Shown one piece after another: positions 1 to 49,096 of a stretch of 49,096 nucleotides of DNA (its first letter is position 1; every line of letters starts with the position of its first letter). The notes below the pieces were generated by a model. That model was not told the origin of the DNA and ran no database searches. It saw nothing but the letters and a program-made list of their open reading frames with translations. The DNA lies in contig QEUP01000034.1 of NCBI GenBank assembly GCA_003577145.1, positions 1 through 49,096 of the forward strand. The letters are read 5' to 3'. The position numbers and the translations under genes were made by a program. Origin of the DNA: Acidobacteriota bacterium (GTDB lineage Bacteria > Actinomycetota > Acidimicrobiia > Acidimicrobiales > Microtrichaceae).

Positions 1-70
1 GGGCCATCTTCTTGAGCGCCTTGCGCTCTCGGTGGGAGATGTTCAAACGGGGAGCAGTCTTCACGGGCAT
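1..70 (-). CDS. N-terminal fragment of a gene cut by the left window edge
   Basis: An ATG at 70 reading leftwards opens 23 codons that run off the window. The peptide begins MPVKTAPRLNISHRERKALK and is basic, with an amphipathic helix-like ERKALKK segment. The look (short basic lead, then an ER-x-x-L helix) resembles the start of IS630-type transposases and other helix-turn-helix proteins, but 23 residues are too few to assign a family. It diverges from the next gene at 133 with only about 60 bases between them. Confidence 0.35.
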   Translation of the reverse strand, partial: MPVKTAPRLNISHRERKALKKMA

Positions 71-132
71 ACCGCCCACACTAACCCACCACACTATTTG
101 AGCGACGGATCACTACCGGCGCAGGCACGCGC

Positions 133-567
133 ATGACGATGGGGATCCTCTCGGCCAGGAACTTCTGGACAAGCCTCGGAAAGGTGGTCTTCACCATAGG
201 GACGATCGGGGTCTGCTTCTCCGTCATCTGGCTAGCGAACGAGGAGACAACCACAGGCTGGCAACTGCTACTGGTCCCGCCGATTGGCATGTGGGGCGTC
301 TTTGTCAGTTCGCTGCCCTTCTTCACCCTCGGCTTCCTGCTCGAAATCAGAAAAGATGTGAAGGATCTCCAGAAGAACGTCCAAACAACGATGCATGGCA
401 GTAACGGCATTCTTGCCCAGATCACAGGTCTCCAGGCACGCGCCGATCAGGAAATCGACCCCAAGAAGCGACGCTTCTGCACGAAGTGCCAGGCCTCTCT
501 GCAACAGAGGGACTTCAACCGAGGGGTGTGTCCCAAGTGCGGGAGCAACCTGAGCGAGCAGCCATAG
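133..567 (+). CDS. Small membrane protein with C-terminal zinc ribbon
   Basis: Not assigned to a named family. The 144-residue protein has two hydrophobic segments (about residues 18-35 and 45-71), a charged stretch likely to form a short coiled coil (about 72-105), and a C-terminal zinc ribbon with four cysteines arranged CX2C-X13-CX2C (C116, C119, C133, C136). By inference it is an inner-membrane protein with a cytoplasmic metal-binding tail. The start at 133 has no clear Shine-Dalgarno; a second ATG two codons later is equally possible. Base composition is visibly less GC-rich than in the genes to its right, so it may have a different origin. Confidence 0.6.
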   Translation: MTMGILSARNFWTSLGKVVFTIGTIGVCFSVIWLANEETTTGWQLLLVPPIGMWGVFVSSLPFFTLGFLLEIRKDVKDLQKNVQTTMHGSNGILAQITGLQARADQEIDPKKRRFCTKCQASLQQRDFNRGVCPKCGSNLSEQP

Positions 568-630
568 GCGTTGAGGGGGATCAGTGCTCCCTGTCGCCCC
601 GCGTGTCGCCCTTCCAGGACACCTCGTGCG

Positions 631-3600
631 TCATTCGGCGACACGGGGGAACTGCTCGACGACACGATCCTGCCAGCCGCTCATCTCCAAGTCGCTGAAA
701 CGCTCGTACGCACATCTGGCCAGTCGGTGGGCAGCCTCCGCGTCTTTGTGCAGGCGGATCCGGGCGAGCGCGTCGTCCACGTCGAGGATCGCTCTCAGCG
801 GGCGTTCACCCGTCTCGTCGAGGTGATGGCGTGCCCTGTCGAACCACTCGGCCGAAGCATCGGCGTCCCGGAGGAGCGTGGCGATGCGGGCCAGCTCGAG
901 GCGCCCATCTGTCATCGGGGCACGGAAGTCGGGCTCGACGACCTTGGTGCGCACGTTCACCTCGAGGAAGTCTGCGTGGTCGGGGCGATCGAGCTGCCAG
1001 AGCGTGTCGACCGCGTGCCAGACCAGGTGCAGGTAGGTGGACGCCCGGGCGTTGGCACCCTCGATGGCGGGGAGCACGAGCGCGAGGGTTTCGAGTGCCC
1101 CGTCGGCCTCTCCTGCCTCCGCCAGGGCCGCGGCGAGCAGAGCCCTCATCGAGGCGAGCGCCCAGGTGTCCTGACCGGATGCGACCAGCGCTTTCAGCCC
1201 TTCGATGGCTGCGCCAGGCAGCGTCCAGCCCATGGCGCGTCGGTAATCGTCTTCGGCACCCGCTAGCTGGAGGGTCGCGTCCGATAGCGGCGGCAGCCGG
1301 GCAGCGCGTTGCCGCGCTCGGTCGCGGGCTTGGCGGGCGGCTTCGAACTCGCCCAGTGCCGCGTGGCAGCGCAGCAGAGCTACGTCCGCTTTCAGCGCTT
1401 CGCGCAGCTGTCCGTGCCTGTCGAAGTCTTCCGCCTCCATTTCGAGCAGGGGCTTGGCCAGCTGGTACGCGCCGGCGAAGAACACCAGGTGCTCGGGTAT
1501 CCCTGAGTCCAGGACCGCCTGGCGGTCGCCGCCCGGAACTCTCGCGATCGGCCAGCGACGCACCTCGGCCTCGGTCCGCCTGTCGAGGAGGCTGGTTATC
1601 TCTGCCAGCTCCCGTGTGTCAGGGTGGATTCCGGGGAAATCCGAGCTCTCCTCGCCGTACATCCACTGCCAGAAGGCGAACAGCGCCCACAGCTTGGAGG
1701 GCGATTCGGTGAGGCGGCCCCCGTTGTCGGCGATCGCCTTCAGCGTCCCTGCGGGCAGCCCACTACGGCGGGCAGCATGGAGGGCATCGGCGAGGAACTC
1801 GGCGCACTCGTCACGGCTGACGGCTTCTTCCATGCTGCGACTGGCTTCGAGCAGCAACTCGGTGGCGTCATCGGCAAGGGCCCATGTCGCAGCCAGCGCG
1901 CGGCGTGCCAACAGGCGGGAGCGTTGCACCTCGTCAGCCGTGAGGTCCATCGCGATGCGGCACATCTCCGCCTCGCTGGCATGCGCGGAGACCTCGGTGG
2001 CTTGGTCAGCCGCGAGGATCGCCAGCCCAACCCCTTCGTCGCTGCTGCCGAGGGAGCGGCTGCTGTGATACAGGTGGGCGGCGCTGGCGGCGAAGCGGCC
2101 TCGCAGGGGCTCCCCGAGTGACGACAGCGACTCGGCCAGCGATCGCTGGAGGCGTATCTGGCGAGACGGGTTGATGGCAGCAGCGGCGCCGCGCCTGACG
2201 ATGGCGTGGGTGAAGTCGTAGCAGTCCGGTTCGCTCGCCGGCTCCAGGATCGTCGTGGCCAACGCCACATCCAAAGCGTCGAGGGCCTCGGCTTCCTCGA
2301 TGCCGACTGCGGAGACGACCGCCGCCAACGGAACCGGGCCCGAGTGGACCGACATCATGTCGACAAGCCTCCTGGCCGGGTCGGGCAGGCGCTCGATGCG
2401 GTGATGGATCACGTCCTTCACCGCGCCGGGAAGGTCCGGAGAGGAGCCGGTGTGGCGCATCTCACCTTCGGTGCGTTCGACGGCCCCGCTCTCCACGAGA
2501 TCCGCCAGCAGCTCCCGCATGAAGAAGGGATTCCCGTGGGCTTGCTCGTACAGGAGGATGGCTGTGTCGTTGGCGAGGGCGCCGCGGATCAAGTGCTCCA
2601 ACAGCTCTCGGCTGTCCGACGCGTTGAGCCCATCGAGGGCGACCCGTGCCGGTTCGGCCTCTCGCTGAAGCCCTCGCAACATCTGCTGCACAGGTTCGGA
2701 GAGGCCGACCTGCTCACTGCGAACGGTGCCGATGAGCAGTGCACGCCGGAGGCTGATGCCGCGCGCGAGGTGGCGAAAGAGGGCGAGCGAGCCGGGGTCG
2801 GCCCAATGGAGGTCCTCCAGGGTCAGTATCAAGGGTTTGTGCCGGCAGGCGCCTTCGACGAAGCGCGCCACTCGGTCCAGGAGCCGGAAGTGGTCCTCGT
2901 CAGGATCGACCGGGGTGCTGGTTTCGTCTGCACTGACGACTCGGGACAACGCGGGTACGAGGCGGGTGATGACAGGCCCTGCCGCCACTGCGGTGGACCG
3001 CAGCGCCGACGGCTCCATGCGGGGAAGGAGCCCGGCGAGGAGATCCGACCAGGGGCGGTAGGCATGCGAGTCGTCCTCGTAACAATGGCCGGTTGATGCC
3101 AGTACCTCGCTGGGAGCATCCCGGGCCAATTCCTCGACGAGCCTGGTCTTGCCGATCCCAGCTTCACCGGAGATCAAGCAGACTGCGCCCCGCCCTTGGA
3201 GGGCCTGCTCGAGGCAGTCATGCAATATCGACAGCTCCTTGTTGCGGTTGACGAGACGTCCCAAGCGTTGCACTCGCGCGGGTCGCTCTGATCCGCTCAG
3301 CGTCACGCAGGCGACCGGATCGGAGAAGCCCTTGAGATCGAGCTCCCCGACACTTTGGAGCACGAAGTCATGCTGGCCGGCGAGGACACCCCGGACGGTT
3401 TCGGTGGCGAGGATCTGACCTGCATCAGCCAGGTCGCAGAGCCGTTTGGCCATCACGACGGTGGACCCGAACAAGGTGCCGTCGTGTCGTATGCGCACAT
3501 CGCCGACGCTGAGACCGATCCGTACCTGCAGCTGGGGGCCGGGTGCCGTGTCGACCTCCTCGCAGATGGCCAGCGCCGCTGACGCCGCGCTGCGGGTGGA

Positions 3601-3801
3601 TGTGAAGACCGCGACGATCCCGTCGCCCAGCCAGTCGATGACCTCTCCCCCCTGAGCAGCTACCCCGTCACAGAGGATCTCGCGATGCTGGAAGATCACG
3701 GCTTCGGAGCGCTCGTCACCGAGCCTGTCGAGCAGGTCGGTCGAGGCGACGATGTCGGTGAACATCACCGTACGGATCTGCATGTCGCCGGGATGGCTCA
3801 T
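631..3801 (-). CDS. Class III cyclase-like domain fused to AAA/STAND-type ATPase and helical repeat region
   Basis: A 1056-residue multidomain signalling protein. Residues about 8-170 form a class III nucleotidyl cyclase homology domain: both metal-binding aspartates are present (D16 in FTDIVAS, D60 in GDGIVAVF). The substrate-contact positions look altered: the usual Lys is D56, the usual Asp is T109 and the transition-state Asn is V116, while Arg (R120) remains. Residues about 180-500 are an AAA_16-like ATPase with Walker A GEAGIGKT (212-219) and Walker B ILTLEDLHWAD. The remaining 500 or so residues are Ala/Leu-rich helices resembling TPR-type repeats. No DNA-binding LuxR tail is seen. A GAGGAAGG ribosome site lies about 9 bases before the ATG at 3801; M7 is an alternative start. 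It is probably a cytoplasmic sensor or scaffold; cyclase activity is doubtful. Confidence 0.9.
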   Translation of the reverse strand: MSHPGDMQIRTVMFTDIVASTDLLDRLGDERSEAVIFQHREILCDGVAAQGGEVIDWLGDGIVAVFTSTRSAASAALAICEEVDTAPGPQLQVRIGLSVGDVRIRHDGTLFGSTVVMAKRLCDLADAGQILATETVRGVLAGQHDFVLQSVGELDLKGFSDPVACVTLSGSERPARVQRLGRLVNRNKELSILHDCLEQALQGRGAVCLISGEAGIGKTRLVEELARDAPSEVLASTGHCYEDDSHAYRPWSDLLAGLLPRMEPSALRSTAVAAGPVITRLVPALSRVVSADETSTPVDPDEDHFRLLDRVARFVEGACRHKPLILTLEDLHWADPGSLALFRHLARGISLRRALLIGTVRSEQVGLSEPVQQMLRGLQREAEPARVALDGLNASDSRELLEHLIRGALANDTAILLYEQAHGNPFFMRELLADLVESGAVERTEGEMRHTGSSPDLPGAVKDVIHHRIERLPDPARRLVDMMSVHSGPVPLAAVVSAVGIEEAEALDALDVALATTILEPASEPDCYDFTHAIVRRGAAAAINPSRQIRLQRSLAESLSSLGEPLRGRFAASAAHLYHSSRSLGSSDEGVGLAILAADQATEVSAHASEAEMCRIAMDLTADEVQRSRLLARRALAATWALADDATELLLEASRSMEEAVSRDECAEFLADALHAARRSGLPAGTLKAIADNGGRLTESPSKLWALFAFWQWMYGEESSDFPGIHPDTRELAEITSLLDRRTEAEVRRWPIARVPGGDRQAVLDSGIPEHLVFFAGAYQLAKPLLEMEAEDFDRHGQLREALKADVALLRCHAALGEFEAARQARDRARQRAARLPPLSDATLQLAGAEDDYRRAMGWTLPGAAIEGLKALVASGQDTWALASMRALLAAALAEAGEADGALETLALVLPAIEGANARASTYLHLVWHAVDTLWQLDRPDHADFLEVNVRTKVVEPDFRAPMTDGRLELARIATLLRDADASAEWFDRARHHLDETGERPLRAILDVDDALARIRLHKDAEAAHRLARCAYERFSDLEMSGWQDRVVEQFPRVAE

Positions 3802-3935
3802 GCGGACTCACCTTCCTCGCTGCCAGCCGGCGAGCATTGGGAGGGAACCGCTTGGTGGATCCCGCAACGTCGGCTCGGGTCAGAAGCTACCGTACGGACC
3901 GCTGGGGCTATGTCGTACGAGTGGAGGTGACAGCA

Positions 3936-4391
3936 ATGAGAGGCGTAGATCCGAAAGTTGCCGGGGGATCCTGCCATCCCGGCGACGCCGTGGTCGGGTT
4001 CATCGCCGACAACTACGACCGGCTCGCCGCAGAGCTGCGGGACGGCCAGACCCCCGATCACTTCGTCAACGAGATCCTCGGCGGTCTCGACACCGACCTC
4101 GCCGCAGCGGCCCGAGGTTTCATCGAGACGCTTCCGGCGCCCACGATCCCGATGATCCACCAGGTCTACAAGTTCTGCGATTCCCGGGACATGCCTCTCG
4201 ACCTCCAGTTCATGGTGGTCGAAGAACCAGCTGAGCAGGTCAGCGAGTGGAGCGAGCGCAACCGCGTGCGCCTGACAGTCGAGTTCGACAGCGTCGGTGC
4301 CCGCTTCTGGGTCTGGCATCCCGAACCCGATCCGTCGCCCGTGCACTCCTGGTACGAGCCGGGCCCGGACCAGCCAAGCGCCCCCGGCTGA
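3936..4391 (+). CDS. Conserved-looking hypothetical protein, 151 aa
   Basis: Family not recognised. The ATG at 3936 is preceded by a strong GGAGGTGA site five bases upstream, which decides the start against a longer frame beginning at 3837. The protein is soluble and acidic with no signal peptide. Residues about 12-70 look helical (GFIADNYDRLAAEL, LAAAARGFIETL). The C-terminal half holds beta-like segments (RVRLTVEFDSVGARFWVWHP) and a Pro-rich end. It is transcribed away from the cyclase/AAA gene, with about 134 bases between the two starts, and converges on hyuA with 18 bases between the stops. No function can be inferred from context. Confidence 0.65.
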   Translation: MRGVDPKVAGGSCHPGDAVVGFIADNYDRLAAELRDGQTPDHFVNEILGGLDTDLAAAARGFIETLPAPTIPMIHQVYKFCDSRDMPLDLQFMVVEEPAEQVSEWSERNRVRLTVEFDSVGARFWVWHPEPDPSPVHSWYEPGPDQPSAPG

Positions 4392-4409
4392 TCGGGCTGC
4401 AACCGTGTG

Positions 4410-6473
4410 TCAGCTCAATTCGAGGACGTAGTTGCCTTGCTCGTCGAGATGCGCGGAGCTGTCCGGTGGCAGCACGACCACGGTGAACGGCTCTTGGATC
4501 AGGGCCGGACCATCGATGCTGAATCCCGTGCCCAACCGGGGCCCGTCATAGACGGGGACTTCGACGGGTTCGAGCCCGAAGTACGCAGAACGGGTGCCGA
4601 TGCGGGCTTGCTCGGGATCGCTCTCGGCTCCCAGGTCGGCGAAGTGCTCGGGTTTGGGCGTGTGGCCTCGGGCTACGATGCGCATGCCGCGCACGATCGG
4701 CTCCTGATCGGGGAAGCAGAAACCGCGCTCGGCCTCGTGCTGGCTGTGGAACCGCTCGGCCGCGTCGCTCAGCTCGGCCTGACCGATCTCGCTCGCCGTG
4801 TCGACGGGGATGCTCATGTCGAAGTTCTGGCCCTGGTAGCACATCTGCAGGAACAGCGAGATGTCGATCTCCTGCTCTGTGAGACCGGTTGGCTCGAACT
4901 CCTTGCGTACCTCACCGAGCAGGTCGGAGCGGACCTCGGCGAGCCTCTGGAGATCGACCTGGGAGAGCGGTACCACATAGGACTGGACCTGATCGATGAC
5001 GTAGTCAGCGACCAGCACGCCGAGCGCGGAGAAGGCGGGGGCGATCTTGGGCAGCAGGACGCGGTGGATGCCGAGCTCTTGGGCGATGGCCCAGGCATGG
5101 ACGGGACCGTTTCCCCCGTAGGCGATCAGTGACAGCTCCCGGGGGTCGGCACCGTGCGAAGCGAGGATGCGGCGAGTGGCGTTGGCCATGTTGGCGTTGA
5201 CGATGCGCTCGATGCCCCATGCCGCCTCGATCACGTCGACGCCGAGTGGATCGGCGACGTCACGCTTGATCGTCTGGCGCGAGGCTTCGACGTCAAGGCT
5301 CATCCGCCCCGAGGCGAAGCCATCGAGGGGCAAGTAGCCGAGGACGGCATCGGCATCGGTGACGGTGGGTTGTGTGCCACCTCGCCCGTAGCAGACCGGG
5401 CCGGGGACGCTGCCGGCGCTTTCGGGGCCGACCAGCAGGGAACCCTCGCTGACGCGGGCGATCGACCCGCCGCCGGCGCCCACGCTCTGTACGTCGACCA
5501 TGGGCAGGCCGATGTAGTAGCGATAGCGCCAGACCCAGTCGGTCTTGATCTCGGGCTTGTTGTCGCGCACCAGGCACACGTCGAAGGAGGTGCCGCCCAT
5601 GTCGATGGCGACGAAGTCCTCGATGCCCGCCCGCCGGGCGGCCTCGGCTGCTCCCATGGCTCCGCCGGTGGGGCCCGACGCCAGCACGTTGACAGCTCGG
5701 CGTGCCACGTAGTCGGGCGGCATGACCCCGCCGGTCGACTGCATGATGAGCAGCGGTCCGCCGTAGCCGGCCGAACGCAGCTGCTCCTGCAGGTGGGTGA
5801 CGTAAGAGGCGATGCCAGGGCCGATGTAGGCGTTGACGAGAGTGGTGGAGACACGCTCGAACTCCGGACCCCGGGGCATGACCTCGTGAGACAGCGTGAT
5901 TTGTTCGACCTCGGGGTATTCCTCCCTGATGATCTCGGCCGCGCGGCGCTCGTGCGCGGGGTTCACGAAGCTGAAGATGAACATCACTGCAATGGAGTTC
6001 ACCCCGAGATCGCGCAGGCGCCGCACACCGCGCCGGACGGCTTCTTCGTCGAGGGGTTTGATCACATCCCCCTCGAAGTTGAGGCGTTCGGGGATCGGGA
6101 TACGGGCTCGTCGGCGGGCGATCGGCTCGGGTGCCGGATAGGCGGGATCCCAGATCTGCTCCTTGAAGCCTCGGCGTAGCTCGATCTTGTCGCGCTGTCC
6201 TTCGGTGACGAGCAGGCCGGTCTCGGCGCCGTTCATCTGGATCATGGTGTTGTCGCCGGCAGTGGTGCCGTGCACGACGATGTCGAGATCCGCACACAGA
6301 TCCTGCAAGGAACGTCCGAACCTGTCCGCCAGCTGGGAAAGGCAGCTCATGACGCCGATCGACTGATCTTCGGGGGTGGTCGGTGCCTTGTCGAGCACCA
6401 CCTCCCCCTCAGGCGTGACACAGATCGTGTCGGTGAACGTTCCTCCAACGTCGATGCCCACACGGAAGCCCAT
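4410..6473 (-). CDS. hyuA: Hydantoinase/oxoprolinase family protein, subunit A
   Basis: The 687-residue protein matches the N-methylhydantoinase A / 5-oxoprolinase / acetone carboxylase beta family, ATP-dependent enzymes that act on cyclic amides or carboxylate ketones together with a B subunit. Visible motifs are the N-terminal phosphate loop GIDVGGTFTD, a second ATPase motif DMGGTSFDVCLVRD, SVGAGGGSIARV, and YGGNGPVHAWA. Length is normal for the family. The ATG overlaps the hyuB stop as TGATG, and a GGAGGGGAG site sits just upstream inside hyuB, so the two are translationally coupled. No biotin or extra domain is present. The substrate is unknown: this family covers hydantoins, 5-oxoproline, caprolactam and ketone carboxylation. 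The two amidohydrolases upstream favour a cyclic-amide or ring-opening pathway, which is inference. Confidence 0.92.
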   Translation of the reverse strand: MGFRVGIDVGGTFTDTICVTPEGEVVLDKAPTTPEDQSIGVMSCLSQLADRFGRSLQDLCADLDIVVHGTTAGDNTMIQMNGAETGLLVTEGQRDKIELRRGFKEQIWDPAYPAPEPIARRRARIPIPERLNFEGDVIKPLDEEAVRRGVRRLRDLGVNSIAVMFIFSFVNPAHERRAAEIIREEYPEVEQITLSHEVMPRGPEFERVSTTLVNAYIGPGIASYVTHLQEQLRSAGYGGPLLIMQSTGGVMPPDYVARRAVNVLASGPTGGAMGAAEAARRAGIEDFVAIDMGGTSFDVCLVRDNKPEIKTDWVWRYRYYIGLPMVDVQSVGAGGGSIARVSEGSLLVGPESAGSVPGPVCYGRGGTQPTVTDADAVLGYLPLDGFASGRMSLDVEASRQTIKRDVADPLGVDVIEAAWGIERIVNANMANATRRILASHGADPRELSLIAYGGNGPVHAWAIAQELGIHRVLLPKIAPAFSALGVLVADYVIDQVQSYVVPLSQVDLQRLAEVRSDLLGEVRKEFEPTGLTEQEIDISLFLQMCYQGQNFDMSIPVDTASEIGQAELSDAAERFHSQHEAERGFCFPDQEPIVRGMRIVARGHTPKPEHFADLGAESDPEQARIGTRSAYFGLEPVEVPVYDGPRLGTGFSIDGPALIQEPFTVVVLPPDSSAHLDEQGNYVLELS

Positions 6474-8278
6474 CAGCTCCCCTCCTTCTTCCGGGCGGAC
6501 CGGAGCTCGGCAGTGCGGTCTTCGTCGACGGCGAGAGTGAGGTCCTCGAGCGAGCCGACCAGGACCACCCCGTAGTCCCGCTCGGCGGCCTCGACGCTCA
6601 CGTACTCGTCGAGGACATCGCCGAGCACCGTGTCGGCGTCGCGATCGAGTGGATCACCCCAACCGCCCCCACCGCCGTAGTCGAAGTTGAACGACTGGCC
6701 GGCATCCATCGGCACCCACTCAGCGGTGTGCTCCACGACGTAGGGATCGTCAGATCCGTAGCGCAGCGTCAGCTTGTTGGGTGCTCCCGGCTTGCCGCCG
6801 GCCACGCCGGGCATCGGGTACTTCATGCCGACCACATAGGTGTAGACCTCGCAGGGAACGAGGGTCTCTTTGACGTAGTGGGCTCCGCACAGGCCACGCC
6901 ACTGCCCCGGCCCACCCGCGTCGGTGCGGTAGTCCGCGCTCCATTGGATGTGGGGGAAGAGGCTCTCGTTCATCTCTGTGGTGGCCTTCCAGAGGTTGCC
7001 GAAGGAGGCGTTCTGGGCCCCCCACCCGTCGGTGCCTTTGGCTGCGTTGCACCACCCGGCGTGCACTTCCGCGGAGTGGTCGGTGAAGCTGTGACCGGTG
7101 CGGGGGTCCTCCCCGACGAGAACCGTCGGGATCCCCGTCTTGTAGACCTGGGGCACGGCCCGGTCGGGAGCAACCTCTTGCAGCGCCAGCGCGATGGCTT
7201 CGCCGACCTCGGTGCCGGGATGGTGGGTGCCGGCGCTGACGGGTTTGCCGAACGGTGGGTTCAGCACACATCCCTCGGGTACGACGATGTCGATGCTCTC
7301 GAAGAAGCCTTCGTTCTTGGGGATCTCCGGGCTGGTCATGCAGGCGATCTGGGCCATGGTGTAAGCGCGGGTGTTCCCGTAGCTCGACCACGCCTGCAAC
7401 TCGTCGCGATCGTCGGTGCCGCTGAAGTCGATCTTCAAGCGGTCCCCCTCGACGGTGACTGCCACATGGATGTGGATGTCGGGGTTGCCCCATGGATCGT
7501 GGTCACCGTAGACGTCGGCTTCGTACACCCCGTCGGGCCAGCCGGCGACCTCGGCGCGGAAGCGCCTACCCGTCGAGTCGATGAAGTAGTCCACCGCGGC
7601 CTCGACGACGTCGGTGCCGAAGCGGGCGAGGATCTCACCGAGGCGTTCGGCACCGAGCTGGGCCGAGCCGATCTGGGCGTGGATGTCGCCCAGGTAGCCG
7701 GGGGAGCGGTTGTTGGCCGCCAGCATCTCGAGCACGTCGGTGCGCTCCTTGCCGGCCTCGACCACTCTCATGGCCGGGACCCGCAGGCCCTCGCCCCACA
7801 CGTCCTTGACGGTGACGTTGTATCCACCCGGGACCGAGCCGCCGGTGTCGCCGTGGTGGCACTGGATGCTGGCCATGAGGACCAGCCGGCCGTCGGAGAA
7901 CACCGGCGCGAAGACGTTGTAGTCGGGCAGGTGGCCGCCTCCGTTGTAGGGGTCGTTGGCCAAGAACACGTCACCGGGTTGGATGCCGTCACCGATGTGG
8001 TCCACCGCGTAGCGCACCGGCAGCGCCGAGGACATCATCAGCTGGGGTATGCCCACCGACACCGCGGCGTAGCGGCCGTTGCGGTCCATGATCGAGGCGT
8101 TGCGCTCGTTGCTCTGGTTGAGGATCGGCGTGGTGGCCGTCCGCGAGACGTATACAGCCATCTCGAAACAGATGGTCTCCATCGTCCCCCGTATCACCTC
8201 GGCTATCACCGGGTCGACCGGGGCACCATCGGTCAACGGGGGACGCGGTTGGGCGAGTGCTTCAAGATCGGCTCGCAT
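6473..8278 (-). CDS. hyuB: Hydantoinase/oxoprolinase family protein, subunit B
   Basis: The 601-residue protein is the B-subunit partner of HyuA. Family hallmarks include DPVIAEVIRGTMETI near the N-terminus, FLANDPYNGGGHLPDYNVF (about residues 105-125), a metal-like motif CHHGDTGGSVPGG, and a C-terminal glycine-rich GGGGGWGDPLDRD. The ATG at 8278 has a GAGGGGAG site nine bases upstream. It lies 72 bases downstream of the amidohydrolase gene and overlaps hyuA by one base, so it is very probably part of one transcript with both. In known enzymes, A and B subunits form a hetero-oligomer in the cytoplasm, with A binding ATP and B contributing the hydrolytic or carboxylation site. Confidence 0.92.
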   Translation of the reverse strand: MRADLEALAQPRPPLTDGAPVDPVIAEVIRGTMETICFEMAVYVSRTATTPILNQSNERNASIMDRNGRYAAVSVGIPQLMMSSALPVRYAVDHIGDGIQPGDVFLANDPYNGGGHLPDYNVFAPVFSDGRLVLMASIQCHHGDTGGSVPGGYNVTVKDVWGEGLRVPAMRVVEAGKERTDVLEMLAANNRSPGYLGDIHAQIGSAQLGAERLGEILARFGTDVVEAAVDYFIDSTGRRFRAEVAGWPDGVYEADVYGDHDPWGNPDIHIHVAVTVEGDRLKIDFSGTDDRDELQAWSSYGNTRAYTMAQIACMTSPEIPKNEGFFESIDIVVPEGCVLNPPFGKPVSAGTHHPGTEVGEAIALALQEVAPDRAVPQVYKTGIPTVLVGEDPRTGHSFTDHSAEVHAGWCNAAKGTDGWGAQNASFGNLWKATTEMNESLFPHIQWSADYRTDAGGPGQWRGLCGAHYVKETLVPCEVYTYVVGMKYPMPGVAGGKPGAPNKLTLRYGSDDPYVVEHTAEWVPMDAGQSFNFDYGGGGGWGDPLDRDADTVLGDVLDEYVSVEAAERDYGVVLVGSLEDLTLAVDEDRTAELRSARKKEGS

Positions 8279-8350
8279 GGTTCTCAGCTCCCCTCTCGTG
8301 TGTGCGGGCAGCGGTGACCCCGCCGCTCGCCTGGTGGGCCCAGGTTTCGC

Positions 8351-9505
8351 TCAGGCCCGGTAGACGACCGTTTCGGGGAAGTCCGCAAGGTTCAGGTCGA
8401 GCCCGAAGATCCGCTCGGCGTTGCTTTGCAGCATCTTCTTCTGCTCCTCGGCAGGAACGCCCGCCAGGGCAGTTGCGATCGTCTTGCGCGAGTGCGGGTA
8501 GGTGGAGGTGGGATGGGGGAAGTCGCACTCCCACATGATGTTGTCGACGCCGATCTCGTGGCGCAGGCCGATGCCGGTGACCTCGAACCAGAAGTTCACG
8601 TAGATCTGGCGGCGGAAGTACTCGCTGGGACGCATCATCATGCCTTCGTCCCACAGGTGCTGCGCTTCGTACTGGTGGTCGGCGGTCTCGAGCATGTAGG
8701 GCACGAAGCCCAGGCCGCTCTCCACCGAGATGAAGTTGAGCTCGGGGAACCGGTCGAGCACCCCGGAGAACATCAGGTTGCCGATGGCTGCCAGATTGCT
8801 GGTGATGGCGCTGACCGAGATCATGCAGAGCTTGCGGAACTTGTCAAAGCCCTTCCACAGGTCCATGTTGACCCCGCCGGAGCCGATGTGGAGGGAGCAG
8901 GGCGTCTTCAGCTCCTGCATGGTGGCCCACAGCGGATTCCAGTAGTCCTCGTTGAAGTGCGGGAAGCCGAAGTTCTGCGGCGCGGCGGTCCACACCACGC
9001 CTTTGTGACCGAGCTCGTGGGCCCGGCGCAGCTCTTCGACTGCCAGGTCGACGTCCCACATGGGCAACAGGCACTGGCCTACGAAGCGCGGGCTCACGTC
9101 GACCCATTCCTCGACCAAGAAGTCGTTGTAGGCACGGATCGAAGCCAGCCGCAGCTCGGGCGAGCCCTTGGTGGATACGTAGGGGCCGCCGCCGAATCCC
9201 GATGCCTGGGGGAAGAGCACCTCCACCGCCACGCCGTCCTCGTCCATGATCTCGAGACGTGCCTTGGCGTCGTAGACCGCCGGGGGTGCCTCGTCCCAGG
9301 TCTTGATGGCGCCGCGGTCAGGCATCATGGCTGCCGCGCCGGTGCCGACCAGGCGTACCTTCTCGCCTGCGTAGACCCAGGTGTCCTCGCCGTCGATGTT
9401 GACGACCTGCGCGCAGTCCTTGTGGAACTTCTTGGGGAGCCGGGAGATGAAGGTGTCGCGCTTCTCCCAGGCGTGGTCGTCGGTGGAGATGGGCAGGATA
9501 TCCAT
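8351..9505 (-). CDS. Amidohydrolase family 2 (ACMSD-like TIM-barrel) protein
   Basis: A 384-residue metal-dependent hydrolase or decarboxylase of the amidohydrolase-2 group (PF04909, COG2159). Motifs are ISTDDH at the N-terminus (the family HxH reduced to DDH, as in many actinobacterial members), LHIGSGG in mid-protein and WECDFPHPTSTYP near the C-terminus carrying the conserved Asp. The start was placed at the ATG at 9505: it has GAGGAG nine bases upstream, it aligns with the N-terminus of the second amidohydrolase in this cluster, and longer starts (9547 ATG, 9562 GTG) would run into the palindromic operator at 9557-9570. It is the first gene of the amidohydrolase-hyuB-hyuA transcript. Relatives decarboxylate or ring-open aromatic intermediates; its own substrate is not known. 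Confidence 0.88.
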   Translation of the reverse strand: MDILPISTDDHAWEKRDTFISRLPKKFHKDCAQVVNIDGEDTWVYAGEKVRLVGTGAAAMMPDRGAIKTWDEAPPAVYDAKARLEIMDEDGVAVEVLFPQASGFGGGPYVSTKGSPELRLASIRAYNDFLVEEWVDVSPRFVGQCLLPMWDVDLAVEELRRAHELGHKGVVWTAAPQNFGFPHFNEDYWNPLWATMQELKTPCSLHIGSGGVNMDLWKGFDKFRKLCMISVSAITSNLAAIGNLMFSGVLDRFPELNFISVESGLGFVPYMLETADHQYEAQHLWDEGMMMRPSEYFRRQIYVNFWFEVTGIGLRHEIGVDNIMWECDFPHPTSTYPHSRKTIATALAGVPAEEQKKMLQSNAERIFGLDLNLADFPETVVYRA

Positions 9506-9556
9506 GTCAGGGAACTCCTCGTCGTGCTGGTCCGGCTGCCAGGCCATGAACCTACC

Positions 9557-9570
9557 TGACACCTATGTCA
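9557..9570. promoter_or_regulatory. Palindromic operator candidate 2 upstream of amidohydrolase-hyuBA
   Basis: TGACA-4-TGTCA is a perfect inverted repeat about 50 bases before the amidohydrolase ATG. The same ACCTGACA block begins the second copy at 9611, giving two imperfect direct copies of a 17-base site with centres 57 bases apart. The TGAC-N6-GTCA geometry fits a dimeric TetR- or GntR-type repressor; which regulator binds is unknown. Confidence 0.5.
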
Positions 9571-9612
9571 TGTCGATCCGGGTCCTTGTTGACGCGGAAT
9601 CCACAGAGAAAC

Positions 9613-9628
9613 CTGACATCAACGTCAG
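9613..9628. promoter_or_regulatory. Palindromic operator candidate 1 at the transcription start
   Basis: CTGAC-6-GTCAG is a perfect inverted repeat immediately downstream of the TACAAT box at 9630-9635. It would cover the predicted transcription start of the leftward amidohydrolase-hyuBA transcript, a classic position for a repressor. Confidence 0.55.
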
Positions 9629-9629
9629 C

Positions 9630-9659
9630 ATTGTATGACGGGGGTCACCACCAAGTCAA
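9630..9659 (-). promoter_or_regulatory. Sigma-70-type promoter for amidohydrolase-hyuB-hyuA
   Basis: Read leftwards, TTGACT (9659-9654), an 18-base spacer and TACAAT (9635-9630) form a near-consensus housekeeping promoter. Transcription should start near 9623, inside operator 1, leaving a leader of about 120 bases before the ATG at 9505. Confidence 0.6.
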
Positions 9660-9798
9660 CGCCCAATCGACCCTGATCATTCGACTTCGCCGGATCAGCC
9701 GGATCAGCCGCTCGGGCGCGCGGGCGAAGCGCGGTGCTCGACGAGGGCTGAGCGAACCCCTCGACACCCCTGTCAGGTCACCCGAAACCCAGCCGGGG

Positions 9799-10242
9799 TC
9801 ACCCGAAACGGGTCGGTATCTTGGCGGCCTCCTCGATGAAGGCCTGGAAGGTGGCGTTGTAGCGGTAGAAGGTGTCGATCCCGAGTTGCTCGTCACCGGT
9901 CAGGTGGAAGCGCTCACCGGCGAGCACGAGGCTGTTCAGGGTGTGGTGGATGTCGGCACGACCGCGTGCCTGGATGTGCTCGATCAGCTCGCGCCAGTCC
10001 TCGGCGGAGGCGCTGACGTGGCAGTCGACGCCTTCTTCGCTGCCGTCCCAGTCGCTCACCCCGGTGCAGCCGAAGCCCTCGAAGGTGAGCCGGTAGGCGG
10101 CGTCACCGACCTGCAAGACCAGCGTGCACTCGACCATGCCGAGTTGGCGGTAGCGTTCGGCGTCGGTGTCCGCCGCGTCGGCGAGGGCCTGGAACCACTT
10201 CGCTGACGGGAACTCGAGTGTCTCGGTCGTGGTGGTTGCCAT
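9799..10242 (-). CDS. Small uncharacterised protein, SCP2-like C-terminal half (tentative)
   Basis: A 147-residue soluble protein. An AGGAG site five bases before the ATG at 10242 fixes the start; the same frame remains open further upstream but only as antisense noise of the diiron gene. The C-terminal half (HHTLNSLVLAGERFHLTGDE, then TFYRYNATFQAFIEEAAKI) is reminiscent of sterol-carrier-protein-2-like lipid-binding folds, in which a domain binds a hydrophobic substrate or acyl-CoA, but this is a weak resemblance. It lies 49 bases downstream of the diiron oxygenase-like gene and is probably co-transcribed, so a role as substrate-binding or accessory partner of that enzyme is plausible. Confidence 0.75.
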   Translation of the reverse strand: MATTTTETLEFPSAKWFQALADAADTDAERYRQLGMVECTLVLQVGDAAYRLTFEGFGCTGVSDWDGSEEGVDCHVSASAEDWRELIEHIQARGRADIHHTLNSLVLAGERFHLTGDEQLGIDTFYRYNATFQAFIEEAAKIPTRFG

Positions 10243-10291
10243 CGTTTCTCCTGTTCTGCGGTCCAGCTGCGTCCGGTCTGCACTCACCCGC

Positions 10292-11467
10292 TCAGAAGGG
10301 CAGGTCGGGCGGGAGCATGCATGCCTCGCGGCGATTGAGGCCGGCCGACTCGGTGCGCAACAGGTACTCCTCGCGCATCTTGCGGTAGGCCATCTTGTAG
10401 ATCTCGAGGCCCTTCTCGATGCCGTCCAACCCGTCGCCGGCGAGAATGGAGCACGACTCCACGGTTGCAGGGTGCATGAAGAACAGGTCCAGGAAGAACA
10501 TCTCCGACGCGGTGGCCAAGTCGTTGAGCCGCTCGAGTTGAGCGTCGGCGTCGGGTGAGTTGTCCAGCAGGTACTTGAGGTGCATGGTGCCGTAGGCCAC
10601 ATGGCGGGCCTCGTCCTGCATGACCATGCGGAAGATCTGCTTGTCGAGGTCGGTCTTGCCGAGGTACTCACCGAAGCGGAACATCGACAGGATCGCCCCT
10701 TCGAACACGACGTGGATGGCGTAGGAGACGTGATCCCAGGTCGAGAACAACGGGTTCTTCCCCGGCTCACCCCCGGGGCCGTCCCCGCTGCTTATCTTCG
10801 TCGCTCCGATCGCCGCCAGCGCGTTGCCCAAGTCGAGGGTCATGCCGAGCCCGCCACCGTTGGCGAAGGTCCTCTTGCGGAACACCTCGGTGTGGCGCGC
10901 CTCGTCCATGAGCTGGGTGGCCAGGAACAGCTTGATCTCGTGGTAGTAGGTGTTGAACGCCGGGATCCACGGCGCGAGGACGTCGTTGACGAGGTACTCG
11001 CCCATGGTGAGGAAGGTGTTGAACTGGCAGGTGGCGCGTTCGAGATCGGGCGGCAGCTCCTCGAGCAGGTGCCAGTCGATGTCTTCGGTGGCGCGCCACT
11101 GGCGGCTGGTCGCCTCCTCGTAGAGGGTCACGAGGTTCTCGCCCCACAACTCGTGCTTGTCGTTGAGGTCCCAATCGCGCGGGCCCAACCCCGGCTCGTT
11201 GCCGGCACCTCGGGGAGTGACGCCTGGCGGCGCGTGGGGGCCGGGGTACAGACCCGACGCCCGGTCGACGTCCATGAGGGTGATGCCCCGCTCGGAGGGC
11301 TCTGCTTTGATGCCCCACTGACCCCAGATCCCACCGCCGGGCTCGGCGTTGAACCAGGTGAGGTCGAAATCGCCCTTGCGCACCGCCTGGGCGTAGGGGC
11401 GCAGAGAGATCTGGTCCGCGTACTCGGTCGGGGACGGCGTCTGCGGTTCGCTGACGGTAGTTGTCAT
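10292..11467 (-). CDS. Ferritin-like diiron protein with two E-X(28-30)-DEXXH motifs
   Basis: A 391-residue protein whose four-helix-bundle core carries a complete carboxylate-bridged diiron site: E157 with D188-E189-A-R-H192 (EX30DEX2H) and E256 with D285-E286-A-R-H289 (EX28DEX2H). This spacing is that of the R2-like/AurF-like oxygenase and oxidase group in the ferritin superfamily. The first 150 residues are an extra N-terminal region rich in Gly/Pro and Trp. The start is the ATG at 11467, with GAGGAG eight bases upstream; a longer frame to 11596 lacks any ribosome site. No membrane segment or ferredoxin domain is visible, so electrons must come from a partner encoded elsewhere. Position between two amidohydrolases suggests an oxidation step in the same catabolic route (inference). 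Confidence 0.88.
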   Translation of the reverse strand: MTTTVSEPQTPSPTEYADQISLRPYAQAVRKGDFDLTWFNAEPGGGIWGQWGIKAEPSERGITLMDVDRASGLYPGPHAPPGVTPRGAGNEPGLGPRDWDLNDKHELWGENLVTLYEEATSRQWRATEDIDWHLLEELPPDLERATCQFNTFLTMGEYLVNDVLAPWIPAFNTYYHEIKLFLATQLMDEARHTEVFRKRTFANGGGLGMTLDLGNALAAIGATKISSGDGPGGEPGKNPLFSTWDHVSYAIHVVFEGAILSMFRFGEYLGKTDLDKQIFRMVMQDEARHVAYGTMHLKYLLDNSPDADAQLERLNDLATASEMFFLDLFFMHPATVESCSILAGDGLDGIEKGLEIYKMAYRKMREEYLLRTESAGLNRREACMLPPDLPF

Positions 11468-11573
11468 TGTCTGGACTCCTCTGGGAGGTCTCACCCGAGC
11501 GCCCGCCGGCCGGCTTGAACGCCGACCTGGCAGGATCTCGAGCTCACGCGAATGGTCGTGTCCGGTTCTGCTG

Positions 11574-12860
11574 TCAACTGCCCTGGCCGTGGACACGCCC
11601 GGCGGCGAGGTCGCTGGCCAAGGTGCCTCGTTCGTCGTACCTCTTCGTGCGGCTGCGGACCGAGGTGTCGACGTCTGCCGCCTCGGCTCGCAGGGCGCCG
11701 ACGGTGCAGCGCTCCTTCGGCCGTTGCTGGAAGGGGTCGTAGCGGTAGTGCTTCATCACGTTGAGGTGGGTGATCTTGGCGGCTTCGTCAGCGGGAACGC
11801 CGTCGAGGGACTTGGCGAGATCCTCTGGCGAGGTGGGCCAGGTGCAGTCCGAGTGCGGGTAGTCGCACTCCCAGGTGATGTTGTCGAGACCCACGGCGTG
11901 GCGGTTGCGGATGCCGACCGGGTCGTCGATGAAGCAGGTGATCACCCGCTCCTTGAACACCTGGCTGGGCAAACGGTCACCGAAGTCCTGGCCGGTCCAG
12001 GTGTGGTGGCGCTGGTAGGTGTAGTCGACGCGTTCGAGGAAGTAGGGGATCCAGCCTATGCCGCCCTCGATCAGCGAGAACTTGAAGGTCGGGAACTTGC
12101 GGAATATCGGCGACCAGACCAGGTCGGCGGCCGCTTGCACGATGTTCATCGGCTGGAGGGTGATCAGCACGTCCATCGGTGCGTCATCGGCGGTGATGAC
12201 CAGCTGGGACGACGAGCCGATGTGGAGGTTGACCACGGTGCCTTCGTCCTCGCAGGCCGACCAGAACGGGTCCCAGTGATCGGAATGGAGGCTGGGGTAG
12301 CCGAGCTTGGCGGGGTTCTCCGAGAAGCTGACCGAGTGACAGCCCTTGGACTCCAGGCGCCGCACCTCGGCAGCCATGAGCTCCGGGTCCCAGATCGGCA
12401 CCAGGCAGTTGGGGATGAAGCGCTCGGGGTAGGCGCCGCACCAGTCCTCGATGTGCCAGTCGTTGTAGGCCTGCAGCAGCGTCAAGCCGAGGTCTTTGTC
12501 CTTGGTCTTGGCGAAGAGCTGGCCGCAGAACTGGGGGAACGAGGGGAAGCAGACCGAGCCCAGCACCCCGTTGGCGCTCATGTCGCGCACCCGCTCGTGG
12601 ATGTCGTAGCAGCCGGACCGCAGCTCGGCCAGCGAGGTCGGCTCGATGCCGTACTCGTTGAGGGGGCGCCCTACGACCGCGTTGAGCCCTACGTTGGGCA
12701 GCTCCTGGCCCTGGTAGAGCCAGACGTCGGTGTCGTTGTCCTTGTGGACCAGCTTCGGTGCCGAGTCCTTGTACTTGTCGGGTAGGCGACCCTCGAACAG
12801 GTTCGGCGGCTCGACCACGTGGTCATCGACGCTGACCAGGATCATGTCCTCGACGTTCAT
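11574..12860 (-). CDS. Amidohydrolase family 2 protein
   Basis: A 428-residue second member of the PF04909 amidohydrolase group and first gene of the leftward run. Motifs are ILVSVDDHVVEPPNLFEGRL at the N-terminus, VNLHIGSSSQ in mid-barrel and WECDYPHSDCTWP with the conserved metal-ligand Asp. It shares overall layout with the gene at 8351-9505 but is clearly diverged, so the two probably take successive or parallel substrates rather than being a recent duplication. Two ATGs lie six bases apart; the second (12860) sits six bases from an AAGGGG site and is preferred over 12866. The C-terminal 40 residues after the barrel are basic and may be disordered. The gene is followed after about 106 bases by the diiron gene. 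Confidence 0.88.
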   Translation of the reverse strand: MNVEDMILVSVDDHVVEPPNLFEGRLPDKYKDSAPKLVHKDNDTDVWLYQGQELPNVGLNAVVGRPLNEYGIEPTSLAELRSGCYDIHERVRDMSANGVLGSVCFPSFPQFCGQLFAKTKDKDLGLTLLQAYNDWHIEDWCGAYPERFIPNCLVPIWDPELMAAEVRRLESKGCHSVSFSENPAKLGYPSLHSDHWDPFWSACEDEGTVVNLHIGSSSQLVITADDAPMDVLITLQPMNIVQAAADLVWSPIFRKFPTFKFSLIEGGIGWIPYFLERVDYTYQRHHTWTGQDFGDRLPSQVFKERVITCFIDDPVGIRNRHAVGLDNITWECDYPHSDCTWPTSPEDLAKSLDGVPADEAAKITHLNVMKHYRYDPFQQRPKERCTVGALRAEAADVDTSVRSRTKRYDERGTLASDLAAGRVHGQGS

Positions 12861-12891
12861 CCTCATCCCCTTCTGTAGCAGGCCTCCGCGG

Positions 12892-12932
12892 GTGGAGAAC
12901 TACATTCTCCACTCCGAGAGGACGGTTTTCAA
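12892..12932 (-). promoter_or_regulatory. Promoter with perfect 21-bp palindromic operator
   Basis: GTGGAGAA-5-TTCTCCAC (12892-12912) is a perfect inverted repeat with 8-base arms. On the leftward strand TTGAAA (12932-12927), 17 bases and GAGAAT (12909-12904) form a plausible promoter whose -10 box lies inside the palindrome. It is placed to control the first gene of the catabolic run, 32 bases upstream of its ATG. The sequence differs from the operators at 9557/9613, which suggests a separate regulator. Confidence 0.55.
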
Positions 12933-13058
12933 GTGAAACGGGGATGGCAGGGAAAACTAGAACGCGTTTCATCTCGAACGCTACCGCCGAAGGAGGTGAT
13001 CAACGCCGACAACCGCCTGTTGCGAGACGGACTTTCCGCACTGCCGGTCTGATCCGAG

Positions 13059-14693
13059 TCAGGCGGGTTCGTGCAGCGCGACGCCCGCGCGCCCGGCGCG
13101 CTTGGCTTCGTACATCGCCGAGTCGGCTTGGCCGATCAGCTCCTCGGGCGACACACCGGTGCGCGCGAGCGCGATGCCGATGCTGACCGTTCCCTTCAGC
13201 ACCAAGCCCTTCAGCTCGACTGGCTCGGACAGCACCGAGACCAGCCGGTGCGCCAGAGCGGCGGCGCTGTTGGCGTTCTCGAGATCCTCGGCGAGGACGA
13301 CGAACTCGTCACCCCCGAAACGGGCGACGGTGTCGCCCGGCCTCACCATGTTGGCCAGCCGACGGGAGACCTGGACCAGGAACTCGTCGCCGACGCGATG
13401 GCCGTGAGTGTCGTTCACCTGCTTGAAGAAGTCCAGGTCACAGAACAGCACGGCCGTCAACGATCGCTTGCGCTCCGCCCGCTGCAGCGCGGTGCGCAGA
13501 CGGTCTTCGAAGAGCTGCCGGTTGGGTAGCCCGCTGAGGGGATCGTGGGTGGCCAGGTAGGCGAGCTCGGCGGTCCTCGTCTGGTCCTCCTGCTCGTCAG
13601 CGGTCGGGGCGGGATACTCGTCGAGCAGGGCGAGGTGGAAGCGTTCGCCGACGAAGTCGTGGAAGGCCGACAGGCTCAGCCGAGCCCCCGCGACGGTCCC
13701 GTCTGCTCGCTGCAGCCGGATGCGGATGCGTTCGTCGAGGCGAGGCTCGGCCATGGCCAGATCGACGTTGGCCTGGTCGTCGGGATGGAGCAGCTCGCGG
13801 AAACGGCGATGCTCGAGCCGCTCGGGGTCCAAGCCCACGAGCGAGCAGAACGCGTCGTTGGCGCGGACGATGTTGGTACGGCTGTCCAGGAGAACAACCC
13901 CAAAGGGGAAGTTGAACAGCTGCTGTTGGGTCTCGTCGAGCAGGTGCATCGTCTCGCGCAGGGCGGTGACGTCGCGGGCGTTGACGATGATGCCCCCGAC
14001 AGTGGGGTCGTCGACCCGGTTCACCAGGTAGAGCTCGAGCAGGCGCGAAGCACCGGAGGCATCGGGGAGCCTCGCCTCGACGCGAACCTCGGTCGCGTCC
14101 AGCAGCACCTCTCCGATCGCATCGACGACCCTCGGCCTGTGCGAGTCGTCCACCCAGTCGGCGAGGGCGGTTCCGACGACGCTGTCGGGTTCACGTCCCA
14201 GCGCCCGGCTGATGGCAGCGCTGGCGTACTGGACCACGCCGTCGCGGTCCACGAGCATGGTGATCTCGTCGGAGCTGTCCACCAGCGCCCGCAGGCGGTT
14301 CGGGCTGGAGGCCACACCGGCGGGGCCGATGGCCGGGGCGACGTCGCGCAGGTACAGCCCCAGCGTGCCGGCCGGTCCCGGGGGGGTCAGCGCGACGACC
14401 GTCAGCGCCATGTGCCGCCAGTCGCCATGGGAGGTGACGACCCGTAGCTCGGTCGGGCCGACCGACTCGTCCCTGCCGGCGCAGGCCTCGAGCACGTCGC
14501 TGAACACCGCTCGATCGTCGGGATGGATGAGGTCCTCGGCGGCGCGCCCCACCAGCAGATCGGGGCGGTAGCCGAGCAGGCGCTGAACGGTGAGGTTGGC
14601 CGAGGCGATCAGGCCGCGCCCATCGGCCACCATGACCACTTCGGGTGAGTTGTCGATCAGGGCGCCCGCATCAGGGGCGTCACCCATGCCCAT
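13059..14693 (-). CDS. PAS-PAS-PAS-GGDEF diguanylate cyclase
   Basis: A 544-residue cytoplasmic signalling enzyme predicted to make cyclic di-GMP from two GTP. Three PAS-type segments are visible (starting near residues 12, 137 and 250; for example DNSPEVVMVADGRG, VDSSDEITMLVDRDG, FNFPFGVVLLDSRT). The C-terminal GGDEF domain (about residues 380-544) includes DPLSGLPNRQLFEDRL, DLDFFKQVND and an intact RFGGDEF. An RPGD product-inhibition site (RxxD) lies five residues before GGDEF, so feedback inhibition is likely. No transmembrane segment and no EAL domain. The ATG at 14693 has AAGGGG six bases upstream, and the longer TTG start at 14720 is less likely. It stands alone between an amidohydrolase and a TetR gene. 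Confidence 0.93.
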   Translation of the reverse strand: MGMGDAPDAGALIDNSPEVVMVADGRGLIASANLTVQRLLGYRPDLLVGRAAEDLIHPDDRAVFSDVLEACAGRDESVGPTELRVVTSHGDWRHMALTVVALTPPGPAGTLGLYLRDVAPAIGPAGVASSPNRLRALVDSSDEITMLVDRDGVVQYASAAISRALGREPDSVVGTALADWVDDSHRPRVVDAIGEVLLDATEVRVEARLPDASGASRLLELYLVNRVDDPTVGGIIVNARDVTALRETMHLLDETQQQLFNFPFGVVLLDSRTNIVRANDAFCSLVGLDPERLEHRRFRELLHPDDQANVDLAMAEPRLDERIRIRLQRADGTVAGARLSLSAFHDFVGERFHLALLDEYPAPTADEQEDQTRTAELAYLATHDPLSGLPNRQLFEDRLRTALQRAERKRSLTAVLFCDLDFFKQVNDTHGHRVGDEFLVQVSRRLANMVRPGDTVARFGGDEFVVLAEDLENANSAAALAHRLVSVLSEPVELKGLVLKGTVSIGIALARTGVSPEELIGQADSAMYEAKRAGRAGVALHEPA

Positions 14694-14878
14694 TGCGTTC
14701 CCCTTGTGGGAGTAAGTCAAAGACCCTCGTCGGGGTCCCTCACCCGCCCCGGTGACCGAGGATATACCACGGAGAGTGACAGTAGGGGGCGGTTGAAGGT
14801 GAAGATTAGAGGTCCGGGGATGCGACGAAGCATCGGGAGGTCCGGACTTGTGTCACATGGTCCGGAGCGTTCGAGCCC

Positions 14879-15466
14879 TCAGTGCCCGGTGGGGCGGATG
14901 CCGCGCAGTCCCGCCCATGCCAACTCGCTCACACGAGCCGCCAGGGTGCGGGGATCGAGGTCGAGATGCTCGAGCATGACCTGCCGGCTCGATCCCTCGG
15001 CCATGCCCACGATGGCGTAGGCCAGGAACCGCCGGTGCTCCTCGGTGATGCCCTCGATCATTATCCGGCTGGCGATGCCCTCGGCTATCGACTCCTCGAC
15101 GGCGCGCACTTCCGCGGCGAACTCGGCATCGCGACGTGTTCCGGCGCCGAAGAGCACGGTGTAGGAGGCGTGCTGCTTGGCGAGGAACTCGAAGTAGGCC
15201 TCGAACCCGCGTTCGAGCTCCTCACGGCCTCCTTCGGCGCTGCCCCACGCTTCGGCGATGCTTTGGCGCAACTGCTCGCCGATCTCGTGCAGCAGCTGGC
15301 GGAAGAGCTCCCGCTTGGATGGGAAGTGCTGGTAGAGCACGGGTTTGGTGACGCCCGCGGCGGCGGCCACGTCGTTCATGGACGTGTCGTGGAACCCCTT
15401 CTCGGCAAAGACCTCGAGGGCGGTGGCCAGGAGTTGCTGGCGTCTCTCGGCGGCAGGCAGGCGCAT
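14879..15466 (-). CDS. TetR-family transcriptional regulator
   Basis: A 195-residue repressor. The N-terminal helix-turn-helix (about residues 5-52) is typical: RRQQLLATALEVFAEKGFHD, then DVAAAAGVTKPVLYQHFPSK. The rest is the variable helical ligand-binding and dimerisation domain. The ATG at 15466 is preferred because a longer TTG-started frame would extend through the palindrome at 15488-15503. There is no strong ribosome site. That palindrome lies 21 bases upstream of the start and suggests autoregulation. It could also act on the catabolic run to the left, but the operators there differ in sequence. Confidence 0.9.
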   Translation of the reverse strand: MRLPAAERRQQLLATALEVFAEKGFHDTSMNDVAAAAGVTKPVLYQHFPSKRELFRQLLHEIGEQLRQSIAEAWGSAEGGREELERGFEAYFEFLAKQHASYTVLFGAGTRRDAEFAAEVRAVEESIAEGIASRIMIEGITEEHRRFLAYAIVGMAEGSSRQVMLEHLDLDPRTLAARVSELAWAGLRGIRPTGH

Positions 15467-15487
15467 GGGTTGAACTACGGTCGAAGA

Positions 15488-15503
15488 GTTACCGAACAGT
15501 AAC
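15488..15503. promoter_or_regulatory. Palindrome upstream of tetR, likely autoregulatory operator
   Basis: GTTAC-6-GTAAC is a perfect inverted repeat 21 bases before the TetR gene start. TetR proteins commonly bind such sites in their own promoter; the N6 spacing fits a dimer. Confidence 0.5.
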
Positions 15504-15570
15504 AACGGACCCGGCCCGGAACTAAACTGACTGCCGCATTGGCGTTTCTTCGCTCACGCCCACCAACGCC

Positions 15571-15591
15571 GGGCTTCGCCATCCGGTTCTC
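15571..15591. repeat. Copy of a dispersed GC-rich intergenic repeat
   Basis: The 21 bases here match 48801-48821 at 19 of 21 positions, and the preceding CTTCG-TCAC-CACCA block resembles 28048-28066. It lies between the tetR gene and the small membrane-protein gene, with no coding function visible. Confidence 0.45.
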
Positions 15592-15616
15592 AGCCAGCCT
15601 GAGGATCCATGCCTGA

Positions 15617-15937
15617 TCAGTAGCCGAAGGGCTCGCCTCGCTCCTCCTTCTCGGCCGCCCTGACGCCGTGGGCCAGGATGATCGACGGTGCCAGCACCAG
15701 CGAACCGATGGCCAGGCCGGCAATGCCCAGGACGGCCAGGGCCAGGTTGAAGCCGAGCACCAGACCCACGACCACGACCACGAGGAACACGCTGAACATC
15801 AGGTAGCCGATTCGCTGTCCCACGTTCGTCCACCTCAGGACCCGGGCGCGACGTTCGCGAACCGGATCGCTCCCCTCGGGCGCGCAGCCCTCGAGGGGAG
15901 CGGCGCGCCCCAGCGGCCGCGGATCGCGTCGTCTCAT
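15617..15937 (-). CDS. Small membrane protein with two transmembrane helices
   Basis: A 106-residue protein, family not named. The N-terminal 35 residues are basic and Arg/Pro-rich (MRRRDPRPLGRAAPLEG). Two hydrophobic segments follow (about 46-65, IGYLMFSVFLVVVVVGLVLG, and 68-92), and a short charged tail ends EKEERGEPFGY. The ATG overlaps the stop of the glycosyltransferase gene as ATGA, so the two are translationally coupled. Function unknown. Confidence 0.7.
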   Translation of the reverse strand: MRRRDPRPLGRAAPLEGCAPEGSDPVRERRARVLRWTNVGQRIGYLMFSVFLVVVVVGLVLGFNLALAVLGIAGLAIGSLVLAPSIILAHGVRAAEKEERGEPFGY

Positions 15938-16959
15938 GAACACCATCCTGCTTCACTCAACACCTCGTGCAGGCGCGCCTTCATGGCCGCGACGGAGAAG
16001 TGCTCCACCGCCAGGGCTCGGTTCCGGTCCAGCAGCGCGCCGTCGGGGTGATCGAGGAACCGCGACATCGAGGCCGGATCCTCCGGCTCGAACCATTCGA
16101 AGCCCAGGCCCCGCAGCTCTTCGGCGACGCGGTAGTGGCCCACCGCAACGGGTGTGCGGTGGATCGATGCTTCGATCGGCGGGTTGCCGAAACCCTCCCA
16201 CGTCGAGGGGAAAACCACCGCGTCGGCGGCGGCGTAGATGTCAGCGGTACCCCTCCATGGCTGGTGGACCACCCGGCATCCGGCTGACAGCAGCAGCTGG
16301 TCGAGATCAGGTCCGTATCCCTCCTCGGCGGCACCGAGCAGCCAGTACGTCGCCCCCAGCGTCTCGCAGAAACGGATCGCCGCAGGGATGTTCTTGCGCG
16401 GGATGGCTCGCACCGGGTGGGCGACGAGCAGTTCGTCCCGATCGACCCGCAAGCGCTGCCGCAGCCCGTCGCGGTCGCCGTCGCTCTCGACCTCGAATCC
16501 GTTGTGGACGACCGCCGCGTTCAAGCCACGTGCTCTCATCTCGACAGCGGTGAAGCGGTTGATGGTGACGTGGCGCCACGCGGGGTCGTCCGGGGGTAGC
16601 TCGGTGACAGCGGCGAACCGCGCCCGCTGCCAGGGAGGATCGTGGTGGTGCAGCAGCGCCGGTCGACCGCGGAGCTCTGCGGCGACGACCCGCGCAGCCC
16701 CGGGGTTCAAGGGGATGGTGCAGAGGTTCTCCACCACGACCAGGTCGGCGGTGGAAAGAGCGTCGGCCACCTCCTCGGGGCGGGGAGGCTCGGGCGAGGT
16801 GATGGCCAGCTCGGGGATCAGCCGGTCCACGGGGCCGTCCCCGGCGACCGTGTAGCAGTCGAAGCCCATCTCCTCGAATGCCGCCATCCAGTGATCGGCC
16901 ACGATCGACACGCCGTCGGTCAGGCCGAGGCGGAACGACACGAAGGCACAGCTGGTCAA
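15934..16959 (-). CDS. Glycosyltransferase, GT4-like (GT-B fold)
   Basis: A 341-residue retaining-type glycosyltransferase. The C-terminal nucleotide-sugar domain carries the family hallmark VVFPSTWEGFGNPPIEASI, in which the E of GNPPIEA is the usual sugar-nucleotide ligand. The N-terminal domain has FVSFRLGLTDGVSIVADHWM and a HHHDPPWQRARF segment. The first codon is TTG at 16959; an internal GTG at 16941 is possible, since no strong ribosome site is seen. It is cytoplasmic with no membrane anchor. It is transcribed divergently from a GH63-like glucosylglycerate/mannosylglycerate hydrolase with 65 bases between the starts. A role in making a glycosylated compatible solute is inferred from this pairing; wall or exopolysaccharide glycosylation is the alternative. 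Confidence 0.85.
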   Translation of the reverse strand: MTSCAFVSFRLGLTDGVSIVADHWMAAFEEMGFDCYTVAGDGPVDRLIPELAITSPEPPRPEEVADALSTADLVVVENLCTIPLNPGAARVVAAELRGRPALLHHHDPPWQRARFAAVTELPPDDPAWRHVTINRFTAVEMRARGLNAAVVHNGFEVESDGDRDGLRQRLRVDRDELLVAHPVRAIPRKNIPAAIRFCETLGATYWLLGAAEEGYGPDLDQLLLSAGCRVVHQPWRGTADIYAAADAVVFPSTWEGFGNPPIEASIHRTPVAVGHYRVAEELRGLGFEWFEPEDPASMSRFLDHPDGALLDRNRALAVEHFSVAAMKARLHEVLSEAGWCS

Positions 16960-17024
16960 CGGCAGTGGATGTGGTGTTCAGGAGCGAAGGCGGCAAGGCT
17001 TGACGGCCCGGACTCAAGCATGGT

Positions 17025-18224
17025 GTGAGAGAGACGGTGCAGCCAAACGCATTCGGGCTGGAGCCGACGGTCAGGGAGGTGCTCGAGCGACACTGGGTCG
17101 AAGAGCACGGCTACACCGCGCCCAACCGCTCTGCCTACCCGTGGCTGTGGTTGTGGGACTCGTGCTTCCATGCGATCTGCTGGGCGGCGCTCGGTGACGA
17201 GCGGGCGACGACGGAGCTGTCGACGGCGCTGTCGGGCCAGTCGGCCACCGGCTTCGTCCCCCACATGGGCTACCTCCTAGACCCTCGCGAGGCGGCCGGC
17301 TTCTGGGGCCGGTCGGGCTGGTCGACGATCACGCAGCCGCCGATGTACGGTCACGCTGCCGCCGAGCTCACGCGCAGGGGATTCGAGCCCGGTCCCGAGC
17401 TGCTGGACAGAGCAACGGCCGGTCTGCAGTTCCTTCTCTCACGGCGGAAGCGAAGCGACGAGGGGCTGGTGGAGGTCGTGCACCCCTGGGAGTCCGGGGC
17501 CGACGACAGCCCCCGTTGGGACGACTTCGTCGGCACGCCTTTCGACCGGGCGAGGTGGTACGCCCTGAAAGGTGAGCTGATGGCAGCCGTCGTGAGGTCC
17601 GCGGACGGGTCACCGCTGGCCAACCCGACCTTCGCCGTGGCCCCGGCCGGGTTCAACGCGCTGGTTGCCTTCAACGCTCTGGAGCTGGCCGAGGTAACCG
17701 GTAGCTCGACGCTGGCAGCCGACGCGCGCGACCTCGTCGAGGTGCTGGACAGCCGCTGGGACCCGGAGCTGGGGACGTGGTGCGATGCCGGGCCGTCGGC
17801 AGGTGGCTCAGGCCGGGCCCTGACCCTTGACGGGCTGCTTCCGGTGCTGGTCACCGCCGGCGATGATCGCGTCGAGCGCGTCTTCGCCATGCTGGGAGAC
17901 CCGGCTCTCTTCGCTGGACGGTACGGCCCGGCGGGTGTGGCCCGCGCCGATCCTTCCTTCGATCCGGACGCCTACTGGCGTGGTGCCACTTGGCCCCAGC
18001 TCAACTACCTGCTCTGGTTCGCCGCCGGACGCCGGGGCCGGTTGCGCGACCAGCGACACCTGGTGGAGGCAACGGTTGCCGGCGCCCTCGCGTCGGGGAT
18101 GGCGGAGTACTGGCACCCTGATTCGGGCCGGGGCATGGGTGCGATTCCGCAGTCCTGGACCAGTCTGGCGCTGGTGATGGCTGGCGCTTCAGCGGGTCCC
18201 GCCGGGGACGGGCCGGTCGGGTAG
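17025..18224 (+). CDS. GH63-like glucosylglycerate/mannosylglycerate hydrolase
   Basis: A 399-residue (alpha/alpha)6-barrel glycosidase of the MGH1-like group in GH63. Recognisable blocks are YPWLWLWDSCFHA (about residue 43), GWSTITQPPMYGHAA, VVHPWESGADDSPRWD, DAYWRGATWPQLNYLLW and GMGAIPQSWTSLAL. Characterised relatives hydrolyse glucosylglycerate or mannosylglycerate, compatible solutes and glycolipid precursors in actinobacteria. Acidic residues in WDSC and HPWESG lie where the family has substrate or catalytic acids. No signal peptide, so cytoplasmic. The first codon is GTG at 17025. The 3' end overlaps the convergent DUF5317 gene by 36 bases. It is likely a recycling enzyme for the product of the divergent glycosyltransferase (inference). 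Confidence 0.85.
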   Translation: MRETVQPNAFGLEPTVREVLERHWVEEHGYTAPNRSAYPWLWLWDSCFHAICWAALGDERATTELSTALSGQSATGFVPHMGYLLDPREAAGFWGRSGWSTITQPPMYGHAAAELTRRGFEPGPELLDRATAGLQFLLSRRKRSDEGLVEVVHPWESGADDSPRWDDFVGTPFDRARWYALKGELMAAVVRSADGSPLANPTFAVAPAGFNALVAFNALELAEVTGSSTLAADARDLVEVLDSRWDPELGTWCDAGPSAGGSGRALTLDGLLPVLVTAGDDRVERVFAMLGDPALFAGRYGPAGVARADPSFDPDAYWRGATWPQLNYLLWFAAGRRGRLRDQRHLVEATVAGALASGMAEYWHPDSGRGMGAIPQSWTSLALVMAGASAGPAGDGPVG

Positions 18225-19100
18225 GTCGATCACGACTCCGTCGCCTCGGCCCGGAGCGAACAGGCTGAGCTTGTCCATGTCGATCTCGAACTCGTCGGTG
18301 TCGGGCTTGCCCCTGCCGTTCCCACCGCCATTGCCGCCGTTGCTCTTGCCGTTGCTCTTGCCGTTGCCCTCGTCCTCGCCGTCGCGCCTTCGCTGACCTG
18401 CGGTTTCGCCGCCGCCCGCCCTGGCGCGATCGGCTCCGGTCATGACGGGGCGCCCGCCGCCCGCAGATGGGGTGAGCTCGTCCTCGCCGTCGCCGCCTCC
18501 GGCGTCCCCGCCCGAACCGGTGAGTTCGCGTATGGCGTCGTCGTAGCTGATGCCGCGACCGGGCCGCCGCGGCCGCATCAGCGAGGAGACGATGAAGCCG
18601 AGGCCGACCAGGACGACGATGTCGCCGATGGAGATGACCTGGCGAGCGAAGGGCAGTGGTATCACGTCGCCGAGGACCGCCAGCGTGTCGCTGTCGCCGG
18701 CGACGTGCCGGTTGCCGGTGAGCACGATGGTGTCGAGGTCGGCTTCGTCGACCACTCCGGCGCTGATCATTGCGTCGCGGTTGACCGGTGTGCCGCTGTT
18801 GAGGACCGTGGGGACGATGTTGAGCAGCAGTCCGACGGCAAGGATGGACATGCCGTTGATGTGAAGGTTCAACAGCGCGAAGACGACCAGCAGGACCTCC
18901 GCCCCGACACCGAGGACCAGATCGGTCGTGTCACCACCGGGGAGGGAGACGAACTGCACGGCGAGCTGGCCGACCAGCCCGATGACGAGGAGAGGCCACC
19001 AGTACAGGCGCCAGGTGGCTATGTTGGCGGGCTTGCCACCTCGGAGGATCCCAGCGGCAAGGCCCACGATCACCGCGACAAGAGCCGGGAGCACTGCCAT
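18189..19100 (-). CDS. DUF5317-like integral membrane protein
   Basis: A 303-residue protein. The first 185 or so residues hold about five membrane segments with the layout of DUF5317: LPALVAVIVGLAAGILRGGK, WPLLVIGLVGQLAVQ, VLLVVFALLNLHINGMSILA, LNIVPTVLNSGTPVNRDAM, ISIGDIVVLVGLGFIVSSLM. The family has no known function. The C-terminal 115 residues are cytoplasmic-looking, Gly/Asn/Lys-rich and low-complexity. The chosen ATG (19100) is six bases after a TACCTT box and is probably leaderless; ATG 19121 is the alternative. It converges on and overlaps the glycosidase gene by 36 bases. Confidence 0.8.
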   Translation of the reverse strand: MAVLPALVAVIVGLAAGILRGGKPANIATWRLYWWPLLVIGLVGQLAVQFVSLPGGDTTDLVLGVGAEVLLVVFALLNLHINGMSILAVGLLLNIVPTVLNSGTPVNRDAMISAGVVDEADLDTIVLTGNRHVAGDSDTLAVLGDVIPLPFARQVISIGDIVVLVGLGFIVSSLMRPRRPGRGISYDDAIRELTGSGGDAGGGDGEDELTPSAGGGRPVMTGADRARAGGGETAGQRRRDGEDEGNGKSNGKSNGGNGGGNGRGKPDTDEFEIDMDKLSLFAPGRGDGVVIDLPDRPVPGGTR

Positions 19101-19171
19101 GACATCAAGGTAGCGGCCCATCGGCGGCAGGAGAGGGACCCCATCACCGCAGTGCCGAAGCCCGCCACCTC

Positions 19172-19231
19172 CTCGATTCGGGACCGGGACTCTCGATTCG
19201 GGACCGTCACTCTCGATTCGCGACCGTGACT
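19172..19231. repeat. Three tandem 20-bp repeats in a divergent intergenic region
   Basis: Three consecutive units (19172-19191, 19192-19211, 19212-19231) share CTCGATTCGGGACCG with changes only at unit positions 10, 16 and 17. They lie between the starts of the DUF5317 gene and the enoyl-CoA hydratase gene, so they could be iterated protein-binding sites as well as a simple tandem duplication. Confidence 0.75.
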
Positions 19232-19322
19232 CCGTGCCTGGCGCGATCCAGCGATCCCGGAACATGGTGGGGCCCGCCGTCCCACGATTCTGACCGTGAC
19301 GCGAGGCGCTAGCTTCTCGGGC

Positions 19323-20105
19323 ATGTCAGAGGAAGAGCTCCTGTACTCGGTATCCGACGGCGTTGCCCGGCTCACGATCAATCGTCCGGACAAGCGCAAC
19401 GCCATGTCATGGGAGGTCATCACCGGCCTGCGCCGGCGTTTCGCCGAGGTCAAGGAGGCCGAAGAGGTGAGGGTCGTGGTGCTCACCGGCGCCGGCGACC
19501 GGGCGTTCTGCGCCGGCGCCGACCTCACCGGCATGAAGGGTGAATCCGACTTCGCCGCCGTGCACGACGCCCGCGGCGAGCTTGCACGGCTCTTCCACGA
19601 CATGTGGGAACTCGGCAAGCCCACCGTCGCACGAGTGAAGGGATACGCCCTGGCGGGTGGGTTCGGGCTGGCGCTTGCCTGCGATCTCGTGGTGGCGTCG
19701 GACGACTCCCAGTTCGGCACACCCGAGATCAACGTCGGACTCTGGCCGTACATGATCACCGTCCCACTTATGCGGTCCATGTCGCCGAAGAAGGCTTTGG
19801 AGCTGATGATGACGGGGCGGCGCGTGTCCAGCGACGAGGCCGAGCGGCTCGGCTTCGTGACCAAGGTCGTTCCCGCCGCCGAGCTCGATTCAGCCGTCGA
19901 TGAGATGGCAGCCGAGCTGGCATCGAAGTCACCGGCTGTGATGAGGCTCGGGCGCGACACGTTCTATGCCGTTTGGGATCAGCGCGCAGCCGACGCGCTG
20001 CGTTTGTTGCACGTGATGCTCACGGTCAACACTTCCCTGGAGGACGCGGCGGAGGGGATCGCAGCCTTCGTCGAGAAGCGGCCACCGGTATGGAAGGGGC
20101 GGTGA
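19323..20105 (+). CDS. Enoyl-CoA hydratase/isomerase (crotonase) family protein
   Basis: A 260-residue crotonase. The oxyanion-hole blocks are VVLTGAGDRAFCAGADL and KGYALAGGFGLALACDLVVA, and the family glutamate is kept in FGTPEINVGLWP. It probably hydrates or isomerises an enoyl-CoA in beta-oxidation or a related degradation. The ATG at 19323 lies seven bases after a TAGCTT box and may be leaderless; a GTG at 19296 is possible but lacks a ribosome site. The carboxyltransferase gene follows after 28 bases, so an acyl-CoA operon is likely. Confidence 0.9.
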   Translation: MSEEELLYSVSDGVARLTINRPDKRNAMSWEVITGLRRRFAEVKEAEEVRVVVLTGAGDRAFCAGADLTGMKGESDFAAVHDARGELARLFHDMWELGKPTVARVKGYALAGGFGLALACDLVVASDDSQFGTPEINVGLWPYMITVPLMRSMSPKKALELMMTGRRVSSDEAERLGFVTKVVPAAELDSAVDEMAAELASKSPAVMRLGRDTFYAVWDQRAADALRLLHVMLTVNTSLEDAAEGIAAFVEKRPPVWKGR

Positions 20106-20133
20106 TCTCCGCCTGGGATCGAAAGGGCTGAGC

Positions 20134-21708
20134 ATGAGCGATGCCGAACGTCATCAGTGGCGACCTCTCGTCGACGACCTTCACGCCCGCCGCGAGCGCG
20201 CGCAGGAGATGGGGGGGGCCGAGCGGGTCCAGCGTCAGCGCGACCTGGGCAAGATGCCGGTCCGCGAGCGGCTGAAGTACTTCCTCGACGACGGGAGCTT
20301 CGTCGAGTTCGGTGAGCTGGCCGACTCGATGGACCCTGGCCTTGCGGACAAGGGCTACCTGGCAGCCGACGGCTGTGTCACCGGCATCGGCACCCTCGAC
20401 GGCCGCCGTATCGCGGTCTGCGCCTACGACTTCACGGTGATGGCCGGCTCGATGGGTGTCGTGAACGAGTACAAGGTCAGCCGCATGCGCCAGCTCGCGC
20501 TGCGACAGCGCATCCCGATCGTCTGGCTGCTCGACTCCGCCGGGGCCCGGATCCAGGCGGCCTCTGGTTCGACCTTTGCCGGCGCCGGCGCGTTGTTCAG
20601 GGAGCAGGTCGTCATGAGCGGGGTGGTCCCCCAGGTCGCGGCGATGCTGGGGCACTGCGCTGCCGGGACCGCCTACATCCCCGCACTGGCGGACTTCATC
20701 CCGATGGTCAAGGGCACCTCGTCGATGGCCCTGGCGGGCCGGCACCTGGTGAAGGCCGCTACCGGGGAGGACGTCACCGAGGAGGAGATGGGGGGCTCGG
20801 AGGTCCACACCCGGCACAGCGGGGTGGCCGATGTCGAGGTCGACGACGACATCGCCTGCCTGCGGACGGTGCGGGAGTACCTGTCGTTCTTCCCGAGCCA
20901 CAACCAGGAGCCGCCACCGCTGGTCGATTGCGACGATCCCGTCGACCGGCGCTGCGAGGACCTCTATGACATCGTGCCCACGGCGCCCCGCCGTGCTTAC
21001 GACATGCGTCGCGTGGTCGAGTCGGTCGTCGACGACCACCACTTCTTCGAGATGAAGGGCGCGTGGGCGCGCAACGTGATCACGGGCTTCGCCCGCATGG
21101 GTGGCGAGCCGATCGGCCTGGTCGCCAGCCAGCCGATGGTCCTCGGCGGCGCGCTGGACGTGAACGCCGCCGACAAGGCGGCCCGTTTCGTGTGGCTCTG
21201 CGACGCTTTCAACATCCCGCTGGTGTTCCTGCACGACGTGCCCGGCTTCATCGTCGGTTCAGCAGTCGAGAAGCAGGGCATCATCCGGCACGGCGCCAAG
21301 ATGCTGTTCGCGGTGTCCGAGGCGACCGTCCCCAAGGTGAGCATCGTGTTGCGCAAGTCCTACGGCGCCGGTTACTTCGTGATGAACGGGACGGCCTACG
21401 AAGCCGACTACATCGCCATCTGGCCCACCGCTGAGATCGCGGTCATGGGCCCCGAGGGCATGGTCAACATCATCATGCGCAAGGAGCTCGACAAGTTCGC
21501 CGAGGGCAAGGAGCGGGATCAGGCGCGCATCAACTTCGCCGACGAGCTGCGCAAGAACATCGACCCCTACATCGCCGCCGGGCACGCCCAGGTCGACGAT
21601 GTCATCGACCCGGCCGAGACGCGACTGGCGATCGCCAAGGGGATAAGGACATCGCGCACCAAACATGTCGAGCGCCCGTGGCGCAAGCACGGCGTGCTAC
21701 CGGTGTGA
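20134..21708 (+). CDS. Acyl-CoA carboxylase carboxyltransferase (beta) subunit
   Basis: A 524-residue carboxyltransferase of the AccD/PccB family, which moves carboxyl from biotin to an acyl-CoA such as propionyl-CoA. Two crotonase-fold halves are visible. The N-half has RLKYFLDDGSFVEFGELAD, AGSMGVVNEYKVSR and WLLDSAGARIQAASGSTFAG; the C-half has PMVLGGALDVNAADKAARFV, GSAVEKQGIIRHGAKML and RKSYGAGYFVMNG. Length is normal. No biotin carboxylase subunit is encoded in this window. A stand-alone biotin carrier lies 1.8 kb downstream on the same strand, with a divergent metallo-hydrolase/tetR pair between. Substrate specificity cannot be read from the motifs. Confidence 0.92.
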   Translation: MSDAERHQWRPLVDDLHARRERAQEMGGAERVQRQRDLGKMPVRERLKYFLDDGSFVEFGELADSMDPGLADKGYLAADGCVTGIGTLDGRRIAVCAYDFTVMAGSMGVVNEYKVSRMRQLALRQRIPIVWLLDSAGARIQAASGSTFAGAGALFREQVVMSGVVPQVAAMLGHCAAGTAYIPALADFIPMVKGTSSMALAGRHLVKAATGEDVTEEEMGGSEVHTRHSGVADVEVDDDIACLRTVREYLSFFPSHNQEPPPLVDCDDPVDRRCEDLYDIVPTAPRRAYDMRRVVESVVDDHHFFEMKGAWARNVITGFARMGGEPIGLVASQPMVLGGALDVNAADKAARFVWLCDAFNIPLVFLHDVPGFIVGSAVEKQGIIRHGAKMLFAVSEATVPKVSIVLRKSYGAGYFVMNGTAYEADYIAIWPTAEIAVMGPEGMVNIIMRKELDKFAEGKERDQARINFADELRKNIDPYIAAGHAQVDDVIDPAETRLAIAKGIRTSRTKHVERPWRKHGVLPV

Positions 21709-21735
21709 GAGCGACTCGTGCTGCCCTGACGGCGT

Positions 21736-22560
21736 TCAATCCAGGCTGACGGTGAGGAGGTCGTCGCCGAGCACCACGCGCCCGGAGAAGTGGGCGCGGG
21801 CGGGCGCCAGCCACTCTTCCTCGGTTCCGGGAGCCATGGACGGTATGTAGTGGGTGAGGACGAGGGTGTCCACGCCACATCGTCTGGCCGTTTGAGCCGC
21901 CTGTTCGACGGAGGAGTGGTAGTCGAGCACGTCGAGGAAGCGCGGGACCCCGATGTTGCGCACGAGGTCGGCGCGCAGAACCGTCTGCACATACGCGTCA
22001 GCCGATCGGCACAGCTCGTCCAGACCCTCGCAGGGGAGCGTGTCGCCGGCGATCACCACCGACTTGTCGGCGGCCTGAACTCTGAAGCCGATGGAGGGAT
22101 GGACAGGCTTGTGCTCGGTGGCCCCGACCCTGATGGTGACCTCACCCCGTTCGATGGTGGTGCCGGGCGTGACCTCGGTGACGAGCGCCTGCGGCCCCTC
22201 GGTGAGGTCTCGGTGGTGCGCCATCCGGTAGCCGATGTCGGCCGCGAGCGAGGAGAGGATGGCATCGACCACCGCCGCGGTGCCCACCGGCCCGTAGATC
22301 TCGAGGGGCGAGGGGGCGAAGCTGAGTGTCCAGCGCGTTGTGATGAGGTCGTTCAGGTCGGTCAAGTGGTCGCTGTGGAGATGGGTGAGGTAGACCGAGT
22401 CGAGCCGTGGCGCGCCGATCCCGATCTCGGCGGCCCGCAGGAGCACGCCGCGCCCGGCGTCGAAGAGCAGGTCCCGCCCCGCGGCGCGCACCAGGCTCGC
22501 AGGCCCCGCCCGCCGGGGGTCCGGTAGGGGGTTTCCTGTTCCGAGCAGAACTATCTCCAA
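21736..22560 (-). CDS. MBL-fold metallo-hydrolase (RNase Z/ElaC-like group)
   Basis: A 274-residue metallo-beta-lactamase-fold hydrolase starting EIVLLGTGNPLPDPRRAGPA. The dinuclear zinc motif is YLTHLHSDHLTD (HxHxDH, about residues 60-67), with further ligands likely in VIAGDTLPCEGL and LTHYIPSM. The start is TTG at 22560 with AAGGA eight bases upstream. It converges with the carboxyltransferase gene and diverges from a TetR gene across a perfect palindrome (22589-22608), so it is probably that regulator's target. RNase Z proper usually keeps a longer exosite; a small-molecule ester or thioester hydrolase is equally possible. Confidence 0.88.
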   Translation of the reverse strand: MEIVLLGTGNPLPDPRRAGPASLVRAAGRDLLFDAGRGVLLRAAEIGIGAPRLDSVYLTHLHSDHLTDLNDLITTRWTLSFAPSPLEIYGPVGTAAVVDAILSSLAADIGYRMAHHRDLTEGPQALVTEVTPGTTIERGEVTIRVGATEHKPVHPSIGFRVQAADKSVVIAGDTLPCEGLDELCRSADAYVQTVLRADLVRNIGVPRFLDVLDYHSSVEQAAQTARRCGVDTLVLTHYIPSMAPGTEEEWLAPARAHFSGRVVLGDDLLTVSLD

Positions 22561-22588
22561 GTCCCGAGTCCTTTCAGGATCCGTTCAT

Positions 22589-22608
22589 GCTAATGCTGTC
22601 GCATTAGC
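22589..22608. promoter_or_regulatory. Perfect 20-bp palindrome between metallo-hydrolase and tetR
   Basis: GCTAATGC-4-GCATTAGC has 8-base perfect arms. It lies 28 bases upstream of both the leftward hydrolase start and the rightward TetR start, so one bound dimer could control both. The high AT content of the arms stands out in this GC-rich sequence. Confidence 0.65.
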
Positions 22609-22635
22609 TAGGGCAAAGCACGGTAAGGTGGGCGA

Positions 22636-23337
22636 ATGGATGGGGGAACCGACGGGGGCGCCGGCCGGCCCGTCCGTCACCGCTCGAGGAGAACCCGGGA
22701 CAGGATCCTCGATGCCGCCGAGAAGCTGATGGTCGAGAAAGGCGTCGACGGGGTGTCGCTCAGGGAGGTCAACGCCGCCGCCGGCCAGCGCAACGCCTCG
22801 GCGGTGCAGTACCACTTCGGGAATCGCGACGGCCTGCTCGGCGCCATCATCGACCGTCACCGGGCTCCCGTGGAGACTGCCCGACAGGCGCTCATGGCCC
22901 GCCACCCGAGCGTGGGTAACAGCACACGGCAGTGGCTGGAGTGCCTGATAGAGCCGCTCACGGCGTTGCTGGCCGATGCGAGCGGGCGCCGCTACCTGCA
23001 GATCATCGCTCAGCTCGTCGAACGACCGGATGTGGGACCTGTGTCGCTGCTGGCAGCTCTCGACGAGCGCTCCAGCGCCCGGCGCTGCATCGACGAGATG
23101 GTCGCCGGACTCGACCGGCTCCCCGCGGCGCTGGCTCTGCAACGCAGTGAGCTGGCTGTCTCGTTCGCGCTGAGTGCCCTGGCCGAGCAGGCGCGCCGCC
23201 ACGATGCGGGGACGGATCGGCGGCTGGGCGATCCCGTGTTCTCGACGGACCTGGTGGACGTGCTCGAGGCGGTGCTCACCACCGCGCCATCCGCCGAGAC
23301 GATGCGGGAACTGCAAGCGGCGGGCCAGGCGGACTGA
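22636..23337 (+). CDS. TetR-family transcriptional regulator
   Basis: A 233-residue repressor. The helix-turn-helix spans about residues 16-65 (TRDRILDAAEKLMVEKGVDG, LREVNAAAGQRNASAVQYHF, NRDGLLGAIIDRHR). The C-terminal ligand domain is Ala/Leu-rich. Use of AGQRNASAVQYHFGNRDGLL in the recognition region is typical of regulators of lipid or acyl-CoA genes. The ATG at 22636 has TAAGGT six bases upstream, which could serve as a leaderless -10 box or, with AAGGTG, as a ribosome site. It likely represses itself and the divergent metallo-hydrolase through the palindrome at 22589-22608. Confidence 0.92.
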   Translation: MDGGTDGGAGRPVRHRSRRTRDRILDAAEKLMVEKGVDGVSLREVNAAAGQRNASAVQYHFGNRDGLLGAIIDRHRAPVETARQALMARHPSVGNSTRQWLECLIEPLTALLADASGRRYLQIIAQLVERPDVGPVSLLAALDERSSARRCIDEMVAGLDRLPAALALQRSELAVSFALSALAEQARRHDAGTDRRLGDPVFSTDLVDVLEAVLTTAPSAETMRELQAAGQAD

Positions 23338-23365
23338 GGGGTACACCCCCGACGCCGCTCCCCTC

Positions 23366-23420
23366 CCCCTTCTTGGCAGCAATACCCCTCCTATGCGCAG
23401 GAAATGCTGCCGAGAAAGGG
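23366..23420. repeat. Single copy of the TTCTTGGCAGC hairpin repeat
   Basis: TTCTTGGCAGC (23370-23380) pairs with GCTGCCGAGAA (23406-23416), one wobble position, with a 25-base loop that matches, in inverse orientation, the loop of the array at 40836-41029. It lies in the 186-base gap between the tetR and biotin-carrier genes and could also act as a terminator. Confidence 0.65.
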
Positions 23421-23523
23421 TGGCGGGGCCGGATTCGCCGCTCGGGGGGGCCGGGGGCCTACTCTTCGTTGACCTGGGAAGGCCGTCCTCGCTGTCGAAG
23501 GGCTGCGCCGCGGAGGAGGACCG

Positions 23524-23742
23524 ATGGTCGAGGTCCGAGCAGAGATAACAGCCAACGTGTGGCAGGTGCCGGCCGAGGTCGGCAAGGTGGTGGCGGCCGG
23601 CGACGAGCTGGTGATCCTGGAATCGATGAAGATGGAGATCCCTGTCATAGCTCCGACTGGCGGGACCGTAGCCCAGGTCGAGGTCGCGCCCGACGATCAG
23701 GTCCACGAGGGTGACCTGATCGCGGTGATCGACGAGGGCTGA
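23524..23742 (+). CDS. Stand-alone biotin/lipoyl carrier protein
   Basis: A 72-residue single-domain protein with the biotinylation motif LESMKMEIP (Lys about residue 36). The fold is a flattened beta-barrel as in the biotin carboxyl carrier domain: AEITANVWQVPAEVGKVV before the hairpin, and APTGGTVAQVEVAPDDQVHE after it. It would carry carboxybiotin between a biotin carboxylase and a carboxyltransferase, presumably the subunit at 20134-21708. Such tiny carriers of about 70 residues are known in actinobacteria as separate genes. Met at the -1 side of Lys (MKM) supports biotin rather than lipoate. Confidence 0.9.
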   Translation: MVEVRAEITANVWQVPAEVGKVVAAGDELVILESMKMEIPVIAPTGGTVAQVEVAPDDQVHEGDLIAVIDEG

Positions 23743-23822
23743 CCTGGTCCCGTGGCGACGCCAGGAAAAGGCGAAACCTCACGGCAGATGGGACCGTCCA
23801 ACTACAGCGTGGTGAGAGACCC

Positions 23823-24548
23823 ATGATATTCAGCGAGACCGAAGGGCCGATCTCCGTTGTCAGGATCGATCGCCCCCACCGCCGCAATGCCTTCACCAGG
23901 GTCGCCCTGGGCGATCTGCTCGACGCGCTCGAAAAGGCCGTGGAAGCGGAGTCCAGGGTCGTGGTGATCACCGGTGCCGGAGGACACTTCTGTGCCGGCG
24001 CCGATCTGTCCGAGCTGGAGGACAGGTCCTTCGAGGACCCCGTTCACGATCTGCTGACGGCCATCACCGAGGTGCCCATGCCGGTGATCGCGGCGATCTC
24101 CGGCGCCTGCCTGGGTCTGGGGATCCAACTCGCGCTGGCATGCGATCTGCGGGTCTGCACCCCGGATGCCCGCATTGGGCTGCCGGCTGCTCGTCGCGGC
24201 TTCATGGTGGACCACTGGACGGTTCAGCGCCTGGCTCTTCTCGCTGGCCACGGCCCGGCGAGGGCCATGCTCCTCGGGGCCGAGGTGATATCCGGCGTGG
24301 AAGCGCATCGGCTCGGGTTTGCGCAGCGTCTGGGCGACACGGAGCACGCGCTGGAATGGGCAGCGGAGATCGCCGCGCTGGCGCCGCTGAGCGTGCAGGG
24401 ATTCAAGATCGGGCTCAACACCCTCGAGAGCGCTCCCGATGTCAGCGCATACTGGAAGGCCTTCGACCGAGCCTGGTCGTCGCGTGACATGACCGAGGGC
24501 ATACGCGCCTTCTTCGCCCGCGAAGAGCCCGACTTCCGGGGTGAGTGA
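23823..24548 (+). CDS. Crotonase-fold protein, hydratase glutamate replaced
   Basis: A 241-residue enoyl-CoA hydratase/isomerase superfamily member. CoA-binding and oxyanion blocks are intact (VVITGAGGHFCAGADLSEL; ISGACLGLGIQLALACDLRV). At the place where hydratases have Glu in PEVGLG-type motifs it reads ARIGLPAARRGFMVD, with no acid. It may therefore be an isomerase, hydrolase, decarboxylase or non-hydratase member. It follows the biotin carrier by 80 bases on the same strand. ATG at 23823 is preceded by GTGAGAG. Confidence 0.88.
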   Translation: MIFSETEGPISVVRIDRPHRRNAFTRVALGDLLDALEKAVEAESRVVVITGAGGHFCAGADLSELEDRSFEDPVHDLLTAITEVPMPVIAAISGACLGLGIQLALACDLRVCTPDARIGLPAARRGFMVDHWTVQRLALLAGHGPARAMLLGAEVISGVEAHRLGFAQRLGDTEHALEWAAEIAALAPLSVQGFKIGLNTLESAPDVSAYWKAFDRAWSSRDMTEGIRAFFAREEPDFRGE

Positions 24549-24625
24549 CCTTCGGCCACCGATCGCCCGCCGAGCCGGGTGATCAGGGCTAGCGTGTTGC
24601 ACCAGGTCGCGGAAGGGGGCCAGTC

Positions 24626-25495
24626 GTGCTGCGCAAGGTGTTGCTCATCCTGTTCGGGATCCTCAGCGGCCTGATCGGCCTCGGGCTCGTAGCCGGGGGC
24701 CTCGTCCTCATATCCATCGTCGGCAGCGACGGGTGGATACGGTCGGGCGACGACCGCGTCCAGACCGCCACCTACGCCCTCGTGTCCGAACCACAGGAAC
24801 TGGCCGAAGAGGGCGAGGACATCAACTTCTTCGGTGACATCGAACTGGAGATGACCGCTGAGCCGAGCGGCTCCGAGGATCGGATCTTCATCGGCGTCGG
24901 TCCTACCGATAGCGTCGAGCATTACCTCGAAGGGGTCGAGGTCGACATCGTGGTCGACGTCGACTACCCGCCGCTCGACTTCGAAACACAAAGAGTCGAC
25001 GGATCGGATCGACCGCTCCCCCCGGAGCGGCAGGAGTTCTGGACCGACTTCGTGTCCGGCACCGGCACCCAGCGTCTCGAGTTCGACATCCCCGCCGGTT
25101 CGTTCCGCGTCGTTGTGATGAACGCCAGCGGTGCCAAGGGCGTGGACGTGGACGCGAGCCTGGGCGTCAAGGCCCCGTTCGTGCGTGAGGCCGGCATAGT
25201 CCTGGTCGTGGTGGCTGTGTTCTTCCTCGGGCTGGGGATATTCCTGCTCGTCATGGGCGCCCGCACGCGGGTCGAACCCGCAGCCCCTCCAGGGGGGGAA
25301 CAGCCGATGACCTCCCCACCGCCCCCACCCCCGCCGGCCACCGGCACGGCGCAAGGCGTGCCCGAAGCCGGTCCGGCAGGCGAGGAGGCCCCGCCCCCAC
25401 CCCCGCCGGCCACCGGCACGGCGCAAGGCGTGCCCGAAGCCGGTCCGGCAGGCGAGGAGGCCCCGCCCCCACCGGGTGAGCCCGGCTCTTCGTGA
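24626..25495 (+). CDS. Membrane protein with two TM helices and duplicated Pro-rich tail
   Basis: A 289-residue protein, family not recognised. GTG start at 24626 with GGAAGGGGG upstream. One hydrophobic segment at about residues 5-30 (LLILFGILSGLIGLGLVAGG) and another at about 190-213 (GIVLVVVAVFFLGLGIFLLV) enclose an acidic, mostly beta extracytoplasmic domain of about 160 residues. The C-terminal 70 residues are cytoplasmic by this topology and Pro/Ala/Gly-rich. They consist of two exact copies of a 24-residue unit from a 72-bp tandem duplication (25321-25464). Such Pro-rich tails often act as flexible linkers or SH3-like ligands. Probable cell-envelope role. Confidence 0.75.
   Translation: MLRKVLLILFGILSGLIGLGLVAGGLVLISIVGSDGWIRSGDDRVQTATYALVSEPQELAEEGEDINFFGDIELEMTAEPSGSEDRIFIGVGPTDSVEHYLEGVEVDIVVDVDYPPLDFETQRVDGSDRPLPPERQEFWTDFVSGTGTQRLEFDIPAGSFRVVVMNASGAKGVDVDASLGVKAPFVREAGIVLVVVAVFFLGLGIFLLVMGARTRVEPAAPPGGEQPMTSPPPPPPPATGTAQGVPEAGPAGEEAPPPPPPATGTAQGVPEAGPAGEEAPPPPGEPGSS
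25321..25464 (+). repeat. Exact 72-bp tandem duplication inside a coding region
   Basis: Bases 25321-25392 are repeated as 25393-25464, giving two 24-residue Pro/Gly/Ala units in frame. Identity at nucleotide level, including synonymous positions, indicates a recent duplication. Confidence 0.85.
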
Positions 25496-25522
25496 CGGGC
25501 CGATGCAAAGCGTCGCCTCGGT

Positions 25523-26059
25523 TCACTCGCCGGCACCCTGCATGGTGCCGGTGAGCTTCTCGCCGTAGAAGCTGTTCAAGAAGCAGGTGATGTCCCGGTT
25601 GCCCGCCACGTCCCAGTCCTCCTGGCTCGGGTAGAACGCCTGGGCGTCGAAGTCGGACTTGGTCCAGGGGACCCCTACGAAATCCTCGAACGCCTCGATG
25701 CACACGCCCTCGGCGTAGTCCTTCACCTCGACGTCGCCGGGGTAGGGCTCACCCTGCGCGGCGTCCTCACCCTGGTAGACGGTCTGCTCGAAGACCTCGT
25801 TGTCGTGCGGTGCCTCGCAGGGGATCGAGAACACCATCTCGGCGTTGCCCGCGTCGGGGGTCGTCAGGTTGAAGCAGTCGCCAGTGTCGAGATCGTCCAC
25901 CGCGAGCTGACGCGCACCTTCTGGCAGGGTTTCCGGTGGAGCGGTGGTGGTCGTGGTCGGCTCGTCTCCGGGCGCGTCGGCGTCCTCATCGGCGCTGCCG
26001 GAGCAGGCAGTGACGAGAGCGAGCATCACCAGCATGGGGGACCACCAACGACGGCTCAT
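25523..26059 (-). CDS. Lipoprotein with septum-formation-like domain
   Basis: A 178-residue secreted lipoprotein. The signal peptide ends in the lipobox LVTAC (Cys about residue 19), followed by an acidic and Thr-rich linker (DEPTTTTTAPPETLPEG). The globular domain has DLDTGDCFNLTTPDAGNAEM, VFSIPCEAPHDNEVF and a later Cys pair (GVCIEAF, ITCFLNSFYG). This cysteine pattern resembles the PF13845 septum-formation family found in actinobacterial lipoproteins and membrane proteins. ATG at 26059. It diverges from the next lipoprotein gene with 86 bases between starts. Confidence 0.82.
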   Translation of the reverse strand: MSRRWWSPMLVMLALVTACSGSADEDADAPGDEPTTTTTAPPETLPEGARQLAVDDLDTGDCFNLTTPDAGNAEMVFSIPCEAPHDNEVFEQTVYQGEDAAQGEPYPGDVEVKDYAEGVCIEAFEDFVGVPWTKSDFDAQAFYPSQEDWDVAGNRDITCFLNSFYGEKLTGTMQGAGE

Positions 26060-26145
26060 GGCGAAAGAGTCTCGCACGCGGAGCGACCATCGCCAGATCG
26101 TGGGTGCGGTCCGGTAGCCTCGGTCCGAACCAAACAGGAGGCCCG

Positions 26146-26730
26146 ATGCCCAGAGGAATGCTCGTCGCAGTCGGTGTGGCCGCCGCGTTGGTGATGGTCG
26201 GCTGCGGGAACGACTTGTCCGATTCGACCAGCACGACCACCGCAGCGGAGTCCACAACCACTTCCGAGGAGGACTCGACCACCACCGAGGAGGACTCGAC
26301 CACCACCTCCGAGGCCAGCTCGAACGGAGACGACCTTGCTGCACAGTTCGAGAGCGATTTCGGGATGACATCAGACCAGGCGACCTGCTTCGTCGACGAG
26401 CTCGGCGCCGATCTGGATGAATCGGGCGTCGAGAACGTGGCGTCCTCCGGCGGACCCGAGGATCTCAGTGAGGACGAGGCTCTCGCCACCAAGGACGCGT
26501 TCATCGACTGCCTGCTCCTGCCCGAGCTCGAAGGTCAGTTCACCGGTGCCGACGCGGATTGCGTCGCCGATGAGGCCGCCGCGTACGTCGACGAGCAGTA
26601 CCCCGATCCCAAGGAGTTCCTGGTCTTCATAACAGCGTCGGACACCGCCACCGCCACCGAGTTCGGCGAAGGCATGGGCCTGGCCATCGTGGAGAAGTGC
26701 ATGGAGACCGACACCTCGCTGAGCGAGTAG
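26146..26730 (+). CDS. Secreted lipoprotein with Ser/Thr/Glu-rich linker
   Basis: A 194-residue protein with a lipobox signal peptide (VAVGVAAALVMVGC, Cys about residue 21), a low-complexity acidic Ser/Thr linker (about 30-65) with repeated DSTTTEE units, and a small helical domain containing four Cys (about 86, 127, 143, 187) that could form two disulphides outside the cell. No known family assigned. The ATG at 26146 follows AGGAGG by five bases, which excludes the longer frame from 26104. The stop lies inside a heptamer repeat tract. Confidence 0.78.
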   Translation: MPRGMLVAVGVAAALVMVGCGNDLSDSTSTTTAAESTTTSEEDSTTTEEDSTTTSEASSNGDDLAAQFESDFGMTSDQATCFVDELGADLDESGVENVASSGGPEDLSEDEALATKDAFIDCLLLPELEGQFTGADADCVADEAAAYVDEQYPDPKEFLVFITASDTATATEFGEGMGLAIVEKCMETDTSLSE

Positions 26731-26771
26731 CGAGCAGCGAGTAGCGAGCAGCGAGCAGCGAGTAGCGAGCA
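26723..26771. repeat. Seven heptamer repeats GCGAG(T/C)A
   Basis: Seven consecutive 7-base units (GCGAGTA or GCGAGCA) straddle the stop codon of the lipoprotein gene and end 20 bases before the sortase gene's stop. The in-frame TAG of the lipoprotein lies in the first units, so unit number changes would not alter the protein. Confidence 0.8.
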
Positions 26772-26790
26772 GGAAGCCGCTGAGCGAGGG

Positions 26791-27864
26791 TCAATAGGCG
26801 GGGAGCAGCCGGTCGATCTGCTGGAACCAGAAGAACATCACAACCAGGAAGAACGGCGCGGCGATCAGATAGGTCGGCCACCTCCGCCAGGCCCGCCCCA
26901 CCAGCCAGGCGATCACGCCGAGGGTCAGCAGGCCCAGGCCCCACAGGATGGTCGGCACCAGCGCGCTGCTGTCGCCAGCCAGGCTCTCGTCGAGGTCGAG
27001 CTCGGTTTCCGCAGCCGACTCCTCGGCCACGACTTCGTCGCCGCTGCCGGCGTCGTCGTCGGCAGGTTCCTCTGTCGGTGCCGGCGCTGGTGTGTCCACG
27101 AGCTCGGCGGCCACGACGATGCGCTGATCGGCGCTGTACTTGGGGTGGCAGGCTGTGAGGGTGATGCGGTTGTCGCCGTAGTCCTCGAGCACCTCGGCCT
27201 GATCAGGCCTCACCGTCCAGTACCCGGCGCCGACCTCGATGGCACCCGCCGTTTGGGGGGGCATCACCTGGTAGCGGAACCCGCCTTGGCCGGTCCAGAC
27301 GGTGATCTCGTCCCCGGGCAGGAGCTCGTCGATGCGGTTGAAAGGCGCCCCGTAGGTGGTGCGGTGCCCGGCGATGCCGGCGTTGCCCGCTTGGCCCGGC
27401 AGCGGCGTCCCGACGTAGTGACCGGGACCCTTCTTGAGCTGTTCGGTTCCGGTGCCCTCGACGAAGACCTTCTCGAGGCCGATCCTCGGGATGGAGATGA
27501 TCCCCATCGGGCTGTCGAGGGGTTGGGTGGCCGTGGCCGGCGCCGTCTCGATCGCCAGGCCCGACAGCCATTCGGTCAGCTCGTCGATGCTCTCGAGACC
27601 CTCTTCGATGCCGAGATCGGTGGAGAGATCTTCGATGAGCTCCTCTTCCAGGCTGTCTTGGGCTCGCGCTTCCTCGAGGCCGGTGCCCCAGAGCTGGTAG
27701 ACGACGAACAGCAGGATGAGAGCGCCGAGCCAGATGAGGGTCTTGCCGATCCACCCGAGCACCCGCGCGAGGCTCACCTTGCGGGCAGGCGCAGGTGGAG
27801 GGGCGGCGTGGTCGGACCGAGGTGGACCGTCGTCGTGTTCGGCGTCTGGTGTGGTGACCGTCAT
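26791..27864 (-). CDS. Class E sortase
   Basis: A 357-residue membrane-anchored transpeptidase that joins sorting-signal proteins to the cell wall. Layout: a cytoplasmic tail, an N-terminal TM segment (about 33-62, VLGWIGKTLIWLGALILLFV), a linker, and the sortase barrel. The catalytic His is in IAGHRTTYGAPFNRID, Cys in ITLTACHPKYSADQ and Arg in the following QRIVVAAEL. After the barrel come an acidic, Ala/Glu-rich linker and a C-terminal hydrophobic stretch with basic anchor (about 300-350), an addition to the usual short class E form. No LPxTG/LAxTG-type substrate was found in this window. Confidence 0.92.
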   Translation of the reverse strand: MTVTTPDAEHDDGPPRSDHAAPPPAPARKVSLARVLGWIGKTLIWLGALILLFVVYQLWGTGLEEARAQDSLEEELIEDLSTDLGIEEGLESIDELTEWLSGLAIETAPATATQPLDSPMGIISIPRIGLEKVFVEGTGTEQLKKGPGHYVGTPLPGQAGNAGIAGHRTTYGAPFNRIDELLPGDEITVWTGQGGFRYQVMPPQTAGAIEVGAGYWTVRPDQAEVLEDYGDNRITLTACHPKYSADQRIVVAAELVDTPAPAPTEEPADDDAGSGDEVVAEESAAETELDLDESLAGDSSALVPTILWGLGLLTLGVIAWLVGRAWRRWPTYLIAAPFFLVVMFFWFQQIDRLLPAY

Positions 27865-28014
27865 CGCGTGCAGGCCTCATCCGGTGGACCACCCGGCAAC
27901 CCGGGTGATGCTCGCCCCTATGTCGATACAAGGTAGAGCCTTTGGCGCGGCTTCACTTACACCCCGCCAGCGCCCGGCTCCGCCGGTGCGGGTGGGGCCG
28001 TGTTTGCTGCTTCG

Positions 28015-28168
28015 GCTGGCGCCTGCGCAGCGTTGCTCTGGCGCTGCTTCGTTCACACTCACCAGCGCCCGGCTGCGCCGGTGCGGGTCACGCACACCTC
28101 GCTGCTCCGGCTGCGCCGGTGCGGGTCACGCACACCTCGCTGCTCCGGCTGGCGCCTGCGCAGCGTTA
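28015..28168. repeat. GC-rich repeat cluster with two 38-bp tandem copies
   Basis: Bases 28071-28108 are repeated exactly as 28109-28146. A 22-base GGCTGGCGCCTGCGCAGCGT-type block occurs at 28015-28035 and again at 28147-28167, flanking the tandem pair. It fills most of the 301-base gap between the sortase start (27864) and the beta-helix gene stop (28166). No gene is seen in the gap. Confidence 0.7.
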
Positions 28169-29938
28169 CTCGAGTTCGACGGCGCCGATGTCGCAGCCCG
28201 AGCCCTGCGGTCGGGTGATGCCCCGCTGGTCAGTAGCCAGAGTCGAAACCGTCCCTGGGCACAGGGGGATTCCAAGGAATTCGAATGTGGCAGGAACTGC
28301 GTCCACGAGTGGGCTGGACGGGTCTGGTAGGTGAGTTTCGGTACCACCGCCGTTGTCGGCCAGCGTCCCGAGAAGTGGCGACGAGCCTCCCGATGTGTCA
28401 GCCGAATCCGTGAAGCCACAGCTCGCGTCGGTGTCGTAGTTGTAGCCGCTGCTGAAGCCGATCCCGGACACCAGGCAATCGGCACCGTTGTCAGCCATGA
28501 CCGAGGGAAGCGAGAGGAAGGTTCCAGATGGATCGGTCTGCCAGACACCGACGTCGTTGCCCGTTACGGTCGAGAATGCCGTGACAATGCTTGGCCCCGC
28601 CAAGCCGAGGTTGGTGTTGCCGCTCACGGTGGAGTTGACGGCTTGGGCCGACACATAGGCGATCGCGCCGCCCGTGTTGTCGGAAACGGTTGACGAATAG
28701 AGTTGGAGGCTGTTGAACGCGACGACCGAGGGGCCGATGCCTGCTGTGGCGTTGCCGCTGATGGTGCTCGACAGGGTCACGACGTCGGAGGAGCCGCTCG
28801 CCAACGCGGCAGCTATGAACGAAGCGGTGTTGTCGTTCACCGTCGAAGAATCGACTGCAAGGGTGCCTTCGGCGGCCAGGCCTCCACCTGCGCTGGCGGT
28901 GTTTCCTGTCACCACCGTCGAGTCAACGTCGAGCGTCCCGAGGACGTAGGCGCCGCCCCCGATGTCGGTGGCGACGTTGTTGCTGAGGGTGGAATCTGCG
29001 ACGGTGGCGTCGGTCTCGGCGTAGAGGCCGGCTCCGTCGTCATCGGAGCTGTTGGTGTCGATGGTCGAGCCGCTGATGGTGATCTCGTCGGCGGCGTGGA
29101 TTCCGCCTCCGGAGACCTCGGCGGTGTTGCCGGTGAGGGTGGTGTCGGTGATGGTGCCGGTGCCGAGGTAGATGCCGCCCCCGCTGGACGAGCTGCCGAG
29201 CAGCCGGGCGGTGTTGCCGTCGATCGTGGAGCTGGTGAGGGTGAGCTCACCCACGGCCATGGCGCCGCCGTAACCGCCGCCGGTGTTGCCGCTGAAGGTG
29301 GAGTCGGTGATGGTGGCGAAGTCCGCGGTGAGGCCGCCGCCGGCGATGACCGCCTCGTTGCCGCTGAAGGTGGAGTCGGTGATGGTGGCGCTGCCCTGCA
29401 CGTAGGCGCCGCCGGCGAAAGCGCCGAGGTTGTCGTAGATGGTCGCGTTGTCAAGCTCGAGGTTCCCGGCGGCGGTGATGGCGCTGAGGCCGGCGCCGGT
29501 AATGGTGAGGTCGTTGGCAACCAGGGTGGCGGCGGCGTTGGTGGTCTCGATTCCGCCCCGGTCGGGTGTGCCGCCGCCGTCGACACAGGTCTGTTGGATG
29601 GTCGAGCCCTTGGCGGCGATCGTGAGTGTGCTGTTACCCCGGTAGTCGAGATCGCCCGAGCGGTTCAGATCTTCTTCGCCGACGCCACAACGCGTGAGCT
29701 GGTAGGTCGTGGCGGCAGCAAGCACGATGCGGTGGTTGCCGGCGAAGGTGTTGGCTCGGGTGACCGCTTCTCGCAGCGAGATCACCCCGTCGGTGGCGCT
29801 GACGGTGTCGGCCGACGTGGTGACCGTGAAGGTGAGCGCGTCTGCTGGTGCGGCGATCACGATCAGGCTGGCGGCCATGACGACGGCTGCGAGGAGCGAG
29901 GACGCAGCGTTGCGTGCGAACGTTCGGGCATTGAGCAT
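28166..29938 (-). CDS. Secreted right-handed beta-helix protein with choice-of-anchor Q-like C-terminus
   Basis: A 590-residue exported protein. Signal peptide about residues 1-34 (hydrophobic AAVVMAASLIVIAAPADA). An N-terminal CSLREA-like segment follows (VTTSADTVSATDGVISLREA). The body consists of many 18-25-residue parallel beta-helix turns with recurring DSTFSGN, STIDGNTA, TLTGNTA and NTASxxGG units. The end (DNGGGTETHLPDPSSPLVDA, DQRGITRPQGSGCDIGAVEL) matches the choice-of-anchor Q type found in surface proteins. It has no C-terminal LPxTG-type sorting signal. The ATG at 29938 has GGAGG five bases upstream. It probably acts as a surface or secreted carbohydrate-binding or adhesin-like protein; no catalytic residues are assignable. 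Confidence 0.88.
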   Translation of the reverse strand: MLNARTFARNAASSLLAAVVMAASLIVIAAPADALTFTVTTSADTVSATDGVISLREAVTRANTFAGNHRIVLAAATTYQLTRCGVGEEDLNRSGDLDYRGNSTLTIAAKGSTIQQTCVDGGGTPDRGGIETTNAAATLVANDLTITGAGLSAITAAGNLELDNATIYDNLGAFAGGAYVQGSATITDSTFSGNEAVIAGGGLTADFATITDSTFSGNTGGGYGGAMAVGELTLTSSTIDGNTARLLGSSSSGGGIYLGTGTITDTTLTGNTAEVSGGGIHAADEITISGSTIDTNSSDDDGAGLYAETDATVADSTLSNNVATDIGGGAYVLGTLDVDSTVVTGNTASAGGGLAAEGTLAVDSSTVNDNTASFIAAALASGSSDVVTLSSTISGNATAGIGPSVVAFNSLQLYSSTVSDNTGGAIAYVSAQAVNSTVSGNTNLGLAGPSIVTAFSTVTGNDVGVWQTDPSGTFLSLPSVMADNGADCLVSGIGFSSGYNYDTDASCGFTDSADTSGGSSPLLGTLADNGGGTETHLPDPSSPLVDAVPATFEFLGIPLCPGTVSTLATDQRGITRPQGSGCDIGAVELE

Positions 29939-30115
29939 TTGAGCCTCCGCCTCTGCGCTCGGCCCGTGTTCCCGTCGCCGGGCCGGCTGCAGTGCTCTGG
30001 GTCGTCAGGTGAGAAAGACCACCGAAGCACGAGCCGGTCATCAACCGGTCATGAATCGGTCACGGCGCCCATGGCCGTGTTGATCACGCTGGCGAGGATG
30101 TGTCGCCCCTCGCTT

Positions 30116-30703
30116 TCACCTGGAACTACCGGTAGCGCCGATCCGTGTGCGGGTGGCCTGGACAAGTCGGGAGCTCTTCCAGGATTCGCGGCCCACCGAG
30201 AGGATCAGCATGTCCCATCGCTTCTCTCCCGCCCACAGGTGGTCGAGGAGGCGGCCCTCTATTTCGAACAGCTCACCGATGCCGCCTTCGACGAAGTGGA
30301 GATTGAACTCCCCGACTTCCATGTAGAGCTTGTGGAACGGCCAGTTGTCGAACAGGTAGTCGATGAACATGACGAAGCCCTGCCCGAAGTCGGTCGAAAG
30401 GTTCCCGCGTTTGAGCCGCGCCGCGGCGACGTAGGCGTGGCCGTTGGTGGTGTCGGCGTTGTAGCACTGCACCCAGCCGACTGCGTCGTCGGAGTGTCGC
30501 CGGACGATGATGAACTGGGCGAGGATGCCGGACCATATTCGTGCAGGGAACGCCTCTGGGCTGGTGACGGTGCCCCGGTGCCGCCAGTTGGGCCCGATGG
30601 TGAGGATCTCCGCTGTGCGCAGCATGTCGTAATGCTGGACGCCCACGGGGTACAGCATGAGCCGGTCGGCCAACAGCGGGGATGGCTGCCAGGGCTCGCT
30701 CAT
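30116..30703 (-). CDS. GNAT-family acetyltransferase-like protein
   Basis: A 195-residue cytoplasmic protein that resembles RimJ/RimL-type GNAT enzymes. Blocks are NWRHRGTVTSPEAF, AQFIIVRRHSDDAVGWVQCY, GHAYVAAARLKRG and a helix/strand pair DYLFDNWPFHKLYMEVGEFN typical of the acetyl-CoA-binding core. The substrate is unknown. An alternative GTG start lies nine bases upstream (30712). It begins 12 bases after the stop of the EEP-type gene and is probably in the same transcript. Confidence 0.75.
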   Translation of the reverse strand: MSEPWQPSPLLADRLMLYPVGVQHYDMLRTAEILTIGPNWRHRGTVTSPEAFPARIWSGILAQFIIVRRHSDDAVGWVQCYNADTTNGHAYVAAARLKRGNLSTDFGQGFVMFIDYLFDNWPFHKLYMEVGEFNLHFVEGGIGELFEIEGRLLDHLWAGEKRWDMLILSVGRESWKSSRLVQATRTRIGATGSSR

Positions 30704-30715
30704 CAGCCTCACGAC

Positions 30716-31801
30716 TTAGGGCACCATGTACCCGCCGACGAGGCGGTGATCTGAGTAACCCCAAGGGCAACTCGGGGGTGATATGCAGAACTCCACCGAG
30801 GGGTCACCAAACCACGTCGGATCCAACTGGGCGTCCGCTGTGCACGTTGGATTGAAGCTTCCCAGGATGTGGTCGATCTTCCACCACTCCGAACTGGTGC
30901 GCTGGTGAGTCCAGTACTGCAGGCCGAAACATCTGTCAGCCTCCATTGTCGTACTGTAGGAGAACCCGGGAGCAGCCCCAGGAAGCTCCTGCGGCCTGAG
31001 ATACAAGTCGCCCCCGAGCTGAACTGGTGTTCCAGCCGATGCTTCTCCCGCCATGAGGCCATAGGCCTCCTCGAACTGCTTCTCGTTGTAGTAGTCGCCA
31101 CTGGTCAGATGGGTGGAGCATCCCCAGAACTTGGGGGCGGTCGCGCCACCTAGGACACATGCGTAGCCACGGGTGTCGTTGTCGCCCGGACGCTGATACA
31201 CGTACTTTGCGGAGGCACGCTCGTAGCCGCCGAGTGTGATAACCGTCGTCCCATACTTCCCGCATCTGGCGAAGTCGGACTGGTGATTCCAGAACTCCAT
31301 CGCGTAGGCCTGGTATCCAGCAAGAGAATTCAACCAGTTCCACATCACTAGCGATTGGCCTTGGCGACACGACTCCTGCAAAGCCACCATGAGGAGTGGT
31401 CCGCTGCCCCATTGCACTGCTGCTTGCGTAGGGATCAACGCGTCGTCGTCTCCAATCCACCTTGCATCTCCGAGAATGTTGTGATTGATTTCGAGAGGTC
31501 TTGTTGAGGCTATTTGCTGGACAAGCACCGCGTCCGAAGTGCTAGGTATCACCGTCTCAGGAATCCCGGTCAAAAAGTCAGCGAGCCTGGTAGCCATTGG
31601 CGACGGTTCGACGGCATTCACCGCAGGTAATGCTGGGGCCGCACTGCTAAGCACCGCCGAGCTGCCTAATATCGCGGCGACGCCCTTTGTTAGTTTGTTA
31701 ACTGCTGACTTTGCCAACCTCTTGCCCTTTCTGATCGTTCGACTGGGCGTCCTGGGAACTGCCCGCCTATTCGGCGATGATGGCCTCGAGGTCCTTGCCA
31801 T
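30716..31801 (-). CDS. Secreted EEP-superfamily (exonuclease/endonuclease/phosphatase) protein
   Basis: A 361-residue exported protein: a basic N-terminus (RTIRKGKRLAKSAVNK), a hydrophobic stretch and a probable cleavage near AVNA|VEP (about residue 64). The EEP catalytic blocks appear in order: MVALQESC (motif LQE), CSTHLTSGDYY (HL), LGGDLYLRPQEL (usual GDxN, here the Asn is Tyr), WKIDHILGS (xIDHI) and GYSDHRLVGGYM (SDHR). So it is DNase I-like, with one altered motif. Eight or so Cys suggest disulphides. The ATG overlaps the end of the propeller lipoprotein gene by 35 bases in another frame. GC is clearly below its neighbours, so it is possibly acquired. It could be an extracellular nuclease or phosphodiesterase. 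Confidence 0.8.
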   Translation of the reverse strand: MARTSRPSSPNRRAVPRTPSRTIRKGKRLAKSAVNKLTKGVAAILGSSAVLSSAAPALPAVNAVEPSPMATRLADFLTGIPETVIPSTSDAVLVQQIASTRPLEINHNILGDARWIGDDDALIPTQAAVQWGSGPLLMVALQESCRQGQSLVMWNWLNSLAGYQAYAMEFWNHQSDFARCGKYGTTVITLGGYERASAKYVYQRPGDNDTRGYACVLGGATAPKFWGCSTHLTSGDYYNEKQFEEAYGLMAGEASAGTPVQLGGDLYLRPQELPGAAPGFSYSTTMEADRCFGLQYWTHQRTSSEWWKIDHILGSFNPTCTADAQLDPTWFGDPSVEFCISPPSCPWGYSDHRLVGGYMVP

Positions 31802-33053
31802 CAGGGGCCAACAGCGGCGACTCGTCGACCAGAACGGGATCTACGTATACGGGGAACGGACTGCCCCAGGTCAGTGGCGGTGCGTCCGGGAGCCGCGTCC
31901 AGGCCTTCACAGCAGGGTCATACACGGCCACGGCTACCGGTAAGCCAGAGCCTAGGGAGTTCATCGCAACAAGGCGGTCTCCGGCAGGGGCGGGGTTCCA
32001 CGTGCTGGTGTCCAGGTCCTCTGAGTCAGAGATCGTCGGCAGTCGCTGCCACGATTGGCTGCCCAACGGCAGGTACCACCAGCTGTCCTGCCCGTAGTTC
32101 TGCTGGGCATAGATCCCGCCCTCAGCACACACTACCTGCCCGCTGTAGACGGCTTCATCGGGAGTGAAGCTTGGCCCTGCGTGCCATTTGCCCTCGACCT
32201 CTACATAGGTCTGCAGGGCAACTCCGAGGACCTCGTTGGCGCTGGTGTTTTCGTCGACCGCGGCCAAGCTCACCCCCACAAGATGAAGCTCGCCATCGGT
32301 GACACACAGCTGATGGCCCTGATACAGGCCCACTGGAGTTGTGATCTGCTTCCACTCCCAGGTGCGCGGATCAACGAGGTGCAGTTCCCAGTAGCCGCCT
32401 GACAGCACGTCGCTCGACGGATCATTGATAGCCAGCACGAGGACATCACCGAGGACCCCTGCGAGCATGGGGTGCGGCCGTTCAAAGCGCTTCGCAACCT
32501 CCTCTGGTACCTCGTGACGCTCCCAAGCGTTCTCGCCGTCGCCCAGCGACCAGATAGCGGGGGACAACGGCTTGTCACGCCTGCAGTCGAGACGGTCCCC
32601 AAGTCCGGTGGGGCAGTCAAACCCGACGAGAACTGTCTGGGAAGTTGTGTGTGCCCCCGAAAGGCCACCTACGGCACCGTTTCCCGGCAGCGGCGGGAGA
32701 TCGGACCAGCTGAGCGCTTCGATGGAAAGAACCGATACCGCTCGAGTCGGCTCCCACTTGTCGCCTCCAACCGGCTTTCCACCGCCGACCACGAGAAGCT
32801 GAGCCTCGGTCGGGAGAGCCACGGCGTAGCTGCCACTGAACCCATCGAACTCAACGGGTGTCGGTAGCGGCCGCCACTCAGTGGATGACAGCTCCACTGA
32901 GGGCGTGGCAGTGTCCTCGGACGGCTGCTGGCCCGCCGTTACCTCATCGCCGCTGTCTGAGGTACATGCCGCGGCGAGCAGGAGGATCGTAATGACGATC
33001 CCGAGTCGCGCTTGGGGGGGGTCCCGATGCGAGCCACGCCATTTCGCAACCAC
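31767..33053 (-). CDS. Kelch-like beta-propeller lipoprotein
   Basis: A 428-residue secreted lipoprotein with lipobox LLLAAAC (Cys about residue 30) and a short linker. The body has repeated kelch-like blades such as AQLLVVGGGKPVGGDKWEPT, LSWSDLPPLPG, DGELHLVGVSL, GIYAQQNYGQDSWWYLPLGS and GDRLVAMNSLG. The first codon is best placed at the GTG at 33053, which has AGGGGG four bases upstream; a longer GTG (33092) lacks one. It overlaps the next gene by 35 bases, and both share the reduced GC of this patch. It probably binds a ligand on the outside of the membrane; no enzymatic site is recognisable. Confidence 0.8.
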   Translation of the reverse strand: MVAKWRGSHRDPPQARLGIVITILLLAAACTSDSGDEVTAGQQPSEDTATPSVELSSTEWRPLPTPVEFDGFSGSYAVALPTEAQLLVVGGGKPVGGDKWEPTRAVSVLSIEALSWSDLPPLPGNGAVGGLSGAHTTSQTVLVGFDCPTGLGDRLDCRRDKPLSPAIWSLGDGENAWERHEVPEEVAKRFERPHPMLAGVLGDVLVLAINDPSSDVLSGGYWELHLVDPRTWEWKQITTPVGLYQGHQLCVTDGELHLVGVSLAAVDENTSANEVLGVALQTYVEVEGKWHAGPSFTPDEAVYSGQVVCAEGGIYAQQNYGQDSWWYLPLGSQSWQRLPTISDSEDLDTSTWNPAPAGDRLVAMNSLGSGLPVAVAVYDPAVKAWTRLPDAPPLTWGSPFPVYVDPVLVDESPLLAPDGKDLEAIIAE

Positions 33054-33233
33054 GACACCCCCTGATCGAAGCCGTCGTGGCGATCGTCTCACGAGTGCCG
33101 CACGGGATCAACGAGATCCCGGGCGAGAACTCCCCTCATTGCGATCGATTCGGCAACTATTGCGGCAGGCTGGCCACCTATGGGGAGTTTCACGTGGCCG
33201 CCGTCAACCAATGCTGCTCGACAACCCCGTCTG

Positions 33234-33656
33234 CTACACCTCATGGGGGCGATTCCGGCGCCGGCCGGCGTGCTGGCGTTGACGCCGCTTCTCGAGGCGG
33301 GAAACGAACTCTTCGGATTCGGCCTGGAGGCGCAGGAAGCTCTCGAGCCGGGAGGCCTCGAGTGAGCCGGCTTCGACAGCTCCGACCACCGCGCAGGCGG
33401 GCTCGTGGTCGAGGGAGCAGTCCGCGAAGCGGCACTCGCCGGCCAGAGCGGCGATCTCGGCAAACGCCCGGCTCCGCCCTTGCTCGCTCAACCACAGTCC
33501 CACGGCCCGCAAACCTGGGGTGTCGATGAGCACACCGCCGCCGGGCACCAGGAACAGCTCCCGGGTGGTGGTCGTGTGCCGGCCCTTCGAGTCGCCGGGG
33601 CGCAGGGGAACCCCGGGCCTATCGATGCTCTCGGCGGGGAACTGTGGTCGGCTCAC
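33234..33656 (-). pseudogene. rsgA: rsgA remnant (ribosome small-subunit GTPase, 5'-truncated)
   Basis: This frame matches only the C-terminal half of RsgA, the circularly permuted GTPase that matures the 30S subunit. GDSKGRHTTTTRELFLVPGG, LIDTPGLRAVGLW (G3) and the zinc-finger helix region CRFADCSLDHEPACAV are clear. The N-terminal OB domain, NKxD and the P-loop GxxGKS are missing: the frame enters at a region of no similarity just before KGRHTTT. The zinc site is also altered: the expected C-x-H is C-S-L, with His displaced two positions. It is probably a broken copy; a functional rsgA is expected elsewhere. It lies between the low-GC patch and the ccm operon. Confidence 0.7.
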
Positions 33657-33738
33657 TGGCCCACAAGATAGGTGTGACCTCCGTCCGGCCGGCTGCCTGG
33701 CCTGCAAAACCGGGGGAAAGTAGCCTCGTAGGGTTGCC

Positions 33739-34413
33739 ATGGAGCTAGTAGTCCACCTCCGCTCCACGGTCTCGCTCCTCGGCCGTTTCCCGGCACTGGC
33801 CGGAGTCGATCTTGACGTCGCCAGAGGTGAGATCGTCCTCTGCAAGGGTCCCAACGGGGCCGGCAAGACCACGTTGTTGCGGACCTGCGCGGGGCTGGTG
33901 CCGGTCGCGTCCGGCGAGGCCGTCGTGCTCGGCCACGACCTGACAACGGATCGCAGCGCGCTCCGCCCGCGGGTCGGGCTGCTGGGGCACTCGACGTTCC
34001 TCTACGACGACCTCACCGTCAGCGACAACGTCCAGTTCTGGGCCCGGGCCGCGCGGGCGACGGTGGCCGACGCCCAAGCCGCGCTCGATCGACTCGCCGT
34101 ACCGGAGCGGCTGCGCCATGTTCCCGTCAACCGGCTCTCGGCTGGACAGCGCCGCCGGACCTCCTTCGCCGCCATGCTCGCCCGGCGCCCCGAGCTGTGG
34201 CTGCTCGACGAGCCTCACGCCGGTCTCGACCAGTCCGGCCGTGACCTGGTCGACGGGCTCATGCGCCAGGCGGCGGCGGCCGGCGCGACGGTTCTCTTCG
34301 CCTCCCACGAGCTCGAGCGGGCCGGCAGCGTGGCCAGCCGCGAGGTGACCATCGCCGGCGGTGTCGTGCAGCACGACACCGCACACCAGCGGGAGGTGTC
34401 AGGTGTTTCGTGA
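33739..34413 (+). CDS. ccmA: Heme exporter ABC ATPase CcmA
   Basis: A 224-residue ABC ATPase of the CcmAB(CD) complex that drives release of holo-CcmE in System I cytochrome c maturation. Walker A is KGPNGAGKTTLLRT (about residue 36), signature RLSAGQRRR, Walker B ELWLLDEPHAGLD, and the switch His is in FASHELE. First gene of the ccm operon; ccmB begins inside its last codons (overlap 11 bases). Upstream promoter-like sequence includes a TAGCCT box about 14 bases before the start. Confidence 0.93.
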   Translation: MELVVHLRSTVSLLGRFPALAGVDLDVARGEIVLCKGPNGAGKTTLLRTCAGLVPVASGEAVVLGHDLTTDRSALRPRVGLLGHSTFLYDDLTVSDNVQFWARAARATVADAQAALDRLAVPERLRHVPVNRLSAGQRRRTSFAAMLARRPELWLLDEPHAGLDQSGRDLVDGLMRQAAAAGATVLFASHELERAGSVASREVTIAGGVVQHDTAHQREVSGVS

Positions 34414-35071
34414 CGCGGCTCTCGTCTTCGGCAAGGACCTGCGGCTCGAGCTGCGCTCACGGGTCGGTCTCAACCAGGTGGTTCCCTTCGCGGTGCTCGT
34501 GCTCGTGCTGTTCGCGTTCGCTCTCGATCCGGACTCGGGGGTGCTCACCAGGGCAACCGCCGGGCTGTTCTGGGTGGCGGTGCTGCTCGCCGCCCTCCTC
34601 GCGGTGCAGCGGGCCTTCTCGGTCGAGACCAGCGACGGGGTCGCCGACGCGCTGCGGCTGTCAGGGTTGGAGCCCGCAGGGATCTTCCTCGGGAAGGTCG
34701 GCTCGCTCGCAGTCCAGCTCATCGCTCTGGAGGTCGTCCTCGGCGCGGGCGTGGTGCTGTTCTACGGAGCCGACCCGACCGGCGTGGGCCTGCTGGTCGT
34801 CACCGCCCTGGTAGCCACGCTGGGACTGGCGGCCGCCGGCGCGGTCTACGGTGCGATAGCGGCAGGCCTGAGGGTGCGCGACACGCTGCTGCCGCTGCTG
34901 CTCCTGCCCGCGGTGGCACCCGTGTTGATCGGCGCGACACAGGCATTCGAAGCCGCGCTGGACGGTGTTCCCGGCGACGGCTGGCCGTGGGCGGCATTGC
35001 TCGGCATCTTCGCGTTGTTGTACCTGGCGTTCGGGGTCTTGATGTTCGGCCCCCTTCTGGAGGAAGCATGA
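34403..35071 (+). CDS. ccmB: Heme exporter membrane subunit CcmB
   Basis: A 222-residue protein with about six membrane segments, the usual CcmB length. Starts VFRDAALVFGKDLRLELRSR at a GTG (34403), with GGAGG six bases upstream, overlapping ccmA by 11 bases. Hydrophobic blocks include VVPFAVLVLVLFAFAL, AGLFWVAVLLAALLAVQRAF and VTALVATLGLAAAGAVYGAI. The conserved QRAFSVE and DGVADALRLSGLEP region is seen. It works with CcmA and CcmC to load and release heme on CcmE. Confidence 0.92.
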   Translation: MFRDAALVFGKDLRLELRSRVGLNQVVPFAVLVLVLFAFALDPDSGVLTRATAGLFWVAVLLAALLAVQRAFSVETSDGVADALRLSGLEPAGIFLGKVGSLAVQLIALEVVLGAGVVLFYGADPTGVGLLVVTALVATLGLAAAGAVYGAIAAGLRVRDTLLPLLLLPAVAPVLIGATQAFEAALDGVPGDGWPWAALLGIFALLYLAFGVLMFGPLLEEA

Positions 35072-35883
35072 CCGAGTCCCGTCATCCGGCCGAGGGCCGC
35101 AACCGGCCCGGCCCCGCCGGGACCTCCTCTGCGGGCACCAAGGTGCTCGGTCTGGTCACCATCGCCGGCCTGGTGACCCTGGTGCTGTTCGCCTTCGTCT
35201 TCAGCCCCGCCGACACCGACCTGGGCGAGACGGTGCGCATCATGTACGTTCATGTCCCCTCAGCCATCGTCACCTACTTGGCCTTCGCGCTCACCGCCGT
35301 CGGCAGCGCCGTCTACTTGAAGAACCGCTCCGAGTTCTGGGACCTGCTCGCCTGGTCCTCCGCTGAGATCGGGGTGCTGTTCTGCGGCCTGATGCTGGTC
35401 ACGGGCATGCTGTGGGGTAGGCCGACCTGGGGCACCTACTGGGTCTGGGATGCCCGCCTCACCTCGACAGCGGTCATGTTCCTGCTCTACGTCGGCTACC
35501 TGGCGCTGCGGCGGGTCCCCGGTGAGGGCGAGGTGGTGGCCAGGCGAGCCGCGGTCGTCGGGCTCGGCGCGGTGCTCATCGTGCCCATCGTGCACAAGTC
35601 CGTCGACTGGTGGCGCAGCCTCCACCAGGAGGCGACGACGCTGGGCCAACTCGATCCCGAGATCGACGGCCTCCAGTACTTCACGCTCTTCCTCGGCATG
35701 GCGGCGTTCGGGTGCCTCTTCGTGTGGCTGGTGATGCACCGGTTCCGGGTCGCCTACCTCGCCCGCCAGGTCGAGAGCAGCGGCCTGCAAGCCGCCATCG
35801 CCGAGCGGCGGGCCGAGGCGGTAGGCGACGGCTCTGCTGCCGAGAGCCGGCAAACCAGCACCTCCGAAGGGGTCTCGCCATGA
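35068..35883 (+). CDS. ccmC: Heme-handling protein CcmC
   Basis: A 271-residue six-TM protein that attaches heme to CcmE. The tryptophan-rich heme-binding loop is WGRPTWGTYWVWDARLTST. The axial histidines are in IMYVHVPSAIVTYLA and IVHKSVDWWRSLHQ. Its ATG overlaps the ccmB stop (ATGA at 35068). The first 25 residues are a charged, Pro-rich N-terminal addition. The 3' end overlaps ccmD by ATGA. Confidence 0.95.
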   Translation: MTESRHPAEGRNRPGPAGTSSAGTKVLGLVTIAGLVTLVLFAFVFSPADTDLGETVRIMYVHVPSAIVTYLAFALTAVGSAVYLKNRSEFWDLLAWSSAEIGVLFCGLMLVTGMLWGRPTWGTYWVWDARLTSTAVMFLLYVGYLALRRVPGEGEVVARRAAVVGLGAVLIVPIVHKSVDWWRSLHQEATTLGQLDPEIDGLQYFTLFLGMAAFGCLFVWLVMHRFRVAYLARQVESSGLQAAIAERRAEAVGDGSAAESRQTSTSEGVSP

Positions 35884-36014
35884 ACGAGTGGCCGTACATC
35901 ATCGGTGCGTGGGCTGCGGTGAGCGCAGCACTGGTCGCCTACGTCGCCTGGATCCTCGTCCGCGGTCGCCAGCTCAGCCGCCAGGTCCCGCCGGAGGAAC
36001 GCAGATGGATGTGA
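35880..36014 (+). CDS. ccmD: CcmD-like small membrane protein
   Basis: A 44-residue protein with one TM helix (YIIGAWAAVSAALVAYVAWI) followed by a basic tail (RGRQLSRQV), the CcmD layout. CcmD helps release CcmE from CcmABC. ATG overlaps the ccmC stop and its end overlaps ccmE by 10 bases. Too short for similarity alone; operon position supports the call. Confidence 0.85.
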   Translation: MNEWPYIIGAWAAVSAALVAYVAWILVRGRQLSRQVPPEERRWM

Positions 36015-36547
36015 CCCCCCGCCAGGTAGCCACCGACAAGCCCCGCACCCGCAGGCGGGTCTGGGTCTACGTGGCGGTCGTCGTCATCGTCGCCGCGCTG
36101 GCGTTCGTGCTGTTCAACGGTCTGCGCAGCGCGACGCTCTTCTTCCTCAACGTCGACGAGGCGGTCGAACAGCGAGACGACCTCGGCGACGACCGCATCC
36201 GCATGCAGGGCAACGTGGTTGCCGACAGCGTGCTCGAGACCGCCGATGGCGTCAGCTTCGAGGTCACCTACAACGACGTCGATGCAGCGGTCGTCCACCA
36301 GGGCGACCCGCCCCAGCTGTTCCAACCCGGCATCCCGGTGGTGCTGGAAGGCCAATGGGACGGCGAGGTGTTCCGCAGCGATCGGATCCTCATCAAGCAC
36401 GACGCCGAGTACGAAGCCGACAACCCCGAGCGCATCGCCGAGGCCAACGAGGATGCCGGCGAGGAGCAGACCGACACAGGGGTGCACAGCGACCCCGATG
36501 CCTTCGACCCCGAGTCGGCTGACACCGAACCCGCTGGCGAGCGCTGA
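36005..36547 (+). CDS. ccmE: Heme chaperone CcmE
   Basis: A 180-residue periplasmic-facing chaperone with one N-terminal TM (VWVYVAVVVIVAALAFVLF) and an OB-fold domain (RIRMQGNVVADSVLET, VVVLEGQWDGEVFRSDRI). The heme-linking His is in LIKHDAEYEADNPE, with Tyr four residues later (HxxxY). So this is the classical His type, not the Cys variant. The C-terminal 40 residues are acidic and disordered. Confidence 0.93.
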   Translation: MDVTPRQVATDKPRTRRRVWVYVAVVVIVAALAFVLFNGLRSATLFFLNVDEAVEQRDDLGDDRIRMQGNVVADSVLETADGVSFEVTYNDVDAAVVHQGDPPQLFQPGIPVVLEGQWDGEVFRSDRILIKHDAEYEADNPERIAEANEDAGEEQTDTGVHSDPDAFDPESADTEPAGER

Positions 36548-36556
36548 GGTGACGGC

Positions 36557-38596
36557 GTGAACATTGCCATCGGAACCGCAGGGGTGGTTCTCGGGCTGTC
36601 GGCCTCGCTGCTGGGGGTCCTCGTCGTCACCGCCGGGCTGGTCACCAAGAACCCCAGGCTGATCCGCCTCAGCCGCCCCTACGCGATCGTGGCCCTCGTC
36701 GGCGCGCTGGTGACGTTCGTGGCGATGGAGAGGGCGCTCATCACCCGCGACTTCACCGTCTTGTACGTCGCCGAGAACGGGTCGACCCGTACGCCGGCGA
36801 TCTTCAACTTCGCCACGCTGTGGGCTGCACTCGAGGGGTCGATAATCCTCTGGGCGCTGATCCTGACCGGCTACGTCGTCGCCGTCTCACAGAAGTTCCG
36901 CAAGCGCCTCGAGGATCCGCTCGTGGGCTGGGCCATGGTCGCCATGTTCGTCGTGGCGCTGTTCTTCTTCTTCTTGATGATCGGCCCCGCCGACCCGTTC
37001 CAGTCGTTCAACCCGCCGGAGGGATACGACGGTCCCGGCCCGAACCCCCTGCTGCAGAACCACGTGCTCATGGCGTTCCATCCCCCCATGCTGTACCTCG
37101 GCTATGTCGGGTTCACCGTCCCGTTCGCCTTCGCCATCGGCGCGCTGGTCACCGGCCGGGTCGGTGAGGGCTGGCTGGTGTCGACCCGTCGCTGGACGCT
37201 GTTCGCCTGGGGGTTCCTGACCGCCGGCATCGTCCTCGGCGCGTGGTGGAGCTACGAGGTGCTCGGTTGGGGCGGCTACTGGGCCTGGGACCCCGTGGAG
37301 AACGCCTCGTTCCTGCCGTGGCTCACCGGGACCGCGTTCATCCACTCGGTGATCGTCCAGCAACGGCGAGGGATGTTGCGCGTCTGGAACATCTCGCTGC
37401 TGTGCGCCACCTTCAGCCTCACCATCCTGGGTACCTTCCTCACCCGGTCGGGTGTCCTCGACTCGGTCCACGCCTTCACCGATTCGACCATCGGCCCGAC
37501 GATCCTCGCGTTCTTCGGCCTGATCGTGCTGGTGTCGGTCGGCCTCATCGGCTGGCGAGGCGACCAGCTGCGCTCACCCGGCCGGATGGACTCCGTTGCC
37601 TCGCGGGAAGGGGCTTTCCTGGCGAACAACCTGCTCTTTGCCGCCTTCGCCTTCGTCGTGCTGCTGGGGACGGTCTTCCCGCTGGTGGTCGAGGCGGTCC
37701 GCGGCGACCGCATAACGGTGGGCGTCCCCTACTTCAACCGGATGACCATGCCGATCGGCTTCCTGTTGCTGTCGTTGATGGCGGTCGCGCCGGTCCTTCC
37801 CTGGCGCAAGGCCGGTGGCGAGTTGCTCCGTCACCGGCTCTACTGGCCGGCCTGGTCCGGCGTGGGCATCCTCGTCGTCGCGGTCGCGCTGGGCGCCCGC
37901 GGCCTGGCGCCGCTGGTCGCGTTCACGCTCGCCGGGTTCGCAGGCGGGACAGCCGTGAGGCAGCTGGCGCTGGCGCTGCGTCGGCAGGGCTGGCGCGGCC
38001 TGGTCGGCCGGGCGAACGGCGGGATGGTCGTTCACCTCGGCGTGGTGGTCATCGCCTTGGCCTTCGCCGCGAGCTCGAGCTACATCCGCCAGGCCGAGTT
38101 CGACATGGAGCCGGGTGAGACCGTGACCCTGGCAGGTCACACCGTCACCTACCTGGAGACCGAGCTGGTCGAGCACCCGGAGCGGACCGAGGTGAAGGCG
38201 CTCATCGAAGTCGACGGCTCCAGGGTCCACACCCCGTCGCTCAGTCGGTACCGGTTCGGTGAGCAGGTGATCGGTACCCCGTCGGTAAGGGTCTCCCCGG
38301 TCGACGACGTGTACCTGGCGCTGCTACGGATACCCGAGGAGGGTGACGACTCGATCGGGCTCAGGGTGATCGTCCAGCCGTTGATCATGTGGCTGTGGGT
38401 GGGCGGCATGGTAATGGTCGTGGGCACCGTCCTGGCCGCGTTGCCGTCCCGGCGGCCGGACAAGGACCACGTGTCGGGCCCTGCCGAACCGGTACGGGGC
38501 GCCCGCAGCGATCTTGCCGCCGGTAACGGCAGCGAGACGGCCGGGCCGGCGATCGTCGAGGTCGGCGCCGAAAAACCGACGGAGCCGGCCCGATGA
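36557..38596 (+). CDS. ccmF: Cytochrome c heme lyase CcmF
   Basis: A 679-residue polytopic membrane protein with about 15 TM segments that receives heme from CcmE and attaches it to apocytochrome c. The heme-handling loop is WGGYWAWDPVENASFLPWL (about residue 235). Conserved histidines occur in MAFHPPMLYLGY and GTAFIHSVIVQ. The C-terminal tail (after about residue 620) is a soluble extension. GTG start at 36557 with GAGGTGA upstream; the stop overlaps ccmG. Length is close to the family's typical 640-680. Confidence 0.94.
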   Translation: MNIAIGTAGVVLGLSASLLGVLVVTAGLVTKNPRLIRLSRPYAIVALVGALVTFVAMERALITRDFTVLYVAENGSTRTPAIFNFATLWAALEGSIILWALILTGYVVAVSQKFRKRLEDPLVGWAMVAMFVVALFFFFLMIGPADPFQSFNPPEGYDGPGPNPLLQNHVLMAFHPPMLYLGYVGFTVPFAFAIGALVTGRVGEGWLVSTRRWTLFAWGFLTAGIVLGAWWSYEVLGWGGYWAWDPVENASFLPWLTGTAFIHSVIVQQRRGMLRVWNISLLCATFSLTILGTFLTRSGVLDSVHAFTDSTIGPTILAFFGLIVLVSVGLIGWRGDQLRSPGRMDSVASREGAFLANNLLFAAFAFVVLLGTVFPLVVEAVRGDRITVGVPYFNRMTMPIGFLLLSLMAVAPVLPWRKAGGELLRHRLYWPAWSGVGILVVAVALGARGLAPLVAFTLAGFAGGTAVRQLALALRRQGWRGLVGRANGGMVVHLGVVVIALAFAASSSYIRQAEFDMEPGETVTLAGHTVTYLETELVEHPERTEVKALIEVDGSRVHTPSLSRYRFGEQVIGTPSVRVSPVDDVYLALLRIPEEGDDSIGLRVIVQPLIMWLWVGGMVMVVGTVLAALPSRRPDKDHVSGPAEPVRGARSDLAAGNGSETAGPAIVEVGAEKPTEPAR

Positions 38597-39201
38597 CCGT
38601 CGACGACGAGGCCGCCCCCCGAACTGCGGGCGAAGGGGCTTCGTCCACCGGCAAGGAGCCCGGCCGGCGCCGGCACACCGCGGCCTACTGGGCCGTCGGT
38701 GTCGGAGCGGTGGCCGCACTGCTGCTGGTGCTCCTCGCCACCAGACCGTCCGGCGAGGACCGTGAGGCCGAGAGCACCCTGATCGGCCAACCCGCACCTG
38801 CGATCACCGGGACGACCATGACCGGAGAGCAGTTCGACCTCGCCGACCTCGAAGGCCGATGGGTCGTGGTGAACTTCTTCGCGTCGTGGTGCGTGCCGTG
38901 CCGGGTCGAACACCCCGAGCTGGTGGCCTTCAGCGAGGCGCACTCCGCGACCGGTGACGCCTCCGTCCTCAGCGTGGCCTTCGACGACACACCCGAGGCG
39001 GTGGCCGCGTTCTTCGAGGAGAACGGCGGCGACTGGCCGGTCGTGACCGAGGATCTCGGCAACGTGGTGCTCGACTACGGCGTCCTCGGTGTGCCCGAGT
39101 CCTTCCTCGTGTCACCCGACGGCGAGATCGTGGAGAGGATCATCGGCGGTGTCACGAGGGAAGGGTTGGACCAGTTGATCGCCGAGGCCGAGGGCTCGTG
39201 A
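38593..39201 (+). CDS. ccmG: Thiol-disulfide oxidoreductase CcmG/ResA-like
   Basis: A 202-residue membrane-anchored thioredoxin: TM about residues 31-51 (AAYWAVGVGAVAALLLVLLA), then a Trx fold with active site FFASWCVPCRVEHPEL and cis-Pro loop GVLGVPESFLV. It reduces the apocytochrome CXXCH motif before heme ligation. ATG overlaps the ccmF stop by four bases; GTGA overlap leads into ccmH. Confidence 0.93.
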   Translation: MTVDDEAAPRTAGEGASSTGKEPGRRRHTAAYWAVGVGAVAALLLVLLATRPSGEDREAESTLIGQPAPAITGTTMTGEQFDLADLEGRWVVVNFFASWCVPCRVEHPELVAFSEAHSATGDASVLSVAFDDTPEAVAAFFEENGGDWPVVTEDLGNVVLDYGVLGVPESFLVSPDGEIVERIIGGVTREGLDQLIAEAEGS

Positions 39202-39683
39202 AGGGGCGCGGATCCCGGGTGAGGCTGCTCGGCTGGGGAGCCATGGCGCTGGTGCTGGTGGGCGCCCTCCTCGTCGGGACCCTCACCGATGGTCCGGAAC
39301 GCAGCACAGAGGATCGGGTGTACCACCTCGCGTCGAGCATGAAGTGCCCCCAATGCGTCAGCCAGACGGTGGCCGGTTCGGAGGCGTCGATCGCGGTGCA
39401 GATGCGAGAGGAGATACGGGCCCAGGTCGACGAGGGCAGGAGCGACGAGGAGATCCGCGACTACTTCGTGAGCCGTTACGGCGAGACGGTCCTGCTTGCG
39501 CCGCCGACGAGCGGGATCAGCCTGTTCGTGTGGGCCCTCCCGGCTCTCGGCGTCGCCGTGGCCCTCGGCGCGGTCCTGTTGGTGATCCGGGGCAGGCGAC
39601 GGGCAGCAGGGGCGGGGCTGAGCGAACGAGACCGGGCCATCGTCGACGAGGCCCTCGCCCGTCGCAGCTCGGGACAGCCATGA
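39198..39683 (+). CDS. ccmH: Cytochrome c maturation protein CcmH
   Basis: A 161-residue thiol-redox protein. It has an N-terminal TM, then the three-helix CcmH domain with the active CxxC in SSMKCPQCVSQTVAGS, the helix EASIAVQMREEIRAQV and RDYFVSRYGETVLLAPP. A second TM (about 107-127) precedes a short charged tail. GTG overlaps the ccmG stop (GTGA) and the stop overlaps ccmI (ATGA). It presents reduced apocytochrome c to CcmF. Confidence 0.92.
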   Translation: MKGRGSRVRLLGWGAMALVLVGALLVGTLTDGPERSTEDRVYHLASSMKCPQCVSQTVAGSEASIAVQMREEIRAQVDEGRSDEEIRDYFVSRYGETVLLAPPTSGISLFVWALPALGVAVALGAVLLVIRGRRRAAGAGLSERDRAIVDEALARRSSGQP

Positions 39684-40831
39684 CCACGACCCGCGGCTCT
39701 GCTTCGGATCGCCTGGCAGGTCTCGAGGAGGAGAGAGACCACCTCCTCCGCTCGATCGAGGACCTGGACGCAGAGTTCGCTGCTGGCGATCTCGACGAGG
39801 CCGACTACCGGCAGATCCGCGACGACTACACGGCGCGCGCCGCGACCGTCCTGCGGGCGATCGACGAGACCGAGCGGTCCCGGGTCGAGGAGATCGCCGT
39901 CGAAGGTACCGCCAGGCGCTCACCCCGAGGCCTGGTCGTCACCATCGCGGTCATCGTGATCTTCGTGGCCATCGCGGCGGTCCTTGTCCTCCGGGCGAGC
40001 AGCGACCGGGAGGCGGGCGAGGAGGCGGCGGTCTCTACCGGCGACACGACCACCGACGCGCTCGTCGAGTGCCGGGACCTGGCCATGAGCAGACCCGAGG
40101 ATGCCATCGCCTGCTACGACGAGATCCTTACCGAGGAGCCCGACGACGTCGCCGCGCTCACCTACAAGGGGTGGGCCCAGATCCAGGCGGGCGACGTGGA
40201 GGCCGGGCTCGCCCTGATCGACGAGGCGGTGGCCCTCGACGGTTCCTACCCGGATGCCCACGTGTTCCGTGCGATCGTGTTGGCCCAGCGGGGCGAGTTC
40301 GAAGCCGCCCAGTCCGAGCTCGACGCCTTCTACGCTCTCGATCCACCACCCGAGACCCAGGCCGTCGTCGAGCAGGAGGGCCTCGCCTACACGATCGCGG
40401 TGGGTCTGCTGCCGGAGAACCTCCGTGACTGCTGGACGGCGTCGGAGGAGCTGGTGAACAGCGGCCAGTCACCCCTCCCGGGAATCCAGTGCCTCGACGC
40501 GGTCATCGCCGCCGAGCCCGCCGACTACGACGCGCTGCTGATGAGGGGCTGGCTGTTGATGCTCACGGTCAACGAGGAGATCGCCCCCGAGGACCGCGAG
40601 GTCATCTACGACAGCGCGGCTGAGTACTTCGACCGGGCCGCCGCCGCCGACCCCGATCGACCGGAGGCACACCTGCTGAAGGCGACCCTGCTCGATCTGA
40701 GGGGCGAACCCGAGTCGGCGAAGGCCGAGTTGGATGAGGCCCTGGAGCTGGGCGAACCCTCGGCGCTGTACGCCTCCGCCTTCCCGGTTCACGATCTACA
40801 GGTCAGCATCGAGGCCCAACTCCAGGACTAG
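39680..40831 (+). CDS. ccmI: CcmI-like TPR protein
   Basis: A 383-residue protein. The first 70 residues are charged and helical (GSASDRLAGLEEERDHLLRS, DEADYRQIRDDYTARAATVL), matching the N-terminal part of CcmI-type proteins. A TM segment follows (about 78-98, VVTIAVIVIFVAIAAVLVLR), and then TPR-like helices (ECRDLAMSRPEDAIACYDEI, DAHVFRAIVLAQRGEFEAAQ). Such proteins chaperone apocytochrome c to the lyase. ATG overlaps the ccmH stop. The C-terminal TPR array is only moderately similar to known CcmI, so the name rests on operon position. Confidence 0.85.
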   Translation: MTTTRGSASDRLAGLEEERDHLLRSIEDLDAEFAAGDLDEADYRQIRDDYTARAATVLRAIDETERSRVEEIAVEGTARRSPRGLVVTIAVIVIFVAIAAVLVLRASSDREAGEEAAVSTGDTTTDALVECRDLAMSRPEDAIACYDEILTEEPDDVAALTYKGWAQIQAGDVEAGLALIDEAVALDGSYPDAHVFRAIVLAQRGEFEAAQSELDAFYALDPPPETQAVVEQEGLAYTIAVGLLPENLRDCWTASEELVNSGQSPLPGIQCLDAVIAAEPADYDALLMRGWLLMLTVNEEIAPEDREVIYDSAAEYFDRAAAADPDRPEAHLLKATLLDLRGEPESAKAELDEALELGEPSALYASAFPVHDLQVSIEAQLQD

Positions 40832-40835
40832 CGAG

Positions 40836-41029
40836 CCACCCCTCCCGGTTCTTGGCAGCGTTTTCAGCGCATGGAGGGGGTATTGCTGCCAAGAAGCGGT
40901 TGGGCTGCCACCCCTCCCGGTTCTTGGCAGCGTTGCTGCCAAGAAGCGGTTGGGCTGCCACCCCTCCCGGTTCTTGGCAGCGTTTTCAGCGCATGGAGGG
41001 GGTATTGCTGCCAAGAAGCGGTTGGGCTG
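40836..41029. repeat. Array of three hairpin repeats (72-50-72 bp) after ccmI
   Basis: Three tandem units (40836-40907, 40908-40957, 40958-41029), each CCACCCCTCCCGG, TTCTTGGCAGC, loop, GCTGCCAAGAA, GCGGTTGGGCTG. Units 1 and 3 have a 25-base loop and are identical; unit 2 has a 3-base loop because of a 22-base deletion. The 11-bp arms are perfect. A diverged single copy occurs inverted at 23366-23420. The first hairpin could serve as the ccm operon terminator. A long open frame that runs through the array is not coding: the atuA start is at 41062. Confidence 0.9.
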
Positions 41030-41061
41030 CGACGAGCCGGCCGATCGGCAAAGATGAGGGC

Positions 41062-42390
41062 ATGACCACAAGGCTCGGCGGAGGGCAGGGCTTCTACGGT
41101 GACGGTTACGCGCCCGTCGAAGACCTCCTGGCGGCCGGCATCGACTACCTGGTGTGCGAGGCGCTCGCCGAGCTCACCCTCGCCATCCTCCAAAAGGACC
41201 GTCAGCGTGACGAGTCGCTCGGCTACACGCGCGACCTCCCGCTGTATGTGGGCGCGGCGCTGCCCTACCTGACCGACGGTCGCACCAGGCTGATCACCAA
41301 CGCCGGAGGGATCAACCCGCTGGCGGCCGGCCGGGCCGTCATCGGGGGGCTCCGCGAGCACGGCGTGTCAGGTCTCAAGGTGGCAACAGTCGTCGGTGAC
41401 GACGTGCGCCCTCACGCCGAGGTCCTCGATCTTCCCGACGACGTGCTGTTCGCCAACGCCTATCTGGGTGCCAGGCCGATAGTCGATGCCCTCGACGCCG
41501 GTGCCGACATCGTCGTCACCGGCCGGGTGGCCGACGCCTCCCTGTTCCTCGCCCCGCTGGTTCACGAGTACGGCTGGCGCTGGGACGACTGGGACCGGCT
41601 GGCCGCAGGGGTCGCCATCGGGCACCTCCTGGAGTGCAGCGGGCAGGTCACCGGCGGCAACTACTCGGGGGCGTGGTGGGAGAACCCCGATCCGTTCCGG
41701 GTGGGCTTCCCGATCGCCGAGTGCGAACCAGACGGCTCGGTCGTGATCACCAAGCCGCCCGCAACCGGTGGGATCGTCACGTGGGATACGGTGCGAGAGC
41801 AACTCCTCTACGAGGTTCACGACCCGACGGCCTACATGAACCCCGATGTGGTGGCCGACTTCACGTCCCTCGAGCTGGAGGATCTCGGCGGCGACCGCGT
41901 GCGGCTGAGCGGCTGCCGGGGTGCGCCCGCTCCCGACACATACAAGGCGCTGGTGTGCACCCCCGCCGGTTACGCCGGCGAGGCGCTCGTCACCTACTCG
42001 TGGCCCGATGCCGAAGCAAAGGCGCGAGCTGCCCTGCGCTTCCTGCGTCACCGGGCGGAGGTGATAGGCATGGCGGTGGACGAGTGGCACGAGGAGTACT
42101 TCGGTGTGAACGGCTTCGGTGGTCCCACGATCGACGTACGCCGGTTGGAGGACAACGGTTGGGAAGCCCCCGAAGTCACCGGTCGCCTCGCCTGGAGGTG
42201 CCAGACCCGGGAGGAGGCTGCCAGGCTCAACCGCGAAGCCGGCCTGCTGGGGCTGTCAGGCCCGCCGATGATCTCGGGGATCTCGCGGGCGCGAGGCGGC
42301 CGCCCGACCCAGCTGCTGGCGGTGGAGTCATGCGCTGTCGACCGCAAGCTCGCCGACTCCAACGTGGTCGTCGATGTCGAGGAGGTCTGA
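41062..42390 (+). CDS. AtuA-family protein, DUF1446 (acyclic terpene utilisation-like)
   Basis: A 442-residue protein of the DUF1446/AtuA group, named after a protein needed for acyclic terpene catabolism in pseudomonads; its biochemical step is not settled. Family blocks are GQGFYGDGYAPVEDLLAAGI, DYLVCEALAELTLAI, LITNAGGINPLAAGRAVIGG, VVTGRVADASLFLAPLVHEY, ECSGQVTGGNYSGAWWENPD and GFPIAECEPDGSVVITKPPA. Only the N-terminal domain is present; the C-terminal domain usually fused or adjacent is a separate gene here, at 46165-46533. ATG at 41062 with GAGGGC before it. The next gene starts five bases after its stop, with its ribosome site in the last codons. Confidence 0.88.
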   Translation: MTTRLGGGQGFYGDGYAPVEDLLAAGIDYLVCEALAELTLAILQKDRQRDESLGYTRDLPLYVGAALPYLTDGRTRLITNAGGINPLAAGRAVIGGLREHGVSGLKVATVVGDDVRPHAEVLDLPDDVLFANAYLGARPIVDALDAGADIVVTGRVADASLFLAPLVHEYGWRWDDWDRLAAGVAIGHLLECSGQVTGGNYSGAWWENPDPFRVGFPIAECEPDGSVVITKPPATGGIVTWDTVREQLLYEVHDPTAYMNPDVVADFTSLELEDLGGDRVRLSGCRGAPAPDTYKALVCTPAGYAGEALVTYSWPDAEAKARAALRFLRHRAEVIGMAVDEWHEEYFGVNGFGGPTIDVRRLEDNGWEAPEVTGRLAWRCQTREEAARLNREAGLLGLSGPPMISGISRARGGRPTQLLAVESCAVDRKLADSNVVVDVEEV

Positions 42391-42394
42391 GCTC

Positions 42395-43348
42395 GTGCGG
42401 ATAGTGGCGATCATCACCGTGGCGCTCATGCTGGTCTTCGCGTCGTGTTCGTCGGGCGACGACAGCAAGGCCGCCGACTCCGGCAGTGACACCAGCGCCA
42501 GGCCCGAGACCAGCGAGCCCGGGGACGCCACCACGACATCGGCAGGGGCAGGACCCGGCACCGAGGTGGATCCCGTCGATCAGACTCCACCGCTCGGCGT
42601 CAACGGCCTGACCGTCGAGGACGGAGCCATCTGGATGGCAGACCTGTCAGGGGGGGAGGTGATGAAGCTCGACGCGGCGACCGGCGAGATACTGGAACGC
42701 TACGGCGCCGAGGACGGTGTGGCGAGTCCCGACGACGTGGCGCTAGGTCCGGACGGAGCCGTCTACTGGACCGGGTTCGAGGAGGGGCAGGTCGGGCGCA
42801 TCGCCGACGGCGAGAGCGAGGTGATCGCACAGCTGCCCCCGGGCGCGAACCCGCTTGCCTTCGCCGCTGACGGGACCCTCTATGTCGGCCTCGCCGTCGT
42901 GGGCGACGCCATCTACAAGGTCGCCACCGACGGGTCAGGCGAAGCCGAGATCGTGGCCGACGCGCCGGGGGACGTCAACGGGTTCACCATCGGTGCCGAC
43001 GGGTTCCTGTACGGCCCCGCGGGTGGCGCGCTGGGGCCCGGTTCGATCGTCAAGGTCGATCTCACCACCGGTGAGGTCTCCGAGGTGGTGGGAGGTATTG
43101 TCGCGGTGGTGGCCACCGACTTCGACGGCGACGGCGTGCTGCACGCTCTTTCCCCGCTTCCTGCGCAGATCCTGCGCATCGACCTGGAGGCAGGGACGGC
43201 TGAGGTCGAGCGGGAGCTCCCCGGCGTGATACCCGACAACCTGGCATATGCCACCGACGGGACGCTGTATGTGAGCCACTTCAACGAGCCGGCCATCAGC
43301 GTGATCGCGCCCGACGGATCCGAGACCGCGCTGCGCGTAGGTGCCTGA
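42395..43348 (+). CDS. Beta-propeller lipoprotein (SMP-30/NHL-like)
   Basis: A 317-residue secreted lipoprotein, lipobox LVFASC (Cys about residue 17), with a Ser/Thr/Asp-rich linker to about residue 65. The body has six or so propeller blades with GxxYxx units such as NGLTVEDGAIWMADL, VALGPDGAVYWTGF, LAFAADGTLYVGLA, FTIGADGFLYGPAGG and LAYATDGTLYVSHF. It resembles gluconolactonase/NHL-type propellers. The GTG at 42395 is chosen because GAGGAGG lies nine bases upstream; the ATG at 42374 would overlap the previous gene. Possibly a sensor or binding protein, function unknown. Confidence 0.82.
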   Translation: MRIVAIITVALMLVFASCSSGDDSKAADSGSDTSARPETSEPGDATTTSAGAGPGTEVDPVDQTPPLGVNGLTVEDGAIWMADLSGGEVMKLDAATGEILERYGAEDGVASPDDVALGPDGAVYWTGFEEGQVGRIADGESEVIAQLPPGANPLAFAADGTLYVGLAVVGDAIYKVATDGSGEAEIVADAPGDVNGFTIGADGFLYGPAGGALGPGSIVKVDLTTGEVSEVVGGIVAVVATDFDGDGVLHALSPLPAQILRIDLEAGTAEVERELPGVIPDNLAYATDGTLYVSHFNEPAISVIAPDGSETALRVGA

Positions 43349-43364
43349 GGGGTCCAACACGACT

Positions 43365-43383
43365 GGGTGCGATCGGCGCACCC
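43365..43383. terminator. Hairpin between convergent genes
   Basis: GGGTGCG-5-CGCACCC has perfect 7-bp arms and lies in the 42-base space between the stops at 43348 and 43391. It could end transcription from both sides, but no T-tract follows. Confidence 0.5.
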
Positions 43384-43390
43384 GAGGTGC

Positions 43391-44779
43391 CTAGACCTCT
43401 TCGGGCGGGGCGGGACGAGGGCCCATCGAGGTCGTCTGGTAGAGGTGGACCTGGATGTCGTCGGGCCAGGCTCGGCGCGCCAGACCAGCTTTGCCCTTCA
43501 CGCCGTTCACGAACTCGGCGGGGTCGGCGAGCTGGTCCCATACCGACGGGAGGAACGTCCCCCGGCGGGAGCCGGAGGAGAGGACCAGCCCGTCGATTCC
43601 TGGTCGCAGCATCTCCACCAGCTCCTCCTCGGTGGTGGGGAAGACCCGCTCGAGAGGGCTGAGCAGGCTGAGGTCCATGCTCAGGCGGTGGTACTCGGCG
43701 CTGTTGAGGGGCGGGAACCGCGGGTCGCCGAACGCAGCCGAATGGCCGTAGCGGATCAGGCCCTCCCCGAGGGAGGTGAGGGCCTCGATGTTGCCGATGC
43801 ATCCCCGCAGGGCACCTCCCACGTGGAGGGTGACGAAGCAGGACTGGCGCCGAGCGAAGACCGAGGGAGCCTCGGGTGGTGCCGGCCGCTTGGCGCCGTT
43901 GAGGCCCGCAGCGATGGAGCTCCAGGCCAGGCCGAACGCCTGGGACTCCTCGTCGGCGTCGAGCGGTGCGCTGTCGGCGTCGTACAAGCCCCATGCGCCG
44001 TAGCCGACCACCCGGTCCTTCTCGCCCCACGGGGTGTCGCCGGAGTTGCATCGGGCGAGCGTGCGCACCGTCATGGCTTTACGCCGCGCTACGGCCAGCA
44101 GGCCGGCCACCGCCTTGGCGCCGCACATCCGGTCGGGGACGATCTCCTCGACGTCCAAGCCGATGAGCTTGGCGGTGGTGTCGTCGTCAAGCGAGTTGGC
44201 CTTCTCGTAGGAGTGGTAGTGGCTCATGTCCGAGCTCACGACGACGGCGGTCTCGTCCCCACCCCAGACCCGTTCGAGCGCATCGGCGACCTGATCGGGC
44301 GAGGCTCGGCCCACCGCGATCGGGAGGATCCTGACGTCGCCTAGGGCGACCTGGATGAACGGGAACTGGACCTCGAGGCTGTGCTCCCGGGTGTGTGGTA
44401 CCTCGTCGGCGCTTACCCAGGGGCAGGCCAGCACTGCCGCACGGGCCCCGTCGTCGACCGGGATGTCTCCCAGTGGCGTGGCGAACCTGTCGGCACAGCT
44501 GACTGCCATGCCCTGCAGCGGGACACGGTGCGAGGGTCCCAGCACCACCACGCGTGTGATGCGGCTCCCTCGGAGGGACAGAGCAGCGAAGGCTGACGCG
44601 GCCGTGGCTCCCGAGTAGCGATAGCCGGCGTGGGGAACGATGACCGCCTTGGGTGGTGGGGGCGAGGGTTCCCATTCGCTGAGCGCCTCGGTCACGAACC
44701 GGTGCAACTCGGCGGGGTCGTCGTCGTAGAACATGCCGGCGACTGCCGGTTGGCGGACGAGGACGCTCGGATCGCTCAC
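43391..44779 (-). CDS. AmmeMemoRadiSam system fusion: Memo (B) + AMMECR1 (A)
   Basis: A 462-residue fusion of both non-radical-SAM parts of the AmmeMemoRadiSam system. Residues about 5-265 are the Memo domain, with the metal-ligand histidines and Cys in IVPHAGYRYSG, LGPSHRVPLQG, VSSDMSHYHSYEKA and MCGAKAVAGLL. Residues about 290-460 are AMMECR1, with RQSCFVTLHVGGALRGCIGN, YGHSAAFGDPRFPPL and SLLSPLERVF. The GTG at 44779 overlaps the stop of the radical SAM gene as GTGA, and GAGGAG sits six bases upstream. The system's substrate is unknown; Memo relatives have dioxygenase-like metal chemistry. Longer starts (44854) lie inside the upstream gene. Confidence 0.93.
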   Translation of the reverse strand: MSDPSVLVRQPAVAGMFYDDDPAELHRFVTEALSEWEPSPPPPKAVIVPHAGYRYSGATAASAFAALSLRGSRITRVVVLGPSHRVPLQGMAVSCADRFATPLGDIPVDDGARAAVLACPWVSADEVPHTREHSLEVQFPFIQVALGDVRILPIAVGRASPDQVADALERVWGGDETAVVVSSDMSHYHSYEKANSLDDDTTAKLIGLDVEEIVPDRMCGAKAVAGLLAVARRKAMTVRTLARCNSGDTPWGEKDRVVGYGAWGLYDADSAPLDADEESQAFGLAWSSIAAGLNGAKRPAPPEAPSVFARRQSCFVTLHVGGALRGCIGNIEALTSLGEGLIRYGHSAAFGDPRFPPLNSAEYHRLSMDLSLLSPLERVFPTTEEELVEMLRPGIDGLVLSSGSRRGTFLPSVWDQLADPAEFVNGVKGKAGLARRAWPDDIQVHLYQTTSMGPRPAPPEEV

Positions 44780-45867
44780 TGCCGGCTCCTCATCCGGACG
44801 GGCACCCGCCGTGAACCCCAGTCCCCCCGGGGCCCCTCGAACACCCCGGCGCACCGTGTGCCGCAGGCGTTGCAGTGGCCGTCGTCAGTGAGGTTGTAGG
44901 CGCCGAGCACATACCAGTCGCGTTCGATGAGCAGTTGACCGCAGGCGTGACAGCAGGTGTTGGACTGGGTCGAGTCGTGGACGTTGCCGACGTAGACATA
45001 GCGCAGGCCGTTCTCCATGGCGATCTTCCGGGCCCGGGTCAGGGTCTCGTGGGGTGTCGACTCCTTGTCGGTCATCTTGAAGTCGGGATGGAATGCCGTG
45101 AAGTGGACCGGTACGTCCGGACCGAGTCGCTCGTAGACCCACGAGCTCATCCGGTCGATCTCGTCGGGGCTGTCGTTCTCGTCGGGTATCAACAGGTTGG
45201 TGATCTCGAACCAGACATCGGTCTCGTCGTGCAGGTAGGCGAGCGTCTCGAGGACCGCCCCGAGGTGCCCGCCGCAGATGTGGCGGTAGAAGTCCTCGGA
45301 GAAGGCCTTCAAGTCGATGTTGGCAGCGTCTATGTGGCTGAAGAGCTCCCGGCGGGGCTCCGGGCAGACGTAGCCCGCAGTCACCGCGACGGTCCTGACG
45401 CCGACCTCCCGGCAAGCGTCGGCGACATCGCAGGCGTACTCCATGAAGATGACGGGATCGTTGTAGGTGAAGGCGACCGAGGAGCACCCGAGATCGACTG
45501 CCGCGGTGGCGAGATCTTCGGGCATGGCGGAATCGGCGAGGGTGTCGAACTCCTTGGCCTTGGAGATGTCCCAGTTCTGGCAGAAGCGGCAGGCGAGGTT
45601 GCAGCCTGCCGTGCCGAACGAGAGCACCGGCGTGCCCGGGAGGAAGTGGTCGAGGGGCTTCTTCTCGATCGGGTCGATGCAGAACCCGCTAGACCTCCCG
45701 TAGGTGCGGAGGACGATCTCGTCTCCTTGGCGGGCACGCACGAAGCAAAGACCTCGCTGGTCTTCCCGCATCTTGCATGCCCGGGGACATACGTCACACT
45801 GGATGCGGCCGTCTTCCAGCTCGTGCCAGTACTTCGTGGGCACCACCGATGTGTCGGCAGTGTTCAC
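44776..45867 (-). CDS. amrS: AmmeMemoRadiSam system radical SAM enzyme
   Basis: A 363-residue radical SAM protein. The SAM-cluster motif is GCNLACRFCQNWDISKA (CxxxCxxC, about residues 88-95). Flanking cysteine-rich blocks are IQCDVCPRACKMREDQRGLC at the N-terminus and CCHACGQLL...HCNACGTRC at the C-terminus, which may bind zinc or an auxiliary cluster. GTG start at 45867, AGGAA seven bases upstream. Encoded immediately before the Memo-AMMECR1 fusion, whose first codon overlaps its stop, so a single coupled operon of two genes carries all three functions. Cytoplasmic; substrate unknown. Confidence 0.95.
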   Translation of the reverse strand: MNTADTSVVPTKYWHELEDGRIQCDVCPRACKMREDQRGLCFVRARQGDEIVLRTYGRSSGFCIDPIEKKPLDHFLPGTPVLSFGTAGCNLACRFCQNWDISKAKEFDTLADSAMPEDLATAAVDLGCSSVAFTYNDPVIFMEYACDVADACREVGVRTVAVTAGYVCPEPRRELFSHIDAANIDLKAFSEDFYRHICGGHLGAVLETLAYLHDETDVWFEITNLLIPDENDSPDEIDRMSSWVYERLGPDVPVHFTAFHPDFKMTDKESTPHETLTRARKIAMENGLRYVYVGNVHDSTQSNTCCHACGQLLIERDWYVLGAYNLTDDGHCNACGTRCAGVFEGPRGDWGSRRVPVRMRSRQ

Positions 45868-46008
45868 GTGGTCGTTCCTGTCTCGAAGTACCGGGGCGGT
45901 GTCACAACCGTCCTAGGGGATCTTAGCCGCCGGAGTGACTAGTTCCCCCGAGGCCCGACCGGGACCTCGGTCACATCCTTCCAACCGCTGCGGGAAGGCG
46001 CGGTTGGC

Positions 46009-46096
46009 GGTCCATCACTTCGCAAGGGGGTAACCCGCGCGATCGGGGATCTCCTCAGCGGTGCTGGTGGGTCCGTCATTGCGCGAGGGGTAACCC
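46009..46096. repeat. Pair of imperfect direct repeats in the amrS/AtuA-C intergenic region
   Basis: Two copies (46009-46036 and 46070-46096) share GGTCC-TCA, then CGC-AGGGG and GTAACCC, with starts 61 bases apart, and each includes the near-palindrome GGGTAACCC. The segment separates the leftward radical SAM gene from the rightward AtuA-C gene (297 bases) and otherwise holds no gene. Confidence 0.55.
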
Positions 46097-46164
46097 CCGG
46101 CGTGGCGCTTGCGCGGTCCGAGCCGCGGCGCAGTGGCCCGGTGGTTGAACTACGGTCGTGGCCC

Positions 46165-46533
46165 ATGGCTCGAATCCAGCTCCGGAGGCTCTGTGGAGTG
46201 CGGTCCGGGGACAAGGGTGACATTGCCGACATCTCGCTGTTCGCCGACGACGAGGCAGCGTACGCGGCGATCAGGCGTGAGGTGACGGCGAGGCGGGTCA
46301 AGCGTCACTTCGGCGAACTGGTCAAAGGCGAGGTCACCCGGTACGAGGCAGCAAACGTCTGGGCGCTCAAGTTCGTGATGCGCGACGCGCTGGGGGGCGG
46401 TGCGCCACGCTCTTTGCGGGCCGACAACCTGGGCAAGACCCTTGGTGCCTCGTTGCTGCGTATGTACATCGACGTTCCCGACGACGTAGCCGAAGCGGCC
46501 TCGCGGCGCTCGGCTCCTGTGCGCAGAGCTTGA
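46165..46533 (+). CDS. AtuA C-terminal-domain-like protein
   Basis: A 122-residue protein. The opening LRRLCGVRSGDKGDIADISL matches the glycine/Asp motif (xxRSGDKGDxxxIxL) that begins the C-terminal domain of AtuA-type proteins. The rest (FVMRDALGGGAPRSLRADNL, GKTLGASLLRMYIDVP) matches the same domain. ATG at 46165 is about eight bases after a TACGGT box and may be leaderless; a longer frame from 46102 lacks support. The N-terminal partner is encoded 3.8 kb away at 41062-42390, so the usually linked halves are split around the AmmeMemoRadiSam pair. Confidence 0.85.
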   Translation: MARIQLRRLCGVRSGDKGDIADISLFADDEAAYAAIRREVTARRVKRHFGELVKGEVTRYEAANVWALKFVMRDALGGGAPRSLRADNLGKTLGASLLRMYIDVPDDVAEAASRRSAPVRRA

Positions 46534-46662
46534 GCCGTCACCGCTCAGGGTGGTGGCCTGCGGGCATCGAGGGGGTCTCCGTCGCGCTGGAAGCTACTCG
46601 GGGTAGCATAACGAGGTCGGATTACCACCCAGAGCGAAATAGAGGATGATCCACTGAGACAC

Positions 46663-46692
46663 TTGACACAAGCCTGTGTCATCAGTCACACT
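46663..46692 (+). promoter_or_regulatory. Perfect TTGACA promoter element inside a palindrome
   Basis: TTGACA at 46663-46668 lies in the palindrome TGACACA-4-TGTGTCA (46664-46681), so a bound dimer would cover the -35 region. A weak -10 (CACACT, 46687-46692) follows with 18-base spacing. It points rightwards into the structured segment and no protein gene starts there. Confidence 0.45.
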
Positions 46693-46707
46693 CAGTGACC
46701 AGCACTT

Positions 46708-46736
46708 CGAGTCGGCTGAGCGCAGCAGCCGACTCG
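46708..46736. repeat. Perfect 11-bp-arm inverted repeat
   Basis: CGAGTCGGCTG (46708-46718), a 7-base loop and CAGCCGACTCG (46726-46736) form a stable hairpin; one more T-A pair extends it at 46707/46737. Confidence 0.8.
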
Positions 46737-46846
46737 AGATGGACAACGAACCACAGAACTGCTGCGGCGGAATCCCTTGGCGGGTAGGGAACCTGGAACC
46801 GACGGGCTCTTGCGGGAGAGGCCCGAGGTCCGAGTTCTCGGGGCAT

Positions 46847-46880
46847 GACGGCCTCCCGGTGTGAAGACCGGGAGGCCGTC
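46847..46880. terminator. Strong bidirectional terminator-like hairpin
   Basis: GACGGCCTCCCGGT (46847-46860), six-base loop, ACCGGGAGGCCGTC (46867-46880): 14 perfect base pairs. It begins seven bases past the stop of the leftward antiporter gene, so it should end that gene's transcript as well as any rightward transcript. The right flank is GCTTTCTC, a weak T-tract. Confidence 0.75.
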
Positions 46881-46886
46881 GCTTTC

Positions 46887-48656
46887 TCACCGTGGCCGGT
46901 GCGGTACGACAGCGATCAAGCGGGCATCGGCAGAGGGTTGGGCAGCTCCACTCAGCACCACCTTGCCGTCGCGCTCGATGAGCGCGAGGCGGATGTCGTC
47001 AGGGCCGATCTCTGCAGGCGTCACCGTCGCCACTCGCGCCCCGGCGCCGATCGCCTCGTCGATGCGGGTGAGGTTCGAGCCCCGCAAGAAGGGCCTGCTC
47101 CCGGCGCGGGACACCTCTTTGAAGAAGCGACCGAGGAGCCCCCGCCTGCTCGTCGCTTCGTGATCCCCGGTCGGGAGCTCGAAGACGTTGCCTCGCCCGA
47201 GCAGCTCGATGAACAGTGCGGTGGCCAGGGCGCGATGAGCATCGTTGCGGGAGGCCACGATCGCCGTGCCGATGCCGTTGTCGGCGACGAAGTCGCCGAT
47301 CTGATCCCGATCGAGGATCCTGGGATGAACGTGATAGCCGTCAGCTCGGACTTCGACCTGCTGGTAGTCCGAGGTCAACAGCGCCGCGTCGGCGCCGGCC
47401 GACCCGAGTTGGCGCGCCAGGTCGACCAGCCAGGGATCGCTGCCGATCAGGACGACACCCTGGGGTGACGGTAGAGCCACACCGGTTCGTCGGGCTACGA
47501 GCGGAGTGGTGAGGCCGTACACGATTCCCGCACCCATGATCACTCCGAACACGACCGCGGTCAGCGTCTCGCCGCCCTCGATGTCGTTGCTCTGGAGCGT
47601 GAGCGCGAACTGGGAGGAGGTCGCCGCCGCCACGATGCCACGAGGTGCGGCCCACCCGATGGTTGCCTTCTCGCGCCAGGACAGCGATGTCCTCGCGGTG
47701 GCCGCCGCCACCGCGAGGGGACGTACCGCCATGACGAGGATCGCCACCAGGATCGCGATCTGCCACGCATGCTCCTCGAGTTGGCTCGGGCTGATGTTGG
47801 CCCCCAGCACGATGAACAGGCTCCCGGTGATCAGAACTTCGAGCTGTTCCCCGAAGAGCTGGATGACACGGGTGGGGGTGATCTGCTGGTTCGCCAGGAC
47901 GATGCCGAGCACTGTGGCTGCCAGGAGCCCGGACTCCGATTCGATCAGGTCGGCGATGCCGAAGGCCGCCACTGCGAAGAGCAAGGAGATCGCCGGAACG
48001 AGCTCATCGGTTATGAGCGAACGGCTCAGAGCCAGCAGGACCACGAAGGCGGCCGCCAACCCCACCGCGGTGCCGACCACCGTGCTCCACAGCGTGGCGA
48101 GCGCCGGGTGCAGGTCGGCCACGTCCCCGGCCACGATCCCGTTGAGGATGGCCACTCCGAGGATGGCACCGATGGGGTCGAGGGTCGTGCTCTCCCAGTT
48201 GAGAACCGACCGGACCGGCTCCCCGGCGTGCATCGCTTCGAGCAGCGGCCCGATCACGGTTGGGCCCGAGACGATCAGGACAGCGCCGGTGAGCAGTGCG
48301 ATCGGTGCGGGGGCGTCGAACAACAACAGGACAGCGACAGTGGTGGCCGCCAGGGTGATTGAGGCGCCCAGAGTGATGAGCCGTATGACCGGCCGCCGGC
48401 CCGCCTTGCCGAGATCATCGAAGCGCAGCCGCAATCCGGTGCCGAACAAGAGGATTGCGACCGCGAAGCTCACGACAGGGAACAGCGCGTTCCCGAATAT
48501 CTCCTTGTTGTCGACGATGTCGGTGACCGGTCCCGCCAGCAGGCCGAGTGGGAGGAGCAGGAGGAGGGAAGGCACGCCTATACGGCGGGCCAGCCACTGG
48601 CCACCGACTCCCAGCACGACGATCACCACGAGCCCGGTGAGGATGGTCTCTTGCAT
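46887..48656 (-). CDS. CPA1-family cation/proton antiporter with cytosolic C-terminal domain
   Basis: A 589-residue protein of the Na+(K+)/H+ exchanger superfamily. About 12 TM segments occupy residues 1-400 (VVIVVLGVGGQWLARRIGVP, LLLLPLGLLAGPVTDIV, AVAILLFGTGLRLRFDDLGK). The region TLDPIGAILGVAILNGIVAG includes the ion-site Asp (TLDP). The C-terminal 180 residues look like a TrkA-N/RCK-type nucleotide-binding fold (LPSPQGVVLIGSDPWLVDLA, ADAALLTSDYQQVEVRAD), so transport may be ligand-regulated. ATG at 48656 with GGGAG nine bases upstream; longer starts (48812) run through non-coding sequence. Confidence 0.9.
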   Translation of the reverse strand: MQETILTGLVVIVVLGVGGQWLARRIGVPSLLLLLPLGLLAGPVTDIVDNKEIFGNALFPVVSFAVAILLFGTGLRLRFDDLGKAGRRPVIRLITLGASITLAATTVAVLLLFDAPAPIALLTGAVLIVSGPTVIGPLLEAMHAGEPVRSVLNWESTTLDPIGAILGVAILNGIVAGDVADLHPALATLWSTVVGTAVGLAAAFVVLLALSRSLITDELVPAISLLFAVAAFGIADLIESESGLLAATVLGIVLANQQITPTRVIQLFGEQLEVLITGSLFIVLGANISPSQLEEHAWQIAILVAILVMAVRPLAVAAATARTSLSWREKATIGWAAPRGIVAAATSSQFALTLQSNDIEGGETLTAVVFGVIMGAGIVYGLTTPLVARRTGVALPSPQGVVLIGSDPWLVDLARQLGSAGADAALLTSDYQQVEVRADGYHVHPRILDRDQIGDFVADNGIGTAIVASRNDAHRALATALFIELLGRGNVFELPTGDHEATSRRGLLGRFFKEVSRAGSRPFLRGSNLTRIDEAIGAGARVATVTPAEIGPDDIRLALIERDGKVVLSGAAQPSADARLIAVVPHRPR

Positions 48657-48781
48657 GGGCTCAGACTCCCACGCCCGCGCCGGCAACGGGAGCCTTACGC
48701 CAGAGGGCTCGATGTGCCACCCGGGCTCGGCTGTGCCGGCTGTGCTGGCTTGGCGTCGCCGCAGGCTCCGCAGCTCACATG

Positions 48782-48800
48782 GCGCTACCGCAGGTAGCGC
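48782..48800. terminator. Hairpin at the end of the partial gene
   Basis: GCGCTACC-3-GGTAGCGC is a perfect inverted repeat that overlaps the stop codon of the leftward partial frame at 48785, consistent with a terminator or an intergenic hairpin. Confidence 0.4.
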
Positions 48801-49096
48801 GGGCTGCGCCATCGGGTTCTCCGACCTCGGGTTCTCGGTGTCGTGCTCAGGCGGCGCGGCTCGGCCGCCGTGGTGCTCGCCGGGCTGCCCGGGCTCGGGG
48901 CCACGTTCGGGGCCGGGGTCGGGGCCGGGTTCGGGTCGGGTTTCGGTGTGGCTGTGGGTTTCGGTGTGGCTGTGGGTTTCGGGGCCGGGGTCGGGCGGGG
49001 TTTCGGGGTCGGTGTGGAGGTGGATGCGGAAGCGCTGGCGTAGGTGGGGGGCAAGTGGTGGGGGGCCGAGGCGGATGCTGCGGTGGTCGGGGCGGA
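48785..49096 (-). CDS. C-terminal part of a Pro/Thr/Ala-rich protein cut by the right edge (doubtful)
   Basis: An open frame enters from the right window edge and stops at 48785. It is dominated by Thr-Pro-Lys-Pro/Ala-Pro repeats (for example TPKPTATPKPTATPKP) from a tandem GC-rich tract at about 48895-49020. Such sequences occur as extracellular linkers in lipoproteins and wall proteins, but also arise by chance in repetitive GC-rich DNA. The last 25 residues are basic and look random. The segment 48657-48784 between this stop and the antiporter start shows no gene. Confidence 0.3.
   Translation of the reverse strand, partial: SAPTTAASASAPHHLPPTYASASASTSTPTPKPRPTPAPKPTATPKPTATPKPDPNPAPTPAPNVAPSPGSPASTTAAEPRRLSTTPRTRGRRTRWRSPRYLR
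48801..48821. repeat. Second copy of the dispersed GC-rich intergenic repeat
   Basis: 19 of 21 bases match 15571-15591. The copies lie in unrelated intergenic gaps, 33 kb apart. Confidence 0.45.

Follow-up and report, generated by a model that had tools for sequence, protein, structure and literature searches.

A recurrent six-gene cluster of Acidimicrobiales with predicted oxygenases, an SCP2-fold protein and a putative ATP-dependent ring-opening enzyme

Dinuclear oxygenases of the family PF04909 are represented by PtmU3, AibH2, SfbO, and, as a putative member, DitZ. The metal ligands of AibH2 are D, H, H, E, D, and H, and the dinuclear members of the family are recognized by an acidic residue at the second position past the last histidine, as stated in PMC7782822. 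The same source describes AibH1 as a mononuclear member, which belongs to an oxygenase as a subunit presumed to lack catalytic activity, and the AibH1H2 heterotetramer of Rhodococcus wratislaviensis, in which one of the two PF04909 proteins bears the marker and the other does not. Of the AibH2-like genes, 90% adjoin a gene for a small Rieske protein, according to PMC10401708. PtmU3 functions without an AibH1-like partner.

A ferritin-type fold with ExxH repeats is found in VlmB and the protein of PDB entry 6D9F, in the R2-like ligand-binding oxidases and in the hydroxylase of the soluble methane monooxygenase (sMMO). Operons of sMMO-type multicomponent monooxygenases also code for a second hydroxylase subunit and a flavin-iron-sulphur reductase. 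The SCP2-fold protein UbiJ binds hydrophobic ubiquinone intermediates for hydroxylases, which offers an analogy for oxygenases assisted by an SCP2 protein. The combination described below had been called unfamiliar in the preliminary description, and no such pathway was found in the open-licence literature that was searched, which leaves most subscription journals outside. Among the papers listed there, including 20 of 910 for DitZ, none was relevant to SCP2 proteins with diiron proteins, to Acidimicrobiia with hydantoinase and amidohydrolase, or to DitZ, which is known here by the name of its PDB entry alone.

In the window, i.e., the whole stretch of 49,096 nucleotides that was analyzed, six consecutive genes are located on the minus strand at positions 4410-12866, and all six ORFs were confirmed. 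They are arranged in the transcriptional order amhA, diiron protein gene, gene of the small SCP2-fold protein, amhB, hyuB, and hyuA. The gaps between them amount to 106, 49, 293, 72, and -1 bases, the only large one lying between the SCP gene and amhB, and the stop codon of hyuB overlaps the start codon of hyuA by one base (TGATG), so the leftward run and the coupling of hyuB and hyuA reported earlier were both borne out. Three sigma-70-like matches were obtained in the region 4000-13200, compared to a mean of 0.9 in shuffled sequence. Two of them, weak and based on the consensus only, directly precede the two proposed transcripts on the minus strand, one (12904-12932) in front of amhA and the other (9630-9659) in front of amhB-hyuB-hyuA. 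This fits two operons, without being proof of them; scans for terminators and repeats added little. Pfam assigned Hydantoinase_A, Hydantoinase_B and two Amidohydro_2 domains to the six proteins and Ribonuc_red_sm below threshold to the diiron protein, while the SCP protein of the window gave no match.

With a probability of about 0.48, we read this cluster as an aerobic catabolic module, in which two dinuclear O2-activating metalloenzymes would be combined with a ring opening at the expense of ATP; the substrates may be linked to CoA. The natural reading of the gene set includes an oxidation as well as an ATP-consuming reaction of HyuAB, both already proposed in the preliminary description.

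The diiron protein gene is located at positions 10292-11467 (minus strand); its start was taken to be the ATG at 11467, and a longer mechanical ORF begins at 11596 within amhA. The residues E157, E189, H192, E256, E286, and H289, which by the spacing of such sites are the putative metal ligands, are invariant in nine aligned sequences. The model of the protein (mean pLDDT 66) has a helical ferritin-type fold with Glu/ExxH ligand pairs and resembles VlmB and 6D9F (Z 18.2, 17-18% identity), and a profile matched the sequence of 6D9F/8WVR with an E-value of 4.3e-6. Fold and residues are those of the ferritin-like diiron oxygenase superfamily, of which the protein is a predicted R2/VlmB-like member. 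It was not assigned as a VlmB azoxy synthase, as there is no close sequence relation at this identity, nor as an R2-like ligand-binding oxidase, as it scored 40.7 bits against the NCBIfam equivalog with a cut-off of 194. An sMMO-type system was rejected as well, because no gene for a second hydroxylase subunit or a reductase is present among the six genes and their neighbors. A tblastn search of a plasmid collection with the diiron protein gave no match.

Unlike VlmB, the R2-like oxidases and sMMO, the diiron protein has the SCP2-fold protein as its partner, and at many loci a 2[4Fe-4S] ferredoxin. The small gene at positions 9799-10242 (minus strand) encodes a protein whose predicted fold is that of SCP2 (Z 12.8, rmsd 2.4, 119 aligned residues to 2CX7), with UbiJ-SCP2 as best Foldseek match, from which it differs in pathway and with which it shares 16-20% identity over the aligned part. 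The earlier label "SCP2-like" was thus more than a guess and is backed by the predicted fold, albeit without Pfam support: PF02036 was found in 2 of 11 family members, weakly (best E-value 0.0014), and not in the window protein. A substrate carrier or effector role is proposed for this conserved partner.

At 19 of 20 diiron loci an SCP gene and at 13 of 20 a 4Fe-4S ferredoxin gene was found, compared to 0 of 20 comparison loci (L076-L095). This count excludes the weak match L031, the duplicates L035, L036, and L038 (of L018, L019, and L020) and L113-L116, the four inspected of seven distant diiron places, which are without SCP and ferredoxin genes. The probes were partly drawn from counted loci (L019, L021, L026, L030, and L032), the SCP genes of which were also found using the window protein. 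In the genome of the window the ferredoxin is unlinked from the diiron gene and lies on contig 45. A second ferredoxin of this genome, on contig 13, is not adjacent to a diiron gene of this family.

The gene amhA is located at positions 11574-12866 (minus strand). By sequence, the closest structures to its product are DitZ (8UYR, E = 4.2e-111, 375 bits) and PtmU3 (6OMP, 1.5e-37, 132.5 bits), which lead by at least 78 bits over the next match (54.4 bits), itself also a candidate dinuclear oxygenase. The alignment contains D-H-H-E-D-H, i.e., all six AibH2-type metal ligands, and the marker aspartate two residues past the last histidine (DYPHSD) is kept in AmhA and its 11 closest aligned relatives. 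Since DitZ and PtmU3 match best and all dinuclear ligands as well as the marker acid are present, AmhA is more likely a second oxygenase, with a predicted Fe/Fe or Mn/Fe center, than a hydrolase. The earlier assignment of both PF04909 proteins to ring-opening or decarboxylating hydrolases is therefore not supported for AmhA.

AmhA belongs to the same family as PtmU3, DitZ, AibH2, and SfbO, but in contrast to these it sits together with the diiron-SCP2 unit and HyuAB. It also differs from the typical AibH2-like genes, as described in PMC10401708, in that no gene for a small Rieske protein, which is a usual but not a necessary neighbor, was found among the module genes of the window and their neighbors. 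Ferredoxin and reductase genes were not found in the module of the window either, and only one module locus (L032) has a Rieske gene, which is KshA-like. Genes similar to amhA are present in 71 of 148 genomes of the order at E <=1e-50 and in 43 at 1e-160. This frequency outside the module rules out amhA as a module-only gene, and it may lie in the window independently of the module.

The second PF04909 gene, amhB, is located at positions 8351-9505 (minus strand, alternative starts at 9547 and 9562) and belongs to a module-specific clade. Its product likewise contains D, H, H, E, D, and H, but it carries a threonine at the marker position (DFPHPT), as do all eight orthologs aligned, and a marker-bearing paralog is encoded alongside. 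This is as would be expected for a mononuclear AibH1-type subunit, which AmhB resembles in this pattern, and a reading of both PF04909 proteins as dinuclear oxygenases was rejected on the same ground. Each of the five loci L034-L038 carries one Asp-marker and one Thr-marker protein; the Asp partner in the window, G428, and G430 forms a separate AmhA clade (tree support 100/100), and in G431 the marker-bearing gene lies on a different contig from amhB. By analogy with AibH1H2, a physical pairing of AmhA and AmhB in the module is conceivable. The AibG Rieske ferredoxin and the AibF reductase have no counterpart in the module of the window, however, and the other neighboring genes differ. As PtmU3 is active without such a partner, AmhA need not pair with AmhB.

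The genes hyuB (6473-8278, minus strand) and hyuA (4410-6473, minus strand) encode the metal-site subunit and the ATPase subunit of an enzyme whose nearest relatives are caprolactamase and N-methylhydantoinase, and like CapAB and N-methylhydantoinase it consists of two full-length subunits with ATP motifs and metal ligands. HyuA contains the intact motifs DVGGTFTD, DMGGT, and GSVPGP, and HyuB the metal and active-site residues E58, H116, D119, H141, and Y153. Compared with the motif and ligand list for caprolactamase in PMC8453981, the ATP motifs and the metal site are kept, with Glu in place of Asp41. HyuAB thereby shows the pattern predicted for an ATP-dependent lactamase or hydantoinase. 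It is not caprolactamase itself, as HyuA and HyuB reached 609.6 and 262 bits against the NCBIfam equivalogs with a cut-off of 1000 each. Because of this kinship a cyclic N-compound, as suggested previously, is possible as substrate, but nitrogen in the substrate is not indicated by any finding.

This kinship also suits the route of the preliminary description, in which the PF04909 proteins are hydrolases or decarboxylases, the diiron protein contributes a single oxidation, and the ring opened by HyuAB is that of a lactam, a hydantoin or an imide derived from an N-heterocycle. AmhB especially may be a hydrolase or decarboxylase of the mononuclear type, given the threonine in every aligned ortholog and its matches to the structures of gamma-resorcylate and ACMS decarboxylase, although these (44-58 bits) are far weaker than those to DitZ (166 bits) and PtmU3 (154 bits). 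Since AibH1 is mononuclear and nevertheless an oxygenase subunit (PMC7782822), and since AmhA retains the oxygenase ligands and scores far higher with DitZ and PtmU3 than with its next match, we regard this route as unlikely.

In an alternative that we consider equally doubtful, HyuAB is an ATP-dependent ketone or enol carboxylase comparable to acetone and acetophenone carboxylase, and the module, after an oxidation, carboxylates a ketone of a terpenoid- or steroid-like ring. HyuA does match the gamma subunit of acetophenone carboxylase (382 bits), and a hydrophobic substrate would suit the SCP2 fold. The KshA-like oxygenase at L032, the P450, ferredoxin, and CoA-ligase genes beside several amhA relatives (L087-L090, names assigned by eye) and the frequent CoA ligases and acyl-CoA dehydrogenases at the HyuA/HyuB loci of relatives point in the same direction. 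The scores of HyuB, however, are higher against CapB (227 bits) and N-methylhydantoinase (209 bits) than against the carboxylases (115 and 36 bits). HyuB also keeps the CapB tyrosine, a proposed acid/base, which is replaced by methionine in the delta subunit of acetophenone carboxylase; as evidence against a carboxylase this is weak, since N-methylhydantoinase, a ring hydrolase, has leucine at this position. The HyuB of L032 has phenylalanine there.

Orthologs of the diiron protein and AmhB occur in the same four of 148 genomes of the order, which represent three genera and three families, with identities of 65-100% (next best 46%) and 64-100% (next best 42%), respectively. Together with five genomes behind named loci, nine of the genomes examined contain a diiron ortholog, and all nine also contain amhB (57-82% identity besides the window) and a hyuA match (46-81%). 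Among them is one Deltaproteobacteria/Myxococcota record (L032), which could be a binning error, as the records are mostly metagenome-assembled. That it recurs in further families, and once in a record from a different phylum, shows the set to be more than a chance assembly.

The arrangement varies, being colinear at L035, divergent at L034, and convergent at L039, so that inheritance of one fixed block is not sufficient by itself to explain the association. The hyuA gene lies elsewhere in five of the nine genomes, and L020 runs to the contig end with the set incomplete there. In G430, hyuA-amhA-amhB-hyuB is located about 0.8 Mb from the diiron and SCP genes, which are the only ones at its locus L033. 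Of the neighborhood conservation on which the preliminary description was to be judged, the association recurred in all nine genomes, but a single fixed six-gene block did not. That amhA-diiron-SCP is an oxygenase unit and amhB-hyuB-hyuA part of another pathway, adjacent by chance or through a loose metabolic relation, would agree with the separated halves in G430, with the many diiron-SCP paralogs without nearby hyu or amh genes and with the absence of a diiron ortholog from 8 of the 12 genomes of the order with a HyuB match at E <=1e-100 (G102 has a 40% paralog), but it is very improbable in view of the co-occurrence of the diiron and amhB orthologs among the 148 genomes of the order and throughout the nine genomes, even where unlinked, and of the interleaved genes at L018, L019, L034, and L037.

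For the aerobic module that we favor, the following order of steps is conceivable. The 2[4Fe-4S] ferredoxin, unlinked here but part of the locus in many relatives, would deliver electrons to the diiron protein. With the SCP2-fold protein holding a hydrophobic cyclic substrate, the diiron protein would hydroxylate or otherwise oxidize this compound. AmhA, possibly paired with AmhB like AibH2 with AibH1, would introduce a second oxygen. HyuA would then use ATP to activate the oxidized substrate, a cyclic carbonyl or lactam, whose ring would be opened at the HyuB metal site, and the product could enter a beta-oxidation-like degradation as CoA thioester.

Somewhat more tentatively, the diiron protein, the SCP2-fold protein, and the 2[4Fe-4S] ferredoxin may represent an undescribed class of multicomponent diiron oxygenases, in which an SCP2 carrier replaces the MmoB-type effector and which is chained to a further dinuclear oxygenase of unrelated type, the PF04909 pair, and an ATP-dependent ring opener in a new degradation route. 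If so, the known oxygenase systems would be extended by one whose partner is of the SCP2 type, and a physiological setting would be given to the PF04909 oxygenases, few natural substrates of which are known. "Amidohydrolase" labels in such clusters can mask oxygenases, so that incorrect reactions may be assigned to pathways that are deduced from such annotation. The module itself is small, is found repeatedly, and can be tested in a laboratory host.

The participation of CoA thioesters is modestly hinted at by the neighborhoods of the relatives. At 15 of 23 HyuA/HyuB loci versus 3 of 10 diiron-paralog loci, a match was obtained with one or more of the probes for acyl-CoA dehydrogenase, enoyl-CoA hydratase, and CoA ligase; these probes were drawn from L034, L079, L080, L084, and L122, which are themselves counted, and without these five sources the matches at HyuA/HyuB loci are 10 of 18. 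In the window itself, none of these probes matched within the initial 20 kb. Genes for an enoyl-CoA hydratase and a carboxyltransferase are located at 19.3-24.5 kb of the window.

The preliminary description had the module as six consecutive minus-strand genes, which was borne out by an ORF check at 12866-4410 (-). The intergenic gaps between amhA, the diiron protein gene, the SCP gene, amhB, hyuB and hyuA are 106, 49, 293, 72 and -1 bases, and from these sizes the module is likely read as two transcripts. Promoter-like matches from a sequence scan sit ahead of both putative transcripts, a weak indication. By Pfam, the genes upstream of the module (13059-15505) encode a PAS-GGDEF protein and a TetR-type regulator, and the one downstream (631-3801) a cyclase-domain AAA protein. 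These three flanking genes do not recur at the module loci above 45 bits, the sole exception being a weak TetR match in locus L034.

Among the 148 genomes of the order, diiron protein matches with at least 65% identity (E ≤1e-60) occur in the window's own genome (G000), G033, G043 and G083, the next match having 46%. The same four genomes carry the amhB matches of at least 64% (E ≤1e-50), the next among the matches listed having 42%; both E limits would miss short fragments. With kinship ignored, simple arithmetic gives a chance of about 5e-8 that two random sets of four coincide among 148 genomes, and of about 4e-6 by genus (3/115). HyuB with at least 57% identity is present in 12 of the 148 genomes, these four among them. 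A scan of named genomes by two short peptide patterns yielded 8 loci, four from Actinomycetes, three from Acidimicrobiia and one from a Deltaproteobacteria record; three of the eight are G033, G043 and G083 again, so that the set comes to 9 genomes in all. All nine have an orthologue of amhB (57-82%, the window aside) and hyuA matches (46-81%). Eight of the nine have hyuB at the diiron locus, two of them with the gene truncated where the contig stops; L033 lacks it there. The window, G043, L034 and L039 have hyuA at this locus too; G033, G083, G427, G430 and G431 have it on a different contig or at some other chromosomal position. Gene order and orientation differ among the module loci. Two contigs of G431 end within complementary parts of hyuB (L032 6730-7937, L126 2-718), so that they may adjoin.

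In a profile search the diiron protein matched R2-like ligand-binding oxidases as well as VlmB/6D9F (E 4.3e-6). Structural alignment of its model (7 input sequences; pLDDT 66, pTM 0.70) gave Z 18.2 for VlmB and 6D9F, about 15-17 for aldehyde-deformylating oxygenases, about 16 for sMMO and about 15 for R2lox; helical bundles often reach high Z, and these values exceed a threshold of about 13. The residues E157, E189, H192, E256, E286 and H289 are invariant in nine aligned sequences and are, judging from R2-protein spacing, presumably the ligands. Remote homologues from other classes (L113 7046-8344, L114 7783-8994, L115 6964-8211, L116 7487-8731) have an extra N-terminal domain, sulphur-carrier (TusA)-like by eye, and adjoin acyl-CoA-dehydrogenase-like and binding-protein-like genes.

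The SCP protein of the window has no Pfam match. Its model (pLDDT 84.8) shows an SCP2 fold, with Z 12.8 to 2CX7 and UbiJ-SCP2 as best Foldseek matches (E 5.6e-5). The SCP gene was found at 19 of the 20 distinct diiron-family loci (window, L018-L030, L032, L033, L034, L037, L039, L117); at the exception, L020, the contig stops. Thirteen of the 20 have a gene for a 4Fe-4S ferredoxin, which Pfam places in Fer4 families in three example loci. The SCP gene mostly lies directly 3' of the diiron gene; other module genes intervene in L018, L019, L034 and L037. Neither SCP nor ferredoxin was matched in the 20 loci picked for HyuB or amhA (L076-L095) or found in five remote diiron loci (L031, L113-L116). 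No ferredoxin gene adjoins the window module; contig 45 of the same genome has one next to a paralogous diiron-SCP pair. L021-L030 and L117 hold a widespread diiron-SCP2 unit without HyuAB, mostly with ferredoxin, and L023, L027 and L029 encode a small protein containing Cys (65-83 residues) between the SCP and ferredoxin genes. Searches of a library of open-licence papers for the diiron-SCP2-ferredoxin unit found no description of it. Every enzyme of the module belongs to an already known family, and this unit may be more than a variant of known families.

Both amhA and amhB match PF04909. Among solved structures, amhA is closest to DitZ (E 4.2e-111) and PtmU3 (1.5e-37), the remainder being 7.6e-14 or weaker; the next four, 8SM6-8SM9, are candidate dinuclear oxygenases according to passages of PMC10811679 or its follow-up entries, and the former names the group amidohydrolase-related dinuclear oxygenases. 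The best matches of amhB are likewise DitZ (8.5e-48) and PtmU3 (5.7e-44), followed by 6.7e-21 or weaker. PtmU3 is presented as a diiron hydroxylase with a TIM barrel in passages of PMC7782822 and PMC10401708. Passages of PMC7782822 list the metal ligands of AibH2 and state that an acid two positions past the last His, the marker used here, is within the superfamily kept only in binuclear-centre enzymes, the mono-zinc subunit AibH1 lacking it.

In our alignment the ligand pattern D-H-H-E-D-H-D, ending in the marker, is found in amhA and its 11 closest relatives, in amhX of L034-L038 (5/5), a PF04909 protein taking amhA's place at some module loci, and in the PF04909 protein of L126. The amhB orthologues have D-H-H-E-D-H-T, namely the window gene and eight further distinct genes (L034, with an ORF call that misses the first two ligand positions, L035, L036, L037, L038, L039, L122 and L128; L039 and L127 hold one gene, counted once). 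L032 has Ile at the marker position, and a remote PF04909 protein in L087 lacks several ligands. Because the aligned amhA and amhX carry Asp while the amhB orthologues carry Thr, the module usually pairs one PF04909 protein that has the marker with one that lacks it, as in AibH2/AibH1, and we infer that the two would bind each other physically. PtmU3 works without an AibH1-like partner, so amhA need not pair with amhB.

Genes resembling amhA occur in 71 of the 148 genomes at E ≤1e-50 and in 43 at 1e-160. At several of nine such loci, L087-L090 above all, the neighbouring genes include, by eye, those for a P450, ferredoxin, CoA ligase, thiolase or aldehyde dehydrogenase; others, e.g., the own-genome copy on contig 9 (L093), have no such neighbours. 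In the tree, amhA of the window groups with its counterparts in G428 (82%) and G430 (77%) at support 100/100, separate from those amhA genes in the tree that come from the window's own family. In G430 the gene lies between hyuA and amhB, in G428 about 5 kb from amhB, and G033, G043, G083, G427 and G429 have amhX instead at the module. An amhB query in G000 (E ≤1e-50) matched only itself, amhA and the contig-9 copy, so no amhX orthologue is evident in that genome.

The Pfam-domain matches of HyuA and HyuB are almost full-length, and the two proteins are nearest to caprolactamase CapA/CapB; assignment as caprolactamase was rejected, the scores lying under the NCBIfam equivalog cut-offs. Three ATP motifs are present in all complete HyuA rows of the alignment; the N-terminal one is missing from a shortened ORF call (L123), and the split hyuA of L039/L127 gives two pieces without any of the three. 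This gene and the diiron gene are each interrupted by an apparent frameshift at L039 10001-13760, possibly an assembly error.

Passages of PMC8453981 give Asp41, His99, Asp102 and His124 as CapB ligands and propose an acid/base role for Tyr136; E58, H116, D119, H141 and Y153 of HyuB align with these residues. E-H-D-H-Y occurs in 16 of 21 HyuB rows, L032 having Phe for Tyr, L122 being cut and misaligned and three lacking the region. The Tyr position is occupied by Met in acetophenone carboxylase delta and by Leu in N-methylhydantoinase. The Tyr of HyuB therefore favours ring hydrolysis over carboxylation only weakly, because N-methylhydantoinase has Leu there. The overall HyuB scores, 227 and 209 bits on the lactamase side versus 115 and 36 bits for carboxylases, favour the lactamase side more than the Tyr does.

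Probes matched a CoA ligase in 11, an acyl-CoA dehydrogenase in 9 and an enoyl-CoA hydratase in 7 of 23 HyuA/HyuB loci, of which L039 and L127 overlap. At least one CoA-pathway probe matched in 15/23 versus 3/10 control loci, and in 10/18 after removal of five probe-source loci, a modest excess. A haem-oxygenase-like diiron protein (PF14518/CADD-related) was matched in 5 of the 23 (L077 6312-7079, L080 9666-10448, L081 near 2400, L082 6379-7077, L122 8613-9350), two of which supplied probes; HyuAB of this clade may thus work with differing O2-activating partners. Neither the CoA-pathway nor the haem-oxygenase-like probes matched in the first 20 kb of the window.

Based on the conserved co-occurrence, two separate predicted O2-activating metal sites and a predicted ATP-dependent ring-opening enzyme, the module fits a route that degrades a hydrophobic cyclic compound aerobically, perhaps as CoA thioesters.

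A further CoA-linked group in the window (19323-24545, +) encodes enoyl-CoA hydratases, a carboxyltransferase and a 72-residue biotin carrier. The G+C content falls locally to 0.61 at 30001-32000, the other 2-kb steps having 0.64-0.70. The region 33739-40831 resembles, by eye, a cytochrome c maturation cluster with an ABC exporter and CcmC/E/F/G/H-like proteins.
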